Origin: Halomonas ventosae
GTDB lineage: Bacteria; Pseudomonadota; Gammaproteobacteria; Pseudomonadales; Halomonadaceae
Assembly: GCF_004361885.1 (NCBI RefSeq)
Contig: NZ_SNWH01000002.1
Coordinates: 62,001 to 126,000 of the forward strand
Length of the DNA stretch: 64,000 nucleotides
Direction: 5' to 3'
Part shown: positions 1-64,000 of the stretch, piece after piece
How the letters are laid out: each line of letters begins with the position of its first letter
Numbering within the stretch: the stretch's first letter is position 1
The notes under the pieces: model-generated
The model's database searches: none
Told to the model about the DNA's origin: nothing
Seen by the model: the letters and a program-made list of their open reading frames with translations, nothing else
Made by a program: the position numbers and the translations under genes

Positions 1-109
1 CATGGACCTGGACGTCGCTGGTGTTGTAGTCGGTGGCCGACACCGTTCCGGCCAAGGCCAGGCAGAGCGGCAGCAGCAGGGCAGGGAAGAGCCGTAACAG
101 GCGGGGCAT
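1..109 (-). CDS. Exported protein, 5' end only
   Basis: The gene starts at an ATG at 109 and runs off the left edge, so only 36 codons are visible. They begin with a classic Sec signal peptide (MPRLLRLF, then a Leu/Ala-rich core ending in TVSA) followed by a polar mature start, TDYNTSDVQVH. The product is therefore probably periplasmic. I cannot recognise the family from so little sequence. It lies next to a cytochrome c remnant and nsrR, so a role in respiration or nitrogen oxide metabolism is possible but is only inferred from position. Confidence 0.6.
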   Translation of the reverse strand, partial: MPRLLRLFPALLLPLCLALAGTVSATDYNTSDVQVH

Positions 110-219
110 GGCGTAGCGCTTCCATGGGCAGCGATACGCCGAGGTTAGCATGCTGGCCAAGGACTGTCCTGCCAACATTCTTGCCAGACATCTCGACGAT
201 AGAGCGCGCCGGCGCAGAA

Positions 220-441
220 TCAGGGCTTGAGGCTGGCGTAGTAGGCGGCGATGTCGGCAATGTCCTGATCGGACAGTGCCTGCGCCTGCGGGGTCATCAT
301 CATGGACATGCCACCGCCCCGCTCACCAGCCCGGTAGGCTTTGAGGGCGCTCTCCAGGTAGGGGGCGTTCTGGCCGGCCAGGTGGGGATAGATGGGTACA
401 GTAGCCTTGCCGGCGCGGCCATGCATGAAACGTCAACAGGC
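220..441 (-). pseudogene. Remnant of a class I cytochrome c (c4/c553-like)
   Basis: An open frame of 68 codons (426-220) reads HGRAGKA, then [18 protein letters not shown] and [15 protein letters not shown]. This is the part of a small soluble c-type cytochrome that follows the heme CxxCH site, including the Met-rich axial ligand region (GGMSMMM). The cysteine before the histidine is replaced by Met. A stop codon lies three codons upstream of that Met, and no signal peptide or heme motif is found in the 60 bp before nsrR. The N-terminal third is therefore missing and the protein could not bind heme covalently. I call it a pseudogene. A short functional product is unlikely. Confidence 0.6.
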
Positions 442-500
442 CCTGGTCCGGAAGGCACAAAAGACAAAAGGGCCGGCCACGTCAGCCATACCGGAGTAGC

Positions 501-953
501 TCAGGCATCGGATGAGGCGGCGTCGAGCTGCAGCAGCTGGATCAGTTCGCTGCGCTGAGGGCCCACCAGGTCGGCCAGGGTGTAGCGATCGAGCACGGCG
601 AGGAAGGCCGCGAGCGCCTCGGCGAGGACCGGGCTGAGCCGACAGGCGGGAGTGATGATGCAGGGGCTGTCATCGTCGAAGCATTCCACTAGCTTCAGGT
701 CTCGCTCGGTGTCGCGGACCAGTTCCCCCAGGATGATTGTCTGCGGGGCGCGCTTGAGCAGCAGGCCGCCATTCTTGCCCCGGATGGCGGTGATGTAGCC
801 ATGGTGATTGAGATCCTGCACCACCTTCATCAGGTGATTGCGGGAGATATCGAAGCGTTCGGCGATCTCGGTGATGGTCGAGCGTTGCTCGCCCTTGGTG
901 GCCAAAAAGATCAGTACTCGCAGCGAATAGTCGGTGAATCGGGTCAGGTGCAT
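501..953 (-). CDS. nsrR: NsrR, NO-sensing Rrf2-family repressor
   Basis: The product is 150 residues when started at the ATG at 953, which gives the family-typical MHLTRFTDYSLRVLIFLA start; an upstream in-frame ATG at 983 would add ten atypical residues. The winged helix (ITEIAERFDISRNHLMKVV, GYITAIRGKNGG) is followed by three cysteines, C91, C98 and C104, spaced as in the NsrR iron-sulfur cluster site. NsrR proteins lose DNA binding when NO attacks the cluster and so derepress NO-detoxification and nor genes. A fitting target site lies in this window in front of norC (23331-23353), with a weaker one before 50759. The gene appears monocistronic. Confidence 0.88.
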   Translation of the reverse strand: MHLTRFTDYSLRVLIFLATKGEQRSTITEIAERFDISRNHLMKVVQDLNHHGYITAIRGKNGGLLLKRAPQTIILGELVRDTERDLKLVECFDDDSPCIITPACRLSPVLAEALAAFLAVLDRYTLADLVGPQRSELIQLLQLDAASSDA

Positions 954-1189
954 ATGAGTTCCGGCGTGTCGGAGGCCTCGCAAGGCGTAGAGGGAAAGCG
1001 GACGATACTAGCATCCGGCCTATTGGCTGTGATTGGTCTGCGTGGCATTCGGTCGCATGGGGGCGATGACGTTGTTGGCGCCGGGTAGCCCATGGTGGCG
1101 AGTGGCTGTTCGACTTCGCGTCGGCAGGGAGGGGGAGTACCTGTTGGGAGATGCTGCCGCCCCGTCGACTGGCTGCCCGCTTCCTCGAC

Positions 1190-1203
1190 TTGATCTGGGT
1201 CAG
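1190..1203 (+). promoter_or_regulatory. Anr/Dnr (FNR-family) box upstream of hemN
   Basis: The sequence TTGATCTGGGTCAG fits TTGAT-N4-GTCAA at nine of ten defined positions. Its centre is about 60 bp before the start site implied by the CATAAT -10 at 1244, close to a class I activator position. hemN is a known Anr/Dnr target in Pseudomonas, which supports the call. Confidence 0.6.
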
Positions 1204-1204
1204 C

Positions 1205-1220
1205 TACCCCTTGAAGGGTA
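1205..1220 (+). promoter_or_regulatory. NarL/NarP 7-2-7 site upstream of hemN
   Basis: The sequence TACCCCTTGAAGGGTA is two NarL heptamers facing each other with a 2-bp spacer. The left heptamer matches TACYYMT exactly and the right matches AKRRGTA except at one position. It abuts the Anr/Dnr box, and narXL is encoded in this window at 54301-56876. Confidence 0.5.
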
Positions 1221-1308
1221 CCGACGTGCCTGGTCATGGCTGGCATAATTCGCCCATGCGGTGGTGGCCCCGACCGCCGCCTTACGGTTCCAGAGGCTCG
1301 ATTCGATC

Positions 1309-2694
1309 ATGCAAGACACCCTGCCGTTCATTCGCCCCCTGGTCGAGAAATACGACCGCCCGGGGCCGCGCTACACCTCCTATCCCACGGCACCGCAGTT
1401 CCAGGCGGCCTTCGCCGAGGACGACTACCGTGCCGAGGCCTCCCGCAGCAATCGGGCAGCAATACCCAAGCCGCTGTCGGCCTACGTGCATATCCCGTTC
1501 TGCGAGAGCCTCTGCTACTACTGCGCCTGCAATAAGATCATTACCCACAACCGCGAGCGGGCCGCGGAGTACCTCGCCTGGCTCAAGCGCGAGGTCGAGC
1601 TCCAGGGGGCGCTGTTCGATGATTCGCGGCGCATGACCCAGCTGCATCTGGGCGGTGGCACCCCCACCTACTTGAGCAATGACCAGCTCGGCGAGCTGAT
1701 GACGGCGCTGGATGCCGCCTTCCACTTCGCCGCGCCTGAGGCGCGGGAATTCTCCCTGGAGGTGGACCCGCGCACCGTGACCCCCGAGCAGATCCACGAG
1801 CTCCATGCCCTGGGGTTCAACCGCCTGAGCTTCGGCGTGCAGGACTTCGACGCCAGGGTCCAGGAGGCGGTCAACCGCGTCCAGAGCGAGGCCCAGGTGG
1901 TGGAACTGGTAAGGGCGGCCCGTGAGGCCGGCTTCCAGTCGGTGAGCGTCGACCTGATCTACGGCCTGCCGCTGCAGACCGTAGCGAGCTTCGATGCCAC
2001 CCTGGACAAGATCATCAGACTGCGTCCGGACCGCATCGCCGCCTACAGCTATGCCCACCTGCCGGCGCTGTTCAAGGCCCAGCGCCTGATCCGCCCCGAG
2101 GACATGCCGCCGCCGGAGCGCAAGATCGAGCTGCTCGAGCTGACCATCCGCCGCCTCACCGAGGCCGGCTATGCCTATATCGGCATGGACCATTTCGCCT
2201 TGCCCGAGGACGAGCTCTCGCTGGCGAAGGAGAACGGCACCCTGCAGCGCAACTTCCAGGGCTACTCGACTCATGCCGACTGCGACCTGATCGGCCTGGG
2301 GAATACCGCCATTGGCAAGGTGGGCGACAGCTACAGCCAGAACGTCAAGGAGACGGCTCAGTACCAGGCGCGCCTCGAGGCGGGACGGTTGCCGGTGATG
2401 CGCGGTTACCGCCTGAACGCCGATGACCTGCTGCGACGCGATGTGATCAACGCCCTGATGTGCCATGGCCGCATCGACTTCGCCGCGATCGAGGCGGACC
2501 ACGATATCGACTTTCGCAACTATTTTGCCGACGCACTCGCCGAGCTGGAAGAGATGGCGGACGATGGCCTGCTGGCGATCGATGAGGGGAGCATCGCGGT
2601 GCTGCCGGCCGGGCGGCTGATGATGCGCAATGCCGCCATGGCCTTCGATGCCTATCTGAACCACGGCCCGGGACGCTACTCGCGCACCGTCTAA
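1309..2694 (+). CDS. hemN: Oxygen-independent coproporphyrinogen III oxidase
   Basis: HemN is a radical-SAM enzyme that decarboxylates coproporphyrinogen III to protoporphyrinogen IX without O2, in the cytoplasm. The product has 461 residues, normal for the family. The cluster motif CESLCYYCAC gives C65, C69, C72 and C74, and the SAM-binding region LHLGGGTPTYL and the stretch FNRLSFGVQDFD follow. The ATG at 1309 gives the conserved start MQDTLPFIRPLVEKYDRPGPRYTSYPTAP; the open frame extends to 1261, but that part is not conserved-looking. Anaerobic and nitrate-linked control is suggested by the sites at 1190-1220. The gene supplies heme for the nar and nor enzymes encoded downstream. Confidence 0.95.
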   Translation: MQDTLPFIRPLVEKYDRPGPRYTSYPTAPQFQAAFAEDDYRAEASRSNRAAIPKPLSAYVHIPFCESLCYYCACNKIITHNRERAAEYLAWLKREVELQGALFDDSRRMTQLHLGGGTPTYLSNDQLGELMTALDAAFHFAAPEAREFSLEVDPRTVTPEQIHELHALGFNRLSFGVQDFDARVQEAVNRVQSEAQVVELVRAAREAGFQSVSVDLIYGLPLQTVASFDATLDKIIRLRPDRIAAYSYAHLPALFKAQRLIRPEDMPPPERKIELLELTIRRLTEAGYAYIGMDHFALPEDELSLAKENGTLQRNFQGYSTHADCDLIGLGNTAIGKVGDSYSQNVKETAQYQARLEAGRLPVMRGYRLNADDLLRRDVINALMCHGRIDFAAIEADHDIDFRNYFADALAELEEMADDGLLAIDEGSIAVLPAGRLMMRNAAMAFDAYLNHGPGRYSRTV

Positions 2695-2714
2695 GCCCCG
2701 ATCACCTGCCGACA

Positions 2715-2744
2715 CGACACGGCGCCCCGCGGGGCGCCGTGTCG
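2715..2744. terminator. Shared hairpin terminator between hemN and gdhA
   Basis: A perfect 15-bp inverted repeat (arms 2715-2729 and 2730-2744, very GC-rich, no unpaired loop beyond the turn) lies between the converging ends of hemN and gdhA. It lacks a strong T-run on either side, so efficiency is uncertain, but its place suits a bidirectional terminator. Confidence 0.6.
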
Positions 2745-2773
2745 CATTAGATGGAAGTCGAGCGGCGGCGGGC

Positions 2774-4126
2774 TCAGACGACGCCCTGCTCGATCATGGC
2801 ATCAGCTACCTTGCGGAAGCCGGCGATGTTGGCGCCCAGCACCAGGTTGGTGGGGTCGTCAAACTCCTCGGCGGTCTCGGCGCACTGGCGGTGGATATTG
2901 GCCATGATCTCCTTGAGTTTGGTATCCACCTTCTCCAGCGGCCACTTCTCCATGCTGCTGTTCTGGGCCATCTCCAGCTGGCTGGTAGCAACGCCACCGG
3001 CATTGGCCGCCTTGCCGGGGCCGTAGGCGGCCTTCGCGGCCAGGAAGCGGTCCACGGCCGCGGCAGTGGAGGGCATGTTGGCCCCTTCGCTGATGCAGGT
3101 CACGCCATTGCCCAGCAGGGCTTCGGCATCGGTCTCGGTCAGTTCATTCTGGGTAGCGCAGGGAAAGGCCACGTCGCCCTCGATACGCCAGACCGCATGG
3201 CCGTCTTCCGGGTAGTCGCCGGCCGGCAGGTAGCGCGCCTCGGGATGCTTTTCCAGGTAGGCCTCCAGCGAGACGCGCTTGACCTCCTTGAGCTCCTTGA
3301 GCAGGTCGAGATCGATGCCGCGGGCGTGATGGATAGTGCCCCGGGAGTCCGAGCAGGTGACGGGGATCGCGCCGAGCTCATAGAGCTTCTCGATGGTGTA
3401 GATGGCCACGTTGCCGGCACCGGAGACCAGGCAGGTCTTGCCCTCGAGGGTCTCGCCGCGGGCCTCGAGCATGTTCTCGGCGAAGTAGACGGCGCCGTAG
3501 CCGGTGGCCTCCTTGCGCCCGATGGAGCCGCCCCAGTTGAGGCTCTTACCGGTCAGCACGCCCTCGTAACGGCCGGTCAGGCGCTTGTACTGGCCATAGA
3601 GGAAACCGATCTCGCGAGCCCCCACGCCGATGTCGCCGGCCGGCACGTCGGTGGTCGGGCCGATGTGGCGATAGAGCTCACTCATGAAGGCCTGGCAGAA
3701 GCGCATGATCTCGCCATCCGACCGGCCCTTGGGCTCGAAGTCCGACCCACCCTTGCCGCCGCCGATGGGCAGCCCGGTGAGGGCATTCTTGAAGATCTGC
3801 TCGAAGCCCAGGAACTTGATGGTGCCCGAGGTGACGCTAGGGTGGAAACGCAGCCCACCCTTGTAGGGGCCGAGGGCGGAGTTGAACTGGATGCGGTAGC
3901 CCTTGTTGACCTGCACCTTGCCAGCGTCGTCGGTCCAGCAGACGCGGAACATGATCTGGCGTTCCGGCTCGACGATGCGTTCGATGATGTTGTGGTCAAG
4001 GTAGTGAGGGCTGTGCTCGAAGAGCGGGCGCAGGCACTCCAGCACTTCCTCGGCGGCCTGGTAGAATTCGGTCTGGGCGGGGCTGCTCTTGCGCAGGGCC
4101 TCGAGGGTGTCGTGGACGTAGGGCAT
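2774..4126 (-). CDS. gdhA: NADP-specific glutamate dehydrogenase
   Basis: GdhA makes glutamate from 2-oxoglutarate, ammonium and NADPH. The product is 450 residues, like the E. coli enzyme. Visible landmarks are the substrate loop GPYKGGLRFHPSV, the catalytic-lysine region GLPIGGGKGGSDFEPKGRS, PAGDIGVGAREIG, and the cofactor-domain segment CLVSGAGNVAIY. The start at 4126 (MPYVHDTLEAL) has an AGGAA ribosome-binding site eight bases upstream; 24 more codons lie open upstream but do not look conserved. A sigma-70-like promoter is seen at 4163-4192. Besides assimilation, the enzyme could support osmolyte glutamate in a halophile, but that is inference. Confidence 0.95.
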   Translation of the reverse strand: MPYVHDTLEALRKSSPAQTEFYQAAEEVLECLRPLFEHSPHYLDHNIIERIVEPERQIMFRVCWTDDAGKVQVNKGYRIQFNSALGPYKGGLRFHPSVTSGTIKFLGFEQIFKNALTGLPIGGGKGGSDFEPKGRSDGEIMRFCQAFMSELYRHIGPTTDVPAGDIGVGAREIGFLYGQYKRLTGRYEGVLTGKSLNWGGSIGRKEATGYGAVYFAENMLEARGETLEGKTCLVSGAGNVAIYTIEKLYELGAIPVTCSDSRGTIHHARGIDLDLLKELKEVKRVSLEAYLEKHPEARYLPAGDYPEDGHAVWRIEGDVAFPCATQNELTETDAEALLGNGVTCISEGANMPSTAAAVDRFLAAKAAYGPGKAANAGGVATSQLEMAQNSSMEKWPLEKVDTKLKEIMANIHRQCAETAEEFDDPTNLVLGANIAGFRKVADAMIEQGVV

Positions 4127-4162
4127 GGGAAGATTCCTGTGCGGTCGAAATGGATCAGCAGC

Positions 4163-4192
4163 ACTATAAGTCAACGCACCATTATGCAGCAA
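4163..4192 (-). promoter_or_regulatory. Candidate sigma-70 promoter of gdhA
   Basis: Read on the minus strand, TTGCTG (4192-4187) and TATAGT (4168-4163) are separated by 18 bp, and lie about 40 bp before the gdhA ATG at 4126. Assigned by eye. Confidence 0.4.
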
Positions 4193-4786
4193 CTGCATGG
4201 CCCATGCGGGGAGCAGGCATCAACATTGAGACTAATGCACTTGAAAATCGAGAGAATTTATGCGCCAGGTTGATGCATGAATGTGAGCCGTCGGATCCAC
4301 ACCCTAGACCCCGGCGTGCTCCTAGCCGTCAAGCGCCGGCTGGTGGAGCCAGTGCTCAACCGCACCTTTATCACACGCTGGAGGAGGTTGAGCTTATTGC
4401 TACCTCGGTGCTGTCTCGGCTGGTTTCTCTCACCGTATAATGGCTCGAAGCATAGTCGCCTTCTCGATCCGGCACGATGCCTTCCCTTGCTGCTCGAGGC
4501 TTTATGCAACCCCTCTCATTCAACGCTGAAACCCATCAATCCAGGTCCGGAGGGCTTTGCTTCGTTGAAAGGGAGATATCCGCTATCTTGTGGTTGCGAA
4601 GGCTATTTCGGCTATATATGGTATCCAGGCAGTGTGAATCTCGGCTCTGCTCGCCCCTGTCATACCCTCAAATCCCTGCTCCCTCTCCAGCACCATGAGC
4701 TTGCCGGAAGGAAGTTTTTCAGTAGTACGCTTCGCGAGCCAGAACCATTCAACGACTTTATCTCGAGACACTTCCGGAGACCCCGA
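4193..4786. promoter_or_regulatory. Long intergenic region upstream of nrdJa
   Basis: About 590 bp lie between the gdhA promoter and nrdJa. The nrdJa frame happens to stay open through most of it, but the encoded 170 residues look random (Ser/Leu/Pro/Arg-rich) and the base composition is less GC-biased than the gene. It contains a stem-loop with 8-bp arms (4354-4361 with 4386-4393), a 6-bp inverted repeat (4311-4316 with 4334-4339) and two NrdR-like boxes (4578-4624). I looked for a cobalamin riboswitch, expected for a B12-dependent enzyme, and did not find its conserved B12 box. Confidence 0.45.
4578..4624 (+). promoter_or_regulatory. Tandem NrdR-like boxes
   Basis: Two partial matches to the 16-bp NrdR box lie at 4578-4593 (ending TCTTGTGG) and 4609-4624 (core CTATATATGG). 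Their start-to-start distance is 31 bp, three helical turns, which is the spacing usual for paired NrdR sites. NrdR is the ATP/dATP-sensing repressor of ribonucleotide reductase genes. They overlap a possible promoter (TTGTGG at 4588, TATATA at 4613). Confidence 0.5.
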
Positions 4787-7700
4787 ATGAGTGCATCCGC
4801 CAAGGCCGTCAAGACCTCCAACGAGGTGCCGCTGCAGGTGCCTTCCCGCGACATCTGGGATGCCAAGTACCGCCTCAAGGACCGTCACGGCCATCCCGTG
4901 GATAAGGACGTCACCGCCACCTGGGATCGCGTGGCGAGGGCTCTGGCGGCGGTGGAGGGCGACCAGGCCGAGGCGTGGCTGCCCAAGTTCCGCTGGGCGC
5001 TGGAGAATGGTGCCATCCCGGCCGGGCGGATCATGTCCAATGCCGGCGCCGAGGCCTACAAGCCGGCGGTGAGCCTGATCAACTGCACCGTCTCGCGCAC
5101 CATTCGCGACTCCATGCACGACATCCTCGACTCGGTGGTGGATGCCGGCATGACCCTCAAGGCGGGCTGCGGCATCGGCTACGAGTTCTCCACCCTGCGC
5201 CACAAGGGGGCCTTCGTGTTCGGCGCTGGCGCCGGCACGAATGGCCCGCTGGCGTTCATGGATATCTACGACAAGATGTGCTTCACGGTGGCCTCGGCGG
5301 GCGGGCGCCGTGGCGCCCAGATGGGCACCTTCGACGTCGGCCATCCCGACGTGCGCCAGTTCATCGAGGCCAAGCGCGAGGCGGGCCGCCTGCGCCAGTT
5401 CAATCTTAGCCTGCTGATCACCGACGAGTTCATGGAGGCGGTCAAGCACGACGCTGACTGGCCGCTGGCCTTCCCGCTTCATGAAGGCGAGAAAAATGAT
5501 GTTGAAGAGAGCGAGCTGATCTACCGCGACTGGCCGGTGATCGAGGAGGGCTATACCGTTGATGACGAGGGACGTGTGGCCTGTCGGATCGTCGAGGTGA
5601 TCAAGGCCCGCGAGCTGTGGGACACCATCATGGCCTCCACCTACGACTTCGCCGAGCCGGGCTTCATCCTGATCGACCAGGTCAACCGCATGAACAACAA
5701 CTGGTTCTGCGAGGAGATCCGCGCCACCAACCCGTGCGTGACGGCGGATACGTGGGTGCAGACCACGGAAGGACCGCGCCAGGTTGCGCAGCTTATTGGC
5801 CGCTCCTTTGACGCCGTGATCGATGGCAAGGCCTACCCCAGCGGGCCGGAGGGGTTCTTCCAGACTGCGACCAAGCCGGTGATTCGGCTGTACACGGCCG
5901 AAGGCTACAACCTCAAACTGACTGCTGATCATCGCGTCCGGCGGGTATCGGCCTTTACGCGTTATCGCACCGAGACAGAATGGTGTGCCGCGGGAGAACT
6001 CCAGGCAGGTGATCGGGTGTTGCTCAACGACCATCGTGATGCCTCAGATTGGGACGGCAAGCTCGATGAGGCCAAGGGCTACCTCCTGGGACTGCTGGTC
6101 GGCGATGGCACGCTCAAGGACGACAAGGCCATCCTTTCTGTTTGGCCACAGGCCGCCGTGGCCAATGGCAGCGACGGTGCAATGAACGAGGGTGTGCGTG
6201 CCGTCATGGCCCTGGCAGAAAAGGCGGCCAGGAGTCTGCCGCATCGTGCAGCCTTCTCAGGCTGGCAGAAGGTCAGTGGTCGCGACGAGTACCGTCTGTC
6301 CACGGCCTCACTGCGAAATCTGGCGCGCGAGATGGGGATGCAGCCTGGTAACAAGGCGATCACACCTGAGCTAGAGCAGGCGTCTTCGAGCGGTTATGTC
6401 GGTTTCCTGCGTGGCTTCTTCGATGCGGATGGTTCTGTTCAGGGGAGTCAAGTGAAAGGCGTCAGTGTGCGTCTGGCGCAGTCTGACCTGCCTCGCCTCG
6501 AAGCCGTACAGCGCATGTTGCAGCGTTTCGGCATCATCTCCATGCTTTATCAGGACAGGCGCAATGCCACCAAGCGCGACCTGCCCGATGGCAAGGGCGG
6601 TCATCGTGGATACGAGACGCTACCTCAGCACGAGTTGGTGATCAGTGGTGCCAACCTTGAGCGTTTTTCTGCGCGTATTGGCTTCGGAGACAGTGACAAG
6701 CAGGATCACCTTGACACCCTGCTGGACGGGTACCAGCGCCAACTGAATCGCGAGCGCTTCGTGGCCCGGGTCGTGGGTCATGAAGATGCGGGTGTCGAAG
6801 AGGTTTATGATGTTCAGGTACCCGGCATCAATACCTTTGATGCTAACGCTTTTCATGCTCATAATTGTGGTGAGCAACCATTGCCGCCCGAGGGCGCCTG
6901 CCTGCTCGGCTCGGTGAACCTGACCCGCTTCGTCATCGACCCCTTCGGCAAGGCGCCGCGCTTCGACTGGGAGCGCTACCGCCAGGTGGTGGCAATCTTC
7001 ACCCGCATGCTCGACAACGTGGTGGAGATCAGCGGGCTACCGTTGCCCGGCCAGCGCCGCGAGATCGAGGCCAAGCGCCGCCACGGCATGGGCTTTCTGG
7101 GCCTGGGCTCGACCCTGACGATGCTCAAGGTTCCCTACGGCTCGCCCGAGTCGCTGGCTTTCACCGAGGAGGTGAGCCGCAACCTGGCCCTGGAGGGCTG
7201 GAAGCAGGCCCTCGAGCTCGCCCGCGAGAAGGGCATGGCCCCGGCGCTCGCCGAGGACTACGCGATCACTCCGCGGATGATGCGCGAGCGCCCCGAGCTC
7301 AAGCAGGATGGCTACGAGGTGGGTGACAAGGTCCCCGGTCGCATCCTGCATGCCCGCTACAGCCGCTACATGCAGAAGGTCGCCGAGGTGGAACCGGAGC
7401 TCGTGGCGCAGCTCGCCGAGCACGGCGCGCGCTTCACCCACCACAGCTCCATCGCCCCCACCGGCACCATTTCGCTGTCGCTGGGCAACAACGCCTCCAA
7501 CGGCATCGAGCCCTCCTTCTCGCACCGCTATTTCCGCAACGTCATCCAGTCGGGCAAGAAGACCAAGGAGCAGGTCGAGGTGGTCTCCTTCGAGCTGGCG
7601 GCCTATCGTCACTTCATCGCCGCCGACGCCGTGGAGAGTGAGCTACCTGACTACTTCATCACCGCCGACGCGGTGAGCCCCAAGCAGCACGTGGCGGTGC

Positions 7701-8029
7701 AGGCGGCGGCCCAGGGGTGGGTGGATTCGGCCATTTCCAAGACGGTGAACGTGCCCACCGAGTTCCCCTTCGAGGCGTTCAAGGATCTCTACCTCGACGC
7801 CTACGCCAGCAAGCTCAAGGGCTGCACCACCTTCCGCTTCAACCCGGAGGCCTTCCAGGGCGTGCTGGTGCGCGAGGATGACCTCAAGAACACCACCTAC
7901 GTCTTCGAGCTGGAGAACGGCGAGACCGTGGAGCTGGCCGGCGACGAGAAGGTCATCTACGACGGCGAGGAGCACAATGCGGCAAACCTTTATGATGCGC
8001 TGAAGGAAGGCACCTATGGCAAGTGGTAA
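4787..8029 (+). CDS. nrdJa: Class II (B12-dependent) ribonucleotide reductase NrdJa, with intein
   Basis: The catalytic chain of adenosylcobalamin-dependent ribonucleotide reductase makes dNTP precursors with or without oxygen. The 1080-residue precursor loses a 377-residue intein (317-693) to give a 703-residue enzyme. The first redox cysteine lies in SLINCTVSR (C100). The GCGIGYEFS, ASAGGRRGAQMG and HHSSIAPTGTIS segments are typical of NrdJ. The catalytic-loop cysteine of NPCGEQPLPPEG is split by the intein and restored on splicing. The ATG at 4787 follows a GGAGA site. As in Pseudomonas the C-terminal redox cysteine tail is on a separate gene, nrdJb, 174 bp downstream. Control by NrdR is suggested by boxes upstream. 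Confidence 0.92.
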   Translation: MSASAKAVKTSNEVPLQVPSRDIWDAKYRLKDRHGHPVDKDVTATWDRVARALAAVEGDQAEAWLPKFRWALENGAIPAGRIMSNAGAEAYKPAVSLINCTVSRTIRDSMHDILDSVVDAGMTLKAGCGIGYEFSTLRHKGAFVFGAGAGTNGPLAFMDIYDKMCFTVASAGGRRGAQMGTFDVGHPDVRQFIEAKREAGRLRQFNLSLLITDEFMEAVKHDADWPLAFPLHEGEKNDVEESELIYRDWPVIEEGYTVDDEGRVACRIVEVIKARELWDTIMASTYDFAEPGFILIDQVNRMNNNWFCEEIRATNPCVTADTWVQTTEGPRQVAQLIGRSFDAVIDGKAYPSGPEGFFQTATKPVIRLYTAEGYNLKLTADHRVRRVSAFTRYRTETEWCAAGELQAGDRVLLNDHRDASDWDGKLDEAKGYLLGLLVGDGTLKDDKAILSVWPQAAVANGSDGAMNEGVRAVMALAEKAARSLPHRAAFSGWQKVSGRDEYRLSTASLRNLAREMGMQPGNKAITPELEQASSSGYVGFLRGFFDADGSVQGSQVKGVSVRLAQSDLPRLEAVQRMLQRFGIISMLYQDRRNATKRDLPDGKGGHRGYETLPQHELVISGANLERFSARIGFGDSDKQDHLDTLLDGYQRQLNRERFVARVVGHEDAGVEEVYDVQVPGINTFDANAFHAHNCGEQPLPPEGACLLGSVNLTRFVIDPFGKAPRFDWERYRQVVAIFTRMLDNVVEISGLPLPGQRREIEAKRRHGMGFLGLGSTLTMLKVPYGSPESLAFTEEVSRNLALEGWKQALELAREKGMAPALAEDYAITPRMMRERPELKQDGYEVGDKVPGRILHARYSRYMQKVAEVEPELVAQLAEHGARFTHHSSIAPTGTISLSLGNNASNGIEPSFSHRYFRNVIQSGKKTKEQVEVVSFELAAYRHFIAADAVESELPDYFITADAVSPKQHVAVQAAAQGWVDSAISKTVNVPTEFPFEAFKDLYLDAYASKLKGCTTFRFNPEAFQGVLVREDDLKNTTYVFELENGETVELAGDEKVIYDGEEHNAANLYDALKEGTYGKW
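5735..6865 (+). mobile_element. LAGLIDADG intein inside NrdJa
   Basis: The in-frame insert starts with Cys (CVTADTWVQTTEG, block A), has a block B TxxH motif (LTADHRV), two dodecapeptide motifs of a LAGLIDADG homing endonuclease (YLLGLLVGDGTL and FLRGFFDADGSV), a block F (VYDVQVPGINTFDANAF) and ends HAHN, followed by extein Cys. All residues needed for splicing are present, and each endonuclease motif keeps its acidic residue, so both activities may be intact. It sits exactly between NP and CGEQ of the reductase. The stretch 5900-6860 looks less GC-rich than the flanking extein, which fits separate acquisition. Confidence 0.93.
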
Positions 8030-8203
8030 GCCACGACCTACTGCGCTCGCCGAGGCGGTGTTGCAGTCTTTCTCGGAATGCACATTTACGGCTCGTAAAC
8101 TCCGCTTCCTCGAAATCCTGCGCCTTGCCTCGCCTTCGCTCGTGACGGTCGTAAGTGGCCGTCACTCGAGCGTCAACGCACAACTTTCCAGAGGAGCCGC
8201 CTG

Positions 8204-8956
8204 ATGGCCGTCGAGATCAATTCCAAGATCGTGTCCTACAGCGTCAAGAAGGCGGTGGAAGAGCCGCCCCTGGCCGAGGAGAACCCGCTCACGGTGCGTA
8301 TCCCCTCACGTCCCGAGGGTACCCTGGAGGCCGTGTCGGAGAAGATCTCCTACGTCGGCGCCGAGGGTCGCAAGAAGGTCTACCTGCTGGTGTCGTTCAT
8401 GCCGGTGGAGGGCGTGCTGGGCGGCAAGCGGGTGGTGATCGAGCGTCCGGTGGAGTTCTTCTTCCCCTCCGGCCAGCTCTCCAGCGAGCACCAGTGGATC
8501 ACCGCCACCATGCGCAGCCTGTCGCTGGCCGCCCGGGGCGGCTACGTCACCCAGGCGGTGGCCGACCTGCGCAAGGTGGCCTGGGACAAGGGCCTGGTGC
8601 GCTGCGGCATGAACCGCTGGGGCAAGCCGATGTTCCACGACTCCGAGGTCGCGGCCATCGCCTGGTCGATCCAGCAGATTCTCTTTCGTCGCGGCTTCCT
8701 CGACCAGGACGGCAATCAGGTGCCGGTGGAGGAGCTGGTCAGCCGCTATGCCCAGCGCCTGGCCAGCGGGCATCCCTGGCAGCCGCCCACCAACGAGGAG
8801 ATCGAGCAGATCGAGCGCAAGGCGCAGCATGCTGATCACGCCAAGAGTGACGGCCCCACCGTGGTGGGCCACTGCCCCGAGTGCAACGGCGAGCTGATCA
8901 TGATGGATGGCTGCCCCACCTGCTATTCCGGCTGCGGCTGGTCCAAGTGTGGATAA
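8204..8956 (+). CDS. nrdJb: NrdJb, C-terminal component of class II ribonucleotide reductase
   Basis: This 250-residue protein corresponds to the C-terminal part of single-chain NrdJ enzymes. It has a TSCPD-type core (TLEAVSEKISYVG, ATMRSLSLAARGG, DLRKVAWDKGLVRCG) and a cysteine-rich tail CPECNGELIMMDGCPTCYSGCGWSKCG-like, running at 233-250, which supplies the thiols that reduce the active-site disulfide and may bind zinc. The ATG at 8204 follows a GAGGAG site. The 174-bp gap after nrdJa shows no terminator, so the two are probably co-transcribed. Confidence 0.85.
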   Translation: MAVEINSKIVSYSVKKAVEEPPLAEENPLTVRIPSRPEGTLEAVSEKISYVGAEGRKKVYLLVSFMPVEGVLGGKRVVIERPVEFFFPSGQLSSEHQWITATMRSLSLAARGGYVTQAVADLRKVAWDKGLVRCGMNRWGKPMFHDSEVAAIAWSIQQILFRRGFLDQDGNQVPVEELVSRYAQRLASGHPWQPPTNEEIEQIERKAQHADHAKSDGPTVVGHCPECNGELIMMDGCPTCYSGCGWSKCG

Positions 8957-8961
8957 GAGAG

Positions 8962-8996
8962 CTCGAGCAAGGTGCTACGGACTCGAGCAAGGCGCT
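8962..8996 (+). repeat. Short tandem repeat after nrdJb
   Basis: Two copies of a 15-mer (CTCGAGCAAGGTGCT at 8962 and the same with one change at 8982) occur with a 20-bp period in the 163-bp gap between converging nrdJb and the PepSY reductase gene. I see no clear terminator there. Confidence 0.5.
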
Positions 8997-9119
8997 GTGG
9001 GTAAGTCAGGCCGGCCGAGCTGACCCCGCCCTTATGGCCATGGAGATGCCCCGGGTCGCTTGCGCGTCCTGGGGCGTCTGCGTTGGGGCAAGCCGCCATG
9101 GTGGCTCAGGGGCATGGTG

Positions 9120-11348
9120 TCAATAGACGTCTTCACGATAGCGCCCCTGGGCCTTGAGCGTTGCGACGTCCATGCCAAGCGGTGCAATGACCTCGTCCAT
9201 CGCCGCCATGACGCTTGCCGCCATATCCCGGCCGCCGCAGACCAGGATCTGTGCGCCCTTCTCGATCAATCGGCGTAGTTGCACCGCATCCACGGAGATC
9301 TTGTCCTGAACATAGGCGCTATCGCTGACGCGGGAGAAGACGGCATTCAGCTCTGTCAGCCGCTTGTCCTCCATATAGGTGTTCAGTTCAGGTTCATAGA
9401 GGAAGTCGGACTGTGGACTACGGCCGCCCCAATAGAGGTGCATGGAGCGATGCGCCTTGTTGTGGCGTATGAAGCCGATCAGCGGCCCGATCCCGGTGCC
9501 CGCGCCGATCAGCACCACCGGCGCCTTGCCGGCGGCAGGGCGAAAGTCCGGGTTGGGCTGGATGAAGGCCTCGATCGTACCGCCTACCGGCAGCGCATGG
9601 AGGAAGCTCGAACACAGGCCACCAGGATGATGACGCACGCAGATCTCCAGGGTGCCATCCTTCGAGGCGGAAGCCAGCGAATAGAAGCGCGGCACGTGGC
9701 TGTCCGGCGGCAGGATGCCGACCAGGTCGCCGGCCTCGAAAGGCGGCAGGCCGGTTCGCCCCAGCAAACGGTTCAGCAGGCTGGGCTGGCTGCCGTTCTC
9801 GGGCGCCCTGAAGCGCAACACGGCGGTGGGAGCCTGCACGTCGGCGCCGTAATCCACCCGCTCGCCGAGTTTCAGGGTGGTGGTGTGGGGACGGGTGGGG
9901 GTGTGGATCAGTGTCAGCTCGGTACTGATCGCCTTGCTCACCGCGTCTCCCCAGCGGGTGAACGCCTGCGGTGATTGCTGGTTGATGGTGTCGAGCGGCA
10001 GCAGCTGTGGCCAACCCTTGGCGGCGAGCGCCGCCTCGACCTCTTTCGCGAACCCACAGAACCGGGGGAATTGCCGGTCACCGAAGCCCAGCACGGCAAC
10101 CGGGAGGTCGGGCGTGTTGGACATCTTCTCGAGCCGTGCCAGGAACCGGCTGGCCGAGGCCGGCGCATCGCCATCCCCGTAGGTCGCAGTGAGGATGAAC
10201 AGCCGTTTCGCGCCGCGATAGCCGGAGGCCAGCTGGTTCATGGGAGCGGTATGCACGCGGTGGCCCTTCCGCGCCAGGCTGTCGTGCAGCGTCCTGGCGA
10301 AGCCCCAGGTCGTGTTGCCTTCGCTGCCGACGAGGATGATGCTGTCCGCGGCGTTTGGCCCGCTGTTGGCGGCGAGCTTGGGTTTCGACTGCTGGCGCTT
10401 CCACCAGATTATCGGACCTGTCACGGCCATCACCGGCACCGTCAGGGAGGCCAGGCCGAGGATGACGCCAAGCCACCAGAGACCTTCGCCGGTGTGAAGC
10501 ATATAGATGAACTCATAGAGCCTGTGGGTCGCATCATGGGGTTGGTAGGAGAGCCACTCGCCGCTGGCCTGGTCGATATAACCGGCGCCTTGATCGGTAC
10601 TCAGTGAGTACATGTCCGTGGGATCGTTCGGATAGGGGTAGACCAACTCCCGCAGGTCGTTGAGGTCGGTTGCCTTCAAGGCCGACAGGGTGTCGACGGC
10701 GGCGGGGGGGCCCCCGCTCACCTCCATCGGGAATTCGGGCTCGGCCGCCACGCCCTCCGGAGCCAGGCCGAAGGTGGTGGCAGAGAGGTAGGATGCGGTC
10801 AGCCCCGACAGAAGCAGGCCGAGCATCGCTGCTCTACCGAGCTCGATGTGCAGTCGCTGGATCAGGGTGCCGCGCACCGGACGCAACAGCTGGCGCCATC
10901 CACCCAGGCGAGCGGCCAGCAGCAGCGCACCGGAGATCGCCAGCACCACCATCGCCAGCGCCATGATGCCTGCCACCGCGCGACCGGGCATATCGAGCAG
11001 CAGTGAGCGGTGCAGGTTCTTTACCCAGGCCGAGAATGATGACGGTTCATAGGCGGCGATGGATTGCCCGGTGCGCGGATCCACCCGATCGGCCCCCATC
11101 TGGCCGTCTCGGGTGTAATAGACGATCAGGGTGCCCAAGGGCGTGCGCTCGATCTGATTGACCCCCGGGTAATGCTCCGCCACCTTGCCTGCCAATTCGG
11201 CGACGCTGATCTGCCCGGTGGCGGGAACTACAACGGACCCCGCCCGCTCGAGCGCCGGGTTGAGCGACAGGATCGCCCCGGTCACCGAGAGAACGATGAC
11301 GAACAGCGCCGCGATCAGGCCGGGCAGCGAATGAAACTGGCGTAGCAT
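9120..11348 (-). CDS. PepSY-anchored flavodoxin/ferredoxin-reductase protein
   Basis: The 742-residue membrane flavoprotein joins four parts: a PepSY-type N-terminal region (membrane span 10-32, periplasmic PepSY fold about 45-110, further spans near 125-147, 172-192 and 290-315), a flavodoxin domain (337-475, starting IILVGSEGNTTWGF), an FAD domain (PRFYSLASA) and an NAD(P)H domain (LIGAGTGIGPLIGFIRHN, YWGGRSP, CGGRDMA). The order resembles cytochrome P450 reductase or sulfite reductase alpha fused to a membrane anchor. It should pass electrons from cytosolic NAD(P)H towards the membrane or periplasm; the acceptor is unknown, with ferric iron or a periplasmic protein as options. The ATG at 11348 has a GAGGAG site and lies 22 bp after the DUF2271 gene. 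Confidence 0.82.
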   Translation of the reverse strand: MLRQFHSLPGLIAALFVIVLSVTGAILSLNPALERAGSVVVPATGQISVAELAGKVAEHYPGVNQIERTPLGTLIVYYTRDGQMGADRVDPRTGQSIAAYEPSSFSAWVKNLHRSLLLDMPGRAVAGIMALAMVVLAISGALLLAARLGGWRQLLRPVRGTLIQRLHIELGRAAMLGLLLSGLTASYLSATTFGLAPEGVAAEPEFPMEVSGGPPAAVDTLSALKATDLNDLRELVYPYPNDPTDMYSLSTDQGAGYIDQASGEWLSYQPHDATHRLYEFIYMLHTGEGLWWLGVILGLASLTVPVMAVTGPIIWWKRQQSKPKLAANSGPNAADSIILVGSEGNTTWGFARTLHDSLARKGHRVHTAPMNQLASGYRGAKRLFILTATYGDGDAPASASRFLARLEKMSNTPDLPVAVLGFGDRQFPRFCGFAKEVEAALAAKGWPQLLPLDTINQQSPQAFTRWGDAVSKAISTELTLIHTPTRPHTTTLKLGERVDYGADVQAPTAVLRFRAPENGSQPSLLNRLLGRTGLPPFEAGDLVGILPPDSHVPRFYSLASASKDGTLEICVRHHPGGLCSSFLHALPVGGTIEAFIQPNPDFRPAAGKAPVVLIGAGTGIGPLIGFIRHNKAHRSMHLYWGGRSPQSDFLYEPELNTYMEDKRLTELNAVFSRVSDSAYVQDKISVDAVQLRRLIEKGAQILVCGGRDMAASVMAAMDEVIAPLGMDVATLKAQGRYREDVY

Positions 11349-11370
11349 GGTAGCTGTGCTCCTCGATCAA

Positions 11371-11847
11371 TCAGAAGGCGTAGCGGAACGACTGCACGTA
11401 GCCGCGGCCCGAGACCGGCTTGCCTGCGCCCTCGGTGGTCAGCGGGGCGACGACGTCGTAACGATTGTCACGCCGGTCCTCGACGGCGGTGTCCACTCGC
11501 ACCTCATACCCCGCGTCGAACAGCTCATCGGCAAGATCCAGGGTGAGGGTCAGGGAGCGTCCGCTGCCGACGCTGGCCCCGCTCAGTCCGTCATATTCAC
11601 TCCTGCGCTGGCCGCTGCCTCGCGCCCAGCCCCGCAGGTGCTTGTAGTATTTCGACTTCTCGCCGGCGATCCAGAGCGTTCCTGCATATTGGCCGTTAGC
11701 ATCAGTGAGATAGAGCGCCATATAGGCGCCATCGCCGCGATACTCTTTGAGCTCGGTGGTGAAGGTCACCTCGCGTGCCTGGGCTAGAGCCGGCAAGGTG
11801 ATGGCGGCGGCAAGGCCGAGGGCCAGAGCAAGGTTGAGTTTTTTCAT
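11371..11847 (-). CDS. DUF2271 periplasmic protein
   Basis: The protein is 158 residues with a signal peptide (MKKLNLALALGLAAAITLPALAQA) and a mature region REVTFTTELKEY, AGTLWIAGEKSKYYKHLRGW, typical of DUF2271 proteins that accompany PepSY reductases. The biochemical role is not known to me. The start at 11847 is chosen for the signal peptide; the frame continues open upstream without coding character. The operon continues with the PepSY flavoprotein. A 16-bp box (11895-11910) shared with two neighbouring promoters lies 48 bp upstream, so the adjacent response regulator probably controls it. Confidence 0.78.
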   Translation of the reverse strand: MKKLNLALALGLAAAITLPALAQAREVTFTTELKEYRGDGAYMALYLTDANGQYAGTLWIAGEKSKYYKHLRGWARGSGQRRSEYDGLSGASVGSGRSLTLTLDLADELFDAGYEVRVDTAVEDRRDNRYDVVAPLTTEGAGKPVSGRGYVQSFRYAF

Positions 11848-11894
11848 CGTCTGTTCTCCGTGACATGTCGATACGAGCAACCTAGCGTCGCTCG

Positions 11895-11910
11895 CTGACA
11901 GCGGCCTGAA
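11895..11910 (-). promoter_or_regulatory. Shared response-regulator box, copy 1
   Basis: On the minus strand the site reads TTCAGGCCGCTGTCAG. TCAG recurs after 11 bp, the direct-repeat pattern usual for OmpR-family regulators. It lies 48 bp before the DUF2271 start. Confidence 0.55.
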
Positions 11911-12011
11911 GTGAGAGGCAACATTCGCGGTTCGCACCGATGTTGGATAGGGGGCTGAAGCGCCCCGCGGAAACGTGCAAGGCGATAAAGCGCCGCTGTG
12001 GAGTGACGAAT

Positions 12012-12419
12012 TCACTGGATGCGAACGGACGGGCGGCCACTGATGATGCTGCTGTTGGGAGCGGGACGGGTATCAGAGCGCTGACGGGTATTGTTTCCGT
12101 CATCGTCGTCATCGTCATCGTCTTCGTCGTCGTCTTCGTCGTCTTCGTCGTCTTCGATTTCCAACTCGCGCAAGCGCAGCGATGCCGGGGCATACTCCGC
12201 CTCGACCTTGTTGCCATCCTGATCAAAACCCTTGACCTCATAGCAGCCGTCATCGATGACGATACGACGTACCTCCCAGCCTTCGGCCTCGAGTTTCTGG
12301 CGCAGGACTTCACGAGGCTGCCAGTCGGAGACTGGATCACCACAATCGTCATCGGCGAAGGTCATGGCGCTCGCCAGGGTGGCGGCCAGGGTGGTAGTGA
12401 CAAGCAGTGGCGTTTTCAT
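12012..12419 (-). CDS. Small PepSY protein with polyacidic tail
   Basis: The 135-residue protein has a signal peptide (to about residue 22), one PepSY-like unit (REVLRQKLEAEGWEVRRIVIDDGCYEVKGFDQDG) with two cysteines (C26, C59) and then an almost pure Asp/Glu run of about 19 residues followed by a disordered tail. The run is encoded by a GTC/ATC/TTC-type triplet tract (minus-strand view GAC/GAT/GAA) at 12098-12156. Such acidic runs often bind cations, so a metal-sensing or buffering role is possible but unproven. Start 12419 has an AGGAG site. It is divergent from the two-component genes and has its own copy of the shared box (12475-12490). Confidence 0.7.
   Translation of the reverse strand: MKTPLLVTTTLAATLASAMTFADDDCGDPVSDWQPREVLRQKLEAEGWEVRRIVIDDGCYEVKGFDQDGNKVEAEYAPASLRLRELEIEDDEDDEDDDEDDDDDDDDGNNTRQRSDTRPAPNSSIISGRPSVRIQ
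12098..12156. repeat. Imperfect triplet repeat encoding the Asp/Glu run
   Basis: The tract is built of GTC, ATC and TTC triplets on the plus strand. Length change by slippage would alter the acidic run without shifting the frame. Confidence 0.6.
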
Positions 12420-12474
12420 GGTCTTCTCCTGGTGAGTCCAGTTGATGGTTACGCTGTTATGCTAAGCCAGTCTT

Positions 12475-12490
12475 CTGACAGCAACCTGAA
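12475..12490 (-). promoter_or_regulatory. Shared response-regulator box, copy 2
   Basis: On the minus strand it reads TTCAGGTTGCTGTCAG, differing from copy 1 at two bases, both outside the TCAG repeats. It lies 56 bp before the PepSY gene start. Confidence 0.55.
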
Positions 12491-12533
12491 AAGGGCACTA
12501 CCACACGTCTGCCCGCAGGTGACACCAGCTTCG

Positions 12534-12549
12534 TTCAGGCCGCCGTCAG
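12534..12549 (+). promoter_or_regulatory. Shared response-regulator box, copy 3
   Basis: On the plus strand it reads TTCAGGCCGCCGTCAG, one base different from copy 1, and points towards the response regulator gene 56 bp downstream. It implies autoregulation. Confidence 0.55.
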
Positions 12550-12604
12550 ACAGATCTGCTAGCGTCACGATCAAGAGAGCCGGGTGAAGCAAGGAGGTCA
12601 AGGC

Positions 12605-13264
12605 GTGCGGATATTATTGATCGAGGATGCTCTCCCCCTGGGCGAGGCGGTGCATGATCAGGTCACCGAGGATGGCCATGCGGTGGACTGGATGCAGTGC
12701 CTCAAGCATGCTGAAGCGAGTGTCGCGACAACTTCCTACGACCTGATTCTGCTCGACCTGATGCTGCCCGACGGTCGGGGGATCGAATTCTTAAAACGCC
12801 GTCGCAAGGCGGGCGATACCACACCAGTCATCATTTTGACCGCGCGGGACCAGATTTCCGATCGCATCGAAGGATTGAATGCCGGCGCGGACGACTACCT
12901 GGTCAAGCCCTTCGACCTGGCGGAGCTCTCGGCACGTATCGCCGCCGTGGCGCGGCGCTATGCGGGCAACCCCAATCCGCTGATTCGTGTGGGCGAGCTG
13001 GAGATTGATCTGGTCAGTCATTCGCTTCGCCGGGCAGGATGCAGCATCGAACTCACAGCGCGCGAGTGGGCCTTGTTTGAAGTGCTCGTGCAACATCCAG
13101 ATACGCTGCTGTCGCGGTCTCAGCTCGAGGATCGGCTATATGCCTTTGGTGCGGAGATCGAGAGCAACACTGTCGAGGTGCATATCAGCCGCATACGCAA
13201 GAAGCTGGGACGTGGCAGCATCGAAACCGTGCGTGGCATGGGCTATCGACTGGGGCGAAGATGA
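12605..13264 (+). CDS. OmpR-family response regulator
   Basis: The 219-residue protein has a receiver domain (RILLIEDALPLG with D8; phospho-acceptor D51 in LILLDLMLPDG; conserved K in LVKPFDLAEL) and a winged-helix DNA-binding domain (LTAREWALFEVL, VEVHISRIRKKLG, TVRGMGYRL). The GTG at 12605 is preferred because a perfect AAGGAGGT site lies just upstream; an alternative GTG at 12584 would place that site inside the gene. The stop overlaps the kinase ATG by four bases. It resembles the QseB/PmrA/TctD group. The likely targets are the PepSY/DUF2271 units that share its upstream box. Confidence 0.9.
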   Translation: MRILLIEDALPLGEAVHDQVTEDGHAVDWMQCLKHAEASVATTSYDLILLDLMLPDGRGIEFLKRRRKAGDTTPVIILTARDQISDRIEGLNAGADDYLVKPFDLAELSARIAAVARRYAGNPNPLIRVGELEIDLVSHSLRRAGCSIELTAREWALFEVLVQHPDTLLSRSQLEDRLYAFGAEIESNTVEVHISRIRKKLGRGSIETVRGMGYRLGRR

Positions 13265-14586
13265 GCCGGCCGGTTAGTCTGCAGTATCGCCTCAGCCTTG
13301 GCTTGACGCTGGGGGTGACGCTGCTCTGGCTGATCGCCACCACGGTCACGGCGCTGATCGTTGAACATACTATCGACAGGACCCTGGATAGTTCCCTGGA
13401 AGAGACCGCGCAACGCATCCTGTCGCTGGCCGTCGTCGAGATCTACAGCCGCGAAGATGACGGCATGCTTCAGCAGGTGGCCGCACTGCGCCCTCACGAC
13501 GAGTACATCACCTACTTGATTCGGGAAAGGGATGGCACGCCATTGCTTGCCTCGCATGATGTGGAGCTGTCCACTTTTCCACAGACGCCGCAGGTAGGGC
13601 TGCGCAGCACGGCGACACATCGTCTCTACGGCACCACCGCGGTCAGCGACACCTTTTTCATCGAGGTTGCCGAGCCGTTGGCTTCTCGCCGCCAGACAAA
13701 ATGGCAGGCGATGGCAATGCTGCTCCTGCCGTTGACGGGTCTGATACCCATGAGCCTTATTGGCGTCTGGTGGCTGGTGCGTCATAGCTTGAATGGAGTG
13801 AGAGCGTACCAGCATGCGCTCGCGGCTCGCGGGGCGGGGGATCTGTCTCGGGTGGAGGAGATGCGCCTGCCGGCGGAACTCGTGCCCATCGCCGAGGCGG
13901 TGAACCATCTGCTGGAGCGATTGCGCCGCGCATTGGAGTCTGAACGCAGCTTCACGGCGAACAGCGCCCATGAGCTGCGCACCCCCCTGGCGGCGACCCT
14001 GGCTCAGGTGCAGCGTCTGCGCCACGAAGCGCCGCCGGGGCGGCTGCAGGAGCGGGCGGCCCGCATCGAGGCGTCGCTGCGTGAGCTTTCGCGGCTATCG
14101 GAGAAGCTGATGCAGCTGGCCAAGGCGGAGGGCAGTGGTCTTTTGACCGAGAAGCCCCAGGACGTCAGGCCGATCATTACCCACGTCGTGGATGATTTTT
14201 GTCGTGTGCCCGAGACGCGCCTCGACGTCTTTCTGCCCGAGAAGGCGCCGGTGCTTTCCTCGATTGATCCAGATGCCTTCGCGATCTTGCTCCGCAATCT
14301 GATCGAGAATGCCTTGAAACATGGTGCCGAGGATAAGCCCGTGGAAGTCAATCTGACAGCGGAGGGGATGCTGCGTGTGGTCAACGCGGGGCCGGTGATT
14401 CCGGCAGAGGTTCTCGCTCGGCTGACGGATCGCTTCTCCCGGGGCAATACCCGGGCCAGTGGCTCCGGCCTGGGTCTCGCCATCGCTCAAGCGATTGCGG
14501 CCGGGGTAGGGGCTACCCTCACGCTGGCCTCCCCCGCGACGGACAGGCTGGATGGCTTCGAGGCGCGCCTTCGCCTCCCCTCTTGA
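13261..14586 (+). CDS. Sensor histidine kinase, QseC/PmrB-like
   Basis: The 441-residue membrane kinase has a first span (about 14-36), a periplasmic sensor domain of about 110 residues, a second span (about 150-173), a HAMP-like linker, the phospho-acceptor box SAHELRTPLAATL (H237), the N box LRNLIENALKHG and G box GSGLGLAIAQAI. It phosphorylates the regulator whose gene it overlaps. The sensed signal is unknown. Because the neighbours are PepSY and electron-transfer proteins, metals or periplasmic redox state are plausible inputs. Confidence 0.9.
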   Translation: MSRPVSLQYRLSLGLTLGVTLLWLIATTVTALIVEHTIDRTLDSSLEETAQRILSLAVVEIYSREDDGMLQQVAALRPHDEYITYLIRERDGTPLLASHDVELSTFPQTPQVGLRSTATHRLYGTTAVSDTFFIEVAEPLASRRQTKWQAMAMLLLPLTGLIPMSLIGVWWLVRHSLNGVRAYQHALAARGAGDLSRVEEMRLPAELVPIAEAVNHLLERLRRALESERSFTANSAHELRTPLAATLAQVQRLRHEAPPGRLQERAARIEASLRELSRLSEKLMQLAKAEGSGLLTEKPQDVRPIITHVVDDFCRVPETRLDVFLPEKAPVLSSIDPDAFAILLRNLIENALKHGAEDKPVEVNLTAEGMLRVVNAGPVIPAEVLARLTDRFSRGNTRASGSGLGLAIAQAIAAGVGATLTLASPATDRLDGFEARLRLPS

Positions 14587-14638
14587 GCGATTGGTGCCGC
14601 TAGGCGCCCGACCCGCCGCTAAACTCGCATAGCCCTGC

Positions 14639-15303
14639 TCACAGCCCGATACGGTGCGCCCGGTCGGTAAAGAAGATGCCGCTGGGCGACTCGGCCGGCA
14701 GCCGCGCCACTTCCTCCAGGGTGCGGGTGTCGTAGACCACCACCCGGTCGCTGTCGCGGGCCGAGATCCACACCTGCTCGCCCCGCGGGGTGAACTCCAT
14801 ATGCAGTACCGCCTCGCCCGGTTCCAGGCTGGCCACGATCTCGCGGCGCTCGGTGTCGATCACCTGCACCACGTCGTTGTCGGGGTGGGCGAAGTTGACC
14901 CACACCTGGCGCTCGTCGGGACGGGTCATCACGAAGACCGGCTGGCCATGAACCGGGATACGGTCGATCAACGACCAGTCATCGGCGTCGGCGACCAGCA
15001 CCTCGTGGCGGCCCACCGCCGGTAGCCAGGCCGCGTCATCGGCCAGCGCCCAGCCCTCCAGATGGGGCATCTTGTAGACCTGCAGGCGCTCCTCGCCGTG
15101 GCCGTAGTTCGGCAGGATGCGTTTCACACCCTGCTCCGGGTGCCACAGGTCGAGCAGCGTCAGGCCATCTTCGCCGAACAGCCCGGCGATGTAGTAGCGC
15201 CCGCTGGGGTCGATCAGGGCGTCGTAGGGTTCCTCGCCGATAGCGGTGAAGCGGGTCACCTCGGGAGTGTCGCCGTGCATGTCGACCAGCTGGATCTGGC
15301 CGG
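14639..15303 (-). pseudogene. nirF: nirF remnant (C-terminal two thirds)
   Basis: The frame encodes the end of NirF, a periplasmic beta-propeller protein needed for heme d1 maturation. It has PYDALIDPSGRYYIAGLFGEDG, PHLEGWALADDAAW, GQPVFVMTRPDERQVWVNFAHPDND and the family's C-terminal PSGIFF..RAHRIGL. Similarity begins abruptly at about 15303, where on the other strand nirJ sequence begins. The signal peptide and N-terminal third are therefore missing. No start signal is present at the first ATG (15280). I regard it as a truncated remnant. Confidence 0.82.
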
Positions 15304-15884
15304 CGCTACAGCAAGCAGGACGCCTGGTACCGCATGACCCGCGACGCCATGACCCGGTTGTTCGACCACTGTCGTGACGAACTCGAGCGCGGCGTGGCGC
15401 GCGAGTACGTCACCGGCAACAACGACGCCGACGGCCCCTTCCTGCTGATGTGGGCTCGCCAGCACTTCCCCGAGCAGGCCGAGGCCCTGGAACGGCAGCT
15501 GCTCAACTGGGGCGGCAACGCCTCCGGCGAGCATATCGCCAACATCGACAACCTGGGCCACGTCCACCCCGACACCTTCTGGTGGGACCACGACCTGGGC
15601 AATGTACGCGAGCGACCCTTCTCCGAGATCTGGCGCGACACCCGGGACCCCTTGATGCTGGGTTTTCGCCAGCGACCGCGGCCGTGAAGGGGCGCTGCGG
15701 TGAGTGCCGCTATCTGGCGATCTGCAACGGCAATACCCGAGTGCGGGCCTGGAAGGTCTCCGGTGACCCCTGGGAAGAGGATCCCGGCTGCTACCTGACC
15801 AACGGCGAGATCGGGGTCGAGGGCGCCGGCGAGCGCCGTATCTTTGCCCCCTATGAGGCCATCCAGGCCGTCGAACTTCCGTAG
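15304..15884 (+). pseudogene. nirJ: nirJ remnant, truncated and frameshifted
   Basis: It matches the C-terminal half of NirJ, the radical-SAM enzyme of heme d1 synthesis: YVTGNNDADGPFLLMWARQH, GGNASGEHIANIDNLG, HPDTFWWDHDLGNVRERPF, then CGECRYLAICNGNTRVRA with the auxiliary-cluster cysteines. The first part is in one frame up to about 15675 and the second in another from 15677, so a one-base change near 15676 breaks the gene. The N-terminal radical-SAM domain with its CxxxCxxC motif is absent. Confidence 0.85.
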
Positions 15885-15903
15885 GCTTGCGAGGAATTCC
15901 GCC

Positions 15904-16012
15904 ATGCCGTCACGTCGCGTTTCCTATGACCTCGCCGAGTCTCCTCTGGCGCCCGGCGAGGTGGCCATCGTCGGTGCCGGGCCCGGCGACCCGGGGCTGC
16001 TGATTCAAGACC
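15904..16012 (+). pseudogene. nirE: nirE remnant (N-terminus only)
   Basis: Starting at an ATG with an AGGAAT-like site, about 36 codons encode the beginning of a uroporphyrinogen-III C-methyltransferase: PGEVAIVGAGPGDPGLL is the SAM-binding start of NirE/CobA/CysG enzymes. The match stops after GLL and passes directly into nirN-like sequence, so a deletion removed the rest. Gene order nirJ-nirE-nirN is the order known in Pseudomonas nir clusters, which supports NirE over CysG. Confidence 0.72.
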
Positions 16013-16720
16013 CGCTACGCCCTGCACGGCGGGCCCAAGTTCAGCCCCGATGGGCGCCATGTTTTCTTCGGCTCGCGGGATGGTTGGATCACCAAGGTCG
16101 ACCTCTACAACCTGACGGTAGTGGCCGAGGTGCGCGCCGGCATCAACATGCGCAATATCGCCGTCTCCGCCGATGGCCGCTATGTGATGGCCGCCAACTA
16201 CCTGCCCCATAGCCTGGTACTGTTCGACGCCCACAACCTCGATCTGATGAAGGTCTACCCGGTGGTGGGCGAGGATGGCGAGAGCTCCCGGGTCAGTGCC
16301 GTCTATGCCGCTCCGCCGCGGGGCAGCTTCATTGCTGCCCTCAAGGATCTCAAGGAGGTGTGGGAGATTCCCTGGCCGTTGCCCGCCGAGCCGGTGGTCG
16401 CCACCGGTCACATGGCCACTCCGCTCGAGCCGCAGCGCCGCCACGACACGCCCACCTTCCAGGTGCGGCGCATCCCGGTGCCCGACTACTTGGACGACTT
16501 CTTCTTCGATCTCGAATATGAACACGTCATCGGCGCCTCCCGAGGTGGGGAGAGTGACGGCCAGGGTGGCATGGTGATCAACCTGGATAGCGGCGCAAAG
16601 GTGGCCGACCTGCCGCTGGAGGGAATGCCCCACCTCGGCTCGGGCATCACCTGGGAGTATCAGGGGCGTCGCGTCATGGCGCTGCCGCACCTCACCAAGG
16701 CGGCGGTCAGCCTCTCTTCG
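16013..16720 (+). pseudogene. nirN: nirN-like cytochrome d1-domain remnant
   Basis: The frame encodes most of a d1-type beta-propeller: YALHGGPKFSPDGRHVFFGS, SRDGWITKVDLYNL, AGINMRNIAVSADGRYVMAANY, PEYLDD-like PDYLDDFFFD and GMPHLGSGITWEYQGRRVMA. NirN resembles nitrite reductase NirS and inserts the last double bond in heme d1. The cytochrome c domain expected before it and the final blades are missing at both ends. The frame runs to a stop at 16765 through sequence that no longer looks like the family. NirF or NirS identity is less likely. Confidence 0.68.
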
Positions 16721-16761
16721 CTCGCGACAGGATTGAGCGGCTTTTGTTATAAGAAGTATTA

Positions 16762-16775
16762 TTGATACTTGTCAT
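16762..16775 (+). promoter_or_regulatory. Dnr/Anr box upstream of nnrS
   Basis: TTGATACTTGTCAT matches TTGAT-N4-GTCAA at nine of ten positions. A CACAAT -10 element at 16798-16803 puts the box centre near -41.5, the class II activator position. Confidence 0.65.
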
Positions 16776-16837
16776 GGAAGGCGCGCCGGGAGTGGGGCAC
16801 AATAGCCATAACCAAGCGTTTTAGTCGGGTATGCGCC

Positions 16838-18052
16838 ATGCAATCGACCTCTTCCTCATCCGTCCGCTCCACCACGCTGTCGCGCCTGCCGGTGGCGCGC
16901 CTGGCCTTCCGCCCCTTCTTCCTGCTGGCCGCGCTGTTCAGCGTGATCGCCATGGGGGTATGGTTGGCCTTCTGGCATGGCGACATCCTGCTGCGTCCCG
17001 TCGGTGGCCTGATCTTCTGGCACCAGCACGAGATGCTATTCGGTTTCGCCGCCGCCGTGGTGGCGGGTTTTTTGCTCACCGCGGTGCAGAACTGGACCGG
17101 GCTGCCCAGCCTCAAGGGGGGGCGGCTGCTGGCGCTGGTCGGGCTCTGGCTGGCCGGGCGGGTGTTAATGGCCTTTCCCCTGGGCCTGCCGGCCTGGCTG
17201 CCGATGCTGGTCGACCTGGCCTTCCTGCCAGTGGTGGCGGGGGTCATGGCCATGCTGGTGATCGAGGCGAAGCGCTGGCGCAACCTGGTCTTCCTGCCGG
17301 CCCTGGCGCTGCTGACCCTGGCCAACCTGGCCATGCACCTGGGGGCGTTGACCGGCGACGCCGAGCTGATTCGCCAGGCCGCCTACCTGGCGGTGCTGCT
17401 GTTCACCCTGCTGATGGTGGTGGTGGGCGGCCGGGTGATCGCCATGTTCACCGCCAATCGCCTGGGGCTGACCCTCAGGCCGCCGATCCCGGCCCTGGAG
17501 ACCCTGAGCCTCGGCAGCGTGATGGCGGTGGTGGTTGCCCAGTTGCTGGTGATGCTCGGCGTGGCGCTCCCCGCCGTACTGCTGGCCGTGCTGATGGGAC
17601 TGGCCGCCCTGGTCAACGCCATTCGGCTGTCGCGCTGGCGAGGCCTTCACAGCTGGCGCGAGCCGTTGCTCTGGGCACTGCATCTGAGCTACGCCTTCAT
17701 TCCCGTGGGCCTGGCCATGTGGGCCTTGGCGCTGCTGGGGGCCTTTCGGGCCGAGTTGGCGGTACACGCCCTGACCATCGGCGGCATGGGCACCATGATG
17801 CTGGCGATGATGTCGCGGGTCTCGCTGGGCCATACCGCGCGCCCCATCCGCACCCTGCCGGGCATCGGCGTGGCCCTGGGGCTGATGGGCGCCGCGGCGC
17901 TGCTGCGCTCACCCGTGTTGGCGCTCTTCCCGCAGATCACCCACTGGACCTACAACCTGGGCATCATCTTCTGGTGCCTGGCCTATGGCATCTTCCTGTT
18001 CCACTACACGGGGCCGCTGCTCTCGGCCCGGCCCGACGGCAAGGTTGGCTAG
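16838..18052 (+). CDS. nnrS: NnrS family heme-copper membrane protein
   Basis: NnrS proteins are polytopic inner-membrane proteins, heme- and copper-containing, induced by NO and found with denitrification genes; they protect against nitrosative stress. This one has 404 residues, about twelve hydrophobic segments and the family motifs ARLAFRPFF (near residue 20) and FWHQHEMLFGFAAAVVAGFLLTAV. The ATG at 16838 lies 28 bp after the start site predicted from the box at 16762; the open frame reaches further up but would cross the promoter. It may head a short operon with the next genes. Confidence 0.9.
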   Translation: MQSTSSSSVRSTTLSRLPVARLAFRPFFLLAALFSVIAMGVWLAFWHGDILLRPVGGLIFWHQHEMLFGFAAAVVAGFLLTAVQNWTGLPSLKGGRLLALVGLWLAGRVLMAFPLGLPAWLPMLVDLAFLPVVAGVMAMLVIEAKRWRNLVFLPALALLTLANLAMHLGALTGDAELIRQAAYLAVLLFTLLMVVVGGRVIAMFTANRLGLTLRPPIPALETLSLGSVMAVVVAQLLVMLGVALPAVLLAVLMGLAALVNAIRLSRWRGLHSWREPLLWALHLSYAFIPVGLAMWALALLGAFRAELAVHALTIGGMGTMMLAMMSRVSLGHTARPIRTLPGIGVALGLMGAAALLRSPVLALFPQITHWTYNLGIIFWCLAYGIFLFHYTGPLLSARPDGKVG

Positions 18053-18136
18053 CCGGACGCCTCATGCCAGCGGCGCGCCGCAGGCGTCGCGCCTCGCACC
18101 GATGATTCCGCCGTTACCCGACGCAAGGAGGCAGAC

Positions 18137-18526
18137 TTGCTGGAACACTATGTCCTGATCAAGCAGCTGCATGTCACGGCGGCCAGCCTGAGCATCCTGT
18201 TCTTCATGCTCCGGGCCTGGTGGTCGGTGCGGGAGATCCCCCTGCTGCAGCGTCGCTGGGTGAAGGTGCTGCCCCACCTCATCGATAGCACCTTGCTGGC
18301 GCTGGGCGTGACACTGATGGTGATGCTCTCGCTATGGCCCCACCAGCATCCCTGGCTGGCCGCCAAGCTGATCGCCCTGCTGGCCTACATCGGCCTGGGC
18401 ACGGTGGCGATCAAGCGCGGCCGGACACCGCGGGCAAGAGCCATTGCCGCCCTGGCGGCGGTACTCACCTTCGCCTACATGCTGGGCGCGGCGATCCGTC
18501 ATAGCGCGCTTTCCTGGCTGGCCTGA
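18137..18526 (+). CDS. SirB2-family membrane protein
   Basis: The 129-residue protein has four predicted membrane segments and the SirB2 pattern (YVLIKQLHVTAASLSILFFMLRAW at the start, WVKVLPHLIDSTLLALGVTL, then WLAAKLIALLAYIGLG). SirB2 was named from Salmonella regulation, but the molecular function is not known. The start is a TTG at 18137, five bases after a strong AAGGAGGC site. It is 84 bp downstream of nnrS and next to nor-associated genes, which suggests a role in respiration. Confidence 0.75.
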   Translation: MLEHYVLIKQLHVTAASLSILFFMLRAWWSVREIPLLQRRWVKVLPHLIDSTLLALGVTLMVMLSLWPHQHPWLAAKLIALLAYIGLGTVAIKRGRTPRARAIAALAAVLTFAYMLGAAIRHSALSWLA

Positions 18527-18599
18527 CGCAAGGGATGAGCGTGCTGGACCATGGCTGGCCTATACTGTCCCGGCCACTCTTGTTCAGAAGGACGATCTC

Positions 18600-18917
18600 A
18601 TGTCGAAACAGGAACTTCCCGCCGGCGCCGGCCAGGTAGCCGAGCAGTATCCCGAGATCTGGGAAGCCTACGCTGAGTTGGGCCGGGCCTGTGCCGAGTC
18701 CGGCCCGCTGGACGCGCGCACGCGGCGCCTGGTCAAGCTGGCGCTGGCGGTGGGCGCGCGTTCCGAGGGTGCCGTGCACTCCCATGTACGGCGTGGCCTG
18801 GAGGAGGGCGAGTCCGCCGCGGCGCTCAAGCAGGTAGCCATGCTGGCCATTCCCACCCTGGGCCTGCCCAGCGGCGTCGCGGCGTTGACCTGGATCGAGG
18901 ACATCACCGAGTCCTGA
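18600..18917 (+). CDS. Carboxymuconolactone decarboxylase/AhpD-like protein
   Basis: The 105-residue all-helical protein belongs to the CMD/AhpD-like family (LDARTRRLVKLALAVGARSEGAVHSHVRRGLEEG, then LKQVAMLAIPTLGLPSG). The usual CxxC redox pair of AhpD is replaced here (EGAVHSH retains only the His), so peroxidase-partner activity is doubtful. The ATG at 18600 follows an AAGGA site. Its genuine substrate is unknown. Confidence 0.78.
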   Translation: MSKQELPAGAGQVAEQYPEIWEAYAELGRACAESGPLDARTRRLVKLALAVGARSEGAVHSHVRRGLEEGESAAALKQVAMLAIPTLGLPSGVAALTWIEDITES

Positions 18918-18928
18918 CCCCCGGTAGG

Positions 18929-19030
18929 CCCGGGAGCGGCTGGGACAAGCGTTTAATCGCCGGTTGGCGACGAGGCTCCCGGGTCTGTTAGTTTCGAGGC
19001 TGCTGCATCAGCACTACTCGACCTAACAGA
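18929..19030 (+). ncRNA. Candidate structured leader RNA of aapJQMP
   Basis: Two stem-loops abut each other without a gap. The first has perfect 9-bp arms (CCCGGGAGC at 18929-18937, GCTCCCGGG at 18975-18983) and holds a small hairpin (TCGCC-GGTT-GGCGA, 18957-18970). The second has arms TCTGTTAG (18984-18991) and CTAACAGA (19023-19030), with inner helices TCGAG/CTCGA and GCTG/CAGC. It ends four bases before the TGGAG site of aapJ. This nesting is hard to explain as a simple terminator and may be a regulatory leader. It matches no riboswitch I recognise. Confidence 0.45.
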
Positions 19031-19045
19031 ATCTGGAGTCTTTTC

Positions 19046-20074
19046 ATGCGGTACAACAACAAGACACTGCTATCCCTTTCTGCCGCTGCTCTCTGCGTCG
19101 GTATGATCTCCTCTGCCTCGGCGGCCACCCTGGACGAGGTGAAGGAGCGGGGCGAGCTGCGCTGTGGCGTCAACGTCGGCCTCTCCGGCTTCTCCTCGCC
19201 CGATCAGGATGGGACCTGGCAGGGGCTGGACGTGGAGACCTGCCGCGGCATCGCCGCCGCCATCTTCGATGACCCCGAGGCGGTCTCCTTCACGCCGCTG
19301 ACCGCCAAGGAACGCTTCACCGCCCTGCAATCCGGCGAGATCGACGTCCTCTCGCGCAATACCACCTGGACGGCGACTCGAGATAACTCGCTGGGTCTGA
19401 ACTTCACCGCCACCACCTTCTACGACGGTCAGGGCTTCATGGTGGCCAAGGACCTGGGTATTGAGGGGCCTGAGCAGTTCGACGGCGCCTCGATCTGCAT
19501 CCAGTCCGGCACCACCCACGAGCTCAACCTGGCCGACTACTTTCCCTCCCGCGGCATCGATATCCAGACGGTCACCTTCGACACCCCCGACCAGACCGCC
19601 CAGGGCTTCGCCAGCGGCCGCTGTGACATCCTGACCTCCGACACCTCCCAGCTCAGCGCTCTGCGCCTGCAGCTGCCGGAGCCGGGCAGCGTCGAGATCC
19701 TCGAGACGCTGATCTCCAAGGAGCCGCTCGGGCCCGTGGTCCGCCAGGGCGATGACCAGTGGCTGGACATCGTCAAGTGGTCGGTCTTTGCCATGGTCAA
19801 TGCCGAGGAGCTCGGGGTGAACAGCGACAACGTCGACGAGATGAAGGCCGACCCGCCCAATCCCCAGGTGGCGCGCCTGCTGGGCGTGGATGGCGATTAT
19901 GGCGAGCAGCTGGGGCTCGCGAACGACTGGGCCTATCAGCTGATCGCCCACGTCGGCAACTACGGCGAGGTATTCGCCAGCACCGTGGGCGAGGACTCCC
20001 CCATGCAGATCAGCCGCGGCGTGAATGCGCTGTGGAACGAGGGCGGCATCCTCTACGCACCGCCGGTCCGCTGA
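19046..20074 (+). CDS. aapJ: General amino acid ABC transporter, binding protein
   Basis: The 342-residue periplasmic solute-binding protein has a signal peptide (cleavage about ASA|ATL, residue 26) and the family 3 signature with ERGELRCGVNVGLSGFSSPD, RFTALQSGEIDVLSRNTTWTA and GASICIQSGTTHELNLADYF. It belongs to the AapJ/BztA group, which binds a broad range of L-amino acids. It is the first gene of aapJQMP and is followed by a hairpin that may make it the most abundant product. Confidence 0.92.
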   Translation: MRYNNKTLLSLSAAALCVGMISSASAATLDEVKERGELRCGVNVGLSGFSSPDQDGTWQGLDVETCRGIAAAIFDDPEAVSFTPLTAKERFTALQSGEIDVLSRNTTWTATRDNSLGLNFTATTFYDGQGFMVAKDLGIEGPEQFDGASICIQSGTTHELNLADYFPSRGIDIQTVTFDTPDQTAQGFASGRCDILTSDTSQLSALRLQLPEPGSVEILETLISKEPLGPVVRQGDDQWLDIVKWSVFAMVNAEELGVNSDNVDEMKADPPNPQVARLLGVDGDYGEQLGLANDWAYQLIAHVGNYGEVFASTVGEDSPMQISRGVNALWNEGGILYAPPVR

Positions 20075-20098
20075 CCCACCCTGATCGTCCAATGACCG

Positions 20099-20128
20099 GG
20101 CACCACGCATGGCAACATGCGTGGTGCC
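20099..20128 (+). terminator. Hairpin between aapJ and aapQ
   Basis: A 13-bp perfect stem (20099-20111 with 20116-20128) closes a GCAA tetraloop. With no strong T-run it probably protects the aapJ 3' end or partly terminates transcription, as is common after binding-protein genes. Confidence 0.7.
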
Positions 20129-20155
20129 GTTTCGGGTACGTCTGCGAGGCTCGAT

Positions 20156-21334
20156 ATGCTGCGTTCTTCCTCACGGGAGCGGGGGCCGCTATGGCGTGAC
20201 CCCACCTTCCGCGCCCTGCTGGTGCAGGGCATCCTGCTGCTGGCGCTGGGGGCGTTCATCGCCATGGTGGTGTCGAACACCATGGCCAACCTCGAGGCCC
20301 GGGGCATCTCCACCGGCTTCGGCTTCCTCCAGGACCGGGCCGGCTTCTCCATCCCCCAGACCCTGATCGACTATTCCGGCGACAGCACCTATGCCCGCAC
20401 CTTCGTGGTGGGGCTGCTCAATACCCTGCTGGTCTCCGCCATGGGCATCGTGGCGGCGACCCTGATCGGCTTCGCCGTGGGCATCGCCCGACTGTCGCCC
20501 AATTGGCTGCTGGCCCGGCTGGCCACCGCCTATGTGGAGATCTTCCGCAACATCCCGCTGCTGGTGCAGATCCTGTTCTGGTACTTCGCCGTGCTGCAGG
20601 CCCTGCCCAGCCCACAGAACAGTCATTCGCTGTTCGAGGTGATCTTCCTCAACGTGCGCGGCCTGGTGCTGCCCGACCCCCAGCCGCTGGCCGGATTCGC
20701 CGCCACCCCCTGGGCACTGCTGGTCGCGGTGATCGCCACCTGGTGGCTGGCGCGTCACGCCAAGCAACGCCAGGCGAAGACCGGCCGGCCGCTACCGGTG
20801 TTCAAGCTGGGCGCCCTGCTGTTGATCGGCCTGCCGTCGGTGGTCTTCGTCGTCACCGGCATGCCGCTGGAGTGGTCCCTCCCGGCGTTCAAGGGCTTCA
20901 ACTTCCAGGGTGGCGTGACGGTGCTCCCCGAGCTGATCGCCCTGTGGCTGGCGCTCTCCATCTACACCGCCTCCTTCATCGCCGAGATCGTGCGCTCGGG
21001 CATCCAGTCGGTGCCCCAGGGGCAGGTGGAAGCGGCCCAGGCGCTGAGCCTGCCCGGTGGGATCATCCTGCGCAAGGTGGTGATTCCCCAGGCGATGCGG
21101 GTGATCGTGCCGCAGCTGACCAGCCAGCACCTCAACCTGATCAAGAACTCCTCGCTGGCCACGGCGATCGGCTATCCGGACCTGGTGGCGGTGTTCTCCG
21201 GCACGGCGCTGAACGTGACGGGTCAGGCCATCGAGATCGTCGCCATGACCATGGCCGTCTACCTGCTGATCAACCTGATAGTGTCCGCGCTGATGAACCT
21301 CTACAACGCGCGCACGCTGCTCAAGGAGCGCTGA
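20156..21334 (+). CDS. aapQ: General amino acid ABC transporter, permease AapQ
   Basis: The 392-residue inner-membrane permease has about eight spans, an amphipathic start and the EAA loop EAAQALSLPGGIILRKVVIPQAMRV. FRNIPLLVQILFWYF is typical of AapQ/BztB. The ATG at 20156 is preferred over one 39 bases upstream because the added residues would fall in the hairpin-proximal leader. The stop is one base before aapM. Confidence 0.9.
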   Translation: MLRSSSRERGPLWRDPTFRALLVQGILLLALGAFIAMVVSNTMANLEARGISTGFGFLQDRAGFSIPQTLIDYSGDSTYARTFVVGLLNTLLVSAMGIVAATLIGFAVGIARLSPNWLLARLATAYVEIFRNIPLLVQILFWYFAVLQALPSPQNSHSLFEVIFLNVRGLVLPDPQPLAGFAATPWALLVAVIATWWLARHAKQRQAKTGRPLPVFKLGALLLIGLPSVVFVVTGMPLEWSLPAFKGFNFQGGVTVLPELIALWLALSIYTASFIAEIVRSGIQSVPQGQVEAAQALSLPGGIILRKVVIPQAMRVIVPQLTSQHLNLIKNSSLATAIGYPDLVAVFSGTALNVTGQAIEIVAMTMAVYLLINLIVSALMNLYNARTLLKER

Positions 21335-21335
21335 G

Positions 21336-22445
21336 ATGGTGGATACCACGACCGTGACCGAGATGGTCGCCGAGCGCCGGCCGCCCGACCTGCGCCGTGG
21401 CCTGCTCGGCTGGCTGCAAGCCAACCTCTTCAATACCCTGCTCAACGGAGCGGTGACCCTGGTGACCGTGGCGCTGCTGGCCATGGTGCTCTGGCCCGTC
21501 TTGCAGTGGGCGGTGTTCCAGGCCGACTGGCTCGGCAACTCCCGCGAGGCGTGCAGTGGCGAGGGAGCCTGCTGGGTATTCATCAGCGCGCGCTTCGAGT
21601 CGATTGTCTACGGCTTCTACCCGGGTGCCGAGCGCTGGCGGGTGGACCTGGTCTTCGCCGCGCTGGCGATCCTGATCGCCTGGCTGGCCATCCCGCGCCT
21701 GCCCGCCAAGCGCTGGGTGGGTCTGTTCGCCATGGTCGCCTTTCCCGTCATCGCCTTCTTCCTGCTGGTAGGGGGTGTGTTTGGCCTGGAACAAGTGCCA
21801 ACCGGCAACTGGGGCGGGGTGATGCTGACCCTGACCATCGCCACGGTGGGCATCGTCGGTTCGCTGCCCATCGGTATCGTGCTGGCGCTGGGGCGGCGTT
21901 CGCAGATGCCGCTGGTGCGCGGCTTCTGTGTGGTGTTCATCGAGTTCTGGCGCGGCGTGCCGCTGATCACCGTGCTGTTCATGGCCTCGGTGATGCTGCC
22001 GCTGTTCGTGCCTTCTCAGGTCGAGTTCGACAAGCTGCTGCGTGCCCTGGTGGGCATCATGTTCTTCTGGAGCGCCTACATGGCGGAAGTCGTGCGCGGC
22101 GGGTTGCAGGCCATCCCCAGCGGGCAGGAAGAGGCGGCCAAGGCGATGGGCATGGGCTATTGGCAACGCATGGGGCTGATCGTGCTGCCCCAGGCGCTCA
22201 AGCTGGTCATCCCCGGCATCGTCAATACCTTCATTGCGCTGTTCAAGGACACCTCGCTGGTGCTGATCATCGGGCTCTTCGACCTGCTGGCGATCATTCG
22301 CTCGGGGCTGACCGACAGCGACTGGCTGGGGTTTGCTACCGAGGGCTATGTCTTCGCCGCGCTGGTGTTCTGGGTGTTCTGCTTCAGCATGTCGCGCTAC
22401 AGCCAGCACATCGAGCGGCGCCTGCACACCGGTCACCGCAACTGA
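21336..22445 (+). CDS. aapM: General amino acid ABC transporter, permease AapM
   Basis: The 369-residue second permease has the conserved [21 protein letters not shown] and the ATPase-docking loop [29 protein letters not shown]. It forms the membrane channel with AapQ. The start codon is one base after the aapQ stop, so translation is coupled. Confidence 0.92.
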
Positions 22446-22467
22446 CAACCACGAACGGGATCTTCTC

Positions 22468-23232
22468 ATGAACCAGGCAACCGCCGCCCGGGCCGACTCG
22501 CCCATGATCGAGATCGCCGGGCTCAACAAGTGGTACGGCGACTTCCACGTGCTGCGCGACATCGACCTGACCGTCGCGCGCGGCGAACGCATCGTTATCT
22601 GTGGCCCCTCGGGTTCGGGCAAGTCGACACTGATCCGTTGCATCAACCACCTCGAGGAGCACCAGGAGGGACGCATCGTGGTCAATGGCATGACCATGAC
22701 CCGCGACGTCAAGCGCATCGAGCAGATCCGCCGCAACGTCGGCATGGTGTTCCAGCACTTCAACCTCTTTCCCCATCTGAGCGTGCTGGACAACTGCTGC
22801 ATCTCCCAGACCTGGGTGCAGAAGAAGCCGCGCGCCGAGGCCGAGCGCACGGCCAGGGAGATCCTCGAACGGGTACAGATCGCCGACCAGGCCCTGAAGT
22901 ACCCGGGGCAGCTCTCCGGCGGCCAGCAGCAGCGGGTGGCCATCGCCCGGGCGCTGTGCATGCAGCCGGAGGTGATGCTGTTCGATGAGCCGACCTCGGC
23001 GCTGGACCCCGAGATGATCAAGGAGGTACTCGATGTCATGGTCGAGCTGGCCCGCGACGGCATGACCATGCTCTGCGTGACCCACGAGATGGGCTTCGCC
23101 AAGACCGTGGCCGACCGAGTCATCTTCATGGACCAGGGGCAGATCATCGAGCAGGCCCCGCCCGAGACATTCTTCAATCATCCCGAATCCGAGCGCACGC
23201 AGCTGTTCCTGAGCCAGATCCTCGGCCACTGA
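22468..23232 (+). CDS. aapP: General amino acid ABC transporter, ATPase
   Basis: The 254-residue cytoplasmic ATPase has a Walker [14 protein letters not shown]-loop region [16 protein letters not shown], signature [15 protein letters not shown], Walker [14 protein letters not shown] and the switch histidine (CVTHEMGFA). It powers AapQM. The gene is the last of aapJQMP and is followed by a strong hairpin at 23240. Confidence 0.95.
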
Positions 23233-23239
23233 GCCCCTT

Positions 23240-23270
23240 GCAGGCGATGGCCGATTCGGCTATCGCCTGC
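23240..23270 (+). terminator. Terminator after aapP
   Basis: A 13-bp stem with one G-T pair (23240-23252 with 23258-23270) and a 5-base loop is followed by a pyrimidine-rich stretch, eight bases after the aapP stop. Confidence 0.75.
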
Positions 23271-23286
23271 CTTCCTTCCCCGGACA

Positions 23287-23300
23287 TTGACCGATGTCAA
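23287..23300 (+). promoter_or_regulatory. Perfect Dnr-type box at norC promoter
   Basis: TTGACCGATGTCAA is a fully symmetric TTGAC-N4-GTCAA. Its centre lies 41.5 bp before the start site implied by the -10-like TAGGCT at 23324-23329, an ideal class II activator position. Confidence 0.8.
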
Positions 23301-23330
23301 AGTTCCATCCCCTGTTCTGCTGCTAGGCTT

Positions 23331-23353
23331 AACATGTATCCATGATACATCTT
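23331..23353 (+). promoter_or_regulatory. NsrR operator at norC promoter
   Basis: The 23-bp site is an 11-1-11 inverted repeat, 9 of 11 positions symmetric, with half sites AACATGTATCC and the complement of TGATACATCTT. It fits the NsrR consensus and covers the predicted transcription start, so bound NsrR would block norCBQD until NO appears. Confidence 0.75.
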
Positions 23354-23419
23354 AAAGGGGCGCAGGGCCGCTTGCCGTGAGGGTGGTGGCCCTGCCATAC
23401 GAGCAAGGGGGTATGGTCC

Positions 23420-23872
23420 ATGGCCGATGGTCTCACCAAGTCGGCGGCCCGCAACATCTTCTACGGCGGGTCGCTGTTCTTCTTTCTGCTGTTTGCCGCA
23501 CTGACGGCGCACAGTCACTGGTACATGGTCCACACATCCACCGACAGCGCAGGGCTCACCGAGTCCGTCAAGCACGGCAAGGAAGTGTGGGAAAAGAACA
23601 TGTGCATCAACTGCCACACCATCATGGGCGAGGGCGCCTACTTCGCGCCGGAGCTGGGCAATGTCTGGGAACGCTACGGCGGGCACAAGAACCCGGAGGC
23701 GGCCCGCGCGGGGCTTGCCGCGTGGATCCGCGCCCAGCCGCTGGGCGCCCAAGGGCGCCGCCAGATGCCGGCCTTCGACCTCAGCGAGGAGGAGATGCAA
23801 TCGCTGATCGACTTCCTGGAGTGGACCGACGGCATCGACGCCCAGGGCTGGCCGCCGAATTCCGCCGGCTGA
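23420..23872 (+). CDS. norC: Nitric oxide reductase, cytochrome c subunit
   Basis: NorC is a membrane-anchored cytochrome c that passes electrons to NorB. The 150-residue product has one N-terminal span (about 14-32), heme site CINCH (C62, C65, H66), axial Met in RQMPAF, and typical length. It starts the norCBQD operon under Dnr and NsrR sites. Confidence 0.95.
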   Translation: MADGLTKSAARNIFYGGSLFFFLLFAALTAHSHWYMVHTSTDSAGLTESVKHGKEVWEKNMCINCHTIMGEGAYFAPELGNVWERYGGHKNPEAARAGLAAWIRAQPLGAQGRRQMPAFDLSEEEMQSLIDFLEWTDGIDAQGWPPNSAG

Positions 23873-23923
23873 GCCGGCTCGCTGGACCGCCGGACCGCGG
23901 ATCAATCAAGGAGAACGACACCG

Positions 23924-25279
23924 ATGAAATACGAAACCCAGAAGGTGGCCCTGCCCTTCTTCATGGTGGCCATGGCGCTGTTCGCGTTGCAGATCGTCTT
24001 CGGGCTGCTGGCTGCCTCCGTCTATGTCTGGCCAAATTTCATGGCCGAGATCATGCCCTTCAACATCATGCGGGTCAGCCACACCAACCTGCTGATCGTC
24101 TGGCTGCTGATTGGCTTCATGGGCTGCACCTACTACCTGATGCCGGAAGAGGCCGAGCAGGAGATCCACAGCCCCACCATCGCTTATATCCAGTTGGCGC
24201 TGTTTGCCTTCGCCGGCGCCGCGGCGCTGGTCGGCTATCAGTTCGGGATCCACGAGGGACGCGAGTTCCTGGAGCAGCCGTTCTGGGTCAAGCTGCTGAT
24301 CACCATCTCCTTCCTGATGTTCTTGTTCAACACCAGCATGACCCTGCTCAAGGGCCGCAAGACTGCCATCAACATGGTGCTGATGCTGGGCCTGTGGCTG
24401 GCCGCGGTGTTCTGGCTGTTCGCCTTCTACAACCCCTCCAATCTGGCGGTGGACAAGCTCTACTGGTGGTGGGTGGTTCACCTCTGGGTCGAGGGCGTGT
24501 GGGAGTTGATCATGGCCTCGCTGCTCGGCTACCTGTTGATCAAGATGACCGGCGTCGACCGCGAGGTGATCGAGAAGTGGCTCTACATCATCGTCGGCCT
24601 GTCGCTGTTCTCAGGCCTGCTGGGCACCGGCCACCATTACTACTGGATCGGCGCACCGGGCTACTGGCAGCCCATCGGTAGCATCTTCTCCGCCCTGGAG
24701 GTAGTCCCCTTCTTCGTCATGGTGGTGTTCGCCTTCACCATGTTCTGGAAGGGCAGCCGCAACCATCCCAACAAGGCCGCCATGCTGTGGAGCCTGGGAT
24801 GTCCGGCCATGGCCTTCTTCGGCGCCGGCGTGTGGGGCTTCATGCATACCCTGAGCTGGATCAACTACTACAGCCATGGCACCCAGGTCACGGCCGCCCA
24901 CGGCCACCTGGCCTTCTATGGGGCCTACGTGATGCTGATCCTCGGCGTGATCACCTTCGCCATGCCGCAGCTGCGCCGCGTTCAGCCCTACAACCAGGTG
25001 CTGAACATGTGGGGCTTCTGGATCATGACTAGCGCCATGGCCTTCATGACCTTCACGCTGACCTTCGCCGGTGTCGTCCAGACCCATCTGCAGCGCGTGC
25101 TGGGCATGAACTACATGGAGGTGCAGGACCAGCTCGGACTCTTCTACATGATGCGCCTGGGCGCCGGTGTCGCGGTGGCCGTGGGGGCGATCATGCTGCT
25201 CTACGCCTTCTTCGGTCCGGCCCGCGAGCAGGTGCCGGCTGGTGGCACCCAGCTGACCGCAGGCCCTGAGCGCGCCTGA
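23924..25279 (+). CDS. norB: Nitric oxide reductase, catalytic subunit
   Basis: NorB reduces 2 NO to N2O at a heme b3/FeB centre. The 451-residue protein has about twelve spans and the conserved NIMRVSHTNLLIVWLLIGFMG, YWWWVVHLWVEGVWELI and GTGHHYYWIG segments that carry the heme and iron histidines and glutamates. It lies 51 bp after norC and is followed by a terminator. Confidence 0.96.
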   Translation: MKYETQKVALPFFMVAMALFALQIVFGLLAASVYVWPNFMAEIMPFNIMRVSHTNLLIVWLLIGFMGCTYYLMPEEAEQEIHSPTIAYIQLALFAFAGAAALVGYQFGIHEGREFLEQPFWVKLLITISFLMFLFNTSMTLLKGRKTAINMVLMLGLWLAAVFWLFAFYNPSNLAVDKLYWWWVVHLWVEGVWELIMASLLGYLLIKMTGVDREVIEKWLYIIVGLSLFSGLLGTGHHYYWIGAPGYWQPIGSIFSALEVVPFFVMVVFAFTMFWKGSRNHPNKAAMLWSLGCPAMAFFGAGVWGFMHTLSWINYYSHGTQVTAAHGHLAFYGAYVMLILGVITFAMPQLRRVQPYNQVLNMWGFWIMTSAMAFMTFTLTFAGVVQTHLQRVLGMNYMEVQDQLGLFYMMRLGAGVAVAVGAIMLLYAFFGPAREQVPAGGTQLTAGPERA

Positions 25280-25285
25280 TCACCC

Positions 25286-25310
25286 GAGGGCCCCGCTCGG
25301 GGCCCTCTTT
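25286..25310 (+). terminator. Rho-independent terminator after norB
   Basis: A 9-bp GC stem (GAGGGCCCC at 25286-25294, GGGGCCCTC at 25299-25307) with a 4-base loop is followed by TTT. Read-through is presumably needed for norQD, or they have their own promoter. Confidence 0.78.
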
Positions 25311-25351
25311 CGTTCGGTTCTTCGTAAATTACCCTGACAGGAGTGATCTTC

Positions 25352-26164
25352 ATGCCCCTTTCTTCCGTGGCCGCCAACGCCAGCGAGCAAGAGATTCCCT
25401 ATTACCAGAGCGTGGGCAACGAGTGCGCGATGTTCGAGCAGGCGTTCCAGCAGCGCCTGCCGCTGCTACTCAAGGGACCGACCGGCTGCGGCAAGACCCG
25501 CTTCGTCAGTCATATGGCGGCGAAGCTCGGCAAGCCGCTGTTCACCGTCTCCTGTCACGATGACCTGACCGCCGCCGACCTCACCGGGCGCTACCTGCTG
25601 CAGGGCGGCGAGACGCGCTGGGTCGACGGCCCGCTGACCCGTGCGGTGCGCGAGGGCGGCATCTGTTACCTCGACGAGGTGGTGGAGGCGCGCAAGGACG
25701 TCACCGTGGTGCTGCACCCGCTCACCGACGACCGGCGAATGCTGCCGCTGGAGCGCACCGGCGAGCTGCTCGAGGCCCCCGACGACTTCATGCTGGTGGT
25801 CTCCTATAACCCCGGCTACCAGCACATCCTCAAGTCCCTGAAACCCAGCACCCGCCAGCGCTTCGTGGCGATGTCCTTCGACTTCCCGCCGCCGGCGGTG
25901 GAGCGTGACATCGTCGCCCGCGAGAGCGGCCTCGCGCCGGAGCGCTGCGCGGCGCTGGTCAACCTGGCGGCCAGCCTGCGCGCCATGAAGGGCCAGGATC
26001 TGGAGGAGGGCGTCTCCACCCGCCTGCTGGTCTACTGCGCGACCCTGATCGGCACCGGCATGCCGATCCTCGATGCCGCCCGCGCCACCCTGGTGGAGCC
26101 GCTCTCCGACGATGCCGACGTCCAGGAGGGGCTGATGGAAGCCATTCACGCCACCTTCGGTTAA
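25352..26164 (+). CDS. norQ: NorQ, MoxR-family AAA ATPase
   Basis: NorQ and NorD insert the non-heme iron (FeB) into NorB. The 270-residue ATPase has Walker A GPTGCGKTR (42-50), Walker B ICYLDEV, and sensor region VVSYNPGYQ, with the CbbQ/NorQ C-terminal segment GVSTRLLVYCA. The ATG at 25352 lies eight bases after AGGAG; a GTG nine bases earlier is too close. Confidence 0.93.
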   Translation: MPLSSVAANASEQEIPYYQSVGNECAMFEQAFQQRLPLLLKGPTGCGKTRFVSHMAAKLGKPLFTVSCHDDLTAADLTGRYLLQGGETRWVDGPLTRAVREGGICYLDEVVEARKDVTVVLHPLTDDRRMLPLERTGELLEAPDDFMLVVSYNPGYQHILKSLKPSTRQRFVAMSFDFPPPAVERDIVARESGLAPERCAALVNLAASLRAMKGQDLEEGVSTRLLVYCATLIGTGMPILDAARATLVEPLSDDADVQEGLMEAIHATFG

Positions 26165-26227
26165 TCAGGTATCACATGGAACAGAGGGAGAAAGGGGGCA
26201 TCGGGGACAAGCCGAAGAGGAGGTCCT

Positions 26228-26300
26228 ACGCCATGGATGGCGTCGGTAGCGTACAGGGAGGTATTCACAGCGCCTCCTCGCAGGCTTGTACCCGAATTAG
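26228..26300 (-). repeat. REP-like palindromic element between norQ and norD
   Basis: The 163-bp norQ-norD gap holds a 7-bp hairpin (ACGCCAT-GG-ATGGCGT, 26228-26243), then GTACAGGGAGGTATTCACAG and GGCTTGTACCCG. From memory this arrangement resembles small dispersed repeats of Halomonas and related genomes. Only one copy is in this window, so the repeat nature cannot be shown here. Confidence 0.4.
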
Positions 26301-26327
26301 CCCCTTTCGATACCCGGGAGCTTGAAT

Positions 26328-28274
26328 ATGCTGGACTTTCTTGAGGTCGAGGAGACCGTCGGCCGCTTCTGGCACCGCTGGGCCTCCGGCGCGGCGAGCT
26401 ACCCCGACCACCCCGAGGCGGCGGTGACCCTCGAGAGCCTGCGCCCCATGCTCGGCGTCTTCTTTCGTGCCGGCGGCGGCGAGGCCGGCCTCGAGGTGGC
26501 CGCCATCGCCCGGCGTGGTTCCGCCCACCGGCTGAGCCTGCGCCAGCGCCTGGGCCTCGACGAGGAGGACCTCGACCAGGCTCGCCGCGACGAGGAGCAC
26601 CTGCTGCTGCCGCCGCGCCTGGCGCTCTTCCCCGAGGCCGCCCTCAACCGCGACCTCTACCTGTGGCTCACCGCCTTCCTGGCCGAGGCCCGGCCGGTGA
26701 CGCTTCCCGCGGACCCGCTGCAGGCCGATCTGGCGCGCCTGCGCGAGGCACGCCGCACCGCACGGGCCGCCCTGGCCCGCTTCCCGGGACTGACGGATCG
26801 CTATGTACGCCTGTGCGGCGAGTTGCTCGCCATTCGCCCGCAGCGCAAGCGCCTGCCGCCCAGGGAGGCGGCCCTGGAGGCGGTACTCTGCGCCGAGCTG
26901 GGTGCCCCCGATCCAGAAGACGCCTGGGCAGCGGCCATGCAGCGCGCCATCCGCGAGTCGGACTTCCCGCTGGAGGAGTTCTATGCCCCGCGCGGCTACC
27001 GCCCGCCATTGCCGGTGCCGCTGTGGGGCCAGGCCGTGACCCTGGGCACCCGCGACGGCGCCCGCGAAGCCACCGTCGACGACGATGACGACATGGCGGC
27101 TGCCGGTGACTCCCCCGAGGATGACCAGGGCAAGCGCAAGGCCGACCGCCGCGAGCAGGACCAGGCCGACCGCGACGACCCGCTGATGCTCAACAACCTG
27201 GAGAAGATGCTCTCCTGGGCCGAGATGGTGAACCTCAACCGCCTCGTGGACGACGATGAAGAGGAAGAGGCCAAGAAGGCCGCCGACCAGATCGACGAGA
27301 TCGTGCTGACGCCCAACCGCAAGAAGGCAGCCACCCGACTAAAGCTCGACCTCGACCTGGCCCCGGATGAGGTCGCTGGTGGTCGGCTGACGGGGCGCCA
27401 TACCTATCCCGAGTGGAATCACCGCAAGCAGGCCTACCTGCCCGATCACTGCGTGGTGCTCAGCGACGTGCAGAGCGAGGAGGGAGAAAACTGGACCCCC
27501 GACGAGGCGACACGTCGGCGCATCCGCCGGGTGCGCCGCGAGTTCGAGGCCCTGCGACCGCGGCGCGAGCTCCTGCGTGGCCAGCTGGACGGCAGTGAGC
27601 TGGACATGGACGCGGTGATCCGCGCTCGCTGCGACCTGGCCGCCACGGGCGAATCCAGCGACCGGCTCTACGTGGACACCCGCACCCAGGCCCGCGACCT
27701 GGTGGTATCGATCCTGGTGGACGTCTCGCTCTCCACCGAGGCCTGGCTGCAGGATCGCCGAGTGCTGGACGTGGCCAAGGAGGCGCTGCTAGTGCTGGGC
27801 CATGGCCTGGCCGGCTGCGGCGATGATTATTCGATCCACAGCTTCACCTCCCAGCGCCGCCACAAGGTGTGGGTCAAGACCCTCAAGGCCTTCGACGAAC
27901 CCATGGGCGAGCGGGTTGCGCGGCGTATCGCCGCGCTCAAGCCGGGCAGCTATACCCGCATGGGGCCGGCGATCCGCCACCTGACCGGGCAGCTGGCCGA
28001 GCGACCCAATCGCCATCGTCTGCTGCTGCTGCTGACCGACGGCAAGCCCAACGACAACGACTACTACGAGGGGCGCTACGGCATCGAGGACACCCGCAAG
28101 GCGGTGCTCGAGGCGCGCCGCCAAGAGATACGGGTGTTCGGGGTGACCATCGACCGCGAGGCAGGGCGCTATATCCCGCATCTCTTCGGCCGCGGCGGCT
28201 ACGCCATCGTGCAGCGTCCCGAGCACCTCTCCCTGGCACTGCCGGGCATCTATCGCCAGATCATCGCCAGCTGA
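26328..28274 (+). CDS. norD: NorD, VWA-domain nitric oxide reductase activation protein
   Basis: NorD is a 648-residue cytoplasmic protein that works with NorQ in NorB maturation. A long helical N-terminal part is followed by an acidic, variable middle (270-330) and a C-terminal von Willebrand A domain with the metal-binding motif LVDVSLSTEAW (DxSxS) and LLLLTDGKPND. The ATG at 26328 follows GGGAG; a TTG two codons earlier is possible. It follows norQ and the REP-like element. Confidence 0.92.
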   Translation: MLDFLEVEETVGRFWHRWASGAASYPDHPEAAVTLESLRPMLGVFFRAGGGEAGLEVAAIARRGSAHRLSLRQRLGLDEEDLDQARRDEEHLLLPPRLALFPEAALNRDLYLWLTAFLAEARPVTLPADPLQADLARLREARRTARAALARFPGLTDRYVRLCGELLAIRPQRKRLPPREAALEAVLCAELGAPDPEDAWAAAMQRAIRESDFPLEEFYAPRGYRPPLPVPLWGQAVTLGTRDGAREATVDDDDDMAAAGDSPEDDQGKRKADRREQDQADRDDPLMLNNLEKMLSWAEMVNLNRLVDDDEEEEAKKAADQIDEIVLTPNRKKAATRLKLDLDLAPDEVAGGRLTGRHTYPEWNHRKQAYLPDHCVVLSDVQSEEGENWTPDEATRRRIRRVRREFEALRPRRELLRGQLDGSELDMDAVIRARCDLAATGESSDRLYVDTRTQARDLVVSILVDVSLSTEAWLQDRRVLDVAKEALLVLGHGLAGCGDDYSIHSFTSQRRHKVWVKTLKAFDEPMGERVARRIAALKPGSYTRMGPAIRHLTGQLAERPNRHRLLLLLTDGKPNDNDYYEGRYGIEDTRKAVLEARRQEIRVFGVTIDREAGRYIPHLFGRGGYAIVQRPEHLSLALPGIYRQIIAS

Positions 28275-28315
28275 ACCAGCGACCGTCGAGACCCCGATCC
28301 ATGAGGAGTTCCGCC

Positions 28316-28534
28316 ATGACCACACAAACCCGACTCATCCTCGCCGTGGCGGCCTGGTGCCTGGCCGCCGTGGCGCTGGTGCTGCCGCTGGTGTGGTTGA
28401 TCAACAACCGCGACTGGGGCGTGGCGCTGATGCTCGCCGTGCCCTTCGTCGTCTACGCTCTCATGCGCCTGGGGCGTGCCCTGGAAAGCTGGGCTCGGGC
28501 GAGCGAGCCGCCAGGTTCAAATCGCAAGGCTTGA
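28316..28534 (+). CDS. Small two-span membrane protein, NorF-like by position
   Basis: The 72-residue protein has two membrane segments (about 8-30 and 36-55) and a polar C-terminus. It starts 42 bp after norD with a GAGGAG site, so it is the last gene of the nor operon. Size, topology and position match NorF, but sequence similarity is too short to prove it. Confidence 0.6.
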   Translation: MTTQTRLILAVAAWCLAAVALVLPLVWLINNRDWGVALMLAVPFVVYALMRLGRALESWARASEPPGSNRKA

Positions 28535-28594
28535 CGCTGTGGCACGGGCAGAAATCTCCAGCTTGGTACGATGATAACTTTGGTATTCCCGAGT

Positions 28595-30655
28595 CTAATC
28601 TCCGATCGATTTGAGCAGCGCGTCCCGGGCAGCCAGGTAGAACTGGATGTCGACCTTGGTGGCCATCTCGTCGGAGAGATCGAACAGCAGCTTGCGGCAG
28701 GTCACAGGCATCAGGATCGCGGTGGCGCCTTTCTCCACGGCAATTTCCACCAGGGTGACCGGGTTGTGGATGGGTTCGATGGAGCCGCCCAGGTTGATCT
28801 CGCCGACCACGATCAGCCCCCCGCGCAGGCTGCGCTTGAGCAATGCCGAACTCATGGCGATCAGCGCCGCGACTCCCAACTTGGTGCCGGCCTTGGCGGC
28901 ATCGAAGGCGCGCAGTTGCACGGTGAACTCATGCTGTCGGGGTTCCTTGTCGCCGACCAGCTGGCCGGCGCGGGTGTAAAGGTTCTGTTCGGCGTAGCCG
29001 ATGCTTTCCTTGAAGGCGGAGGGCACCGGCTTGTTGAGGATCTTCACGCCGGTGCCCGGGCCCTCGTTGACCTCGATGCGGTACAGGCCCGGATGCTCCT
29101 CCTGGCCGTTGCTGGCCTGGCCACCGGGGCTGATGCTCCATACCTGGCCGGGCTCCAGTGGATCGCTGCCGATGCTGTTGTCGCTCTGCAGCTCTGGGGT
29201 GGCGACAAACGTCTCCACGCCATCCTCGCCCATGGTGTAGCTGAAGTGGGTGTTGCGGAACTCGGCGGCACCGATGCGCTTCTGCTGCTCCTTGACCCGT
29301 CGGCGCGCCTCCATGGCGATATGGATGGCCCACTCCAGGTCATCGTCGCTGGGTGATAGGTCATCGCCGGGATAGAGCAGCTTGAGCAGGCCGCTGGCGG
29401 TCTTGTTGACGGTGTTGGTGTCGCGGCCGGAGAGGGCGCCGCCGAAGAAGACCCGCCCTTGCCACTGCGAGACGCGGCTCTGGCTGCGCAGCTGGCTCCA
29501 GCACTCCGAGAGGAAGTCGCTGACCAGGCCGAAGTGGTCGGTGAGCAGCTCCTTGCTGACCTTGGGCACATCCCAGCCGGGCAGGAAGGCGTGGATGCGA
29601 TCCATGAAGGCGGTATCGTGGCGCATCTCCTCCGGCAGTGGGCCGAACAGGTGGCCGATGCGCTGCTGGTGTTCCACATCCACGTCGAAGTTGCCCACCA
29701 GCACGATGGAGCCATCGGCGCGGATGCTCTCCTTACCGCGGGAGAACTCGCCGCTCTCCATGTAGCCCTTCATGATGTTGACGCCGTCCTTGTTGTCGAA
29801 CGAGATGCCGGAAACCTCGTCGAAGCAGACCACGTCGTACTGGCACACCAGGCCGCGCTGGCCGTTGGCGTTGTTGACGAACATCTTGGCCACGGTGGCC
29901 TTGCCGCCGGAGATCAGGTGGGCATAGGGCGAGACCTGCTGGAACAGGTGACTCTTGCCGGTGCCGCGTGGCCCCAGCTCGACGACGTTAAAGTTGCGCT
30001 CCACGAAGGGCACCATGCGCAGCAGCAGGGCGTCCTTCTGGCGCTCGCTGAGGCCTGCTGGCTCGATGCCGGTGGAGCGCAGCAGGAAGGCCTTCCACTC
30101 TTCGGTGGTGAAATGACGGCGGGCAGCGGCCAGCTCGTCGAGCACGTCGCGCTTGGAGAGCTGAATCTCGCGCAGGGCGCGGATGCCGAAGGGGCGCCCG
30201 CCCTGTTCCTGGGCGATGCTGGCGTCATATTCCAGGGTCAGCTCGGCGTAGAAGCCGCCGGTCAGCATGCGCTCGTGCTCGCTGACCAGGTCATCCGGGA
30301 TCCGCACGTCGGTCAGGCGCAGGCTGGGCAGGCTGGCCATGTAGGTGTCGTTCTTGGTGTCCAGGCGGGCCTGGATCAGATCGATGATCTTGATTTCGCC
30401 CTTCTCGCGGGCGCGGGCCTTGAACAGCTCCTCCTCGCCGGCCTTGATGGTGCGCGACTTGAGCTGCCGCTGCACCACCTCCAGGCCCTCCTCGATCTCG
30501 TCCGGATCGGTGCTGGCACAGTAGCGGCCGAGCAGGAACTCCACCACGTAGGTGGGAACCGGAAACTGCCGAGCGAAGGTGCGCACCAGGTCCTTGCGCA
30601 CCAGGTACCCATCCAGCAGCTCAGCCGCCTTGCGATCCAGTTCATCGAGTTCCAT
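28595..30655 (-). CDS. brxL: BrxL, BREX Lon-like AAA+ protein
   Basis: BrxL is required for phage restriction in BREX type 1. The 686-residue protein has an N-terminal helical region, an AAA+ core with ELGPRGTGKSHLFQQ (Walker A) and DVVCFDEVSGIS (Walker B), and a C-terminal Lon-protease-like fold (VGEINLGGSIEPIHN, GATAILMP). In this domain the Lon catalytic serine (usual GPSAG) reads GTKLG and the catalytic lysine position is not conserved, so it is probably not a protease. It is the last gene of the BREX operon, 44 bp after pglZ. The window's nor operon converges on it. Confidence 0.93.
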   Translation of the reverse strand: MELDELDRKAAELLDGYLVRKDLVRTFARQFPVPTYVVEFLLGRYCASTDPDEIEEGLEVVQRQLKSRTIKAGEEELFKARAREKGEIKIIDLIQARLDTKNDTYMASLPSLRLTDVRIPDDLVSEHERMLTGGFYAELTLEYDASIAQEQGGRPFGIRALREIQLSKRDVLDELAAARRHFTTEEWKAFLLRSTGIEPAGLSERQKDALLLRMVPFVERNFNVVELGPRGTGKSHLFQQVSPYAHLISGGKATVAKMFVNNANGQRGLVCQYDVVCFDEVSGISFDNKDGVNIMKGYMESGEFSRGKESIRADGSIVLVGNFDVDVEHQQRIGHLFGPLPEEMRHDTAFMDRIHAFLPGWDVPKVSKELLTDHFGLVSDFLSECWSQLRSQSRVSQWQGRVFFGGALSGRDTNTVNKTASGLLKLLYPGDDLSPSDDDLEWAIHIAMEARRRVKEQQKRIGAAEFRNTHFSYTMGEDGVETFVATPELQSDNSIGSDPLEPGQVWSISPGGQASNGQEEHPGLYRIEVNEGPGTGVKILNKPVPSAFKESIGYAEQNLYTRAGQLVGDKEPRQHEFTVQLRAFDAAKAGTKLGVAALIAMSSALLKRSLRGGLIVVGEINLGGSIEPIHNPVTLVEIAVEKGATAILMPVTCRKLLFDLSDEMATKVDIQFYLAARDALLKSIGD

Positions 30656-30699
30656 GACGTCTCCGTATGTCTGTTCTCAAGGGCGTCTGTTATCAAAGG

Positions 30700-33051
30700 C
30701 TATTCACTGCCGCCGATGGTGGTGGAGCGCTGGGCGATCACCTGGCCACCGTCGTCCAGCACCACGGCGTAGGCGGTCTCTCCTTCGAGGTCGTCGTCCT
30801 CGACCACCACCGAGGCCTTGCCACCGGCCTTGAATGGCTTGGGCGAGAGCACCAGGCTGCTGGTCGGGTCACCGGCATGACGGCGAACATCCAGCGTCAG
30901 CCCGTCGCTGTCGCCTTCCACTACAAGGGTACAGCGCAGCCCTTTCCACACCAGGTCATCGATCAGCACCGAGGGCTTGGCGCCGGCGCTGCCGGTCACC
31001 ACCAGTTCCGGTGTGACGCACTCTTGCAGGCTGAGGCCACCATGGGTGTAGGTCTCGCCCGCCTTGAAGCAGTGAATGCTCTCCGCCAGGGCGAAGTGTA
31101 CCTGTTCGTTCCAGTACCAGGGGAAGCGCGCTGCGTCTGTATGGGCTCCCGGCTTGAGCGCGGCACAGCGCCCCCACTTGGTTTCCGCCAGGCTCGCCGG
31201 CAGCTCGGTCTTGGGCAGCTCGCCCGGCAGCAACAGCCAGCCGTGATCGGTGACTATGCGAATCTGTGACCAACCCTGGGCCAGCAGCGCCTGGATGCGC
31301 TCTGCCACCTCCGCCAGCATGTCATCCACGTGCTGGGCCAGCTTCCAGCCGCGCTCATGGCCGGCATGATCGATATCGCCGAACTCGCACCAGGCCGGTC
31401 GGGAAGTGTCCAGGGTCTCCTTGTGCAGCTGTTCCACCTGGCGGCGTTCCAGCACCTGCCAGCCGTTGTCGCGCAGCAGCTTCTGGAAGATGTGGCGGGT
31501 GATGGGGGTGAACTGATAGCCGTCCGGCTCCTCCTGGATGGCGTTGCTACCCAGGATCGGTGCGACCGCGTACTTACCGGTGCCGGTCACGCTGGGCAGT
31601 GCCGACCAGGTGCTGTGTTCGGCGACCTCCAGCCCTTGGTCGACAAGGCGCTGGGATAGCCGTTTGCCGCAATCCATGCGCAGGCCATCCACGAAGAGCA
31701 CACACTCGCCTGGCTGGGCATGGGGCGATGCTTCACCGCGCTTCAGGCCATCAACACCCGGTTGCCATACTTTCTGAAGGTGGCGGGCGGCCTCGTCGGC
31801 CCAGCGTAGGTACATCGCGCGTATTGCCGTGAAGATCGCCTCTTGTTCACGCTGGCCAGTCACTTGATCCAATGCCCTGAGCAGGGCGTCGTCTGCCTTC
31901 CAGCCCTCGTCCAGGTAGGCCTGGCGCATATCTTCCGCCTGGCCACCCGCCAGGCTGCGCGCCGTCACCCTTGCCAGCTCGGCCAGCGGTGCCAAGGCCA
32001 TGGCCAGGGGGCTTTCGCCCAGCTCCGCCCATACCCAATCGCGGCGCACACCGTGTTCCTGCTCCAGGGCTCCCAGCCGTTCTCTCGCCTCATGGGCTGG
32101 AAGCTGACCCAGCGCGCACAGCGCATGATAGAGCCGCTCCTCCTCCTGGCGGTTGAGCTGTGGCCAGACGGCCATGTCGTCAGGCTCGGGGAAGAGCCCA
32201 AGATCCGGTGGCGTAAGCTGCGCAAGCTGCTCGATCAGCTGTGGGTAGCGGCGGGGGGCCTCGGTGAAACGCGCCCAGACCGTTTTCCAGTTGCCCTGGC
32301 GCTGGGTAAAGCGTTCCAGCGCATCCAGTACGCTCTGCTTCTCCGGGTGTACGCCGTAGCGGGAGAGGCACACCTGGCAGAAGGCCTGCCATTCGTGGTC
32401 AGGCCAGCTGGAGCGCATGGCGTCGGGCTGGTTGAGCCAGTCCAGCAGGTCGCGCACCGGGTCGCCGCCGGTGAGCAGGGTATTGAAGGCCTCGGCATCC
32501 AGGTGGCGGCCTTGCAAGTCTGCGATTGACTCCCTCAGCAACCGGGGCAGGGCAGCCAGCAGCGCCTGGCGGGTTGCAGCGTCCCCGGCGATCTCAAGGC
32601 CGAGCCCACCCTGCTGTGATGAGAGGAGCGCTCGCGGCGTCCAGTCCTTGGCGTTGACCTGAGACCAGAGCGCCCCGCGGTACTGGAGCTCCGCCAGCGG
32701 CTTCAAGGCTTCCGGACACTCGCTGACGGCGCGCAGATCCTGCCGCCCTACACCAGGGAGATAGAGGATCGGCGGTGTCTCCTCGTCCAGCTCGATGTCG
32801 TCTATCGTTCCTGCAATGGCACAGCGCAGCCAGATCGCCGGGCCGCGGCGCTGCTCGGGGGCATAGTCGCCCAGCACCAGCAGTTCAGGCAGCTCGGCCT
32901 GGATCTGGGCGATCACCGGCTCCCAGAGCCGCTCGCGGTCCGGCCACAGGATACAGGCCGGAGGGGCCTGCACATCGGGGTTGTAGGCGGCGGCGCTACG
33001 GATGGCGGCTTGGAGTTGGATCAGCACGTCCACCGTGTTACAGCGCTTCAT
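30700..33051 (-). CDS. pglZ: PglZ, BREX alkaline-phosphatase-fold protein
   Basis: The 783-residue PglZ (type A) is a core BREX protein needed for both methylation and defence. The C-terminal PglZ domain has GECVLFVDGLRMDCGKRL, with the metal-binding aspartate of the alkaline phosphatase fold, and ARFPWYWNEQVHFALAES with VTDHGW downstream. Its ATG at 33051 lies within the end of the AIPR gene (14-bp overlap), so the two are translationally coupled. Confidence 0.93.
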   Translation of the reverse strand: MKRCNTVDVLIQLQAAIRSAAAYNPDVQAPPACILWPDRERLWEPVIAQIQAELPELLVLGDYAPEQRRGPAIWLRCAIAGTIDDIELDEETPPILYLPGVGRQDLRAVSECPEALKPLAELQYRGALWSQVNAKDWTPRALLSSQQGGLGLEIAGDAATRQALLAALPRLLRESIADLQGRHLDAEAFNTLLTGGDPVRDLLDWLNQPDAMRSSWPDHEWQAFCQVCLSRYGVHPEKQSVLDALERFTQRQGNWKTVWARFTEAPRRYPQLIEQLAQLTPPDLGLFPEPDDMAVWPQLNRQEEERLYHALCALGQLPAHEARERLGALEQEHGVRRDWVWAELGESPLAMALAPLAELARVTARSLAGGQAEDMRQAYLDEGWKADDALLRALDQVTGQREQEAIFTAIRAMYLRWADEAARHLQKVWQPGVDGLKRGEASPHAQPGECVLFVDGLRMDCGKRLSQRLVDQGLEVAEHSTWSALPSVTGTGKYAVAPILGSNAIQEEPDGYQFTPITRHIFQKLLRDNGWQVLERRQVEQLHKETLDTSRPAWCEFGDIDHAGHERGWKLAQHVDDMLAEVAERIQALLAQGWSQIRIVTDHGWLLLPGELPKTELPASLAETKWGRCAALKPGAHTDAARFPWYWNEQVHFALAESIHCFKAGETYTHGGLSLQECVTPELVVTGSAGAKPSVLIDDLVWKGLRCTLVVEGDSDGLTLDVRRHAGDPTSSLVLSPKPFKAGGKASVVVEDDDLEGETAYAVVLDDGGQVIAQRSTTIGGSE

Positions 33052-34720
33052 TGTTAAGCCGCTCGATCAAGTCCCCTCGGCGGAAGGTGGCAGAAAGTTG
33101 CTGAAGGGAAATCTCCTGGGCGCCATAGAGGGATTTGAGCGCTTCTTCAACGTCGTTAACCGATTGGTTGAAGAAGTTCTCCCCTTCTGCTTCGATGACC
33201 GCCAAGCATTGGGTAAAGTTTCGGTGGCTAAGGCCAGCCAGTTCAACATTCATTGTCTGTAATAGTCGCTTACCCATCTGCATGGCGATGAAGCACGAGC
33301 CGTAGCGAACGAGCAAGGGGTCTTGTTCAGCGGGCCGTTTTCGGTGGTTTTCTGCAATACGATACAAGAGCACGGCAGTGACAGTTTGAGCCCCATTGAG
33401 ATCTTCACTGAAAATGGTTTCATACAGTTTGCCGAAGTGCTCTCGTGTCAGGAACTTTGCCTGGTGGGGAGCGTGTCGCCATACAGCCAAAATTGCTTCG
33501 GCGGCGGCTCCGGCGGTGATGTCTGTCGGTTTGACGGCGCGGTCCATACGCTTGCGGCGATAGGTGTATCCCAAGGCGTCAATGCTGGTTTCAAGCCGAC
33601 GCTGTTTTTCATCGTTGGCTCTCAGATCTTTTAGATCGACGGGATTCTGGCTGTTGGTGGCATGAGTGATTTGTAGTACCAGGTCTTCGTTGTCCTTGGG
33701 GAGCTTGTAGACACGCACCAGTACGGAGGCATCCTTGGGCAGTGGAGCCCCCACTTTCTCCATTTCATCAATGGTTTTCAGAATAGTCATACACGTCTGA
33801 CCGCCATTGACGATCTGGAGGTTCTCTACCTTGAGCTGGTAGTCGCTATCTTGAAGCGCGTTATAGGAGAAATCATTGCAGACCAGCGTCAAGCCATTGT
33901 TGAAAAAATAGAAATCTGCTGGGCTCTGCGATTTCAGTGTGCGGCGTATGCCCTCGTTGACCCGGTTGCCATGCAGCCCCAGATAGCGCCGAATATTGCG
34001 TTCTAACAGACGCTCACCATGCTGTCGCATCATGGAGGCGACCTCTGTAACAGGCAACCTGCCGACACAGACTCGGCTGTAGTTCATGTCCTCTACAATT
34101 GCTTTTCCCGTAAGACGCAGAGTTTCATCAACGGGTTTTATACGCTGGAGAATGTTGATAAGCACGTCGTGATTGACATGCTCCCAGACGACCTGGTCGC
34201 CAAAGTTCGCTCGATCGATTGACTCCTGGGCTGCCTTGTTCCATTTCAACCCATTGTTACAGGCAATGGCTCGCACATTGGGGATATAGCCGTCGCGAAT
34301 CAGCGACCTGGCCTCTTCTACCTTGGTTTTTAGACGATCATTGATGTTGTTGAGGGGCGCCAAGGGGTTGAATAGGTGCCGGATGGCATTGATAAGCGAC
34401 GAGATCCCTTCCTCGGGGAAGTTACTGTTTCCCTCCAGGTTAGTCTTGTACTTTCCTTGAATCAGGGTGACAAAGAACTCACCATCGATTTCCTCGGCGA
34501 TGTGCATGGCATCGACCCCGAAATCACCACCACCTTCGGTCAGGCAGTCGAATGTCTCTTCGGGGTCCAGGTCCAGCATCGTCCTGGTGCACAGGTAAAC
34601 AAATGCCAAGGACCGGAGACGGCCGTCATCACGGATATTCAGCTCGTCAGCAGCACGTTCACGAATCTCTTCCTGCACGCCCGTCAGTTGCTGATCGATA
34701 ATCGAGGCATTAATGTTCAT
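33038..34720 (-). CDS. AIPR-family protein with PD-(D/E)XK-like motif
   Basis: The 560-residue protein matches the AIPR (abortive infection phage resistance) family: INGGQT-like VNGGQTCMTIL, ATNSQNPVDLKDLRAND, FFFNNGLTLVCND-like NNGLTLVCNDF, and YRRKRM. Residues 59-92 read CLTEGGGDFGVDAMHI..FVTLIQGKYK, an E/D-x-QxK arrangement (E62, D70, Q88, K90) like Mrr-type nucleases. It lies between pglX and pglZ, overlapping the stop of the first by four bases and the start of the second by 14. Its base composition is clearly more AT-rich than neighbouring genes, a sign of separate origin. It may act as an additional effector of the BREX system. Confidence 0.82.
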   Translation of the reverse strand: MNINASIIDQQLTGVQEEIRERAADELNIRDDGRLRSLAFVYLCTRTMLDLDPEETFDCLTEGGGDFGVDAMHIAEEIDGEFFVTLIQGKYKTNLEGNSNFPEEGISSLINAIRHLFNPLAPLNNINDRLKTKVEEARSLIRDGYIPNVRAIACNNGLKWNKAAQESIDRANFGDQVVWEHVNHDVLINILQRIKPVDETLRLTGKAIVEDMNYSRVCVGRLPVTEVASMMRQHGERLLERNIRRYLGLHGNRVNEGIRRTLKSQSPADFYFFNNGLTLVCNDFSYNALQDSDYQLKVENLQIVNGGQTCMTILKTIDEMEKVGAPLPKDASVLVRVYKLPKDNEDLVLQITHATNSQNPVDLKDLRANDEKQRRLETSIDALGYTYRRKRMDRAVKPTDITAGAAAEAILAVWRHAPHQAKFLTREHFGKLYETIFSEDLNGAQTVTAVLLYRIAENHRKRPAEQDPLLVRYGSCFIAMQMGKRLLQTMNVELAGLSHRNFTQCLAVIEAEGENFFNQSVNDVEEALKSLYGAQEISLQQLSATFRRGDLIERLNNEAL

Positions 34721-37700
34721 GGCGTACTCCTTGAGTGTTCATGCGCTGCTTTCTTCGCCGCCAGTGTGAGGTGGTAGTCGTTGATCCGGTCGCCCTTGGC
34801 GCCGCCAAGCTGGGGGCCTAGGTGGTACCAGGGGGCGGATTCGACGTCCTTGCCGCGGTCTTTCTTCCAGTGGATGTTGGGCTTGTGGACGAGCACGCCG
34901 GCGCCTTTCTTCTTGACGTCGGGGACGGACAGGAAGGGCCGGATGTTGAGGCGCACGCCGTCGTTGAGGTCCGGGTGCCAGCCGATGGGCTGTTCCTCCA
35001 ATGGCTTCCAGCGCACGAAGATATCGTAGCCGTGATCCTGATCTGGATGACCTTCGCCTTCGAGGATCAGCTCCAGTCTCTTCTGCAGGGCCTCGGCGGC
35101 GGCGAGGCGGGCTTCGGCGCCGTCGATGCCGTCATTGATCTGCTTCTTCTGCTGGGTGATCCAGTCGCCCAGGTAGGTGTAGGTGAGAGTTTCCAGGGCC
35201 TTGTAGTCGAGCTTGTGATAGTTCACCAGCGCCGAGAACCCGTCCTTGAGTCCATCCCAGATATGCCAGATGAAGGGGCGGTTCTGGAACAGCTTGCAGT
35301 GCTGGGCGAAGAACTTGTCGCGCAGCCAGCTCTCCAGGTCCTTGCCGGCGTGGTCGACGCTCTCCAGCAGCTTGCCGCGGGTGGTGGCAGACCACTGATC
35401 GCCATAGGCATCGGCCAGCAGCGCTTCCAGGCGATCCACGGCGCGGCGCTCGCCGCGCACCGCGGGCAGGCAGACGATGCCATCGCGGTCGGCATGGCCG
35501 AGCAGCGCCTCGCAGCGGTTGACCCACTCACGCTGCTCCTCGGCCAGCTCCATCTCCGGGTCCAGCTCAGCCGGCCAGCGGTAGCCCAGCAGCCGGGCCA
35601 CGGCGACCTGCAGCACGGTATCGTCGGTGCGCAGTGGGCCGTGGGCGGTCCATTTGGCCTCCTCGTCCCAGATTACCGAGCCGCAGGGGTGGCCGTGGAA
35701 GATCCACTGAGTGGGGTCGTTGGTGTAGGGCTGCGGCAAGCCGTGGGGGTATTTTTCTGCGGCGATCTTAATCCAATGATCGATGTTAACTGGTACCTTA
35801 ACTAAAGTTTGATTTGTAACTGCAACCTTGCTGTCGAGGAGTTTTATCTCACTTTTAAATTCATCAGATTGTGTATAGCAGTAAATGCTGGCAGTTAAAT
35901 TTTGATTTGTCGGGGAGATAACGGCTGTGCTCTTATCAAACAAGCCGCCATGGTAGATTCCGCATCGCATATCTCCAACAGGAGATATTAATACCCCGCT
36001 CTTATTATGAGCTGCCCCCCCAGCAAGGATGGCCTTTCCTACCTTTGCACGCTCATGGAGTTCACCAGCACCTTGCTGCCAATAAATTACGCTTTCCATC
36101 CCGCACCAGTCGTCGCTACTATTAATGGAGGCCTGCAATAACTCCCATTTTTTTTGTTTTTTACCGAACTCCCAAAAATTTCTAATAAACATGGGGGAGT
36201 CTTTTGTGCCTAAGCCATGTATGCCGTCAGCATAGTTATTTAATATGCTGAGCTGAATGTCGTTGTCGCTTACAATAACTCTAGAGTCAGGGTTGGATAC
36301 CTGCCGGGAATTACTTAATTGCGTGGGTTCGATTTTTGAGATTAGGTTGTCTTTTTTTTTGGCGTCATCCTCGTTGCTGAGATCAAATGCACTTATTTTG
36401 TGATTTGGCTTCGGTTCTGTAGTATCAATAGTTACTAATGCTACCGAAACATTTTCTCCTGATATTGTTTCAAAAGCCCGCGTGCCCAATCTGGCAAATG
36501 TTCTTAGCGTATTTTTGGTGAGGAGGTTCTTTCGAAAATCTGTATACCCTGTAAGTTGAAATAGGTTTTGAGGAACGATGGCGCAGAATGTCCCGCTTTC
36601 GATAAGTCTTAGGGCACGCTCGGTGATAACTGCAGCCAAGTCTTTTCGTGCATCATAGTAATGCTGCTCGATAAATGACATCAGTTCCTCTGACTGCTTG
36701 CCTCTTGTAAGGTAAGGCACATTCGTGATTATCCATTGATATGTGCCTGCAAGTATCGTGGCAGCACGAGATAAGCCATGTGCGATGACAGTTAGCTCAT
36801 TCTTTTCGTTGTCATTGTTGCCTGATAAAGCCTTGGTTGTTAGTGGTCCAACTTCATCCCAGTCAATCTCAAACAGTGTGCCCTTTCTCAGGCTGATTTC
36901 TGGGCTAATTAGGCTGCCTAGCAAAGGGGCGTTCTTGAACTGGTTATAGAGATCCTCCAGAGTGCTCCTGAGAGCCGTGTTGTTGTCAGCGAGGGTAAGC
37001 CATTCATCCTTTCTAGCATTGATCGGCAGGCCGGAGCAGGCCAGGTGCAATTCAGGCAGCTTGCGATAGCCACCGGTATCGGGGTAGCGCCAGGCGGTGA
37101 GAGCCAGAGCAAAGGCGGCGAGCTCCACGCAGCGCTGGTCGATCTCCAAGCCGTGCAGGTTGTCGCGCAGTACCGCATCCACGGCGTCGCGGGCGCTGAG
37201 GCCCTCCAGCTCCATGCGCATGGGCACCAGCATCAGCAGGGCGGCGACCAGGAAATGGCCGCTGCCGCAGCAGGGGTCCAGGGTCTTGAGCTCGGCGAGG
37301 CTTTCTGGCCAGGCGTCGAAGGTGCCGGCGGCGGGGGTCCAGTTTCCGGTCTCCTCCTCCTTGACGAAGCGCAGGTACGCCAGCGGCATGCCGGGCAGGC
37401 TGGCCTTGTCGCGCAGCTCCTGCTCGCTTTCGGCGCTGACCAGGTCGGTTTCCGACAGGCGGCGGGCGGCCCACCAGGCGCCCAGGCTGTTATCCAGCAG
37501 AAAGCTGACCATATAGGGCTCGGTGAAGAGCTGGGTGACAGCGGGCAGCTCGTCGGCGCCGATCTTCACCTCGGAGCGGTTGATGCGCTCCTTGTTGTCG
37601 GTCTGCCAGAACTGGTAGACCCAGCCCAGGCTGTCGCTGGCGCGGAAGACCTCCACCGGCAGACCGGCCAAGAGCTCCTCCAGCTCGCGCTGGTACTCGG

Positions 37701-38172
37701 CGGCCAGGGTGAGCTCGAATACCGGGCTGTCGACGCGGAACACCTGGGGCAGCATGGTGCTGGCCAGCCGCGCGGCCAGAGCCCAGCCGCTGGTTCGCTC
37801 GCCAGTTTCTGCCTCCTCCTCGGCCAGCTCCTCGCACTCCTCCAGGGTGACGGCCACGCCGTCGTACATCAGCAACTCGTTCTCGGCCAGGAAGCGGGCG
37901 AACAGCATGCGGTGCCAGTGCTCGTAGGCGATCTCGCCGATCAGCCGGGTGACCGCCTGGGCGCCCTCCTTGAGCGGGTCGCCGAGGCTGCGGGCGTGGG
38001 CGCGCAGCCGGCGGCGCAGGGCGCGCTGGTCGTCGCTCAGGTAGCTGGGCGGGGCCTCCTCGCCAACGCCGAGCTGCTCCAGGTCAGCCTCGGCAGCCTG
38101 TTCGGCCACCGGGCGGGCCTTACGCACGGTGCGGTCGAGCCGGTTGCGAAGTGTCTTGTCGAGTGGCTGCAT
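34717..38172 (-). CDS. pglX: PglX, BREX adenine-specific DNA methyltransferase
   Basis: The 1151-residue protein methylates adenine in a host recognition sequence and marks self DNA. It has motif I LDPCCGSGHFLVAALLML (near residue 298), the catalytic motif IV as NVPYLTRG (near 484, an NPPY variant) and a long target-recognition region. The part coding for about residues 400-800 (35,770-36,960) is visibly AT-rich compared with both ends. The ATG at 38172 begins MQPLDKTLRNRLDRTV; the frame is open 32 codons further but overlaps a palindrome. The stop overlaps the AIPR start (ATGA). Confidence 0.93.
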   Translation of the reverse strand: MQPLDKTLRNRLDRTVRKARPVAEQAAEADLEQLGVGEEAPPSYLSDDQRALRRRLRAHARSLGDPLKEGAQAVTRLIGEIAYEHWHRMLFARFLAENELLMYDGVAVTLEECEELAEEEAETGERTSGWALAARLASTMLPQVFRVDSPVFELTLAAEYQRELEELLAGLPVEVFRASDSLGWVYQFWQTDNKERINRSEVKIGADELPAVTQLFTEPYMVSFLLDNSLGAWWAARRLSETDLVSAESEQELRDKASLPGMPLAYLRFVKEEETGNWTPAAGTFDAWPESLAELKTLDPCCGSGHFLVAALLMLVPMRMELEGLSARDAVDAVLRDNLHGLEIDQRCVELAAFALALTAWRYPDTGGYRKLPELHLACSGLPINARKDEWLTLADNNTALRSTLEDLYNQFKNAPLLGSLISPEISLRKGTLFEIDWDEVGPLTTKALSGNNDNEKNELTVIAHGLSRAATILAGTYQWIITNVPYLTRGKQSEELMSFIEQHYYDARKDLAAVITERALRLIESGTFCAIVPQNLFQLTGYTDFRKNLLTKNTLRTFARLGTRAFETISGENVSVALVTIDTTEPKPNHKISAFDLSNEDDAKKKDNLISKIEPTQLSNSRQVSNPDSRVIVSDNDIQLSILNNYADGIHGLGTKDSPMFIRNFWEFGKKQKKWELLQASINSSDDWCGMESVIYWQQGAGELHERAKVGKAILAGGAAHNKSGVLISPVGDMRCGIYHGGLFDKSTAVISPTNQNLTASIYCYTQSDEFKSEIKLLDSKVAVTNQTLVKVPVNIDHWIKIAAEKYPHGLPQPYTNDPTQWIFHGHPCGSVIWDEEAKWTAHGPLRTDDTVLQVAVARLLGYRWPAELDPEMELAEEQREWVNRCEALLGHADRDGIVCLPAVRGERRAVDRLEALLADAYGDQWSATTRGKLLESVDHAGKDLESWLRDKFFAQHCKLFQNRPFIWHIWDGLKDGFSALVNYHKLDYKALETLTYTYLGDWITQQKKQINDGIDGAEARLAAAEALQKRLELILEGEGHPDQDHGYDIFVRWKPLEEQPIGWHPDLNDGVRLNIRPFLSVPDVKKKGAGVLVHKPNIHWKKDRGKDVESAPWYHLGPQLGGAKGDRINDYHLTLAAKKAAHEHSRSTP
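35770..36960 (-). other. AT-rich core of pglX (motif IV and target-recognition region)
   Basis: Over these 1.2 kb the sequence changes to runs such as TTTTTTTTGG and AATTTCTAATAAAC, unlike the GC-rich codons on both sides. The frame continues across both borders. This points to replacement of the specificity module by recombination. Confidence 0.65.
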
Positions 38173-38318
38173 GGTGATGCGTCTTCTCTGTCCCTTGGCG
38201 GCGAGTGTGTGCCGTGCTGTGTTGTGTTGTTTTGCCTGGAATTGCACGCTGGTGCAATTCGCGTGCAATTTTTTGAATTATTGGCCCAGTAATGGCGCAT
38301 GGGCCATTACTTGAGCCA
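38173..38318 (-). promoter_or_regulatory. Gap upstream of pglX with GTGCAATT palindrome
   Basis: The only large gap within the BREX operon holds a perfect 9-bp inverted repeat GAATTGCAC-GCTG-GTGCAATTC (38239-38260) followed by a further GTGCAATT (38263-38270). This looks like an operator or a regulatory RNA hairpin, so pglX-AIPR-pglZ-brxL may be controlled separately from brxABC. Confidence 0.5.
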
Positions 38319-40037
38319 TTAAGATGTTGGAGGTTTCCAGTGGTAACGAGACCCTGCACCGCGCCCCTTTTGCTCGACCTGTCGGGTTTCGTTTGCCAGC
38401 TCCTGCATGAGTTGCCCGACCTGGTTGCGGGTATAGCGCGTCATGTGGCGGATCTCAGCGTTTCTTAGCCCTTCTTCTCCTCGCTGGGCTCTATCCTTGA
38501 GTACGCTAAAGACTCGCGTCTTGGCGGCTTCCCAGTCGATGCGCCGGCGCTTGTCGGCGTTGCCATCTGACGTCAGGCGTGCATACAGGGCAGGCTGAAG
38601 GCTCCAGTAGGCCCCACGGCCGCTACCGCCGTGCTCCACGTAGTCGTGTTGCTCCATCTCTGCGAGCAGCTCGCGTGTCTCCGACTCGCTACGCTGGCAG
38701 AGGCTCGCCGCCGTGGCGGTGTCCACCTCCGGGTGCTGGAGGAAATGCTGCAATAGCAGCAGCTGATCGACCCCGAGGCTGTGGCCCCGCTCGCTCTCTT
38801 CGGCCACGAACTGCCGAAACGCGGCATTGAGCTCGCGCTTGTGGAAGATCACCGCGACCGAGTCGCCGATCTCACGAATCACCGGTGGTGCCTTGCCCTC
38901 CATCAGCATGGCCGAGAACATGCGGCTGACCCCTAGGTTGGTGCGATTGACCAGGCGCAGCTTGACCAGCGCGTCTACCAGCAGCGGATTACGCGCGGCT
39001 GGCTGGTGGTGAAGGATATTGCGTTCGCTGATGCCGGCGATGAAGCCGCCGTTGTTGCTGATCTCCAGCCGATTCGGGTAGAGCTTGGCCATCACGGGAC
39101 CGGCAATGCGCAGGTCAGCATGGCAAAAGGCGTTCATCAGCGCCTCGCGCACCGCCTCCTCGGGCCAAGTGTGGTACTCGAAGTGAAACATCCCCTGCTT
39201 GACGGTGGTGATGGGGTTGAAGGGAACCAGCAGTTCTTCGATGCGTTGAACGGATAGAGGCAGGGCGGATACGCGGTCGTCGCGCACGCCATATTCGGTA
39301 TCCGACTGCATTTGCAGGAAGGTCCACTGGTGGCCGGGCACATGCTCACGCAGCGCTGCTTCGGTGCCGGCCAAGAGGATTGCCGCGCGGGTCAGCTTAC
39401 CCTTGCGGATCAGGCCCAGGGTGTCGAGTAGCTCTCTGTCGGAGCGTCGAAGGAGCTCATCGGGTGCTCTTTCCCGCTGAGCCAAATTGCGCAGGGCTTC
39501 CATCGCCACGGGAGAAAGCATGGCATCGTCGACGGGGCAGACCGCTTCGGCGGTATAGTCGGTCTCACCGGTCTCGACGCCGATCTTGCGACGCAGGGTG
39601 CCGGTGAGCGGCTGGCAATCTTTGCCGATGCGCACGGTGCCACCGCCTTTGGTGTCGGTGTGGGGCGGCATGCCCGGATGCACCTGCATGATCAGCACCC
39701 GGCCGGTGCCCTCCGGCACGTGGAGCTCCTCGAATACCGGGGTGATGTGCGGGTCGGTCTGGTCGTAGACCGCCTTCTTCAGCAGGTTGATGTCAATTTC
39801 CAGCGGTACGCCCACCACGGCGTTCTCGCGGCCGTAGACGCGATCCGCCACCCCGAACACCACGGTACCGCCATCGCCATTGGCCATGCATATGGCCATG
39901 TGGACGACCTTTTGCATCGTCTTGTCACGGCTCTTGGTATCCCACTGCTTGAAGTCCAGGTCCTGGTCTTCCAGTTCGTCGGCGGTGCTGTATTCCAGCT
40001 CATCCAGCAGCGCCTCGACTTCACGGCGTGATCTCAT
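38319..40037 (-). CDS. Schlafen/AlbA-type ATP-binding protein in BREX operon
   Basis: The 572-residue protein has an N-terminal AlbA_2/Schlafen-type domain (EDQDLDFKQWD, VVHMAICMANGDGGTVVFGV), a GHKL/HATPase_c_4 region (EEAVREALMNAFCHADLRIAG, NRLEISNNGGF) and C-terminal winged-helix segments. Such proteins occur as accessory genes in defence islands; nuclease or RNA-binding roles are discussed for the fold, but this one's function is unknown. It starts nine bases after brxC, so it is co-expressed with the BREX core, and precedes the 146-bp gap before pglX. Confidence 0.8.
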   Translation of the reverse strand: MRSRREVEALLDELEYSTADELEDQDLDFKQWDTKSRDKTMQKVVHMAICMANGDGGTVVFGVADRVYGRENAVVGVPLEIDINLLKKAVYDQTDPHITPVFEELHVPEGTGRVLIMQVHPGMPPHTDTKGGGTVRIGKDCQPLTGTLRRKIGVETGETDYTAEAVCPVDDAMLSPVAMEALRNLAQRERAPDELLRRSDRELLDTLGLIRKGKLTRAAILLAGTEAALREHVPGHQWTFLQMQSDTEYGVRDDRVSALPLSVQRIEELLVPFNPITTVKQGMFHFEYHTWPEEAVREALMNAFCHADLRIAGPVMAKLYPNRLEISNNGGFIAGISERNILHHQPAARNPLLVDALVKLRLVNRTNLGVSRMFSAMLMEGKAPPVIREIGDSVAVIFHKRELNAAFRQFVAEESERGHSLGVDQLLLLQHFLQHPEVDTATAASLCQRSESETRELLAEMEQHDYVEHGGSGRGAYWSLQPALYARLTSDGNADKRRRIDWEAAKTRVFSVLKDRAQRGEEGLRNAEIRHMTRYTRNQVGQLMQELANETRQVEQKGRGAGSRYHWKPPTS

Positions 40038-40046
40038 GGCGATTTC

Positions 40047-43000
40047 CTACTGGGTGATTACGGGCCCCTGCTGCAGCGCCTCGCGCAGCTCGCGGCGCAC
40101 GTCCTCCAGCCAGGCGTCGATATCGGCCTCGGTCTTGAGGGTACGATGCGGCAGGCTAACAAACTGGATGCCAGGCTCCATGGCCTCGGCGGCGGCTACC
40201 AAGACGTCGTCGAAGCGGCTGGAAAGCGCGGCGATGCGGTCGGCCAGGGCGTCTGGGCGTACATGGTTCAGGGTCTCCAGCACCTCGTCTGTCGCGCCGA
40301 GCGAAATCACCGGCGCATCGGCGGCGGTCAATCGCTTGGCCCCGAGCAGGTCGTGGCGCTCTTCCGGCGAGAGCTGCTGCCAGTTGTCGTCGGTCTCCAG
40401 GCGCTGCATTCCGGCCTGGTGTTCTTGTGCATAGCGCTCCTGAAGCGTATTGAAGGTGTCGCGGAACTGCTGGGTGAGATTGGCCAGCAGGGGCTGGACG
40501 GGGTCGGGGTCATCCAGCAGCGAGCGGTGCTCGCGAATCTGGCTGACCTGGGCCAGCAGCGGCTCGGCGTCGGGCAGGCTTTTGGCGTGGTCGGCCAGTT
40601 GCTTGAGGGTTCCCCAGGCGGGGCGGCGCTGGGCGATCTTGTCGGTGATGGCCTGCCACTCGTCAATGGCGGTCAGCAACTCTGCCTGATTGGTGACGAT
40701 GGCCTTGAGCTGGTCGTTGCCGCTGCTGGTGCGCACGGCTTCCAGGGCATCCAGGTGGGGAGCCTCCGGGGCTGGCGGTTCGCCACCCGCCTGTTCCGCC
40801 AGGGTTCGGAGCTTGTCGGCGAATTCGGGGGCCTTGGCGGACTCCTCGCCGGACTTGGCCTGAACGCCCAGCTTCTGCATCACCTTGCGGATATTGATGC
40901 GCTCCCCCGCGGAGATGGTGGTGGCCTCGACGCGGAACTCGGTCTTGCCGATGGCGCGGCGGTCGAGCTCCTGGGGGGCGGTGCCGTCGGTGGTGCGGAT
41001 CTGGCCGGCGACCAGCAGTACCTGCAGGGCGCCATCGATGGCGTCCTGGGGCCAGCCGTAATCGCCATGCTCGAAGTGGTCGCGGATCTCGCTGCCCTTC
41101 TTGCCGTTGCCCAGGTAGCTCTGGATCGCCTTGCAGACAGCGTGGCTCTGCGGATCACCGTCGTAGCCAACGGCCTTGATGGCATCGGGAGCACCCTGCT
41201 TGGCCTTGGCGTAGACCTTGTCCCAGCCGGCATGATCGGCCAGGTGGAACTTGGGGTGCAGGCGAGCCAGGGCATTCTCGGCGCCTTCCTGAATGGCCTC
41301 GCGCAGGGTGGCACCGACGATCTCGTTACCGCCGCCCTGGAACACCTGGGCGCCGTTGAAGGCCTCGTCGAGAAGCTCGCGAATGCGCCGCTGGGCGGCG
41401 TCGCGGGTGGTCTGCATGGCGGCTCGCGCCTCCTCCCCTTCGGGAGTGCCGGGGGTGCCGCGGGTCTCCAGGGTAGCGCTGGCGGCCTTGAACTCGATCA
41501 GCTGGTTGCGTAGCTCATCGGCGGAGCGCTTGGGAATGAACACGAACAGGGTGGGGGACTCCGACCCCGCCTGGCGCGCATCGGCGCGCACCTGGCTGAT
41601 GTCGTCCGACCAGCCATTACGCACCCAGACATAGAGCCTCTCGGCGGCATCGCGGGGCAGCGTCATGTCGAAGACCGGCGAGAGCGGGCGCGGGACCTTG
41701 GACTCGCCGTGATTCACCGTGAGGTTGCCGACCTGCTTGGCGAAGTGCTGGCGGATCAGATCGTCGCGCTCGGTCTCGATCTGGTGCGTGGCGTTGCCCA
41801 GAATACTCTTGTGGGAGAGGAAGGCGTCGTTCCAGGCTGCGCTCTCCTCGGTCTGGATGCGGTACTCGTCACCCACCTTGATGATGAACTCGCACGCGTC
41901 GAGAAGGCCTGGCAGGCGGCTGCGCAGCGAGCTGCTGCCGGCCTTGAGGTCATCGACCAGCAGGTCGGCGATATTGGCCAGGGTGGGGTGCAGGCCCAGC
42001 TCGGTGTTGGTGCTGGCTACCTTGTTGATCAGGAATACCACGGCGCAGGCGCGGGCCATCAGCCGCTCATCGTCGCTGCCGCTGCGCCACTGCTGGGTAG
42101 CGTCGTGGAGCTTGCGCGGCAGCATGCGGAACTGCAGCAGCTTGTCGGTGGCGTCGAAGTAGAGGTAGTCGCCGGGGATGATGTTGCCCAGCGGCGCGTC
42201 CAGATTGGTCTGAATCGCCTTGTGGATCATGCTGAGCTGGTTGCGCAGCTGGCTGTCGGTACCGGTCTGGTCAAGCACGCGCAGGGCGGCATCCCAGAAG
42301 CGGCGGCGCACCGGCAGGATGGGGTAGTCCTGGGCGAAGTGGCGGGTGTCCTCCTGGCGGTGGGCGATGGAGGTCTCGGCCAGGTGGCGGGAGATCTCGC
42401 CGAGGTTGCTTTCCATCACCTCGGTGACGGGCGCCTTGGCCTCTGGCTTCTTGGCCAGCACCACCTGGCGGATGACGGCATCGACGTCGGCATCGGAGAG
42501 CTCGATGCGGGTGGTGAAGCGGCCCTGCAGGCGCGCCAGATTGCTGGTGCCCGTAATGGCGGTCTGGCCGGTACCGATGAACATCAGCCGGCTGCCGATC
42601 TCCTTGCAGCAGGCTTCCACGGCTTCCTGGACGTCGATGGAGCGCTGGCCATCGGTGCCGATGTACTGCTGCACCTCGTCCAGCACCACCAGGGTCAGCG
42701 GCATCTTGCCGTCATGGCTCAGCGCCTGGCGGATGGCCTTGAGCATCTCGTCGCTGCTGATGTCGTTGACGTGGGGGTAGAGGTGGCTAAGGGTCTCGGC
42801 GCAGGATTCGACACTGCTGAAGATCTTCGGCTTGGCCTGGACCAGGGCCTCGTGCAGCGACTCGGCGACATAGAAGTTGTCGAGCTCCTCCTGCCAGTCG
42901 TCGCCGCGGCTTATGAGGTCGTCACGTACCTGGTCGAGGATGCCCTCGTCGCGCAGCCACATCACGAAGCGGGCTACTGGATAGTGTTGGGGCAGACCGG

Positions 43001-43481
43001 CGGCGCGGAAGATCACCGAGAGCAGCGCCAGGCGCACGCTCTTGTCGCGGGAGCTCGCCCCCAGGGTGCCGGAGGCGGCGAACAGGCCGCCGTGGCGTTT
43101 GCCCTGAGTGGAGAGCTCCTTGAACAGGTCCTGGATCTCCTGGGGCAGGTGGGCGAGGCCGCGTGCGGTGGCGCCGTCGTCGAGACTGACGTCTTCCCAC
43201 AGGTTGCGCAGCATCTTGGCCATGTGTGACTTGCCCGAGCCGAAGAAGCCGCTGATCCATACGCCGGGCTGCTGGGAGGCACCGCTGCCGAGGTTGCGCA
43301 GGTAGGTGTCCAGGATGTCCTGCATGCCCCTGGCGTACTGGCCGTCGCAGACGAAGGTCTCCAGCTCGTAGCGCAGCACCTTCTGGCCTCGGCTGCTGGT
43401 GTCGTCGTTGACGTAGGCAACACCTTGGTTTTCCAGGCGTTGCTCGGCTGGGTCCTTGGCGTAGATATCGCGGTTGCGCAT
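40047..43481 (-). CDS. brxC: BrxC, BREX P-loop ATPase
   Basis: BrxC is the large ATPase of BREX type 1, needed for methylation and defence. The 1144-residue protein starts with MRNRDIYAKDPAEQRL, has Walker A SGFFGSGKSHMAKM (77-90), and Walker B LTLVVLDEVQQYIG, and a long C-terminal helical part. It is separated from brxB by 55 bp. Confidence 0.95.
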   Translation of the reverse strand: MRNRDIYAKDPAEQRLENQGVAYVNDDTSSRGQKVLRYELETFVCDGQYARGMQDILDTYLRNLGSGASQQPGVWISGFFGSGKSHMAKMLRNLWEDVSLDDGATARGLAHLPQEIQDLFKELSTQGKRHGGLFAASGTLGASSRDKSVRLALLSVIFRAAGLPQHYPVARFVMWLRDEGILDQVRDDLISRGDDWQEELDNFYVAESLHEALVQAKPKIFSSVESCAETLSHLYPHVNDISSDEMLKAIRQALSHDGKMPLTLVVLDEVQQYIGTDGQRSIDVQEAVEACCKEIGSRLMFIGTGQTAITGTSNLARLQGRFTTRIELSDADVDAVIRQVVLAKKPEAKAPVTEVMESNLGEISRHLAETSIAHRQEDTRHFAQDYPILPVRRRFWDAALRVLDQTGTDSQLRNQLSMIHKAIQTNLDAPLGNIIPGDYLYFDATDKLLQFRMLPRKLHDATQQWRSGSDDERLMARACAVVFLINKVASTNTELGLHPTLANIADLLVDDLKAGSSSLRSRLPGLLDACEFIIKVGDEYRIQTEESAAWNDAFLSHKSILGNATHQIETERDDLIRQHFAKQVGNLTVNHGESKVPRPLSPVFDMTLPRDAAERLYVWVRNGWSDDISQVRADARQAGSESPTLFVFIPKRSADELRNQLIEFKAASATLETRGTPGTPEGEEARAAMQTTRDAAQRRIRELLDEAFNGAQVFQGGGNEIVGATLREAIQEGAENALARLHPKFHLADHAGWDKVYAKAKQGAPDAIKAVGYDGDPQSHAVCKAIQSYLGNGKKGSEIRDHFEHGDYGWPQDAIDGALQVLLVAGQIRTTDGTAPQELDRRAIGKTEFRVEATTISAGERINIRKVMQKLGVQAKSGEESAKAPEFADKLRTLAEQAGGEPPAPEAPHLDALEAVRTSSGNDQLKAIVTNQAELLTAIDEWQAITDKIAQRRPAWGTLKQLADHAKSLPDAEPLLAQVSQIREHRSLLDDPDPVQPLLANLTQQFRDTFNTLQERYAQEHQAGMQRLETDDNWQQLSPEERHDLLGAKRLTAADAPVISLGATDEVLETLNHVRPDALADRIAALSSRFDDVLVAAAEAMEPGIQFVSLPHRTLKTEADIDAWLEDVRRELREALQQGPVITQ

Positions 43482-43536
43482 GCGTCCTTTCCCGTGCGGC
43501 TTCGATCTTTATCGTGAAATGAGTGATAGCGCCGGC

Positions 43537-44088
43537 TTAGCGAGCCCCGTCGGCGGTGATGGGCGTGGCCAGGTAGTTCCAGCCGTCGTAGCCGTCCAGC
43601 AGCCGATAGTTGTTATTCTCGAAGCTGCCCGGGAACAGCACCGCTAACCTACCCGGCACATGGGGCGCGAGGCGGTCTACGACCTCCTTGACCTTCAGCA
43701 GGCCGAACAGGCTGCCGACGCCGTAGAGCGTTACCACATGGTTGCTGCTTGCTTCTTTTGCGTTCAGCTCTGCCTTGAAGCGTGCTTCCAGCCAGTCCAG
43801 GTAGCGATGTATCACAGTAGCCAGCTTGGCCGGCGACCTGAAGTACCCCTTCGCATATTTCTGCTCGGCCATCCACAGGGCGAAGGTGTCGGTCAGGTCG
43901 AAGGCCATCCACTCGTGGCCGTTCTGACGGGTGATCAGCTCGAACTCGCCCAGGTTGGCACGCAGGCGCAGTTCTTCCGTTTCCGGGTAGATGCAAAAGA
44001 CCACCCGTTGGGCGGCCGCGGCATCGTCGCGCCATGGGAGGGCGATGAAGCGGCCGTAGGAGTCGATCAGGCGCTTAACCTTGCTCAT
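43537..44088 (-). CDS. brxB: BrxB
   Basis: The 183-residue BrxB (DUF1788 family) is a core BREX component of unknown biochemistry. The motifs ALPWRDDAAAAQRVVFCIY, GVGSLFGLLKVKEVVD and LAVLFPGSFENNNYRLLDGYDGWNYLA are typical. Its ATG at 44088 overlaps the brxA end by 14 bases, so expression is coupled. Confidence 0.92.
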   Translation of the reverse strand: MSKVKRLIDSYGRFIALPWRDDAAAAQRVVFCIYPETEELRLRANLGEFELITRQNGHEWMAFDLTDTFALWMAEQKYAKGYFRSPAKLATVIHRYLDWLEARFKAELNAKEASSNHVVTLYGVGSLFGLLKVKEVVDRLAPHVPGRLAVLFPGSFENNNYRLLDGYDGWNYLATPITADGAR

Positions 44089-44899
44089 GGAAGATCTCCT
44101 GCTGGGCGGCAGTCGCGGGTTCAGAGGGGTTCAAGGCCTGGGTGACCACCTGGGCCAGGGCCGGGAAGTCGATATCGATCACGTTGTCGACCCGGCGCAG
44201 AACCATCCAGCCCTTGGCTGAGGCCTGTGCCGCCAGTTCCAACAGACGTTCCTGGTTGGCGTCCAGCAGCTTGCACCAGGGGCTCTGCAGCAGCAGCTCA
44301 CCTCGACCGCCCTGCAGCCAGGCAAGGTAGAGGGCGTAGGCGACGGCGCCTGTCGCAGGTTCCAGATGAACACGCACCTTCTTGACGGGGCCAAGTAAGT
44401 AGCCCACCTGGACCAGGCTGCTGTTGACACGCTGAGCGATGGACTCCCGAGTGACATCACTGAAGCGCCCCGGCCAACGCTGCTCGATGGCCGACTCGAC
44501 CGATTCACGGGTGATCGAGGTACCGAGCGGCTTGGCGAGAATGGCCGGGGCCAGGTCTCTGAGCAGAGAGTCTCGGGCAGCCGCTGCCAGCAGGGCGAGC
44601 TGGGGGCGTGCATCTTCATCCCGTGACCAGAAATAGCGCAGGCCGGCGTGGATCGGGTTGGCGGGGTCGAGGCCATAGAGATCGGCCAGGTGGCTGGCCG
44701 TCAGCTGGCGACTGCGACCGGAGCGCTTGGCCAGACAGTTGGCATCGCGGATGGCGGCCAGGTATGCATCCTTGCCAGCTGCTTCGGGGACATGGTCGAA
44801 CAGGGTGCTTAGCTCGCTGAGCATGATGGTGCGAGCGGTATGGGTGCTGCCCTGCTGGGTCATGAACCCCAGCCGCTTGAGGGTGGCCTGATCACGCAT
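44075..44899 (-). CDS. brxA: BrxA
   Basis: The 274-residue BrxA (DUF1819 family) is a helical protein and the first core BREX gene. It has TARTIMLSELSTLFDHV at the N-terminus and SVESAIEQRWPGRFSDVTRESIAQRVNSS in the middle, which resembles winged-helix DNA-binding. The start at 44899 (MRDQATLKRLGF) overlaps the end of the HTH gene by 8 bases; a start 45 bases earlier would overlap more deeply. Confidence 0.85.
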   Translation of the reverse strand: MRDQATLKRLGFMTQQGSTHTARTIMLSELSTLFDHVPEAAGKDAYLAAIRDANCLAKRSGRSRQLTASHLADLYGLDPANPIHAGLRYFWSRDEDARPQLALLAAAARDSLLRDLAPAILAKPLGTSITRESVESAIEQRWPGRFSDVTRESIAQRVNSSLVQVGYLLGPVKKVRVHLEPATGAVAYALYLAWLQGGRGELLLQSPWCKLLDANQERLLELAAQASAKGWMVLRRVDNVIDIDFPALAQVVTQALNPSEPATAAQQEIFHEQG

Positions 44900-45086
44900 C
44901 GGTCTTGCTGCCCTCGCTGGCACCGCCGTTACGGACCCAGTCATCCACTTCGCCGCGCTTGAACTTCCACAGCCGCCCGATGCGGTGGGCGGGCATTGCC
45001 CGCTCGGAGATCCAGCGATAGACGGTGTCGCGCTTCACGCCAAGGTACTCGCCGATCTCATCGACGGAGAGCCAACGGTCTTCCAT
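44892..45086 (-). CDS. Excisionase/AlpA-like helix-turn-helix protein
   Basis: The 64-residue protein is almost entirely one MerR-like winged helix (WLSVDEIGEYLGVKRDTVYRWISERAMPAHRIGRLWKFKRGEVDDWV). Such proteins act as excisionases or regulators. It is the first gene of the BREX operon and overlaps brxA. It is not the WYL-type BrxR regulator known from other BREX loci. It may control the operon or be a remnant of mobility functions. Confidence 0.75.
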   Translation of the reverse strand: MEDRWLSVDEIGEYLGVKRDTVYRWISERAMPAHRIGRLWKFKRGEVDDWVRNGGASEGSKTDA

Positions 45087-45321
45087 GGTGGGGTGGTCCC
45101 GGCTATAAGATTAAACCCATTTTAAGCGAGTCTAGCCGAGCTTGGTCGATTATCGAACCGTTGGAGTCGATCTTGCTCTTGGAAGGTGGGCGGTAGATCC
45201 CAGGCAAAGCGTGTGATCGGCTAGCCGTCGGCAATCAGCGCCAGCGTCAGGATCACCAGGCCCCAGGGAACTGGGCCCACTCATCAGCGGATTGAGGTAT
45301 CGCTGTGAGGCGCCCGCGGGA
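45087..45321. promoter_or_regulatory. Region upstream of the BREX operon
   Basis: This 235-bp region lies between the BREX start and the iadA end. It holds an odd palindrome TCGAT-T-ATCGA (45146-45156) about 60 bp before the HTH start, and AT-rich sequence suited to a minus-strand promoter (TAAAAT near 45121). A small GC hairpin (45258-45279) may end iadA from the other side of the boundary. No integrase, tRNA or direct-repeat attachment site is visible. Confidence 0.4.
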
Positions 45322-46497
45322 CTACGCCGAGCCATCGCTGGCATAGAGTCGCTTCCCGGCCACGAAGGTCTGTCGTGGCTGGAGCTCGCCATCGAGCAGG
45401 GTCACATCGGCGTCGAAACCGACGGCCAGGCGGCCCTTGCGCTCTTGCAGTCCCAGCACCCGGGCCACATGGCCCGAGATCAGGCCCAGGGCCTGGTCGA
45501 GTGGCAGCACCTGCTCGCGGACCAGGCGCTGCCAGTCGCCGATCAGGGCGGTGTTGCGGGCCACCCGCATGCCCAGGTAGGCGCCCTTGGCATCGAACTC
45601 GGGCAGGCTGCCGTTGCAGTCGGAGCTCATGGTGATGAACTCGACCGGCACGCCTCGCTCGAGCAGGTACGACACCGCCTCGAAGGCGGAGATATCCTCC
45701 TCGCCGACCTCGTCGAAGGCGGTGACGTCCACGCAGGCCTCGAATCCCAGTGCATAGTCGGCGGCCTCCTCGAGCAGGGCGCGATGGCGATTGACGTGGG
45801 TGGGGATCACCTGGTCGGCGGGGATCTCGGTCTCGGCGAGCAGCCGGCGCAACGGCTCCAGGCCGCGCCTGCCGTCACCGACATGGAAGTGGCAGATGCC
45901 GCGCTTGCCGGCCAGCATGGCACCGACGCGTACCTCGCTGACCAGTCGCTCGATCTCGTCCTGGCGCGGCTGGCTCGAACGGTGGTCCGAGATCGCCAGC
46001 TCGCCCAGGCCGATGACCTCGGGGATCCAGGCCAGGTCGCGCTGCAGGTCGCCGGTCAGGGTCGGGGGTGGCACGCGATACGACCCCGTGTACATGTAGG
46101 CCGCGATACCTTCGGCCCTGAGCCCGCGGACCTTGGCGAGCAGGTCCGCCGGGGAACGGCTGATGCCGTCGGTGCCCAGCACCCCTACCACGGTGGCGAT
46201 GCCCATGGCGGCGATCTCCTCGGCGGTGATCTCGGGGCAGCGATTGCCGCAGCCGCCCTCGCCGCCACCCCCCGTCACGTGGACGTGCTGGTCGATGAAG
46301 GCGGGCACGGCGATCAGCTCGCGCGCCTCGACTACCTCGACCGGCCAGCCTACCGGAACCTCGAGGTCGCGCCCCAGGGCGGCGATTCGTCCATCGGCGA
46401 TCAGCAGCTCGGTCGCCTCGAGAGGTTCCGGGGCGAAGATGCGCCCGACACGCAGCAGGGTCAGCAGGGGGGCATGTGGATCATCGAGGGACATCAT
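45322..46497 (-). CDS. iadA: Isoaspartyl dipeptidase
   Basis: IadA cleaves beta-Asp dipeptides; with cyanophycinase it releases Asp and Arg from beta-Asp-Arg. The 391-residue amidohydrolase has the metal site DQHVHVTGGGGEGG, the TVVGVLGTDGISRS segment and the histidines of CHFHVGDG and PTHVNRH. The ATG at 46497 overlaps the cphA stop, so the gene is the third of the cphB-cphA-iadA operon. Confidence 0.92.
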   Translation of the reverse strand: MMSLDDPHAPLLTLLRVGRIFAPEPLEATELLIADGRIAALGRDLEVPVGWPVEVVEARELIAVPAFIDQHVHVTGGGGEGGCGNRCPEITAEEIAAMGIATVVGVLGTDGISRSPADLLAKVRGLRAEGIAAYMYTGSYRVPPPTLTGDLQRDLAWIPEVIGLGELAISDHRSSQPRQDEIERLVSEVRVGAMLAGKRGICHFHVGDGRRGLEPLRRLLAETEIPADQVIPTHVNRHRALLEEAADYALGFEACVDVTAFDEVGEEDISAFEAVSYLLERGVPVEFITMSSDCNGSLPEFDAKGAYLGMRVARNTALIGDWQRLVREQVLPLDQALGLISGHVARVLGLQERKGRLAVGFDADVTLLDGELQPRQTFVAGKRLYASDGSA

Positions 46498-49154
46498 GGC
46501 GCCTTATCAATGGGATCAATGGGGGCAGCATCAGTGGAGGCAGTCGGCGCTGGCGGCGAGAAGCGCCGGCCCCGGAAGCGCTCGATGGCGCCGGCGATGT
46601 CATCGATCAAGAGCACCAGCAGGTCACCCTGGCTCGCCTCGTCGAAGGCCCTGTCGACGGCCTGGGCCTCCTCCATGATGATCTCCACCCGGCAGGCGCC
46701 CGCCACGGATTCGGCACCGTCGCGCAGCAGGCCGGCGGCCTCGCCGGGGGGGCGCCCGCGGGAATCGGTCTCGTAGATGTAGACGATGTCGTGCATGCGG
46801 GCGAGCAGTGTGCCCAGGCTGACGAGGTCCTCGTCGCGGCGGTTGCCCGGGGCGCTGGCCACGCCGATGCGCCGCCCGGCCGGGATCGCGCTCACCAGTT
46901 CGCTCAATGCCTCCAGCGCCGGCACGTTGTGGCCGTAGTCGATCAGCACCTTCATGCCCTCGGCCTCGATAAGGTTGGTGCGGCCGGGGTTCTGCCCCGG
47001 GCTGGGATGGAAGGTCTGCAGGCCCATCTGGATGTCGGCGATGGAGAGCCCCAGGGCATAGGCCGCGGCGCTGGCGGCCAGGGCATTGGCGACGTTGAAG
47101 CGGGCGTGGCCCTCGAAGGTGATCGGCACGTCCACCACCGGGATCACCTCGGCCTCGACATGCCCCTGGCGCATCACGATGCGCTCGTTGTGGACGGTGA
47201 AGGCCATCCCGTGTTCGCGGACATGCTGGCGGACCGGCCGCGAGTCGGGGTCCATGGTGAAGAAGATGGTCTCGCCCCGCGCCCACTCCTGGCCGGCCAG
47301 GACCCGCGGGTCGTCGGCATTGAGCACGGCGGTGCCGCTCTTGCTCACGGCGTCGATCACCACCGTCTTGCAGCGGGCCAGCTCGTCGAGGGTGTGGATC
47401 TCGTGCTCGCCAAGGTGGTCGCTTGCGATGTTGAGCAGCACCCCCACGTCGCATTCGTCGAAGCCCAGCCCGCGGCGCATGATGCCGCCCCGGGCGACCT
47501 CGAGGACGGCGGTCTCGACGGTGGGCTCGCGCAGCACGATGGCCGCCGCCTGGGGGCCGCTGTAGTCGCCGCGCATGATGACGTGGTTGTCGATCTCGAT
47601 GGCGCCGGTACAGGCCATGCCCACGTTGCGTCCCGCATGGCGCAGCAGGTGGGAGATCAGGCGCACCGTGGTGGTCTTGCCATTGGTGCCGGTGACCGCG
47701 ACGATGGGAATGCGCGCATTGCTCTCGGGGTCGGGGAAGAGCATGTCGACCACATGGTGGCCGACATCGCGACCGCTGCCGTGGGTGGGCGAGATATGCA
47801 TGCGAAAGCCGGGGCCGGCATTGACCTCCACCACGCCGGCGGATTGCTCCTCCAGCGGCCGGCTCAGGGTCTCGGCGAGCAGGTCGATGCCGATGATATC
47901 AAGGCCCACCAGGCGCGCGATGCGCTCCGCCGCGTACTTCACCTCGGGGTGGACGTCGTCGGTCACGTCGGTGGCCGTGCCCCCCGTGCTCAGGTTGGCG
48001 GTGGGCTTGAGGTAGACCATCTCGCCGGCGGGAATCACGCTCTGCAGGGTCAGGTTCTGCTGGTCGATCATCCGCTCGGACTGCTCGTCGAGCACGATCT
48101 GGGTGAGCAGGTTCTCGTGGCCGACACCGCGGCGCGGGTCGCGGTTCTCCCTTTCCACGAGGGCCTGCAGGGTGGTGGCCCCGTCGCCGATCACATGGGC
48201 CGGACGGCGCCGGGCGGCGGCCACCAGCTTGCCGTCGATGACCAGCAGGCGATGGTCCTCGCCGCGGACATACTGCTCGACGATCACCGAGGGGTTGCGG
48301 TGGGAGGCGATCTCGAAGGCCTCGCGCAGGGCGTGGTCATCCTCGATGTTGGTGCTCACGCCGCGGCCGTGGTTGCCGATCAGGGGCTTGGTCGCCACCG
48401 GATAACCGATGTAGCGCGCCGCCTCCAGCGCCTCCTCGAAGGAGCCGCACACCTGGCCCTGGGGCACCGGGATGCCGGCGTCGCCGAGGATCTGCTTGGT
48501 CCAGTCCTTGTCGTCGGCGATGCTGTAGCCGATCAGGTCGGTCTGGCAGGTTACCGTGGCCTGGATGCGCTTCTGGCGGTGGCCGTGACCCAGCTGGATG
48601 TAGCTGCTCTCCTCGCTGAGCCGGGTGTAGGGGATGTCGCGGCGTACGGCAGCGTCGACGATGGAGGCGGTGGAGGGGCCCAGCATGTGGTCGTCGCGCA
48701 CCTGCCTGAGGCGCTCGAGGATCGGCTCCATGTCGATCGGCTCGTCGTTGAACAGCCGTGCGACGAGGTCCACTGCCTCGACCCCTGCCGCCAGTCCGCA
48801 GGCCTCGTCGCGGTAACGGTAGACGACGTTGTAGATACCGGTCTCGTAGGAGTCGATGGTCTTGCCGTAACCGACCGAGAAGCCGATCAGGTTCTGCAGT
48901 TCGATGACCACGTGCTCGACCACGTGGCCGGCCCAGGTGCCGCGCTCCAGGCGCTCCAGGAAGCCGCCGGGCCGGCCCACCGAGCAGCGATGCTCTTGAA
49001 GGCTGGGGATCAGGGTGGTGAGGCGCCCGACGATGCCGGGAACGGTGTCGCTGGGTCGCTCCTCCAGCTCTTCGATGTCCAGGCGCATGAAGATGGCGCG
49101 GTAGCGGCTGTAGTAGTTGGGACCACGCAAGGCGCGGTGTTCGAGGATCTTCAT
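46494..49154 (-). CDS. cphA: Cyanophycin synthetase
   Basis: CphA polymerises Asp and Arg into cyanophycin (multi-L-arginyl-poly-L-aspartate), a nitrogen reserve, using ATP. The 886-residue enzyme starts MKILEHRALRGPNYYSRYRAI, continues with an ATP-grasp domain (VATKPLIGNHGRGVSTNI, EQYVRGEDHRLLVIDGKLVAA) and ends with a Mur-ligase-like domain (VAVTGTNGKTTTVRLI). Its ATG overlaps the cphB stop and its stop overlaps the iadA start. Confidence 0.95.
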   Translation of the reverse strand: MKILEHRALRGPNYYSRYRAIFMRLDIEELEERPSDTVPGIVGRLTTLIPSLQEHRCSVGRPGGFLERLERGTWAGHVVEHVVIELQNLIGFSVGYGKTIDSYETGIYNVVYRYRDEACGLAAGVEAVDLVARLFNDEPIDMEPILERLRQVRDDHMLGPSTASIVDAAVRRDIPYTRLSEESSYIQLGHGHRQKRIQATVTCQTDLIGYSIADDKDWTKQILGDAGIPVPQGQVCGSFEEALEAARYIGYPVATKPLIGNHGRGVSTNIEDDHALREAFEIASHRNPSVIVEQYVRGEDHRLLVIDGKLVAAARRRPAHVIGDGATTLQALVERENRDPRRGVGHENLLTQIVLDEQSERMIDQQNLTLQSVIPAGEMVYLKPTANLSTGGTATDVTDDVHPEVKYAAERIARLVGLDIIGIDLLAETLSRPLEEQSAGVVEVNAGPGFRMHISPTHGSGRDVGHHVVDMLFPDPESNARIPIVAVTGTNGKTTTVRLISHLLRHAGRNVGMACTGAIEIDNHVIMRGDYSGPQAAAIVLREPTVETAVLEVARGGIMRRGLGFDECDVGVLLNIASDHLGEHEIHTLDELARCKTVVIDAVSKSGTAVLNADDPRVLAGQEWARGETIFFTMDPDSRPVRQHVREHGMAFTVHNERIVMRQGHVEAEVIPVVDVPITFEGHARFNVANALAASAAAYALGLSIADIQMGLQTFHPSPGQNPGRTNLIEAEGMKVLIDYGHNVPALEALSELVSAIPAGRRIGVASAPGNRRDEDLVSLGTLLARMHDIVYIYETDSRGRPPGEAAGLLRDGAESVAGACRVEIIMEEAQAVDRAFDEASQGDLLVLLIDDIAGAIERFRGRRFSPPAPTASTDAAPIDPIDKAP

Positions 49155-50002
49155 GCGGATTCTCCCCGGGTGGCGGCGGCGAGGGTGTCGGGGGCAAGAT
49201 AACGACGCTCCTCGATGTCGAAGCCATGGCCGCTGACCAGCGCATGCAGGATCAGGTGCTCGATGGCCACCGCTTCGCCCATCGATAGCTCGGCGATGTT
49301 CGAGCTCGCCAGGTCGCGGCTGTCGACCAGGATGACATGCCCGGTGCCGATGGCTTCTAGCACCCTGTTCGGGTGAATGATCACCGCGGCATCCTCGCCC
49401 AGCCCCACGCCCAGGTACTCGGGGTTGCTCGCCCCGACCTCCATCAGTCGCGTGAAGCGTCCGCGCTCGAGGAAGTGACTGTCGATGACCAGGCCATCGA
49501 CGAAGCCCAGGCCAAAGGTCATGTTGACGGCCCCCTTGCGCAGGGCATCGGCGGCGGCGCCGTTGTAGATCATGGTACCCGGCATGGCCGCGGCACCGGC
49601 ACTGGTTCCGGCCACGACGGCGCCCTCCTGCAGGCGTTGGCGAATGGTGTTCAGCACCGGGGAGCCACCCAGCACATTGGTCAGGCGCAGCTGGTCACCG
49701 CCGGTGAAGAAGATGACGCCGCTCTGCTCGATGCGGCGAAGGGTATCGGCTTCAGCCGCCTGGCGGCGATCGCGGATGCTCAGTGAATGCACGCGGCTGG
49801 CGCCCAGACGCGAGAAGGCCCCTTCGTAATCGGCCAGCACTTCGTCGGGAATGCCGCTCGCGGTGGCGATAACGGCGACTTCGTCACGGCCTTCAGGGGC
49901 CAGGGCGAAGACCCGTCTCAGTATCTCGAGATCGGAGGTCCTGTCCTCGGCGCCGCCGATGGCTACGATGTGGCCGGGTGCCATGGAGTGTGGGGAATCC
50001 AT
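49151..50002 (-). CDS. cphB: Cyanophycinase
   Basis: CphB is a serine peptidase that degrades cyanophycin to beta-Asp-Arg dipeptides. The 283-residue protein has the S51-family nucleophile motif AGTSAGAAAMPG, FFTGGDQLRL and the segment GLGFVDGLVIDSHFLERGR. The first ATG (50002) gives MDSPHSMAPGHIVAIGGAED; a second at codon 7 is also possible. It heads the cyanophycin operon. Confidence 0.92.
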   Translation of the reverse strand: MDSPHSMAPGHIVAIGGAEDRTSDLEILRRVFALAPEGRDEVAVIATASGIPDEVLADYEGAFSRLGASRVHSLSIRDRRQAAEADTLRRIEQSGVIFFTGGDQLRLTNVLGGSPVLNTIRQRLQEGAVVAGTSAGAAAMPGTMIYNGAAADALRKGAVNMTFGLGFVDGLVIDSHFLERGRFTRLMEVGASNPEYLGVGLGEDAAVIIHPNRVLEAIGTGHVILVDSRDLASSNIAELSMGEAVAIEHLILHALVSGHGFDIEERRYLAPDTLAAATRGESA

Positions 50003-50198
50003 AACCTATTCGTCTCCCAGTGACGCCTTGCAGTGACGCCTTGGCGCCGATGCAGAATCACTTCTGCGTGAAATATCCGCCGAATGGCAGGCTGCGTGCC
50101 GCTTTGGCTTTCACTTATAACAGGCATCTCGGCACGGGGCACGTGCTTGCTGTCGCGCTTGCAACGATCGACAGTATCGCCGCCCTATGCCGTTCGCC
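50003..50198. promoter_or_regulatory. Region upstream of cphB
   Basis: This region should hold the cphB promoter. The only striking structure is a perfect tandem duplication of the 13-mer CAGTGACGCCTTG (50018-50043), 16 bp before the cphB ATG, which may place a repeated site or affect translation initiation. No gene is seen. Confidence 0.4.
50018..50043. repeat. Tandem 13-bp duplication
   Basis: CAGTGACGCCTTG is repeated twice without spacer, just upstream of cphB. Confidence 0.85.
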
Positions 50199-50322
50199 CT
50201 ACAGGGCAAAGAAGGCGCTCAAGACCCGACTTTCGCTCAAGATCAGCACCCCCCATCAGCGGGTTGCCGGGGAGTGCCGAGAGCGGCCCCCAGCCGGGGT
50301 TGGGCAGATCGCGCTCGCTCAT
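50199..50322 (-). pseudogene. norE-like (cytochrome oxidase subunit III family) remnant
   Basis: Starting at an ATG that overlaps the preceding stop (ATGA at 50322), the frame encodes PNPGWGPLSALPGNPLM, then with one G removed from a six-G tract (50249-50254) continues GVLILSESRVLSAFFAL and a stop. This resembles the start of COX3/NorE proteins (NPLMWVLIxSELxVF). About 150 further residues with four spans are missing. I call it a truncated, frameshifted remnant. Confidence 0.5.
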
Positions 50323-50759
50323 CCGTCTGCCAGCGTCACCCGGGCACCGCCGAAGGTCAGGCTGCGCGGGTTAGCCACCGGCTGGTTGGATGTCAGGCGA
50401 GTGATGCCCACCCCGCAGCGTGCCACCATCCAGATCAAACAGGCGGTGAAGTAGACGTAGCCCAGCGCCCAGGGAGCCATGGGGGGAACTCCCAGCAGCC
50501 CCAACAGTTGCCAGCTGGCGACGAAGAGCCCACCGCCCAGCACGCCCAGCCAGAAGGTGCGGATCTGGAACTGCAGGTGGCTCTGTACCCAGGGCTCGGC
50601 ATGGCAGCGCTTGAGGTGGGCGATCAGCACGCCGATGGGGGCGGTGACCACGGTGAGCACGCTGCCCAGGAAGAGCATGTAGACGATGATCGCCGCACCG
50701 CGGCCACGGGCGGCCTTGTCGGCGTTGACGGACCCTTGGTGGGCCAGGGTGTGGGACAT
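50319..50759 (-). CDS. Small membrane protein, DUF4870-like
   Basis: The 146-residue protein has three membrane segments (about 22-45, 67-85 and 95-115), with AHLKRCHAEPWVQSHLQFQIRTFW between the first two, as in DUF4870 proteins. It is translationally coupled to the norE remnant and preceded by an NsrR-like box (50782-50804), so it probably belongs to the NO response. Molecular role unknown. Confidence 0.65.
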   Translation of the reverse strand: MSHTLAHQGSVNADKAARGRGAAIIVYMLFLGSVLTVVTAPIGVLIAHLKRCHAEPWVQSHLQFQIRTFWLGVLGGGLFVASWQLLGLLGVPPMAPWALGYVYFTACLIWMVARCGVGITRLTSNQPVANPRSLTFGGARVTLADG

Positions 50760-50781
50760 GGAACACCTCGTATACGGCTAA

Positions 50782-50804
50782 TTAATGTATTTAAGATACC
50801 ACTA
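50782..50804 (-). promoter_or_regulatory. NsrR-like box upstream of the DUF4870-like gene
   Basis: The core ATGTATTTAAGATAC shares the ATGTAT..GATAC skeleton with the norC operator, though its outer positions match less well. It lies about 25-45 bp before the ATG at 50759, in promoter position. Confidence 0.45.
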
Positions 50805-50856
50805 TAGCGGCAGATGCAGCGAATTTTCCTGGCCTGGATCAAGACCCCCGGTCGAA

Positions 50857-50890
50857 AACGCGACGGCCACCCGCAGGTGGCCGTCGCGTT
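50857..50890 (-). terminator. Strong terminator after narK1
   Basis: A perfect 15-bp stem (50857-50871 with 50876-50890) with a 4-base loop is followed on the minus strand by TTTTCG. It lies 16 bp after the narK1 stop. Confidence 0.88.
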
Positions 50891-50905
50891 CAACATGACG
50901 CGGGC

Positions 50906-52258
50906 TCACTCCTGGGTCTGGTGTGTCCGCTTGTGTTTGGCATACGCTTCGGCCGGTTCCTGGATCTCCGGCAGGTAGCGATAGCGCTCCTCGCCGAGTT
51001 CGGGAACCCGGCGGCGCTCCATGCGGCGGATGGCTCCGTGCATCCAGGTCAGTGAGATTGCCACCAGTACGAACAGCACCATGTAGGAGCTGGTCCAGAT
51101 GCCGGTGAGATCGAGCACCACGCCGAACAGGATCGGCAGGAAGAAGCCCCCCAGGCCGCCGATCATGCCGACCAGGCCGCCCACCGAGCCGACGTTCTCC
51201 GGATAGTAGACCGGGATATGCTTGTAGACGGCGGCCTTGCCCAGCGACATGAAGAAGCCCAGCAGCACGGTGAGCATCACCACGCCCCACAACGGCATGG
51301 CCAGGGTGAAGGCGATCTCGCCCTCCTTGCCCTGGACGACGTAGCGGGTCTCGGGATAGGCGAGGAAGAACAGGCACACCAGCGAGGCGATGAAGGTCAG
51401 GTACATGATCGCCCGGGCACCATAGCGGTCGGACATCCACCCGCCGAGGGCGCGGAAGACGCTGGCCGGCAGGGTATAGAGGGCCGCCAGCGAGCCGGCC
51501 ACGGCGATGCTGACGTCATAGGCACCGACATAGTAGCGTGGCAGGTAGGAAGCCAGGGCGACGAAGGCGCCGAACACGAAGAAGTAGTAGAGGGCGAAGC
51601 GCCATACCTGCAGGTGCCTGAGTGGCTCCAGCTGTTCCCGGGTGGAGGACCCCTTGCCGCCCTGGCCGCGCCGGGCGCGGGTCAGCGGGTCCTCCTTGGA
51701 GAACACCCAGAAGCCCACGGCAACCACCGTCAGCACGATGGCGTAGACCACCGCGGTCTGCTCCCATCCCAGCGCCAGCAGCAGGAAAGGCGCGCCGAAG
51801 TTGGTCACCGCTGCCCCCGCGTTGCCGGCGCCGAAGATGCCCAGTGCGGTGCCCTGCTTCTCCTTCTCGAACCAGTAGGAGGTGTAGGCGATGCCGACGA
51901 TGAAGGAGCCCCCGGCCAGGCCCACGCCGAGCGCCGCGACCAGGAACATGGCGTAGGTTTCGACATAGGAGAGCATGAAGACGCAGGCCGCGGTGATCAG
52001 CATCAGCAGGCTGAAGACGCGTCGGCCGCCGAACTGCTCGGTCCAGATGCCCAGGAAGATGCGGCTGATCGAGCCAGTCAGTATCGGCGTGGCGATCAGG
52101 ATGCCGAACTGGGTCTCGTTGAGCCCCAGGTCGCGCTGGATCTGCACGCCGATGATGGAAAAGATCGTCCACACCGCGAAGCAGGTGGTAAAGGCCAGGG
52201 TGCTGAGCCCCAGTGCCCGGTACTGCTGGGGACGGGTGACCCCCTCGAGATGTTTCAT
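50906..52258 (-). CDS. narK1: NarK1-type nitrate transporter (MFS)
   Basis: The 450-residue major facilitator protein has twelve spans and the nitrate-porter features TFTTCFAVWTIFSIIGVQI-like start, the nitrate signature GLAGGSFIVGIAYTSYW and GVGLAGG..GNAGAAVTNF repeats. It resembles NarK type I (nitrate/proton symport). The ATG at 52258 is preferred; upstream residues would cover the Dnr box. It has its own promoter region and terminator, and lies after narK2. Confidence 0.88.
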   Translation of the reverse strand: MKHLEGVTRPQQYRALGLSTLAFTTCFAVWTIFSIIGVQIQRDLGLNETQFGILIATPILTGSISRIFLGIWTEQFGGRRVFSLLMLITAACVFMLSYVETYAMFLVAALGVGLAGGSFIVGIAYTSYWFEKEKQGTALGIFGAGNAGAAVTNFGAPFLLLALGWEQTAVVYAIVLTVVAVGFWVFSKEDPLTRARRGQGGKGSSTREQLEPLRHLQVWRFALYYFFVFGAFVALASYLPRYYVGAYDVSIAVAGSLAALYTLPASVFRALGGWMSDRYGARAIMYLTFIASLVCLFFLAYPETRYVVQGKEGEIAFTLAMPLWGVVMLTVLLGFFMSLGKAAVYKHIPVYYPENVGSVGGLVGMIGGLGGFFLPILFGVVLDLTGIWTSSYMVLFVLVAISLTWMHGAIRRMERRRVPELGEERYRYLPEIQEPAEAYAKHKRTHQTQE

Positions 52259-52322
52259 GGTATTCCCCTCAGACGAAGCATGAATGGTGCTGTTCAGTGT
52301 GGTGGAGACCCGGCGGAAGACC

Positions 52323-52336
52323 TTGACTTGCATCAG
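52323..52336 (-). promoter_or_regulatory. Dnr/Anr box upstream of narK1
   Basis: On the minus strand CTGATGCAAGTCAA matches TTGAT-N4-GTCAA at nine of ten positions, 65 bp before the start. Confidence 0.6.
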
Positions 52337-52441
52337 GCACCTGCCGCCGATACCACCGCTGTGCTAAGCCTTACCCCCTTCTGGCAAGCTGTGGGGAGTG
52401 GCTAGCCACCACCGGGCCCCGAGGCCCGGTGGTGTGGTTCC

Positions 52442-54034
52442 TCAGGGGTTCTTCACGTAGGCGTTCTTGCGCAGGTAGAACCACCAGTTGACGACCAGGC
52501 AGAGCGCGTAGAAGACGGCAAAGCCGTACATGGCCAGCTCCGGGGTGCCGGCCTTGATCTGCTCGCCCATCACTCGCGGGGCGATGAAGGCACCGTAGGC
52601 GGCCACGGCGGAGGTCCAGCCCAGCACCGGGCCTTTCTGCTGCAGGTCGAAGATGAAGCCGATGCTGCGGAAGGTGGAGCCGTTGCCGATGCCGCTGGCG
52701 GCGAACAGCACGATGAACAGCGTAAGGAACATCCAGAAGTACTGGTTGGGATCGGTGGCGTTGTAGGCCAGCATCATCACGTAGCCCACGGCGGCGGAGG
52801 CCAGCACCATTACCACGGAGATCGCCTGGGTGACGATGGCGCCGCCGACCTTGTCGGAGATCCAGCCGCCCACCGGGCGGATCAGCGCACCGACGAAGGG
52901 CCCCATCCAGGCCCAGGTGAGGGCGCTGGGGGCATTCGGGTTGGCGACGCGGGAAATACTGCCGTCGGCGGCGACTTCCATCATGTTGCCGAAGATCACG
53001 CTGATCGAGAGCGGCAGCGCCGCGGAGAAGCCGATGAAGGAGCCGAAGGTGGCGATGTAAAGCACCGTCATCGCCCAGGTGTGCTTGTTGGAGAAGATGG
53101 CGAACTGCTTGTGGATGTTGGGCTTGATGTCACCGGGGATCAGGCGCAGCAGGAACAGGGTCAGCACGATGGTCAGCGGCAGGGCGAGCCACATGTTGAG
53201 CCAGCCCAGCGCCACCACACCGAGGATCGAGGTCAGCAGCCCCACCCCGTACAGGCCCAGGATCTTGCCGAAGGCCTGCAGGGGAGAGCCGGGGTTGGGG
53301 GTGATGGCGCGGATGTTGTTCATGCCGAACCAGCCGGCGAAGGCCAGCGGGATCAGGAACACCAGCCAGATGAAGCCGGCATTCTGGATCCAGGTGTCGG
53401 TACCCGCCTCGATGCGCCCGATCAGGGTGCCGCTGGCCTTCTGCAGCTCCATCGGCTCGCCGCCCAGCGGGCCGAAGATGCCCACGGTCATCACCAGCGG
53501 AATCAGGATCTGCATGGTGGTAACACCGAAGTTGCCAAGGCCCGCGTTCATGCCCAGGGCGTAGCCCTGCTGCTTCTTGGGGAAGAAGCTGGAGATGTTG
53601 CTCATCGAGTTGGCGAAGTTGCCGCCGCCGATGCCCGAGAGCAGCGCCAGGGCCTGGAACACCCAGAAGGGCGTGCCCGGGTTCATCAGCGCGATGCCGG
53701 TGCCCAGCGCCGGGATCATCAGCAGGGCGGTGGTCAGGAAGATGGTGTTGCGACCGCCGGCGATGCTGATCATGAACGAGGCCGGGATGCGCAAGGTGGC
53801 GCCGGCGAGGCCGGCAATGGCGGTCAGGGTGAACAGCTGGTCCACGGTGAACGGGAAGCCGAGGTTGCGCATCTGGGTGGTGATCATTCCCCACATCAGC
53901 CACACGGCGAAGCCTATCAGCAGGCTGGGTATGGAGATCCAGAGGTTGCGGTTGGCCACCTTCTTGCCTTCCTTCTCCCAGAACTCCTCGTTCTCGACAT
54001 CCCAGTGTTCGATGTCGGCATTCTTTCTGGTCAT
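52442..54034 (-). CDS. narK2: NarK2-type nitrate/nitrite transporter (MFS)
   Basis: The 530-residue protein has twelve spans plus the cytosolic start TRKNADIEHWDVENEEFW and the nitrate motifs GIGGGNFANSMSNISSFFPK and NAGLGNFGVTTMQ. It resembles NarK type II, the nitrate/nitrite antiporter. Together with NarK1 the pair would allow symport at the start and antiport during steady respiration, as in Paracoccus and Pseudomonas. The ATG at 54034 follows AGGGGAA; nearly 100 codons open upstream are non-coding leader with the Anr/Dnr box. Confidence 0.9.
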   Translation of the reverse strand: MTRKNADIEHWDVENEEFWEKEGKKVANRNLWISIPSLLIGFAVWLMWGMITTQMRNLGFPFTVDQLFTLTAIAGLAGATLRIPASFMISIAGGRNTIFLTTALLMIPALGTGIALMNPGTPFWVFQALALLSGIGGGNFANSMSNISSFFPKKQQGYALGMNAGLGNFGVTTMQILIPLVMTVGIFGPLGGEPMELQKASGTLIGRIEAGTDTWIQNAGFIWLVFLIPLAFAGWFGMNNIRAITPNPGSPLQAFGKILGLYGVGLLTSILGVVALGWLNMWLALPLTIVLTLFLLRLIPGDIKPNIHKQFAIFSNKHTWAMTVLYIATFGSFIGFSAALPLSISVIFGNMMEVAADGSISRVANPNAPSALTWAWMGPFVGALIRPVGGWISDKVGGAIVTQAISVVMVLASAAVGYVMMLAYNATDPNQYFWMFLTLFIVLFAASGIGNGSTFRSIGFIFDLQQKGPVLGWTSAVAAYGAFIAPRVMGEQIKAGTPELAMYGFAVFYALCLVVNWWFYLRKNAYVKNP

Positions 54035-54083
54035 GGCATTTCCCCTTAGAGCGCTTGCGTAGGGCCCCGGCCCGCGGTCAGGG

Positions 54084-54097
54084 TTGACCGATATCAA
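54084..54097 (-). promoter_or_regulatory. Dnr/Anr box upstream of narK2
   Basis: On the minus strand TTGATATCGGTCAA is a full match to TTGAT-N4-GTCAA, about 50 bp before the ATG. Confidence 0.8.
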
Positions 54098-54170
54098 GGG
54101 GGGGCTTTGCCGCGAAAGATACGCCTCGCCGGGAGACGGGGAAACCGGGGGAAAATGCCGACAAGCCGGC

Positions 54171-54292
54171 TGGATACCTCCAGGGTGGTAGGCGAGTCGC
54201 TTTGACAGCATGTTGATATGTAAGGGTTTATTCGTTATGGGTAAGAGAGGGGAGGCGAGCGTGGACACCTCGCGAGTCTTTGGAGGTATCCA
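54171..54292. promoter_or_regulatory. Inverted TGGATACCTCCA copies and NarL-like heptamers
   Basis: The narL-narK2 gap holds TGGATACCTCCA at 54171-54182 and its exact reverse complement at 54281-54292. Each contains a near-consensus NarL heptamer (TACCTCC), and ATGGGTA at 54237-54243 fits the reverse heptamer fully. These could be NarL sites for narK2. Confidence 0.45.
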
Positions 54293-54300
54293 CACAGGAT

Positions 54301-54966
54301 CTACTTGTCCACCCCCTCCTGGACGGCCCATACCGCGGCTTCCACCCGCGAACGCAGGTTGAGCTTCTTGAGCAGGTGCTTGACATGCACCTTCACCGTG
54401 CCCTCGGTGATGTCGAGCTTGCGGGCGATCAGCTTGTTGGAGAGGCCGGCGGCCAGCTCGCGCAGGATCTCGCGCTCGCGCTGGGTCAGGCTGTGGATGT
54501 CCGGCGCCGCCGGCTGGTTGCGCTGGCTGCGTAGCGCCTCGGCCAGCAGGGCGGTGAGGCTTTCGCTGATCACCATGCGCCCCAGGGCCGCTTGGCGCAG
54601 CTGGCGCACCATCTCGTCGGGATCCATGTCCTTGAGCAGGTAGCCATCGGCGCCGCTGCGCAAGGCAGCGACCAGGTCCTCCTCGTGGTCCGAGACGGTG
54701 AACATCACGATGCGACCGGCGTAGCCCTGCTCGCGCAGCGCCTTCAGGGTGGCGATGCCGTCCATGCCGGGCATGTTGAGGTCGAGCAGGACCATGTCGG
54801 GGTCGAGTTCGCCGGCGAGCCGCAGGCCGAGCTCCGGTTCGCCCGCCTCGCCGGCCAGCTCCAGGTCGTCCTCGAGTTCGAGCAGCTGTGCCACACCGCG
54901 GCGCAGCAGCGGATGGTCGTCGATCAGCAGGATCGTGGCAGGGCTGTCGTGATCGATGCGGGTCAT
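54301..54966 (-). CDS. narL: NarL response regulator
   Basis: The 221-residue regulator has a receiver (ILLIDDHPLLRRG; D62 in MVLLDLNMPGMDG; K in GYLLKDMDPDEM) and a LuxR-type HTH (LTQREREILRELAAGLSNKLIARKL). It is phosphorylated by NarX and binds TACYYMT heptamers. It starts five bases after narX stop, so they form an operon. Confidence 0.93.
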   Translation of the reverse strand: MTRIDHDSPATILLIDDHPLLRRGVAQLLELEDDLELAGEAGEPELGLRLAGELDPDMVLLDLNMPGMDGIATLKALREQGYAGRIVMFTVSDHEEDLVAALRSGADGYLLKDMDPDEMVRQLRQAALGRMVISESLTALLAEALRSQRNQPAAPDIHSLTQREREILRELAAGLSNKLIARKLDITEGTVKVHVKHLLKKLNLRSRVEAAVWAVQEGVDK

Positions 54967-54971
54967 CCTGG

Positions 54972-56876
54972 CTAGTCCCTGTGTCCGTGTTGAAGGGCAG
55001 TGGTCTCAGCCTCGCTGGCCGGCTGCTGGGCGATCAGTCGTGCGGTCCGCGGCGAGAAGGCGAGCTCGACCAGGGTGCCGCCGGCCTGGCGGTTGCGCAC
55101 CGCGAACTCGCCGCCCAGGGTCTCGGCCCGGTCACGCATGATCACCAGCCCATAGTGCATGGGTGGCGAGCCGTCCGCCGGCAGGCCGATGCCGTCATCC
55201 TCGACCATGACATGCAGCCGGGCCTGCTGGAAACGCACCGTGACCGCCGCCCAATGGGCATAGGCATGCTTGTGGATGTTGGCCAGTGCCTCGCGAACCA
55301 CCTGCAGCACATGAATCTCCTCGTTGGGATTGAGCAGGTGCGGCGGCACGTCGAAGAACAGCTCCACCCTGAAGCCCAACCGTTTGGCAAACTCCTCAGT
55401 GGTCTGGCGCATGGCGCTGGCCAGGCCAGGCTCCTCGAGCTTGAGGCGGAAGGTGGTGAGCAGCTCGCGCAGCTGGCGATAGGCGCTGTCGAGCCCGGTG
55501 CGCAGCTCGCCGAAGACTGCGGTCTGGGCCTCGCGGGGCATCTCCCTGGCCTGCATGCGCTCGAGCCTGGCGACCTGCATCTTGAGGTAGGAGAGCGACT
55601 GGGCCAGGGAGTCGTGGAGCTCGCGGGCGATGATGGTGCGCTCGTTCATCAGCGTCATCTGCTGCTGCTCTTCGATGCGCCGCTGCAGATACACCGCCGT
55701 GGCCAGCTGGTCGGTCAGGGCGTTGAGCAGCCGGCGGGTACTGTCGGTGAGTTCTCGGTCCTTGGGATACCAGACCTCCAGAGTGCCGAGCAGGGTCTCG
55801 CCGACGCTTACCGGCAGCAGCAGGCATCCCGCCTGGCCGCTCTCAGAGAGCGCTAGGGGTTCGGGGTCGAGCAGGCAGGCGTGGCACTCGTGGTCGCGAC
55901 AGTAGGTGGGGCGGCTGCGTGAATGAGTGACGAGTATCGGCATCTCGCGGTCGTCGACGGGGTCATGCAGCGAGAGCCGGATCGGGCCGATGCCGAGCAA
56001 CGCCTCGATGCGGCGAAGCATCGGGGCGGCGCTGGCGCACAGGTCGTTGCCGCCGCCATACAGGGCCCGGCTGCCATCATGAAGCACCTGCATGACCCGG
56101 TTGCCGCGCTCGAGCTCGGCCTGCTTGTGCGAGACCCGTGCCTCCAGGGCGGCGTAGCTGGCGGCCAGCTCGCCGGCCATGGTGTCCAGGGTCCGGCCCA
56201 GCAGGGCCAGTTCGTCGCTGCCATTGAGCCGGGTGCGATAGCCGAAGTTACGGCGCCCGGCCTCCCGGGCGAGCACCACCAGCTGGTGCAGCGGTGCTAC
56301 CAGGTTGTGGCGGATGTCGTAGAGGGCGATCGCTACCACCACCGCGGTGAGCACCAGGAAGAGGATCTGCAGTACGCCGAGCAGCTGAATCTTGGCCTCG
56401 CTGTTCTGCTCCAGCTGGGTGACCAGCTGGTCGATGTCGCCCACCAGGTCGTCCAGGGTCTGGCGCAGGGCGTCGACCTCCCGCCCGCCACCGGCAATGG
56501 CGCGGGTCACCTGGGGTGCCAGTACCTCGTCCCAGCGCGCCTGCAGCAGCTGGTACTGGGCCCGTAGCGGATGCTCCTCGGCCGCGGGCAGCGCCGCGGT
56601 CAGCCGGGGGCTGGCCAGCCGCTCGTGGAAGCGCTCGCTCAGTGCCTCGACCCGTTCGCGCTGCGCCGCCTCGGGCTGGCGTTCATAGCGTTGCAGGGCG
56701 GCAACGATCTGGTAGATGGTCATGCGCAGCGAGCCGGCCACGTTGATGGCGGCGGCATCGCCGCGGCTGCTGTTGGCTATCACCATGGTCACCACGATGC
56801 TGATCATGGCCAAGGCACTGATCGCCAGCAGCGAGGCGACGATGCGGGCCACCAGGGAGCGTTGCAGCAGTTTCAT
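54972..56876 (-). CDS. narX: NarX nitrate/nitrite sensor kinase
   Basis: The 634-residue kinase has a span at about 9-33, the nitrate-binding P-box AGSLRMTIYQI, a helical periplasmic domain, a second span (about 165-185), HAMP, a GAF-like central part with a cysteine group (YCRDHECHACLLD) and a HisKA_3/HATPase end (IIARELHDSLAQSLSYLK; VREALANIHKHA; DDGIGLP). It autophosphorylates on nitrate or nitrite binding. A palindrome TACCC-N4-GGGTA lies upstream at 56919-56932. Confidence 0.93.
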   Translation of the reverse strand: MKLLQRSLVARIVASLLAISALAMISIVVTMVIANSSRGDAAAINVAGSLRMTIYQIVAALQRYERQPEAAQRERVEALSERFHERLASPRLTAALPAAEEHPLRAQYQLLQARWDEVLAPQVTRAIAGGGREVDALRQTLDDLVGDIDQLVTQLEQNSEAKIQLLGVLQILFLVLTAVVVAIALYDIRHNLVAPLHQLVVLAREAGRRNFGYRTRLNGSDELALLGRTLDTMAGELAASYAALEARVSHKQAELERGNRVMQVLHDGSRALYGGGNDLCASAAPMLRRIEALLGIGPIRLSLHDPVDDREMPILVTHSRSRPTYCRDHECHACLLDPEPLALSESGQAGCLLLPVSVGETLLGTLEVWYPKDRELTDSTRRLLNALTDQLATAVYLQRRIEEQQQMTLMNERTIIARELHDSLAQSLSYLKMQVARLERMQAREMPREAQTAVFGELRTGLDSAYRQLRELLTTFRLKLEEPGLASAMRQTTEEFAKRLGFRVELFFDVPPHLLNPNEEIHVLQVVREALANIHKHAYAHWAAVTVRFQQARLHVMVEDDGIGLPADGSPPMHYGLVIMRDRAETLGGEFAVRNRQAGGTLVELAFSPRTARLIAQQPASEAETTALQHGHRD

Positions 56877-57156
56877 TGGCGCGAGACCTCCCGCCAGCTG
56901 GTGATCAGGTTGCCACTATACCCTAGTGGGTAGGCGGCGCTCCCTCAAAGGTGTACCTCTCTTGCCCTTTCGGCGCCTATCTTCGCTGCCTATCCCCTTG
57001 GAGGTAGGGGGCATGTATATGGAGGTAACCGGGCAGTATTCCACCGTTCATTCCGCCAGAATTCCGTTCATGGAAGCTGCCTGAGCCCGGCGAGGGCGTG
57101 GCAGTCCGAGTGGCCGACGCTGGCCACGCATCTTTTCAGGAGCCTGGAGAGCGACC
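56877..57156. promoter_or_regulatory. narX-narG divergent control region
   Basis: The 280-bp region contains the palindrome TACCCTAGTGGGTA (56919-56932) near narX, a NarL heptamer TACCTCT (56954-56960) and two TGGAGGTA copies (heptamers at 57000-57006 and 57021-57027) spaced 21 bp, two helical turns. TGTATATGG at 57013-57021 may be an extended -10. I do not see a good FNR-type box. narG start is preceded by AGGAG 20 bp and GGAGAGCG closer to the ATG. Confidence 0.45.
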
Positions 57157-60100
57157 ATGAGTCACTTCATCGATCGGCTGAACTTCTTCCGCAAGACCCG
57201 CGAACCCTTCGCCAACGAGCATGGCGAGGTCCGCCAGGAGTCCCGCGAGTGGGAAGACGGCTACCGGCAGCGCTGGCAGCACGACAAGATCGTGCGCTCC
57301 ACCCATGGCGTTAACTGCACTGGGTCATGCAGCTGGAAGATCTACGTCAAGAACGGTCTGGTCACCTGGGAGACCCAGCAGACTGACTACCCGCGTACCC
57401 GACCCGACCTGCCCAACCACGAGCCGCGGGGCTGCCCGCGCGGCGCCAGCTACTCCTGGTACATGTACAGCGCCAACCGCCTTAAGTACCCGCTGATCAG
57501 AAAGCCCTTGCTCAAGCTGTGGCGCGAGGCACTCGCGGCGCAGGGAGATCCGGTCGATGCCTGGGCGTCCATCGTCGAGGATACGGCCAAGACCAAGCAG
57601 TACAAGCGGGCACGTGGCCTGGGCGGTTTCGTGCGCGCCGACTGGGACGAGCTCAACGAGCTGATCGCCGCCTCCAACGTCTATACCGCCAAGCAGTACG
57701 GCCCGGATCGCATCATCGGCTTCTCGCCGATTCCCGCCATGTCGATGATCAGCTACGCCGCCGGCACCCGCTACCTGTCGCTGATCGGCGGTGTCTGCAT
57801 GAGCTTCTATGACTGGTACTGCGATCTGCCGCCGGCCAGCCCCCAGACCTGGGGCGAGCAGACCGACGTGCCGGAATCCGCCGACTGGTACAACTCGGGC
57901 TACATCATCGCCTGGGGCTCTAACGTGCCGCAGACGCGTACCCCGGATGCCCACTTCTTCACCGAGGTGCGCTACAAGGGCACCAAGACGGTGTCCGTCA
58001 CTCCGGACTACGCCGAGGTCTCCAAGCTTACCGACGAGTGGCTCTCCGCCAAGCAGGGCACCGATGCCGCCCTGGCCATGGCCATGGGGCATGTGATCCT
58101 CAAGGAGTTCCACCTCGACAAGCCCAGCGCCTACTTCACCGACTACGTGCGGCGCTACACCGACATGCCGTTTTTGGTCGAGCTCGAGGCGCGCGAGGAC
58201 GGTAGCTACGCGCCGGGCCGCCAGATGCGCGCCAGCGATTTCGAGGCGAGCCTGGGCCAGGGCAACAACCCGGAGTGGAAGATCGTCGCCTGGGACGAGA
58301 CCCGCGACCAGCTGGTGGTGCCGCGCGGCTCCATCGGCTTCCGCTGGGGCGAGACCGGCGATGAGGTCGGCAAGTGGAACCTCGAGTCGCTGGACGCCGA
58401 AGGCAGCGAGATCACGCCGCTGCTGACCCTGGCCGAGCGGCATGACGAGGTGGCCAAGGTCGCCTTCCCCTACTTCGGTGGCATCGCCCACGAGCACTTC
58501 GATCACGTCAAGAGCGGTGGCGCCAGCGATGAGCTGCTGTTCCACAGCCTGCCCGCCAAGCGACTTAAGAAGGCCGACGGTAGCGACGTGCTGGCGGTGA
58601 CCGTGTTCGACCTGATGTGCGCCAACTACGGCATCGACCGCGGGTTTGGACAAGAGGGCGAGGACGACGGAGCCACCTCCTTCGACCAGGTCAAGCCCTA
58701 CACCCCGGCCTGGCAGGAGAAGATCACCGGTGTACCGGCCGAACAGGCCACCCGCATCGCTCGCGAGTTCGCCGACAACGCCCACAAGACCCAGGGGCGC
58801 AGCATGATCATCGTCGGTGCCGGCATGAACCACTGGTACCACATGGACATGAACTACCGCGGCCTGATCAACATGCTGGTCATGTGTGGCTGCATCGGCC
58901 AGAGCGGTGGTGGCTGGGCGCACTACGTGGGCCAGGAGAAGCTGCGCCCGCAGACCGGCTGGACCCCGCTGGCATTCAGCCTCGACTGGCACCGCCCGCC
59001 GCGCCATATGAACTCCACCTCCTTCTTCTACAACCACTCCTCGCAATGGCGCTACGAGAAGCTCGAGATCAAGGAGATCCTCTCGCCGCTGGTCAAGGCC
59101 GAAGACTATTCGGGCAGCCTGATCGACTTCAACGTGCGCGCCGAGCGCATGGGCTGGCTGCCCTCCGCGCCGCAGCTTTCCACCAACCCGTTGCGCCTGG
59201 CCAAGGCCGCCGAGGCCGCCGGCCTGTCCACCAAGGACTACGCCGTTGAGCAGCTCAAGGAGGGCAAGCTGGCCTTCGCCGCGGAGGACCCGGACAACCC
59301 CCAGAACTTCCCGCGCAACATGTTCATCTGGCGCTCCAACCTGCTGGGCAGCTCCGGCAAGGGCCATGACTACCTGCTCAAGTACCTGCTGGGCGCCAAC
59401 CACGGGGTGCAGGGCAAGGACCTGGGTAAGATGGACGGCATCAAGCCCGAGGAGGTCAAGTGGCACGACGAGGCCCCCGAGGGCAAGCTTGATCTGCTGG
59501 TGACCCTGGACTTCCGCATGTCCACCACCTGCCTCTACTCGGACGTCGTGCTGCCCACGGCGACCTGGTACGAGAAGGACGACCTCAACACTTCCGACAT
59601 GCACCCCTTCATCCACCCGCTGACTGCGGCCACCGACCCAGCCTGGGAGTCGCGCAGCGACTGGGAGATCTACAAGGGTATCGCCAAGGCCTTTTCCAAG
59701 GCCTGCGTGGGACATCTGGGCGAGGAGACCGACCTGGTCACCCTGCCGCACCAGCACGACTCCCCGGCCGAGCTGGCTCAGGTCGAGGTCAGGGACTGGA
59801 AGAAGGGCGAGTGCGAGCCGATTCCCGGCAAGACCATGCCGGCGCTGATCGAGGTCAAGCGGAACTATCCCGAGACCTATGAGCGCTTCACCTCCATCGG
59901 CCCGCTGCTCGAGAGCATCGGCAATGGCGGCAAGGGCATCAGCTGGAACACCGAGAAGGAGGTGGAGCTGCTCGGCAGGCTCAATCACCGCAAGCTGGAC
60001 GGGCCGCACAAGGGGCGTCCGCAGATCGAGTCGGCCATCGATGCCGCCGAGATGATCCTGACCCTGGCGCCGGAGACCAACGGCCAGGTGGCGGTGAAAG

Positions 60101-60929
60101 CCTGGCAGGCGCTTTCCAAGATCACCGGGCGCGACCACGCCCACCTGGCGCATCCCAAGGAGGAGGAGAAGATCCGCTTTCGCGACATCGTCGCCCAGCC
60201 GCGCAAGATCATCTCCAGCCCCACCTGGTCAGGCCTCGAGGACGAGCATGTCTCCTACAACGCCGGCTACACCAACGTCCACGAGTTGATCCCGTGGCGC
60301 ACCGTCAGCGGTCGCCAGCAGTTCTACCAGGACCACCCCTGGATGCGCGCCTTCGGCGAGAGCCTGCTGGTCTATCGGCCACCCATCGACACCAAGGCGG
60401 TGGCCAGCGTCCATGCACCCAAGAGCAACGGTAACCCGGAGATCGCCCTGAACTGGATCACCCCGCACCAGAAGTGGGGCATCCACTCCACCTACAGCGA
60501 CAACCTGCTGATGCAGACCCTGTCGCGGGGCGGTCCCATCGTCTGGCTCTCCGAGGACGATGCCAAATCCATCGGTGTCGAGGACAACGACTGGATGGAG
60601 CTCTACAACGCCAACGGCGCGGTCACCGCCCGGGCAGTAGTCAGCCAGCGGGTCAAGAGCGGCATGGCGATGATGTATCACGCCCAGGAGCGACTCCTGA
60701 ATATCCCCGGTTCGGAAATCTCCGGCACGCGGGGCGGTATCCACAACTCGGTGACCCGCGTGTGTCCCAAGCCGACCCACATGATCGGCGGCTATGCCCA
60801 GCTCGCCTACAGCTTCAACTACTACGGCACCGTCGGCTCCAACCGCGATGAATTCGTCATCGTGCGCAAGATGCGCCGGATCGACTGGCTGGACGGCGAA
60901 GGCAATGACTACGAGCAGGAGGCCGTGAA

Positions 60930-60933
<4 letters not shown>
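57157..60933 (+). CDS. narG: Respiratory nitrate reductase, alpha subunit
   Basis: NarG carries the molybdenum bis-MGD cofactor and reduces nitrate to nitrite on the cytoplasmic face of the membrane. The 1258-residue product has the FS0 iron-sulfur site with His (STHGVNCTGSCSW: H50, C54, C58; and C93 in RGCPRGASYSWY), the Mo-site segment SGYIIAWGSNVPQTRTPDAH and a C-terminal molybdopterin-binding domain (TPHQKWGIHSTYSDN). There is no twin-arginine signal, as expected for NarG. It is the first gene of narGHJI. Confidence 0.97.
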
Positions 60934-62490
<1,557 letters not shown>

Positions 62491-62498
<8 letters not shown>

Positions 62499-63279
62499 GG
62501 CAGCGCTGCAACACCCCGCCGCGGAGCCGGACATGCTGAGCCTGCGCGTGCTGGCCCGGCTGCTCGACTACCCCTCCGCAGAACTCCAGGCCGCCGCACC
62601 GGAGATGATCGAGCTCCTCGACGCCGAGCGCCGCTGGGAGGCGGCGCTGCGCACCCGCCTGATGGACTGGTGTCAGCGCCTGCTGGAGGCCGACCTGATG
62701 GAGCTGCAGGCTGAGTACGTGGCACTGTTCGACAAGGGGCGCAGCACCTCGCTGCTGCTTTTCGAGCACGTCCACGGCGAGTCCCGCGATCGCGGCCAGG
62801 CCATGGTCGACCTGATGGCTGAGTACAGCGCCGCGGGCTTCGAGCTCGATGCCCGTGAGCTGCCCGACTACTTGCCGCTGTTCCTGGAGTACCTCTCGAC
62901 CCGCCCGGACGCCGACATCGGCCGCTGGCTGGGCGAGATTCGCCATATCCTGGCACTGCTCGCCGCCCGACTGGAGGAGCGCGATGCCGACCATGCCCTG
63001 GTGCCGCTGGCGCTGCTGGCGCTGATCGGCGCCGAGGGGGACGTCGACGCCCACCGCGAGACGGTGAAGGAGGAGGCACCCGACGACACCCCCGAGGCAC
63101 TGGACGAGGTGTGGGAGGAAGAAGCGGTGCGCTTCAGCGCCGCCTCCGACGAGGACTGCGCCCTGCAGTCCGCCGAGGGCCAGCGACTCGCCGAGCGCAA
63201 GAACGTGACGCACAGCGAGGCGGTGCGGGTCCTCGATCCCGCCTCCGTCGCCGCCAGGCATCAAGGAGACCAGTCATGA
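62491..63279 (+). CDS. narJ: Nitrate reductase assembly chaperone
   Basis: NarJ helps insert the molybdenum cofactor into NarG and is not part of the final enzyme. The 262-residue helical protein has LLDYPSAEL near the start and YVALFDKGRSTSLLLFEHVHGESRDRGQAM, typical of the TorD/NarJ family. Its ATG overlaps the narH stop by eight bases and its stop overlaps narI. Confidence 0.94.
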
Positions 63280-63953
63280 GCTACTTTACTACCCTGCTGT
63301 TCGGGCTCTACCCCTACCTTGCCGGCACCGTCTTCCTGGTTGGCAGCCTGCTGCGCTTCGATCATGGCCAGTACACCTGGAAGAGCGGATCGAGCCAGAT
63401 GCTGACTTCCCGGAACATGCGCATGGCCAGCAACCTCTTCCATGTCGGCATCCTGGTGATCTTCTTCGGCCATCTGGTGGGCCTGCTGACCCCGCACTGG
63501 GTCTACGCGCCCTTCATGAGCGCCGGGACCAAGCAGCTAGTCGCCATCCTGGTCGGCGGCATCGCCGGCGTGATGTGCCTGGTGGGAGGCGCCATGCTGG
63601 CCCATCGCCGCCTGACCAACCCGCGGGTGAGGGCCTCGTCCAGCACCATGGATACCGTCATCATTGTGCTGTTGGTCGTGCAGGTCTCGCTGGGTCTTTT
63701 GACCATCATCCCCGCCCTGGGCCACCTGGACGGCGGCGTGATGCTTCAGCTCGCCGGCTGGGCACAGTCCATCGTGTTTTTCCAGGGCGGTGCCGCGGGC
63801 TACCTCGACGAGGTCGGCCTGATCTACAAGCTGCACATTCTGGTGGGCCTGACCATCATCCTGCTGTTCCCCTTCACCCGTCTGGTGCATGTGTGGAGCG
63901 TGCCCTTCGGCTACGTGACTCGCCGCTATCAGCTCGTGCGGCGTAGAGGGTAA
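63276..63953 (+). CDS. narI: Respiratory nitrate reductase, gamma subunit
   Basis: NarI is the membrane cytochrome b that takes electrons from quinol. The 225-residue product has five spans, with heme ligands expected in RMASNLFHVGILVIFFGHLVG and YKLHILVGLTIILLFPFTRLVH. It is the last nar structural gene; the ATG overlaps the narJ stop. Confidence 0.95.
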   Translation: MSYFTTLLFGLYPYLAGTVFLVGSLLRFDHGQYTWKSGSSQMLTSRNMRMASNLFHVGILVIFFGHLVGLLTPHWVYAPFMSAGTKQLVAILVGGIAGVMCLVGGAMLAHRRLTNPRVRASSSTMDTVIIVLLVVQVSLGLLTIIPALGHLDGGVMLQLAGWAQSIVFFQGGAAGYLDEVGLIYKLHILVGLTIILLFPFTRLVHVWSVPFGYVTRRYQLVRRRG

Positions 63954-63965
63954 GGAGTTTCCTTC

Positions 63966-64000
63966 ATGCAGAAGATCGATATCGAGATGATCCCGGGGAG
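63966..64000 (+). CDS. Next gene in the nar operon, 5' end only
   Basis: An ATG at 63966 follows an AAGGAG site and is 12 bp after narI, so it is likely part of the same operon. Only MQKIDIEMIPG is visible. In related clusters a peptidyl-prolyl isomerase or a molybdenum cofactor gene follows narI, but this cannot be decided here. Confidence 0.55.
   Translation, partial: MQKIDIEMIPG

Follow-up and report, generated by a model that had tools for sequence, protein, structure and literature searches.

The analysed window is a stretch of 64,000 nucleotides, positions 62001-126000 of contig C2 in the 3.24-Mb, 64-contig draft assembly of Halomonas ventosae studied here (G000). Genes were listed from open reading frames of at least 90 amino acids picked by codon-position GC, and synteny alignments were made with a minimum length of 150, 120, 60 or 100 bases, depending on the comparison. 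G077, the closest relative examined, served as the reference for sizes, identities and missing genes. As shown in Table 1, the window holds remnants of nirF, nirJ, nirE and nirN, the joins that bound them, further scars on the left, and, on the right, full-length nnrS and the nor and nar genes.

Table 1. Features of the denitrification region, in window coordinates
Feature	Position	Strand	Description
nos scar	~157-203		nosLYFDZR, ~8 kb in G077, G030, G002 and G020, missing
Cytochrome c gene remnant	204..411	-	truncated; intact gene adjoins nosR in G077
Rrf2-family regulator	501..983	-	full-length; NsrR-like by position; Pfam Rrf2 3e-35
Scar of second nnrS-family gene	~1065-1179		~1.2 kb missing relative to G077, G030 and G002
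Junction 0, sensor kinase gene/nirF 3' end	14587..14622		24.7 kb of G077 missing, including ubiU and ubiV
nirF remnant	14639..15304	-	C-terminal codons ~189-409 (G077 nirF numbering), original stop kept; N-terminal part deleted
Junction 1, nirF/nirJ	15297/15298		~5.8 kb removed relative to G077; from anchored alignments to six relatives
nirJ remnant	15298..15884	+	C-terminal half, from ~codon 206; 1-nt deletion near 15684
nirE remnant	15904..16003	+	first 33 codons; ATG at 15904, inferred start codon
Junction 2, nirE/nirN	16003/16004		~1.2 kb removed relative to G077; blunt, out of frame, no shared run
nirN remnant	16004..16707	+	internal codons ~166-400 of 527 (G077 numbering)
Junction 3, nirN/upstream of nnrS	16707/16708		~0.4 kb removed relative to G077 (nirN 3' part)
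nnrS	16838..18052	+	full-length; Pfam NnrS 1.2e-102
norC, norB, norQ, norD	23420..28274	+	norC and norD assigned from domain and position
narGHJI	57157..63953	+	

The nirF piece was 92.7% identical in DNA to nirF of G077 and matched Pfam Cytochrom_D1 at E 1.6e-62, and the nirN piece was 92.2% identical to its G077 counterpart and matched the same family at E 5.3e-36. These E-values and the DNA identity of about 92% to intact genes exclude chance resemblance. Aligned with G077 in the same order and on the same strand, the window showed 92.7% identity at 14623-15304, 92.2% at both 15298-15998 and 16004-16707, and 96.9% at 16749-18958. The nearest named relatives of the NirF piece were mostly Halomonas, with a best identity of 89%; plasmid records gave 21 matches at 60-80% identity, all of which spanned less than 80% of the query. 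The 1-nt deletion that shifts the nirJ frame was absent from all six aligned relatives. A 15-nt gap near 15848 in nirJ was considered as an additional lesion and rejected, being common to G030, G042 and G046. nirF, nirJ and nirE are all cut by deletions, and none of these heme d1 genes is intact at the locus. A sequence-only reading of this DNA had proposed four incomplete nir genes (the C-terminal part of nirF on the minus strand, a frameshifted C-terminal half of nirJ, the start of nirE and an internal part of nirN), and the identities and alignments confirm them; the truncated start of nirE is present, with 33 codons and not the 36 given there.

In G077, intact nirF (-) and a small cytochrome c gene (nirC by position, -) lie beside nirS (+) and four genes for NirD/L/G/H-type proteins, after which come radical SAM NirJ, methyltransferase NirE, NirN and NnrS. 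The intact order in relatives is nirF(-)nirC(-) / nirS(+)-D-L-G-H-J-E-N(+), then nnrS(+), and the order of the nir region is the same in G030, G002 and G020. By hand count among the matches listed, nirF and nirJ matches shared one contig in 55 of the 59 relatives with a nirF match and lay on different contigs in four. In all 55 same-contig relatives nirF was on the strand opposite to nirJ, as in G000, so the minus-strand position of nirF is ancestral. A rearrangement with inversion of nirF would agree with its strand in G000, which is opposite to that of nirJ-E-N and differs from the Pseudomonas nir order, where nirF is not opposite to these genes. This origin has next to no probability, however, given the identical orientation in every same-contig relative listed and the divergence of nirF and nirC from nirS in intact G077. 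Comparison with relatives that keep the cluster thus refuted the proposal that nirF is inverted and upheld the ancestral plus-strand order nirJ-nirE-nirN, since their clusters run ...J-E-N(+). Nor are the remains scrambled, as had been suggested: the pieces are collinear and on the same strand as the intact clusters of relatives and break exactly at the joins, as in a decayed cluster of the Halomonas NirS2 type, and among the matches listed the relatives' nir matches extend at most a few bases beyond any G000 junction. Because the relatives' order already has nirF(-)nirC(-) divergent from nirS(+), deletions alone suffice. As read from these alignments, three collinear deletions and one 1-nt deletion in nirJ explain the nir remnant.

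The largest of the three deletions, at junction 1, removes the 5' part of nirF, nirC, nirS, nirDLGH and the 5' half of nirJ. A 6-base run at 15299-15304 is common to both sides of this join in several relatives, and base 15298 fits the nirJ side only. At junction 3, G088 was the one examined relative with an alignable right flank; in it the right side also has the 8 bases at 16699-16706, whereas base 16707 agrees with nirN alone. The third nir join, junction 2, has no such run. As short shared runs adjoin two of the three joins, to within a base, illegitimate recombination or replication slippage would fit as the source of the deletions. The claim that all junctions lie inside genes holds for junctions 1 and 2, which are intragenic on both sides, and fails for junction 3, where nirN meets sequence lying upstream of nnrS.

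We searched the whole G000 assembly for remaining nitrite reductase and nir genes. The PF02239 profile matched only the nirF and nirN pieces, and the NirS protein search gave one match, at E 5.3e-5, among the matches listed. No NirK was found above the family cut-off in G000, the best match reaching 74.8 bits against a cut-off of 296.3, and replacement of nirS by nirK was rejected on this score. A DNA search with the G077 nir region (L034:5000-15300) recovered, among the best 40 of 382 candidates, the three nir pieces together with the nnrS flank, several copies of an element adjacent to nirF in G077, and a stretch on G000 contig C1 that matches part of the nirE region at 71%. No other DNA match to the missing nir genes, including nirD, nirL, nirG and nirH, was found among the best 40 of these 382 candidates; nirC, nirD, nirL, nirG, nirH and ubiV were sought in G000 by DNA search alone. 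The PF02239, NirS and nir-region searches also led us to reject a second nir set elsewhere in G000. With three internal deletions and a frameshift, the assembly is therefore left without a nitrite reductase or a complete heme d1 pathway. The genome-wide check thus found no NirS beyond the one weak match, and the proposal that cytochrome cd1 nitrite reductase was lost while nar and nor were kept is supported, narGHJI and norCBQD being present. By eye, the element beside the 3' end of nirF in G077 (L034, ~4880-5588) reads as a degenerate transposase-like gene, and G000 has related DNA at several places, which include the very starts of contigs C11 and C20.

The affected stretch is, on synteny, larger than 14639-16720: losses of nos, a second nnrS and ubiUV in the same island were missed by the sequence-only reading. 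The G077 block upstream contains nosL, nosY-/nosF-type ABC proteins, nosD, nosZ, a nosR-type gene, cytochrome c, the Rrf2 regulator and the second nnrS-family gene; domains and position are the basis for the names nosY, nosF and nosR. NosZ had no match anywhere in G000. Junction 0 rests on synteny in G077, G078 and G048 among the matches listed, and some of its 24.7 kb may have been inserted later in G077. When 19.1 kb of this segment was searched in G000, only partial matches appeared among the best 40 of 440 candidates, the longest being 600 bases at 74% and the closest 94 bases at 95%; a further 5 kb of it (C47:145001-149998) lay outside this search. Genome-wide, the best UbiU match in G000 among those listed scored 147 bits, below the 440-bit cut-off. 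UbiU and nirF occurred together in at least 57 genomes and on one contig in 49; among the matches listed, the distance from UbiU to nirF was at most 50 kb in all of these 49 and at most 15 kb in 38.

A wrong join in the contig that passes over genuine nir, nos and ubiUV genes could also produce such losses. G000 is a 64-contig draft, and the copies of the nirF-adjacent element at the first bases of C11 and C20 indicate that repeats break this assembly. However, the skipped genes were absent from the other contigs in the searches above, the genome is listed as 99.99% complete, and no more than 8 bases are shared at any of the three resolved joins. For the artefact to hold, several distinct joins, the frameshift and a three-module loss would each need to be an error, and we consider it very unlikely.

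Constraint on the retained genes was examined from changes on the G000 branch, using five outgroups per gene and keeping changes on which at least 75% of the outgroups agreed. NorB matched the solved cNor subunit B at 2e-190, with NorC, NorQ and NorD domains adjoining. On its own branch, norB had 11 nonsynonymous against 24 synonymous changes (P = 1.9e-8 against neutrality), and narG had 49 against 68 (P = 1.7e-16). For nnrS the own-branch counts were 13 against 11 (P = 0.05), or 12 against 7 with the outgroups of the fragment test described below, and strong constraint was not found in these counts with five outgroups. Because own-branch constraint on nnrS is weak, its retention by selection is doubtful, which lends no support to a NO-defence reading for this gene. 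From the gene content, reduction of nitrate to nitrite by Nar would still be possible, whereas neither the step from nitrite to NO nor that from N2O to N2 would have a known dissimilatory route. cNor would then be kept mainly for NO defence.

The nir fragments were subjected to a similar branch test, with up to eight relatives having at least 70% fragment coverage and the same 75% outgroup agreement. The G000 branch carried 16 nonsynonymous and 19 synonymous changes (35 assignable), and the G077 branch 7 and 14 (21 assignable). Neutral evolution would make 76% of the changes nonsynonymous, significantly more than the 16 of 35 observed (P = 1.2e-4). The two branches did not differ (Fisher P = 0.41); omega was ~0.27 on the G000 branch, based on its 35 own changes, and 0.16 on the G077 branch. 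The unconstrained fraction of the G000 branch was estimated at 0.03-0.13, with intervals from 0 to ~0.4. No significant relaxation of selection was detected in the fragments, with 35 own changes in an area of mosaic divergence. Since the fragment changes are mostly constrained and the branches are not different, most of the divergence predates inactivation. Inactivation would then be recent relative to the split from G077, to be read with caution because the area has mosaic divergence.

The synonymous difference between G000 and G077 falls from 0.16-0.21 across the three long fragments to 0.085 for nnrS and 0.009 for the gene after it. The fragments are also more divergent from G077 (92-93% identity) than the flank to their right (96.9%) and a large part of that to their left, and neighbouring segments show mosaic identity, as might be seen if the fragments had been acquired already broken by transfer and had not decayed in place. 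Yet gene order across the fragments and their flanks is that of relatives, and pairwise substitution ratios in the fragments resemble those between intact genes; we give this origin slightly less credence still than a mis-assembly. Elsewhere in the window, a two-component-system block at 12012-14565 was 81-83% like G077, and the stretch before it 96%. The G077 segment C47:125001-127441 was 99.96% like G078 and 99.1% like G048 among the matches listed, a near-identity that points to recent exchange among the three. The gene for NrdJ, a class II ribonucleotide reductase (4277-8029), carries an intein-like insertion with a LAGLIDADG domain at 5739-6865, which is absent from G030, G002, G020 and G082 and aligned throughout in G077.

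Across the genus, 90 genomes were searched, 81 of them of good quality, and NirS was counted as present at E 7.4e-70 or better. NorB was found in 69 of the 90, NosZ above its cut-off in 59, NirK above its cut-off in 4, NirS in at least 58 and UbiU above its cut-off in at least 68; NarG matched at E 0.001 in at least 83, some of these matches being only distant. Among the matches listed, NorB occurred without NirS or NirK in eight of the 81 good genomes (G000, G010, G037, G065, G067, G069, G075 and G082). In G067, nirS may lie in an assembly gap, because this draft of ~270 contigs still has nirF, nirJ and nirN matches. Two of the eight, G000 and G082, also lacked NosZ and UbiU among the matches listed. 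In G082 (C3:240001-268000), nar, nor and nnrS were present, NirS, NosZ and UbiU were below thresholds and no nir stubs were seen among the matches listed; G082 may have reached the same end state in a cleaner form. NirS without UbiU was found in G040 and G045, and UbiU without NirS in nine good genomes, among the matches listed, which disfavours a strict coupling of UbiU to denitrification. Among the matches listed, a full nirS between nirF and nirJ is seemingly absent from G046 and G019 (C35); both carry a 47%-identical second NirS type elsewhere, a possible replacement of nirS, and G046 has a short broken match at C18:19685-19858.

Taken from this one assembly, the locus is very probably the decayed remainder of a Halomonas-type denitrification island, its nir genes lost by collinear deletions. 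The deletions would be recent and would have followed relaxed selection on denitrification. A fuller proposal, to which we give somewhat less than even confidence, is loss by module: nir, nos and the oxygen-independent ubiquinone synthesis of ubiUV would have been lost recently and jointly, with Nor and Nar remaining constrained, leaving G000 midway to the nar-nor-only, UbiU-less and stub-free state of G082. In Pseudomonas aeruginosa, inactivating ubiT or ubiUV abolished nitrate respiration, according to excerpts of PMC6747719. By analogy with this loss, the Nar retained in G000 may work only with ubiquinone made under some oxygen, or with another quinone. The locus offers a legible recent case of a complete denitrifier becoming a nitrate-to-nitrite organism that keeps Nor, in which each broken gene aligns to intact relatives. 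A specialist would not be surprised by such pathway loss; the case is unusually legible. It also indicates that norB, nirF or nirN matches alone do not imply nitrite reduction, and it raises the question whether loss of nir and nos tends to be accompanied by loss of ubiUV.

Searches of open-licence PMC papers listed no printed description of this nir deletion scar. This is ordinary reductive decay, and the NorB-without-Nir state has already been published for Halomonas in the excerpted text of PMC8014003. In that text, Halomonas nirS2 is grouped with nirCFDLGHJEN beside norBC. The G000 fragments are collinear pieces of such a nirCFSDLGHJEN (NirS2) cluster; unlike it, G000 lacks nirS, nirC and nirD, L, G and H, and F, J, E and N are stubs. 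The Halomonas titanicae group is described in the same excerpts as having nar, c-nor and nos, with neither nirS nor nirK. It shares with G000 the possession of nar and c-nor without nirS or nirK, but it keeps nos, whereas in G000 NosZ is missing and nir stubs persist. Thermus caliditerrae YIM 77925 (PMC9270275, in part) resembles G000 as a nitrate reducer with a broken nirS, its nirS and norB being pseudogenes; it belongs to another phylum, its lesions are C-terminal truncations, and its norB is broken too, unlike that of G000. Incomplete denitrification gene sets in genomes are the subject of the surveys PMC4250227 and PMC12569097, as far as their excerpts tell. Those are genome surveys, whereas in G000 the individual deletions can be read.
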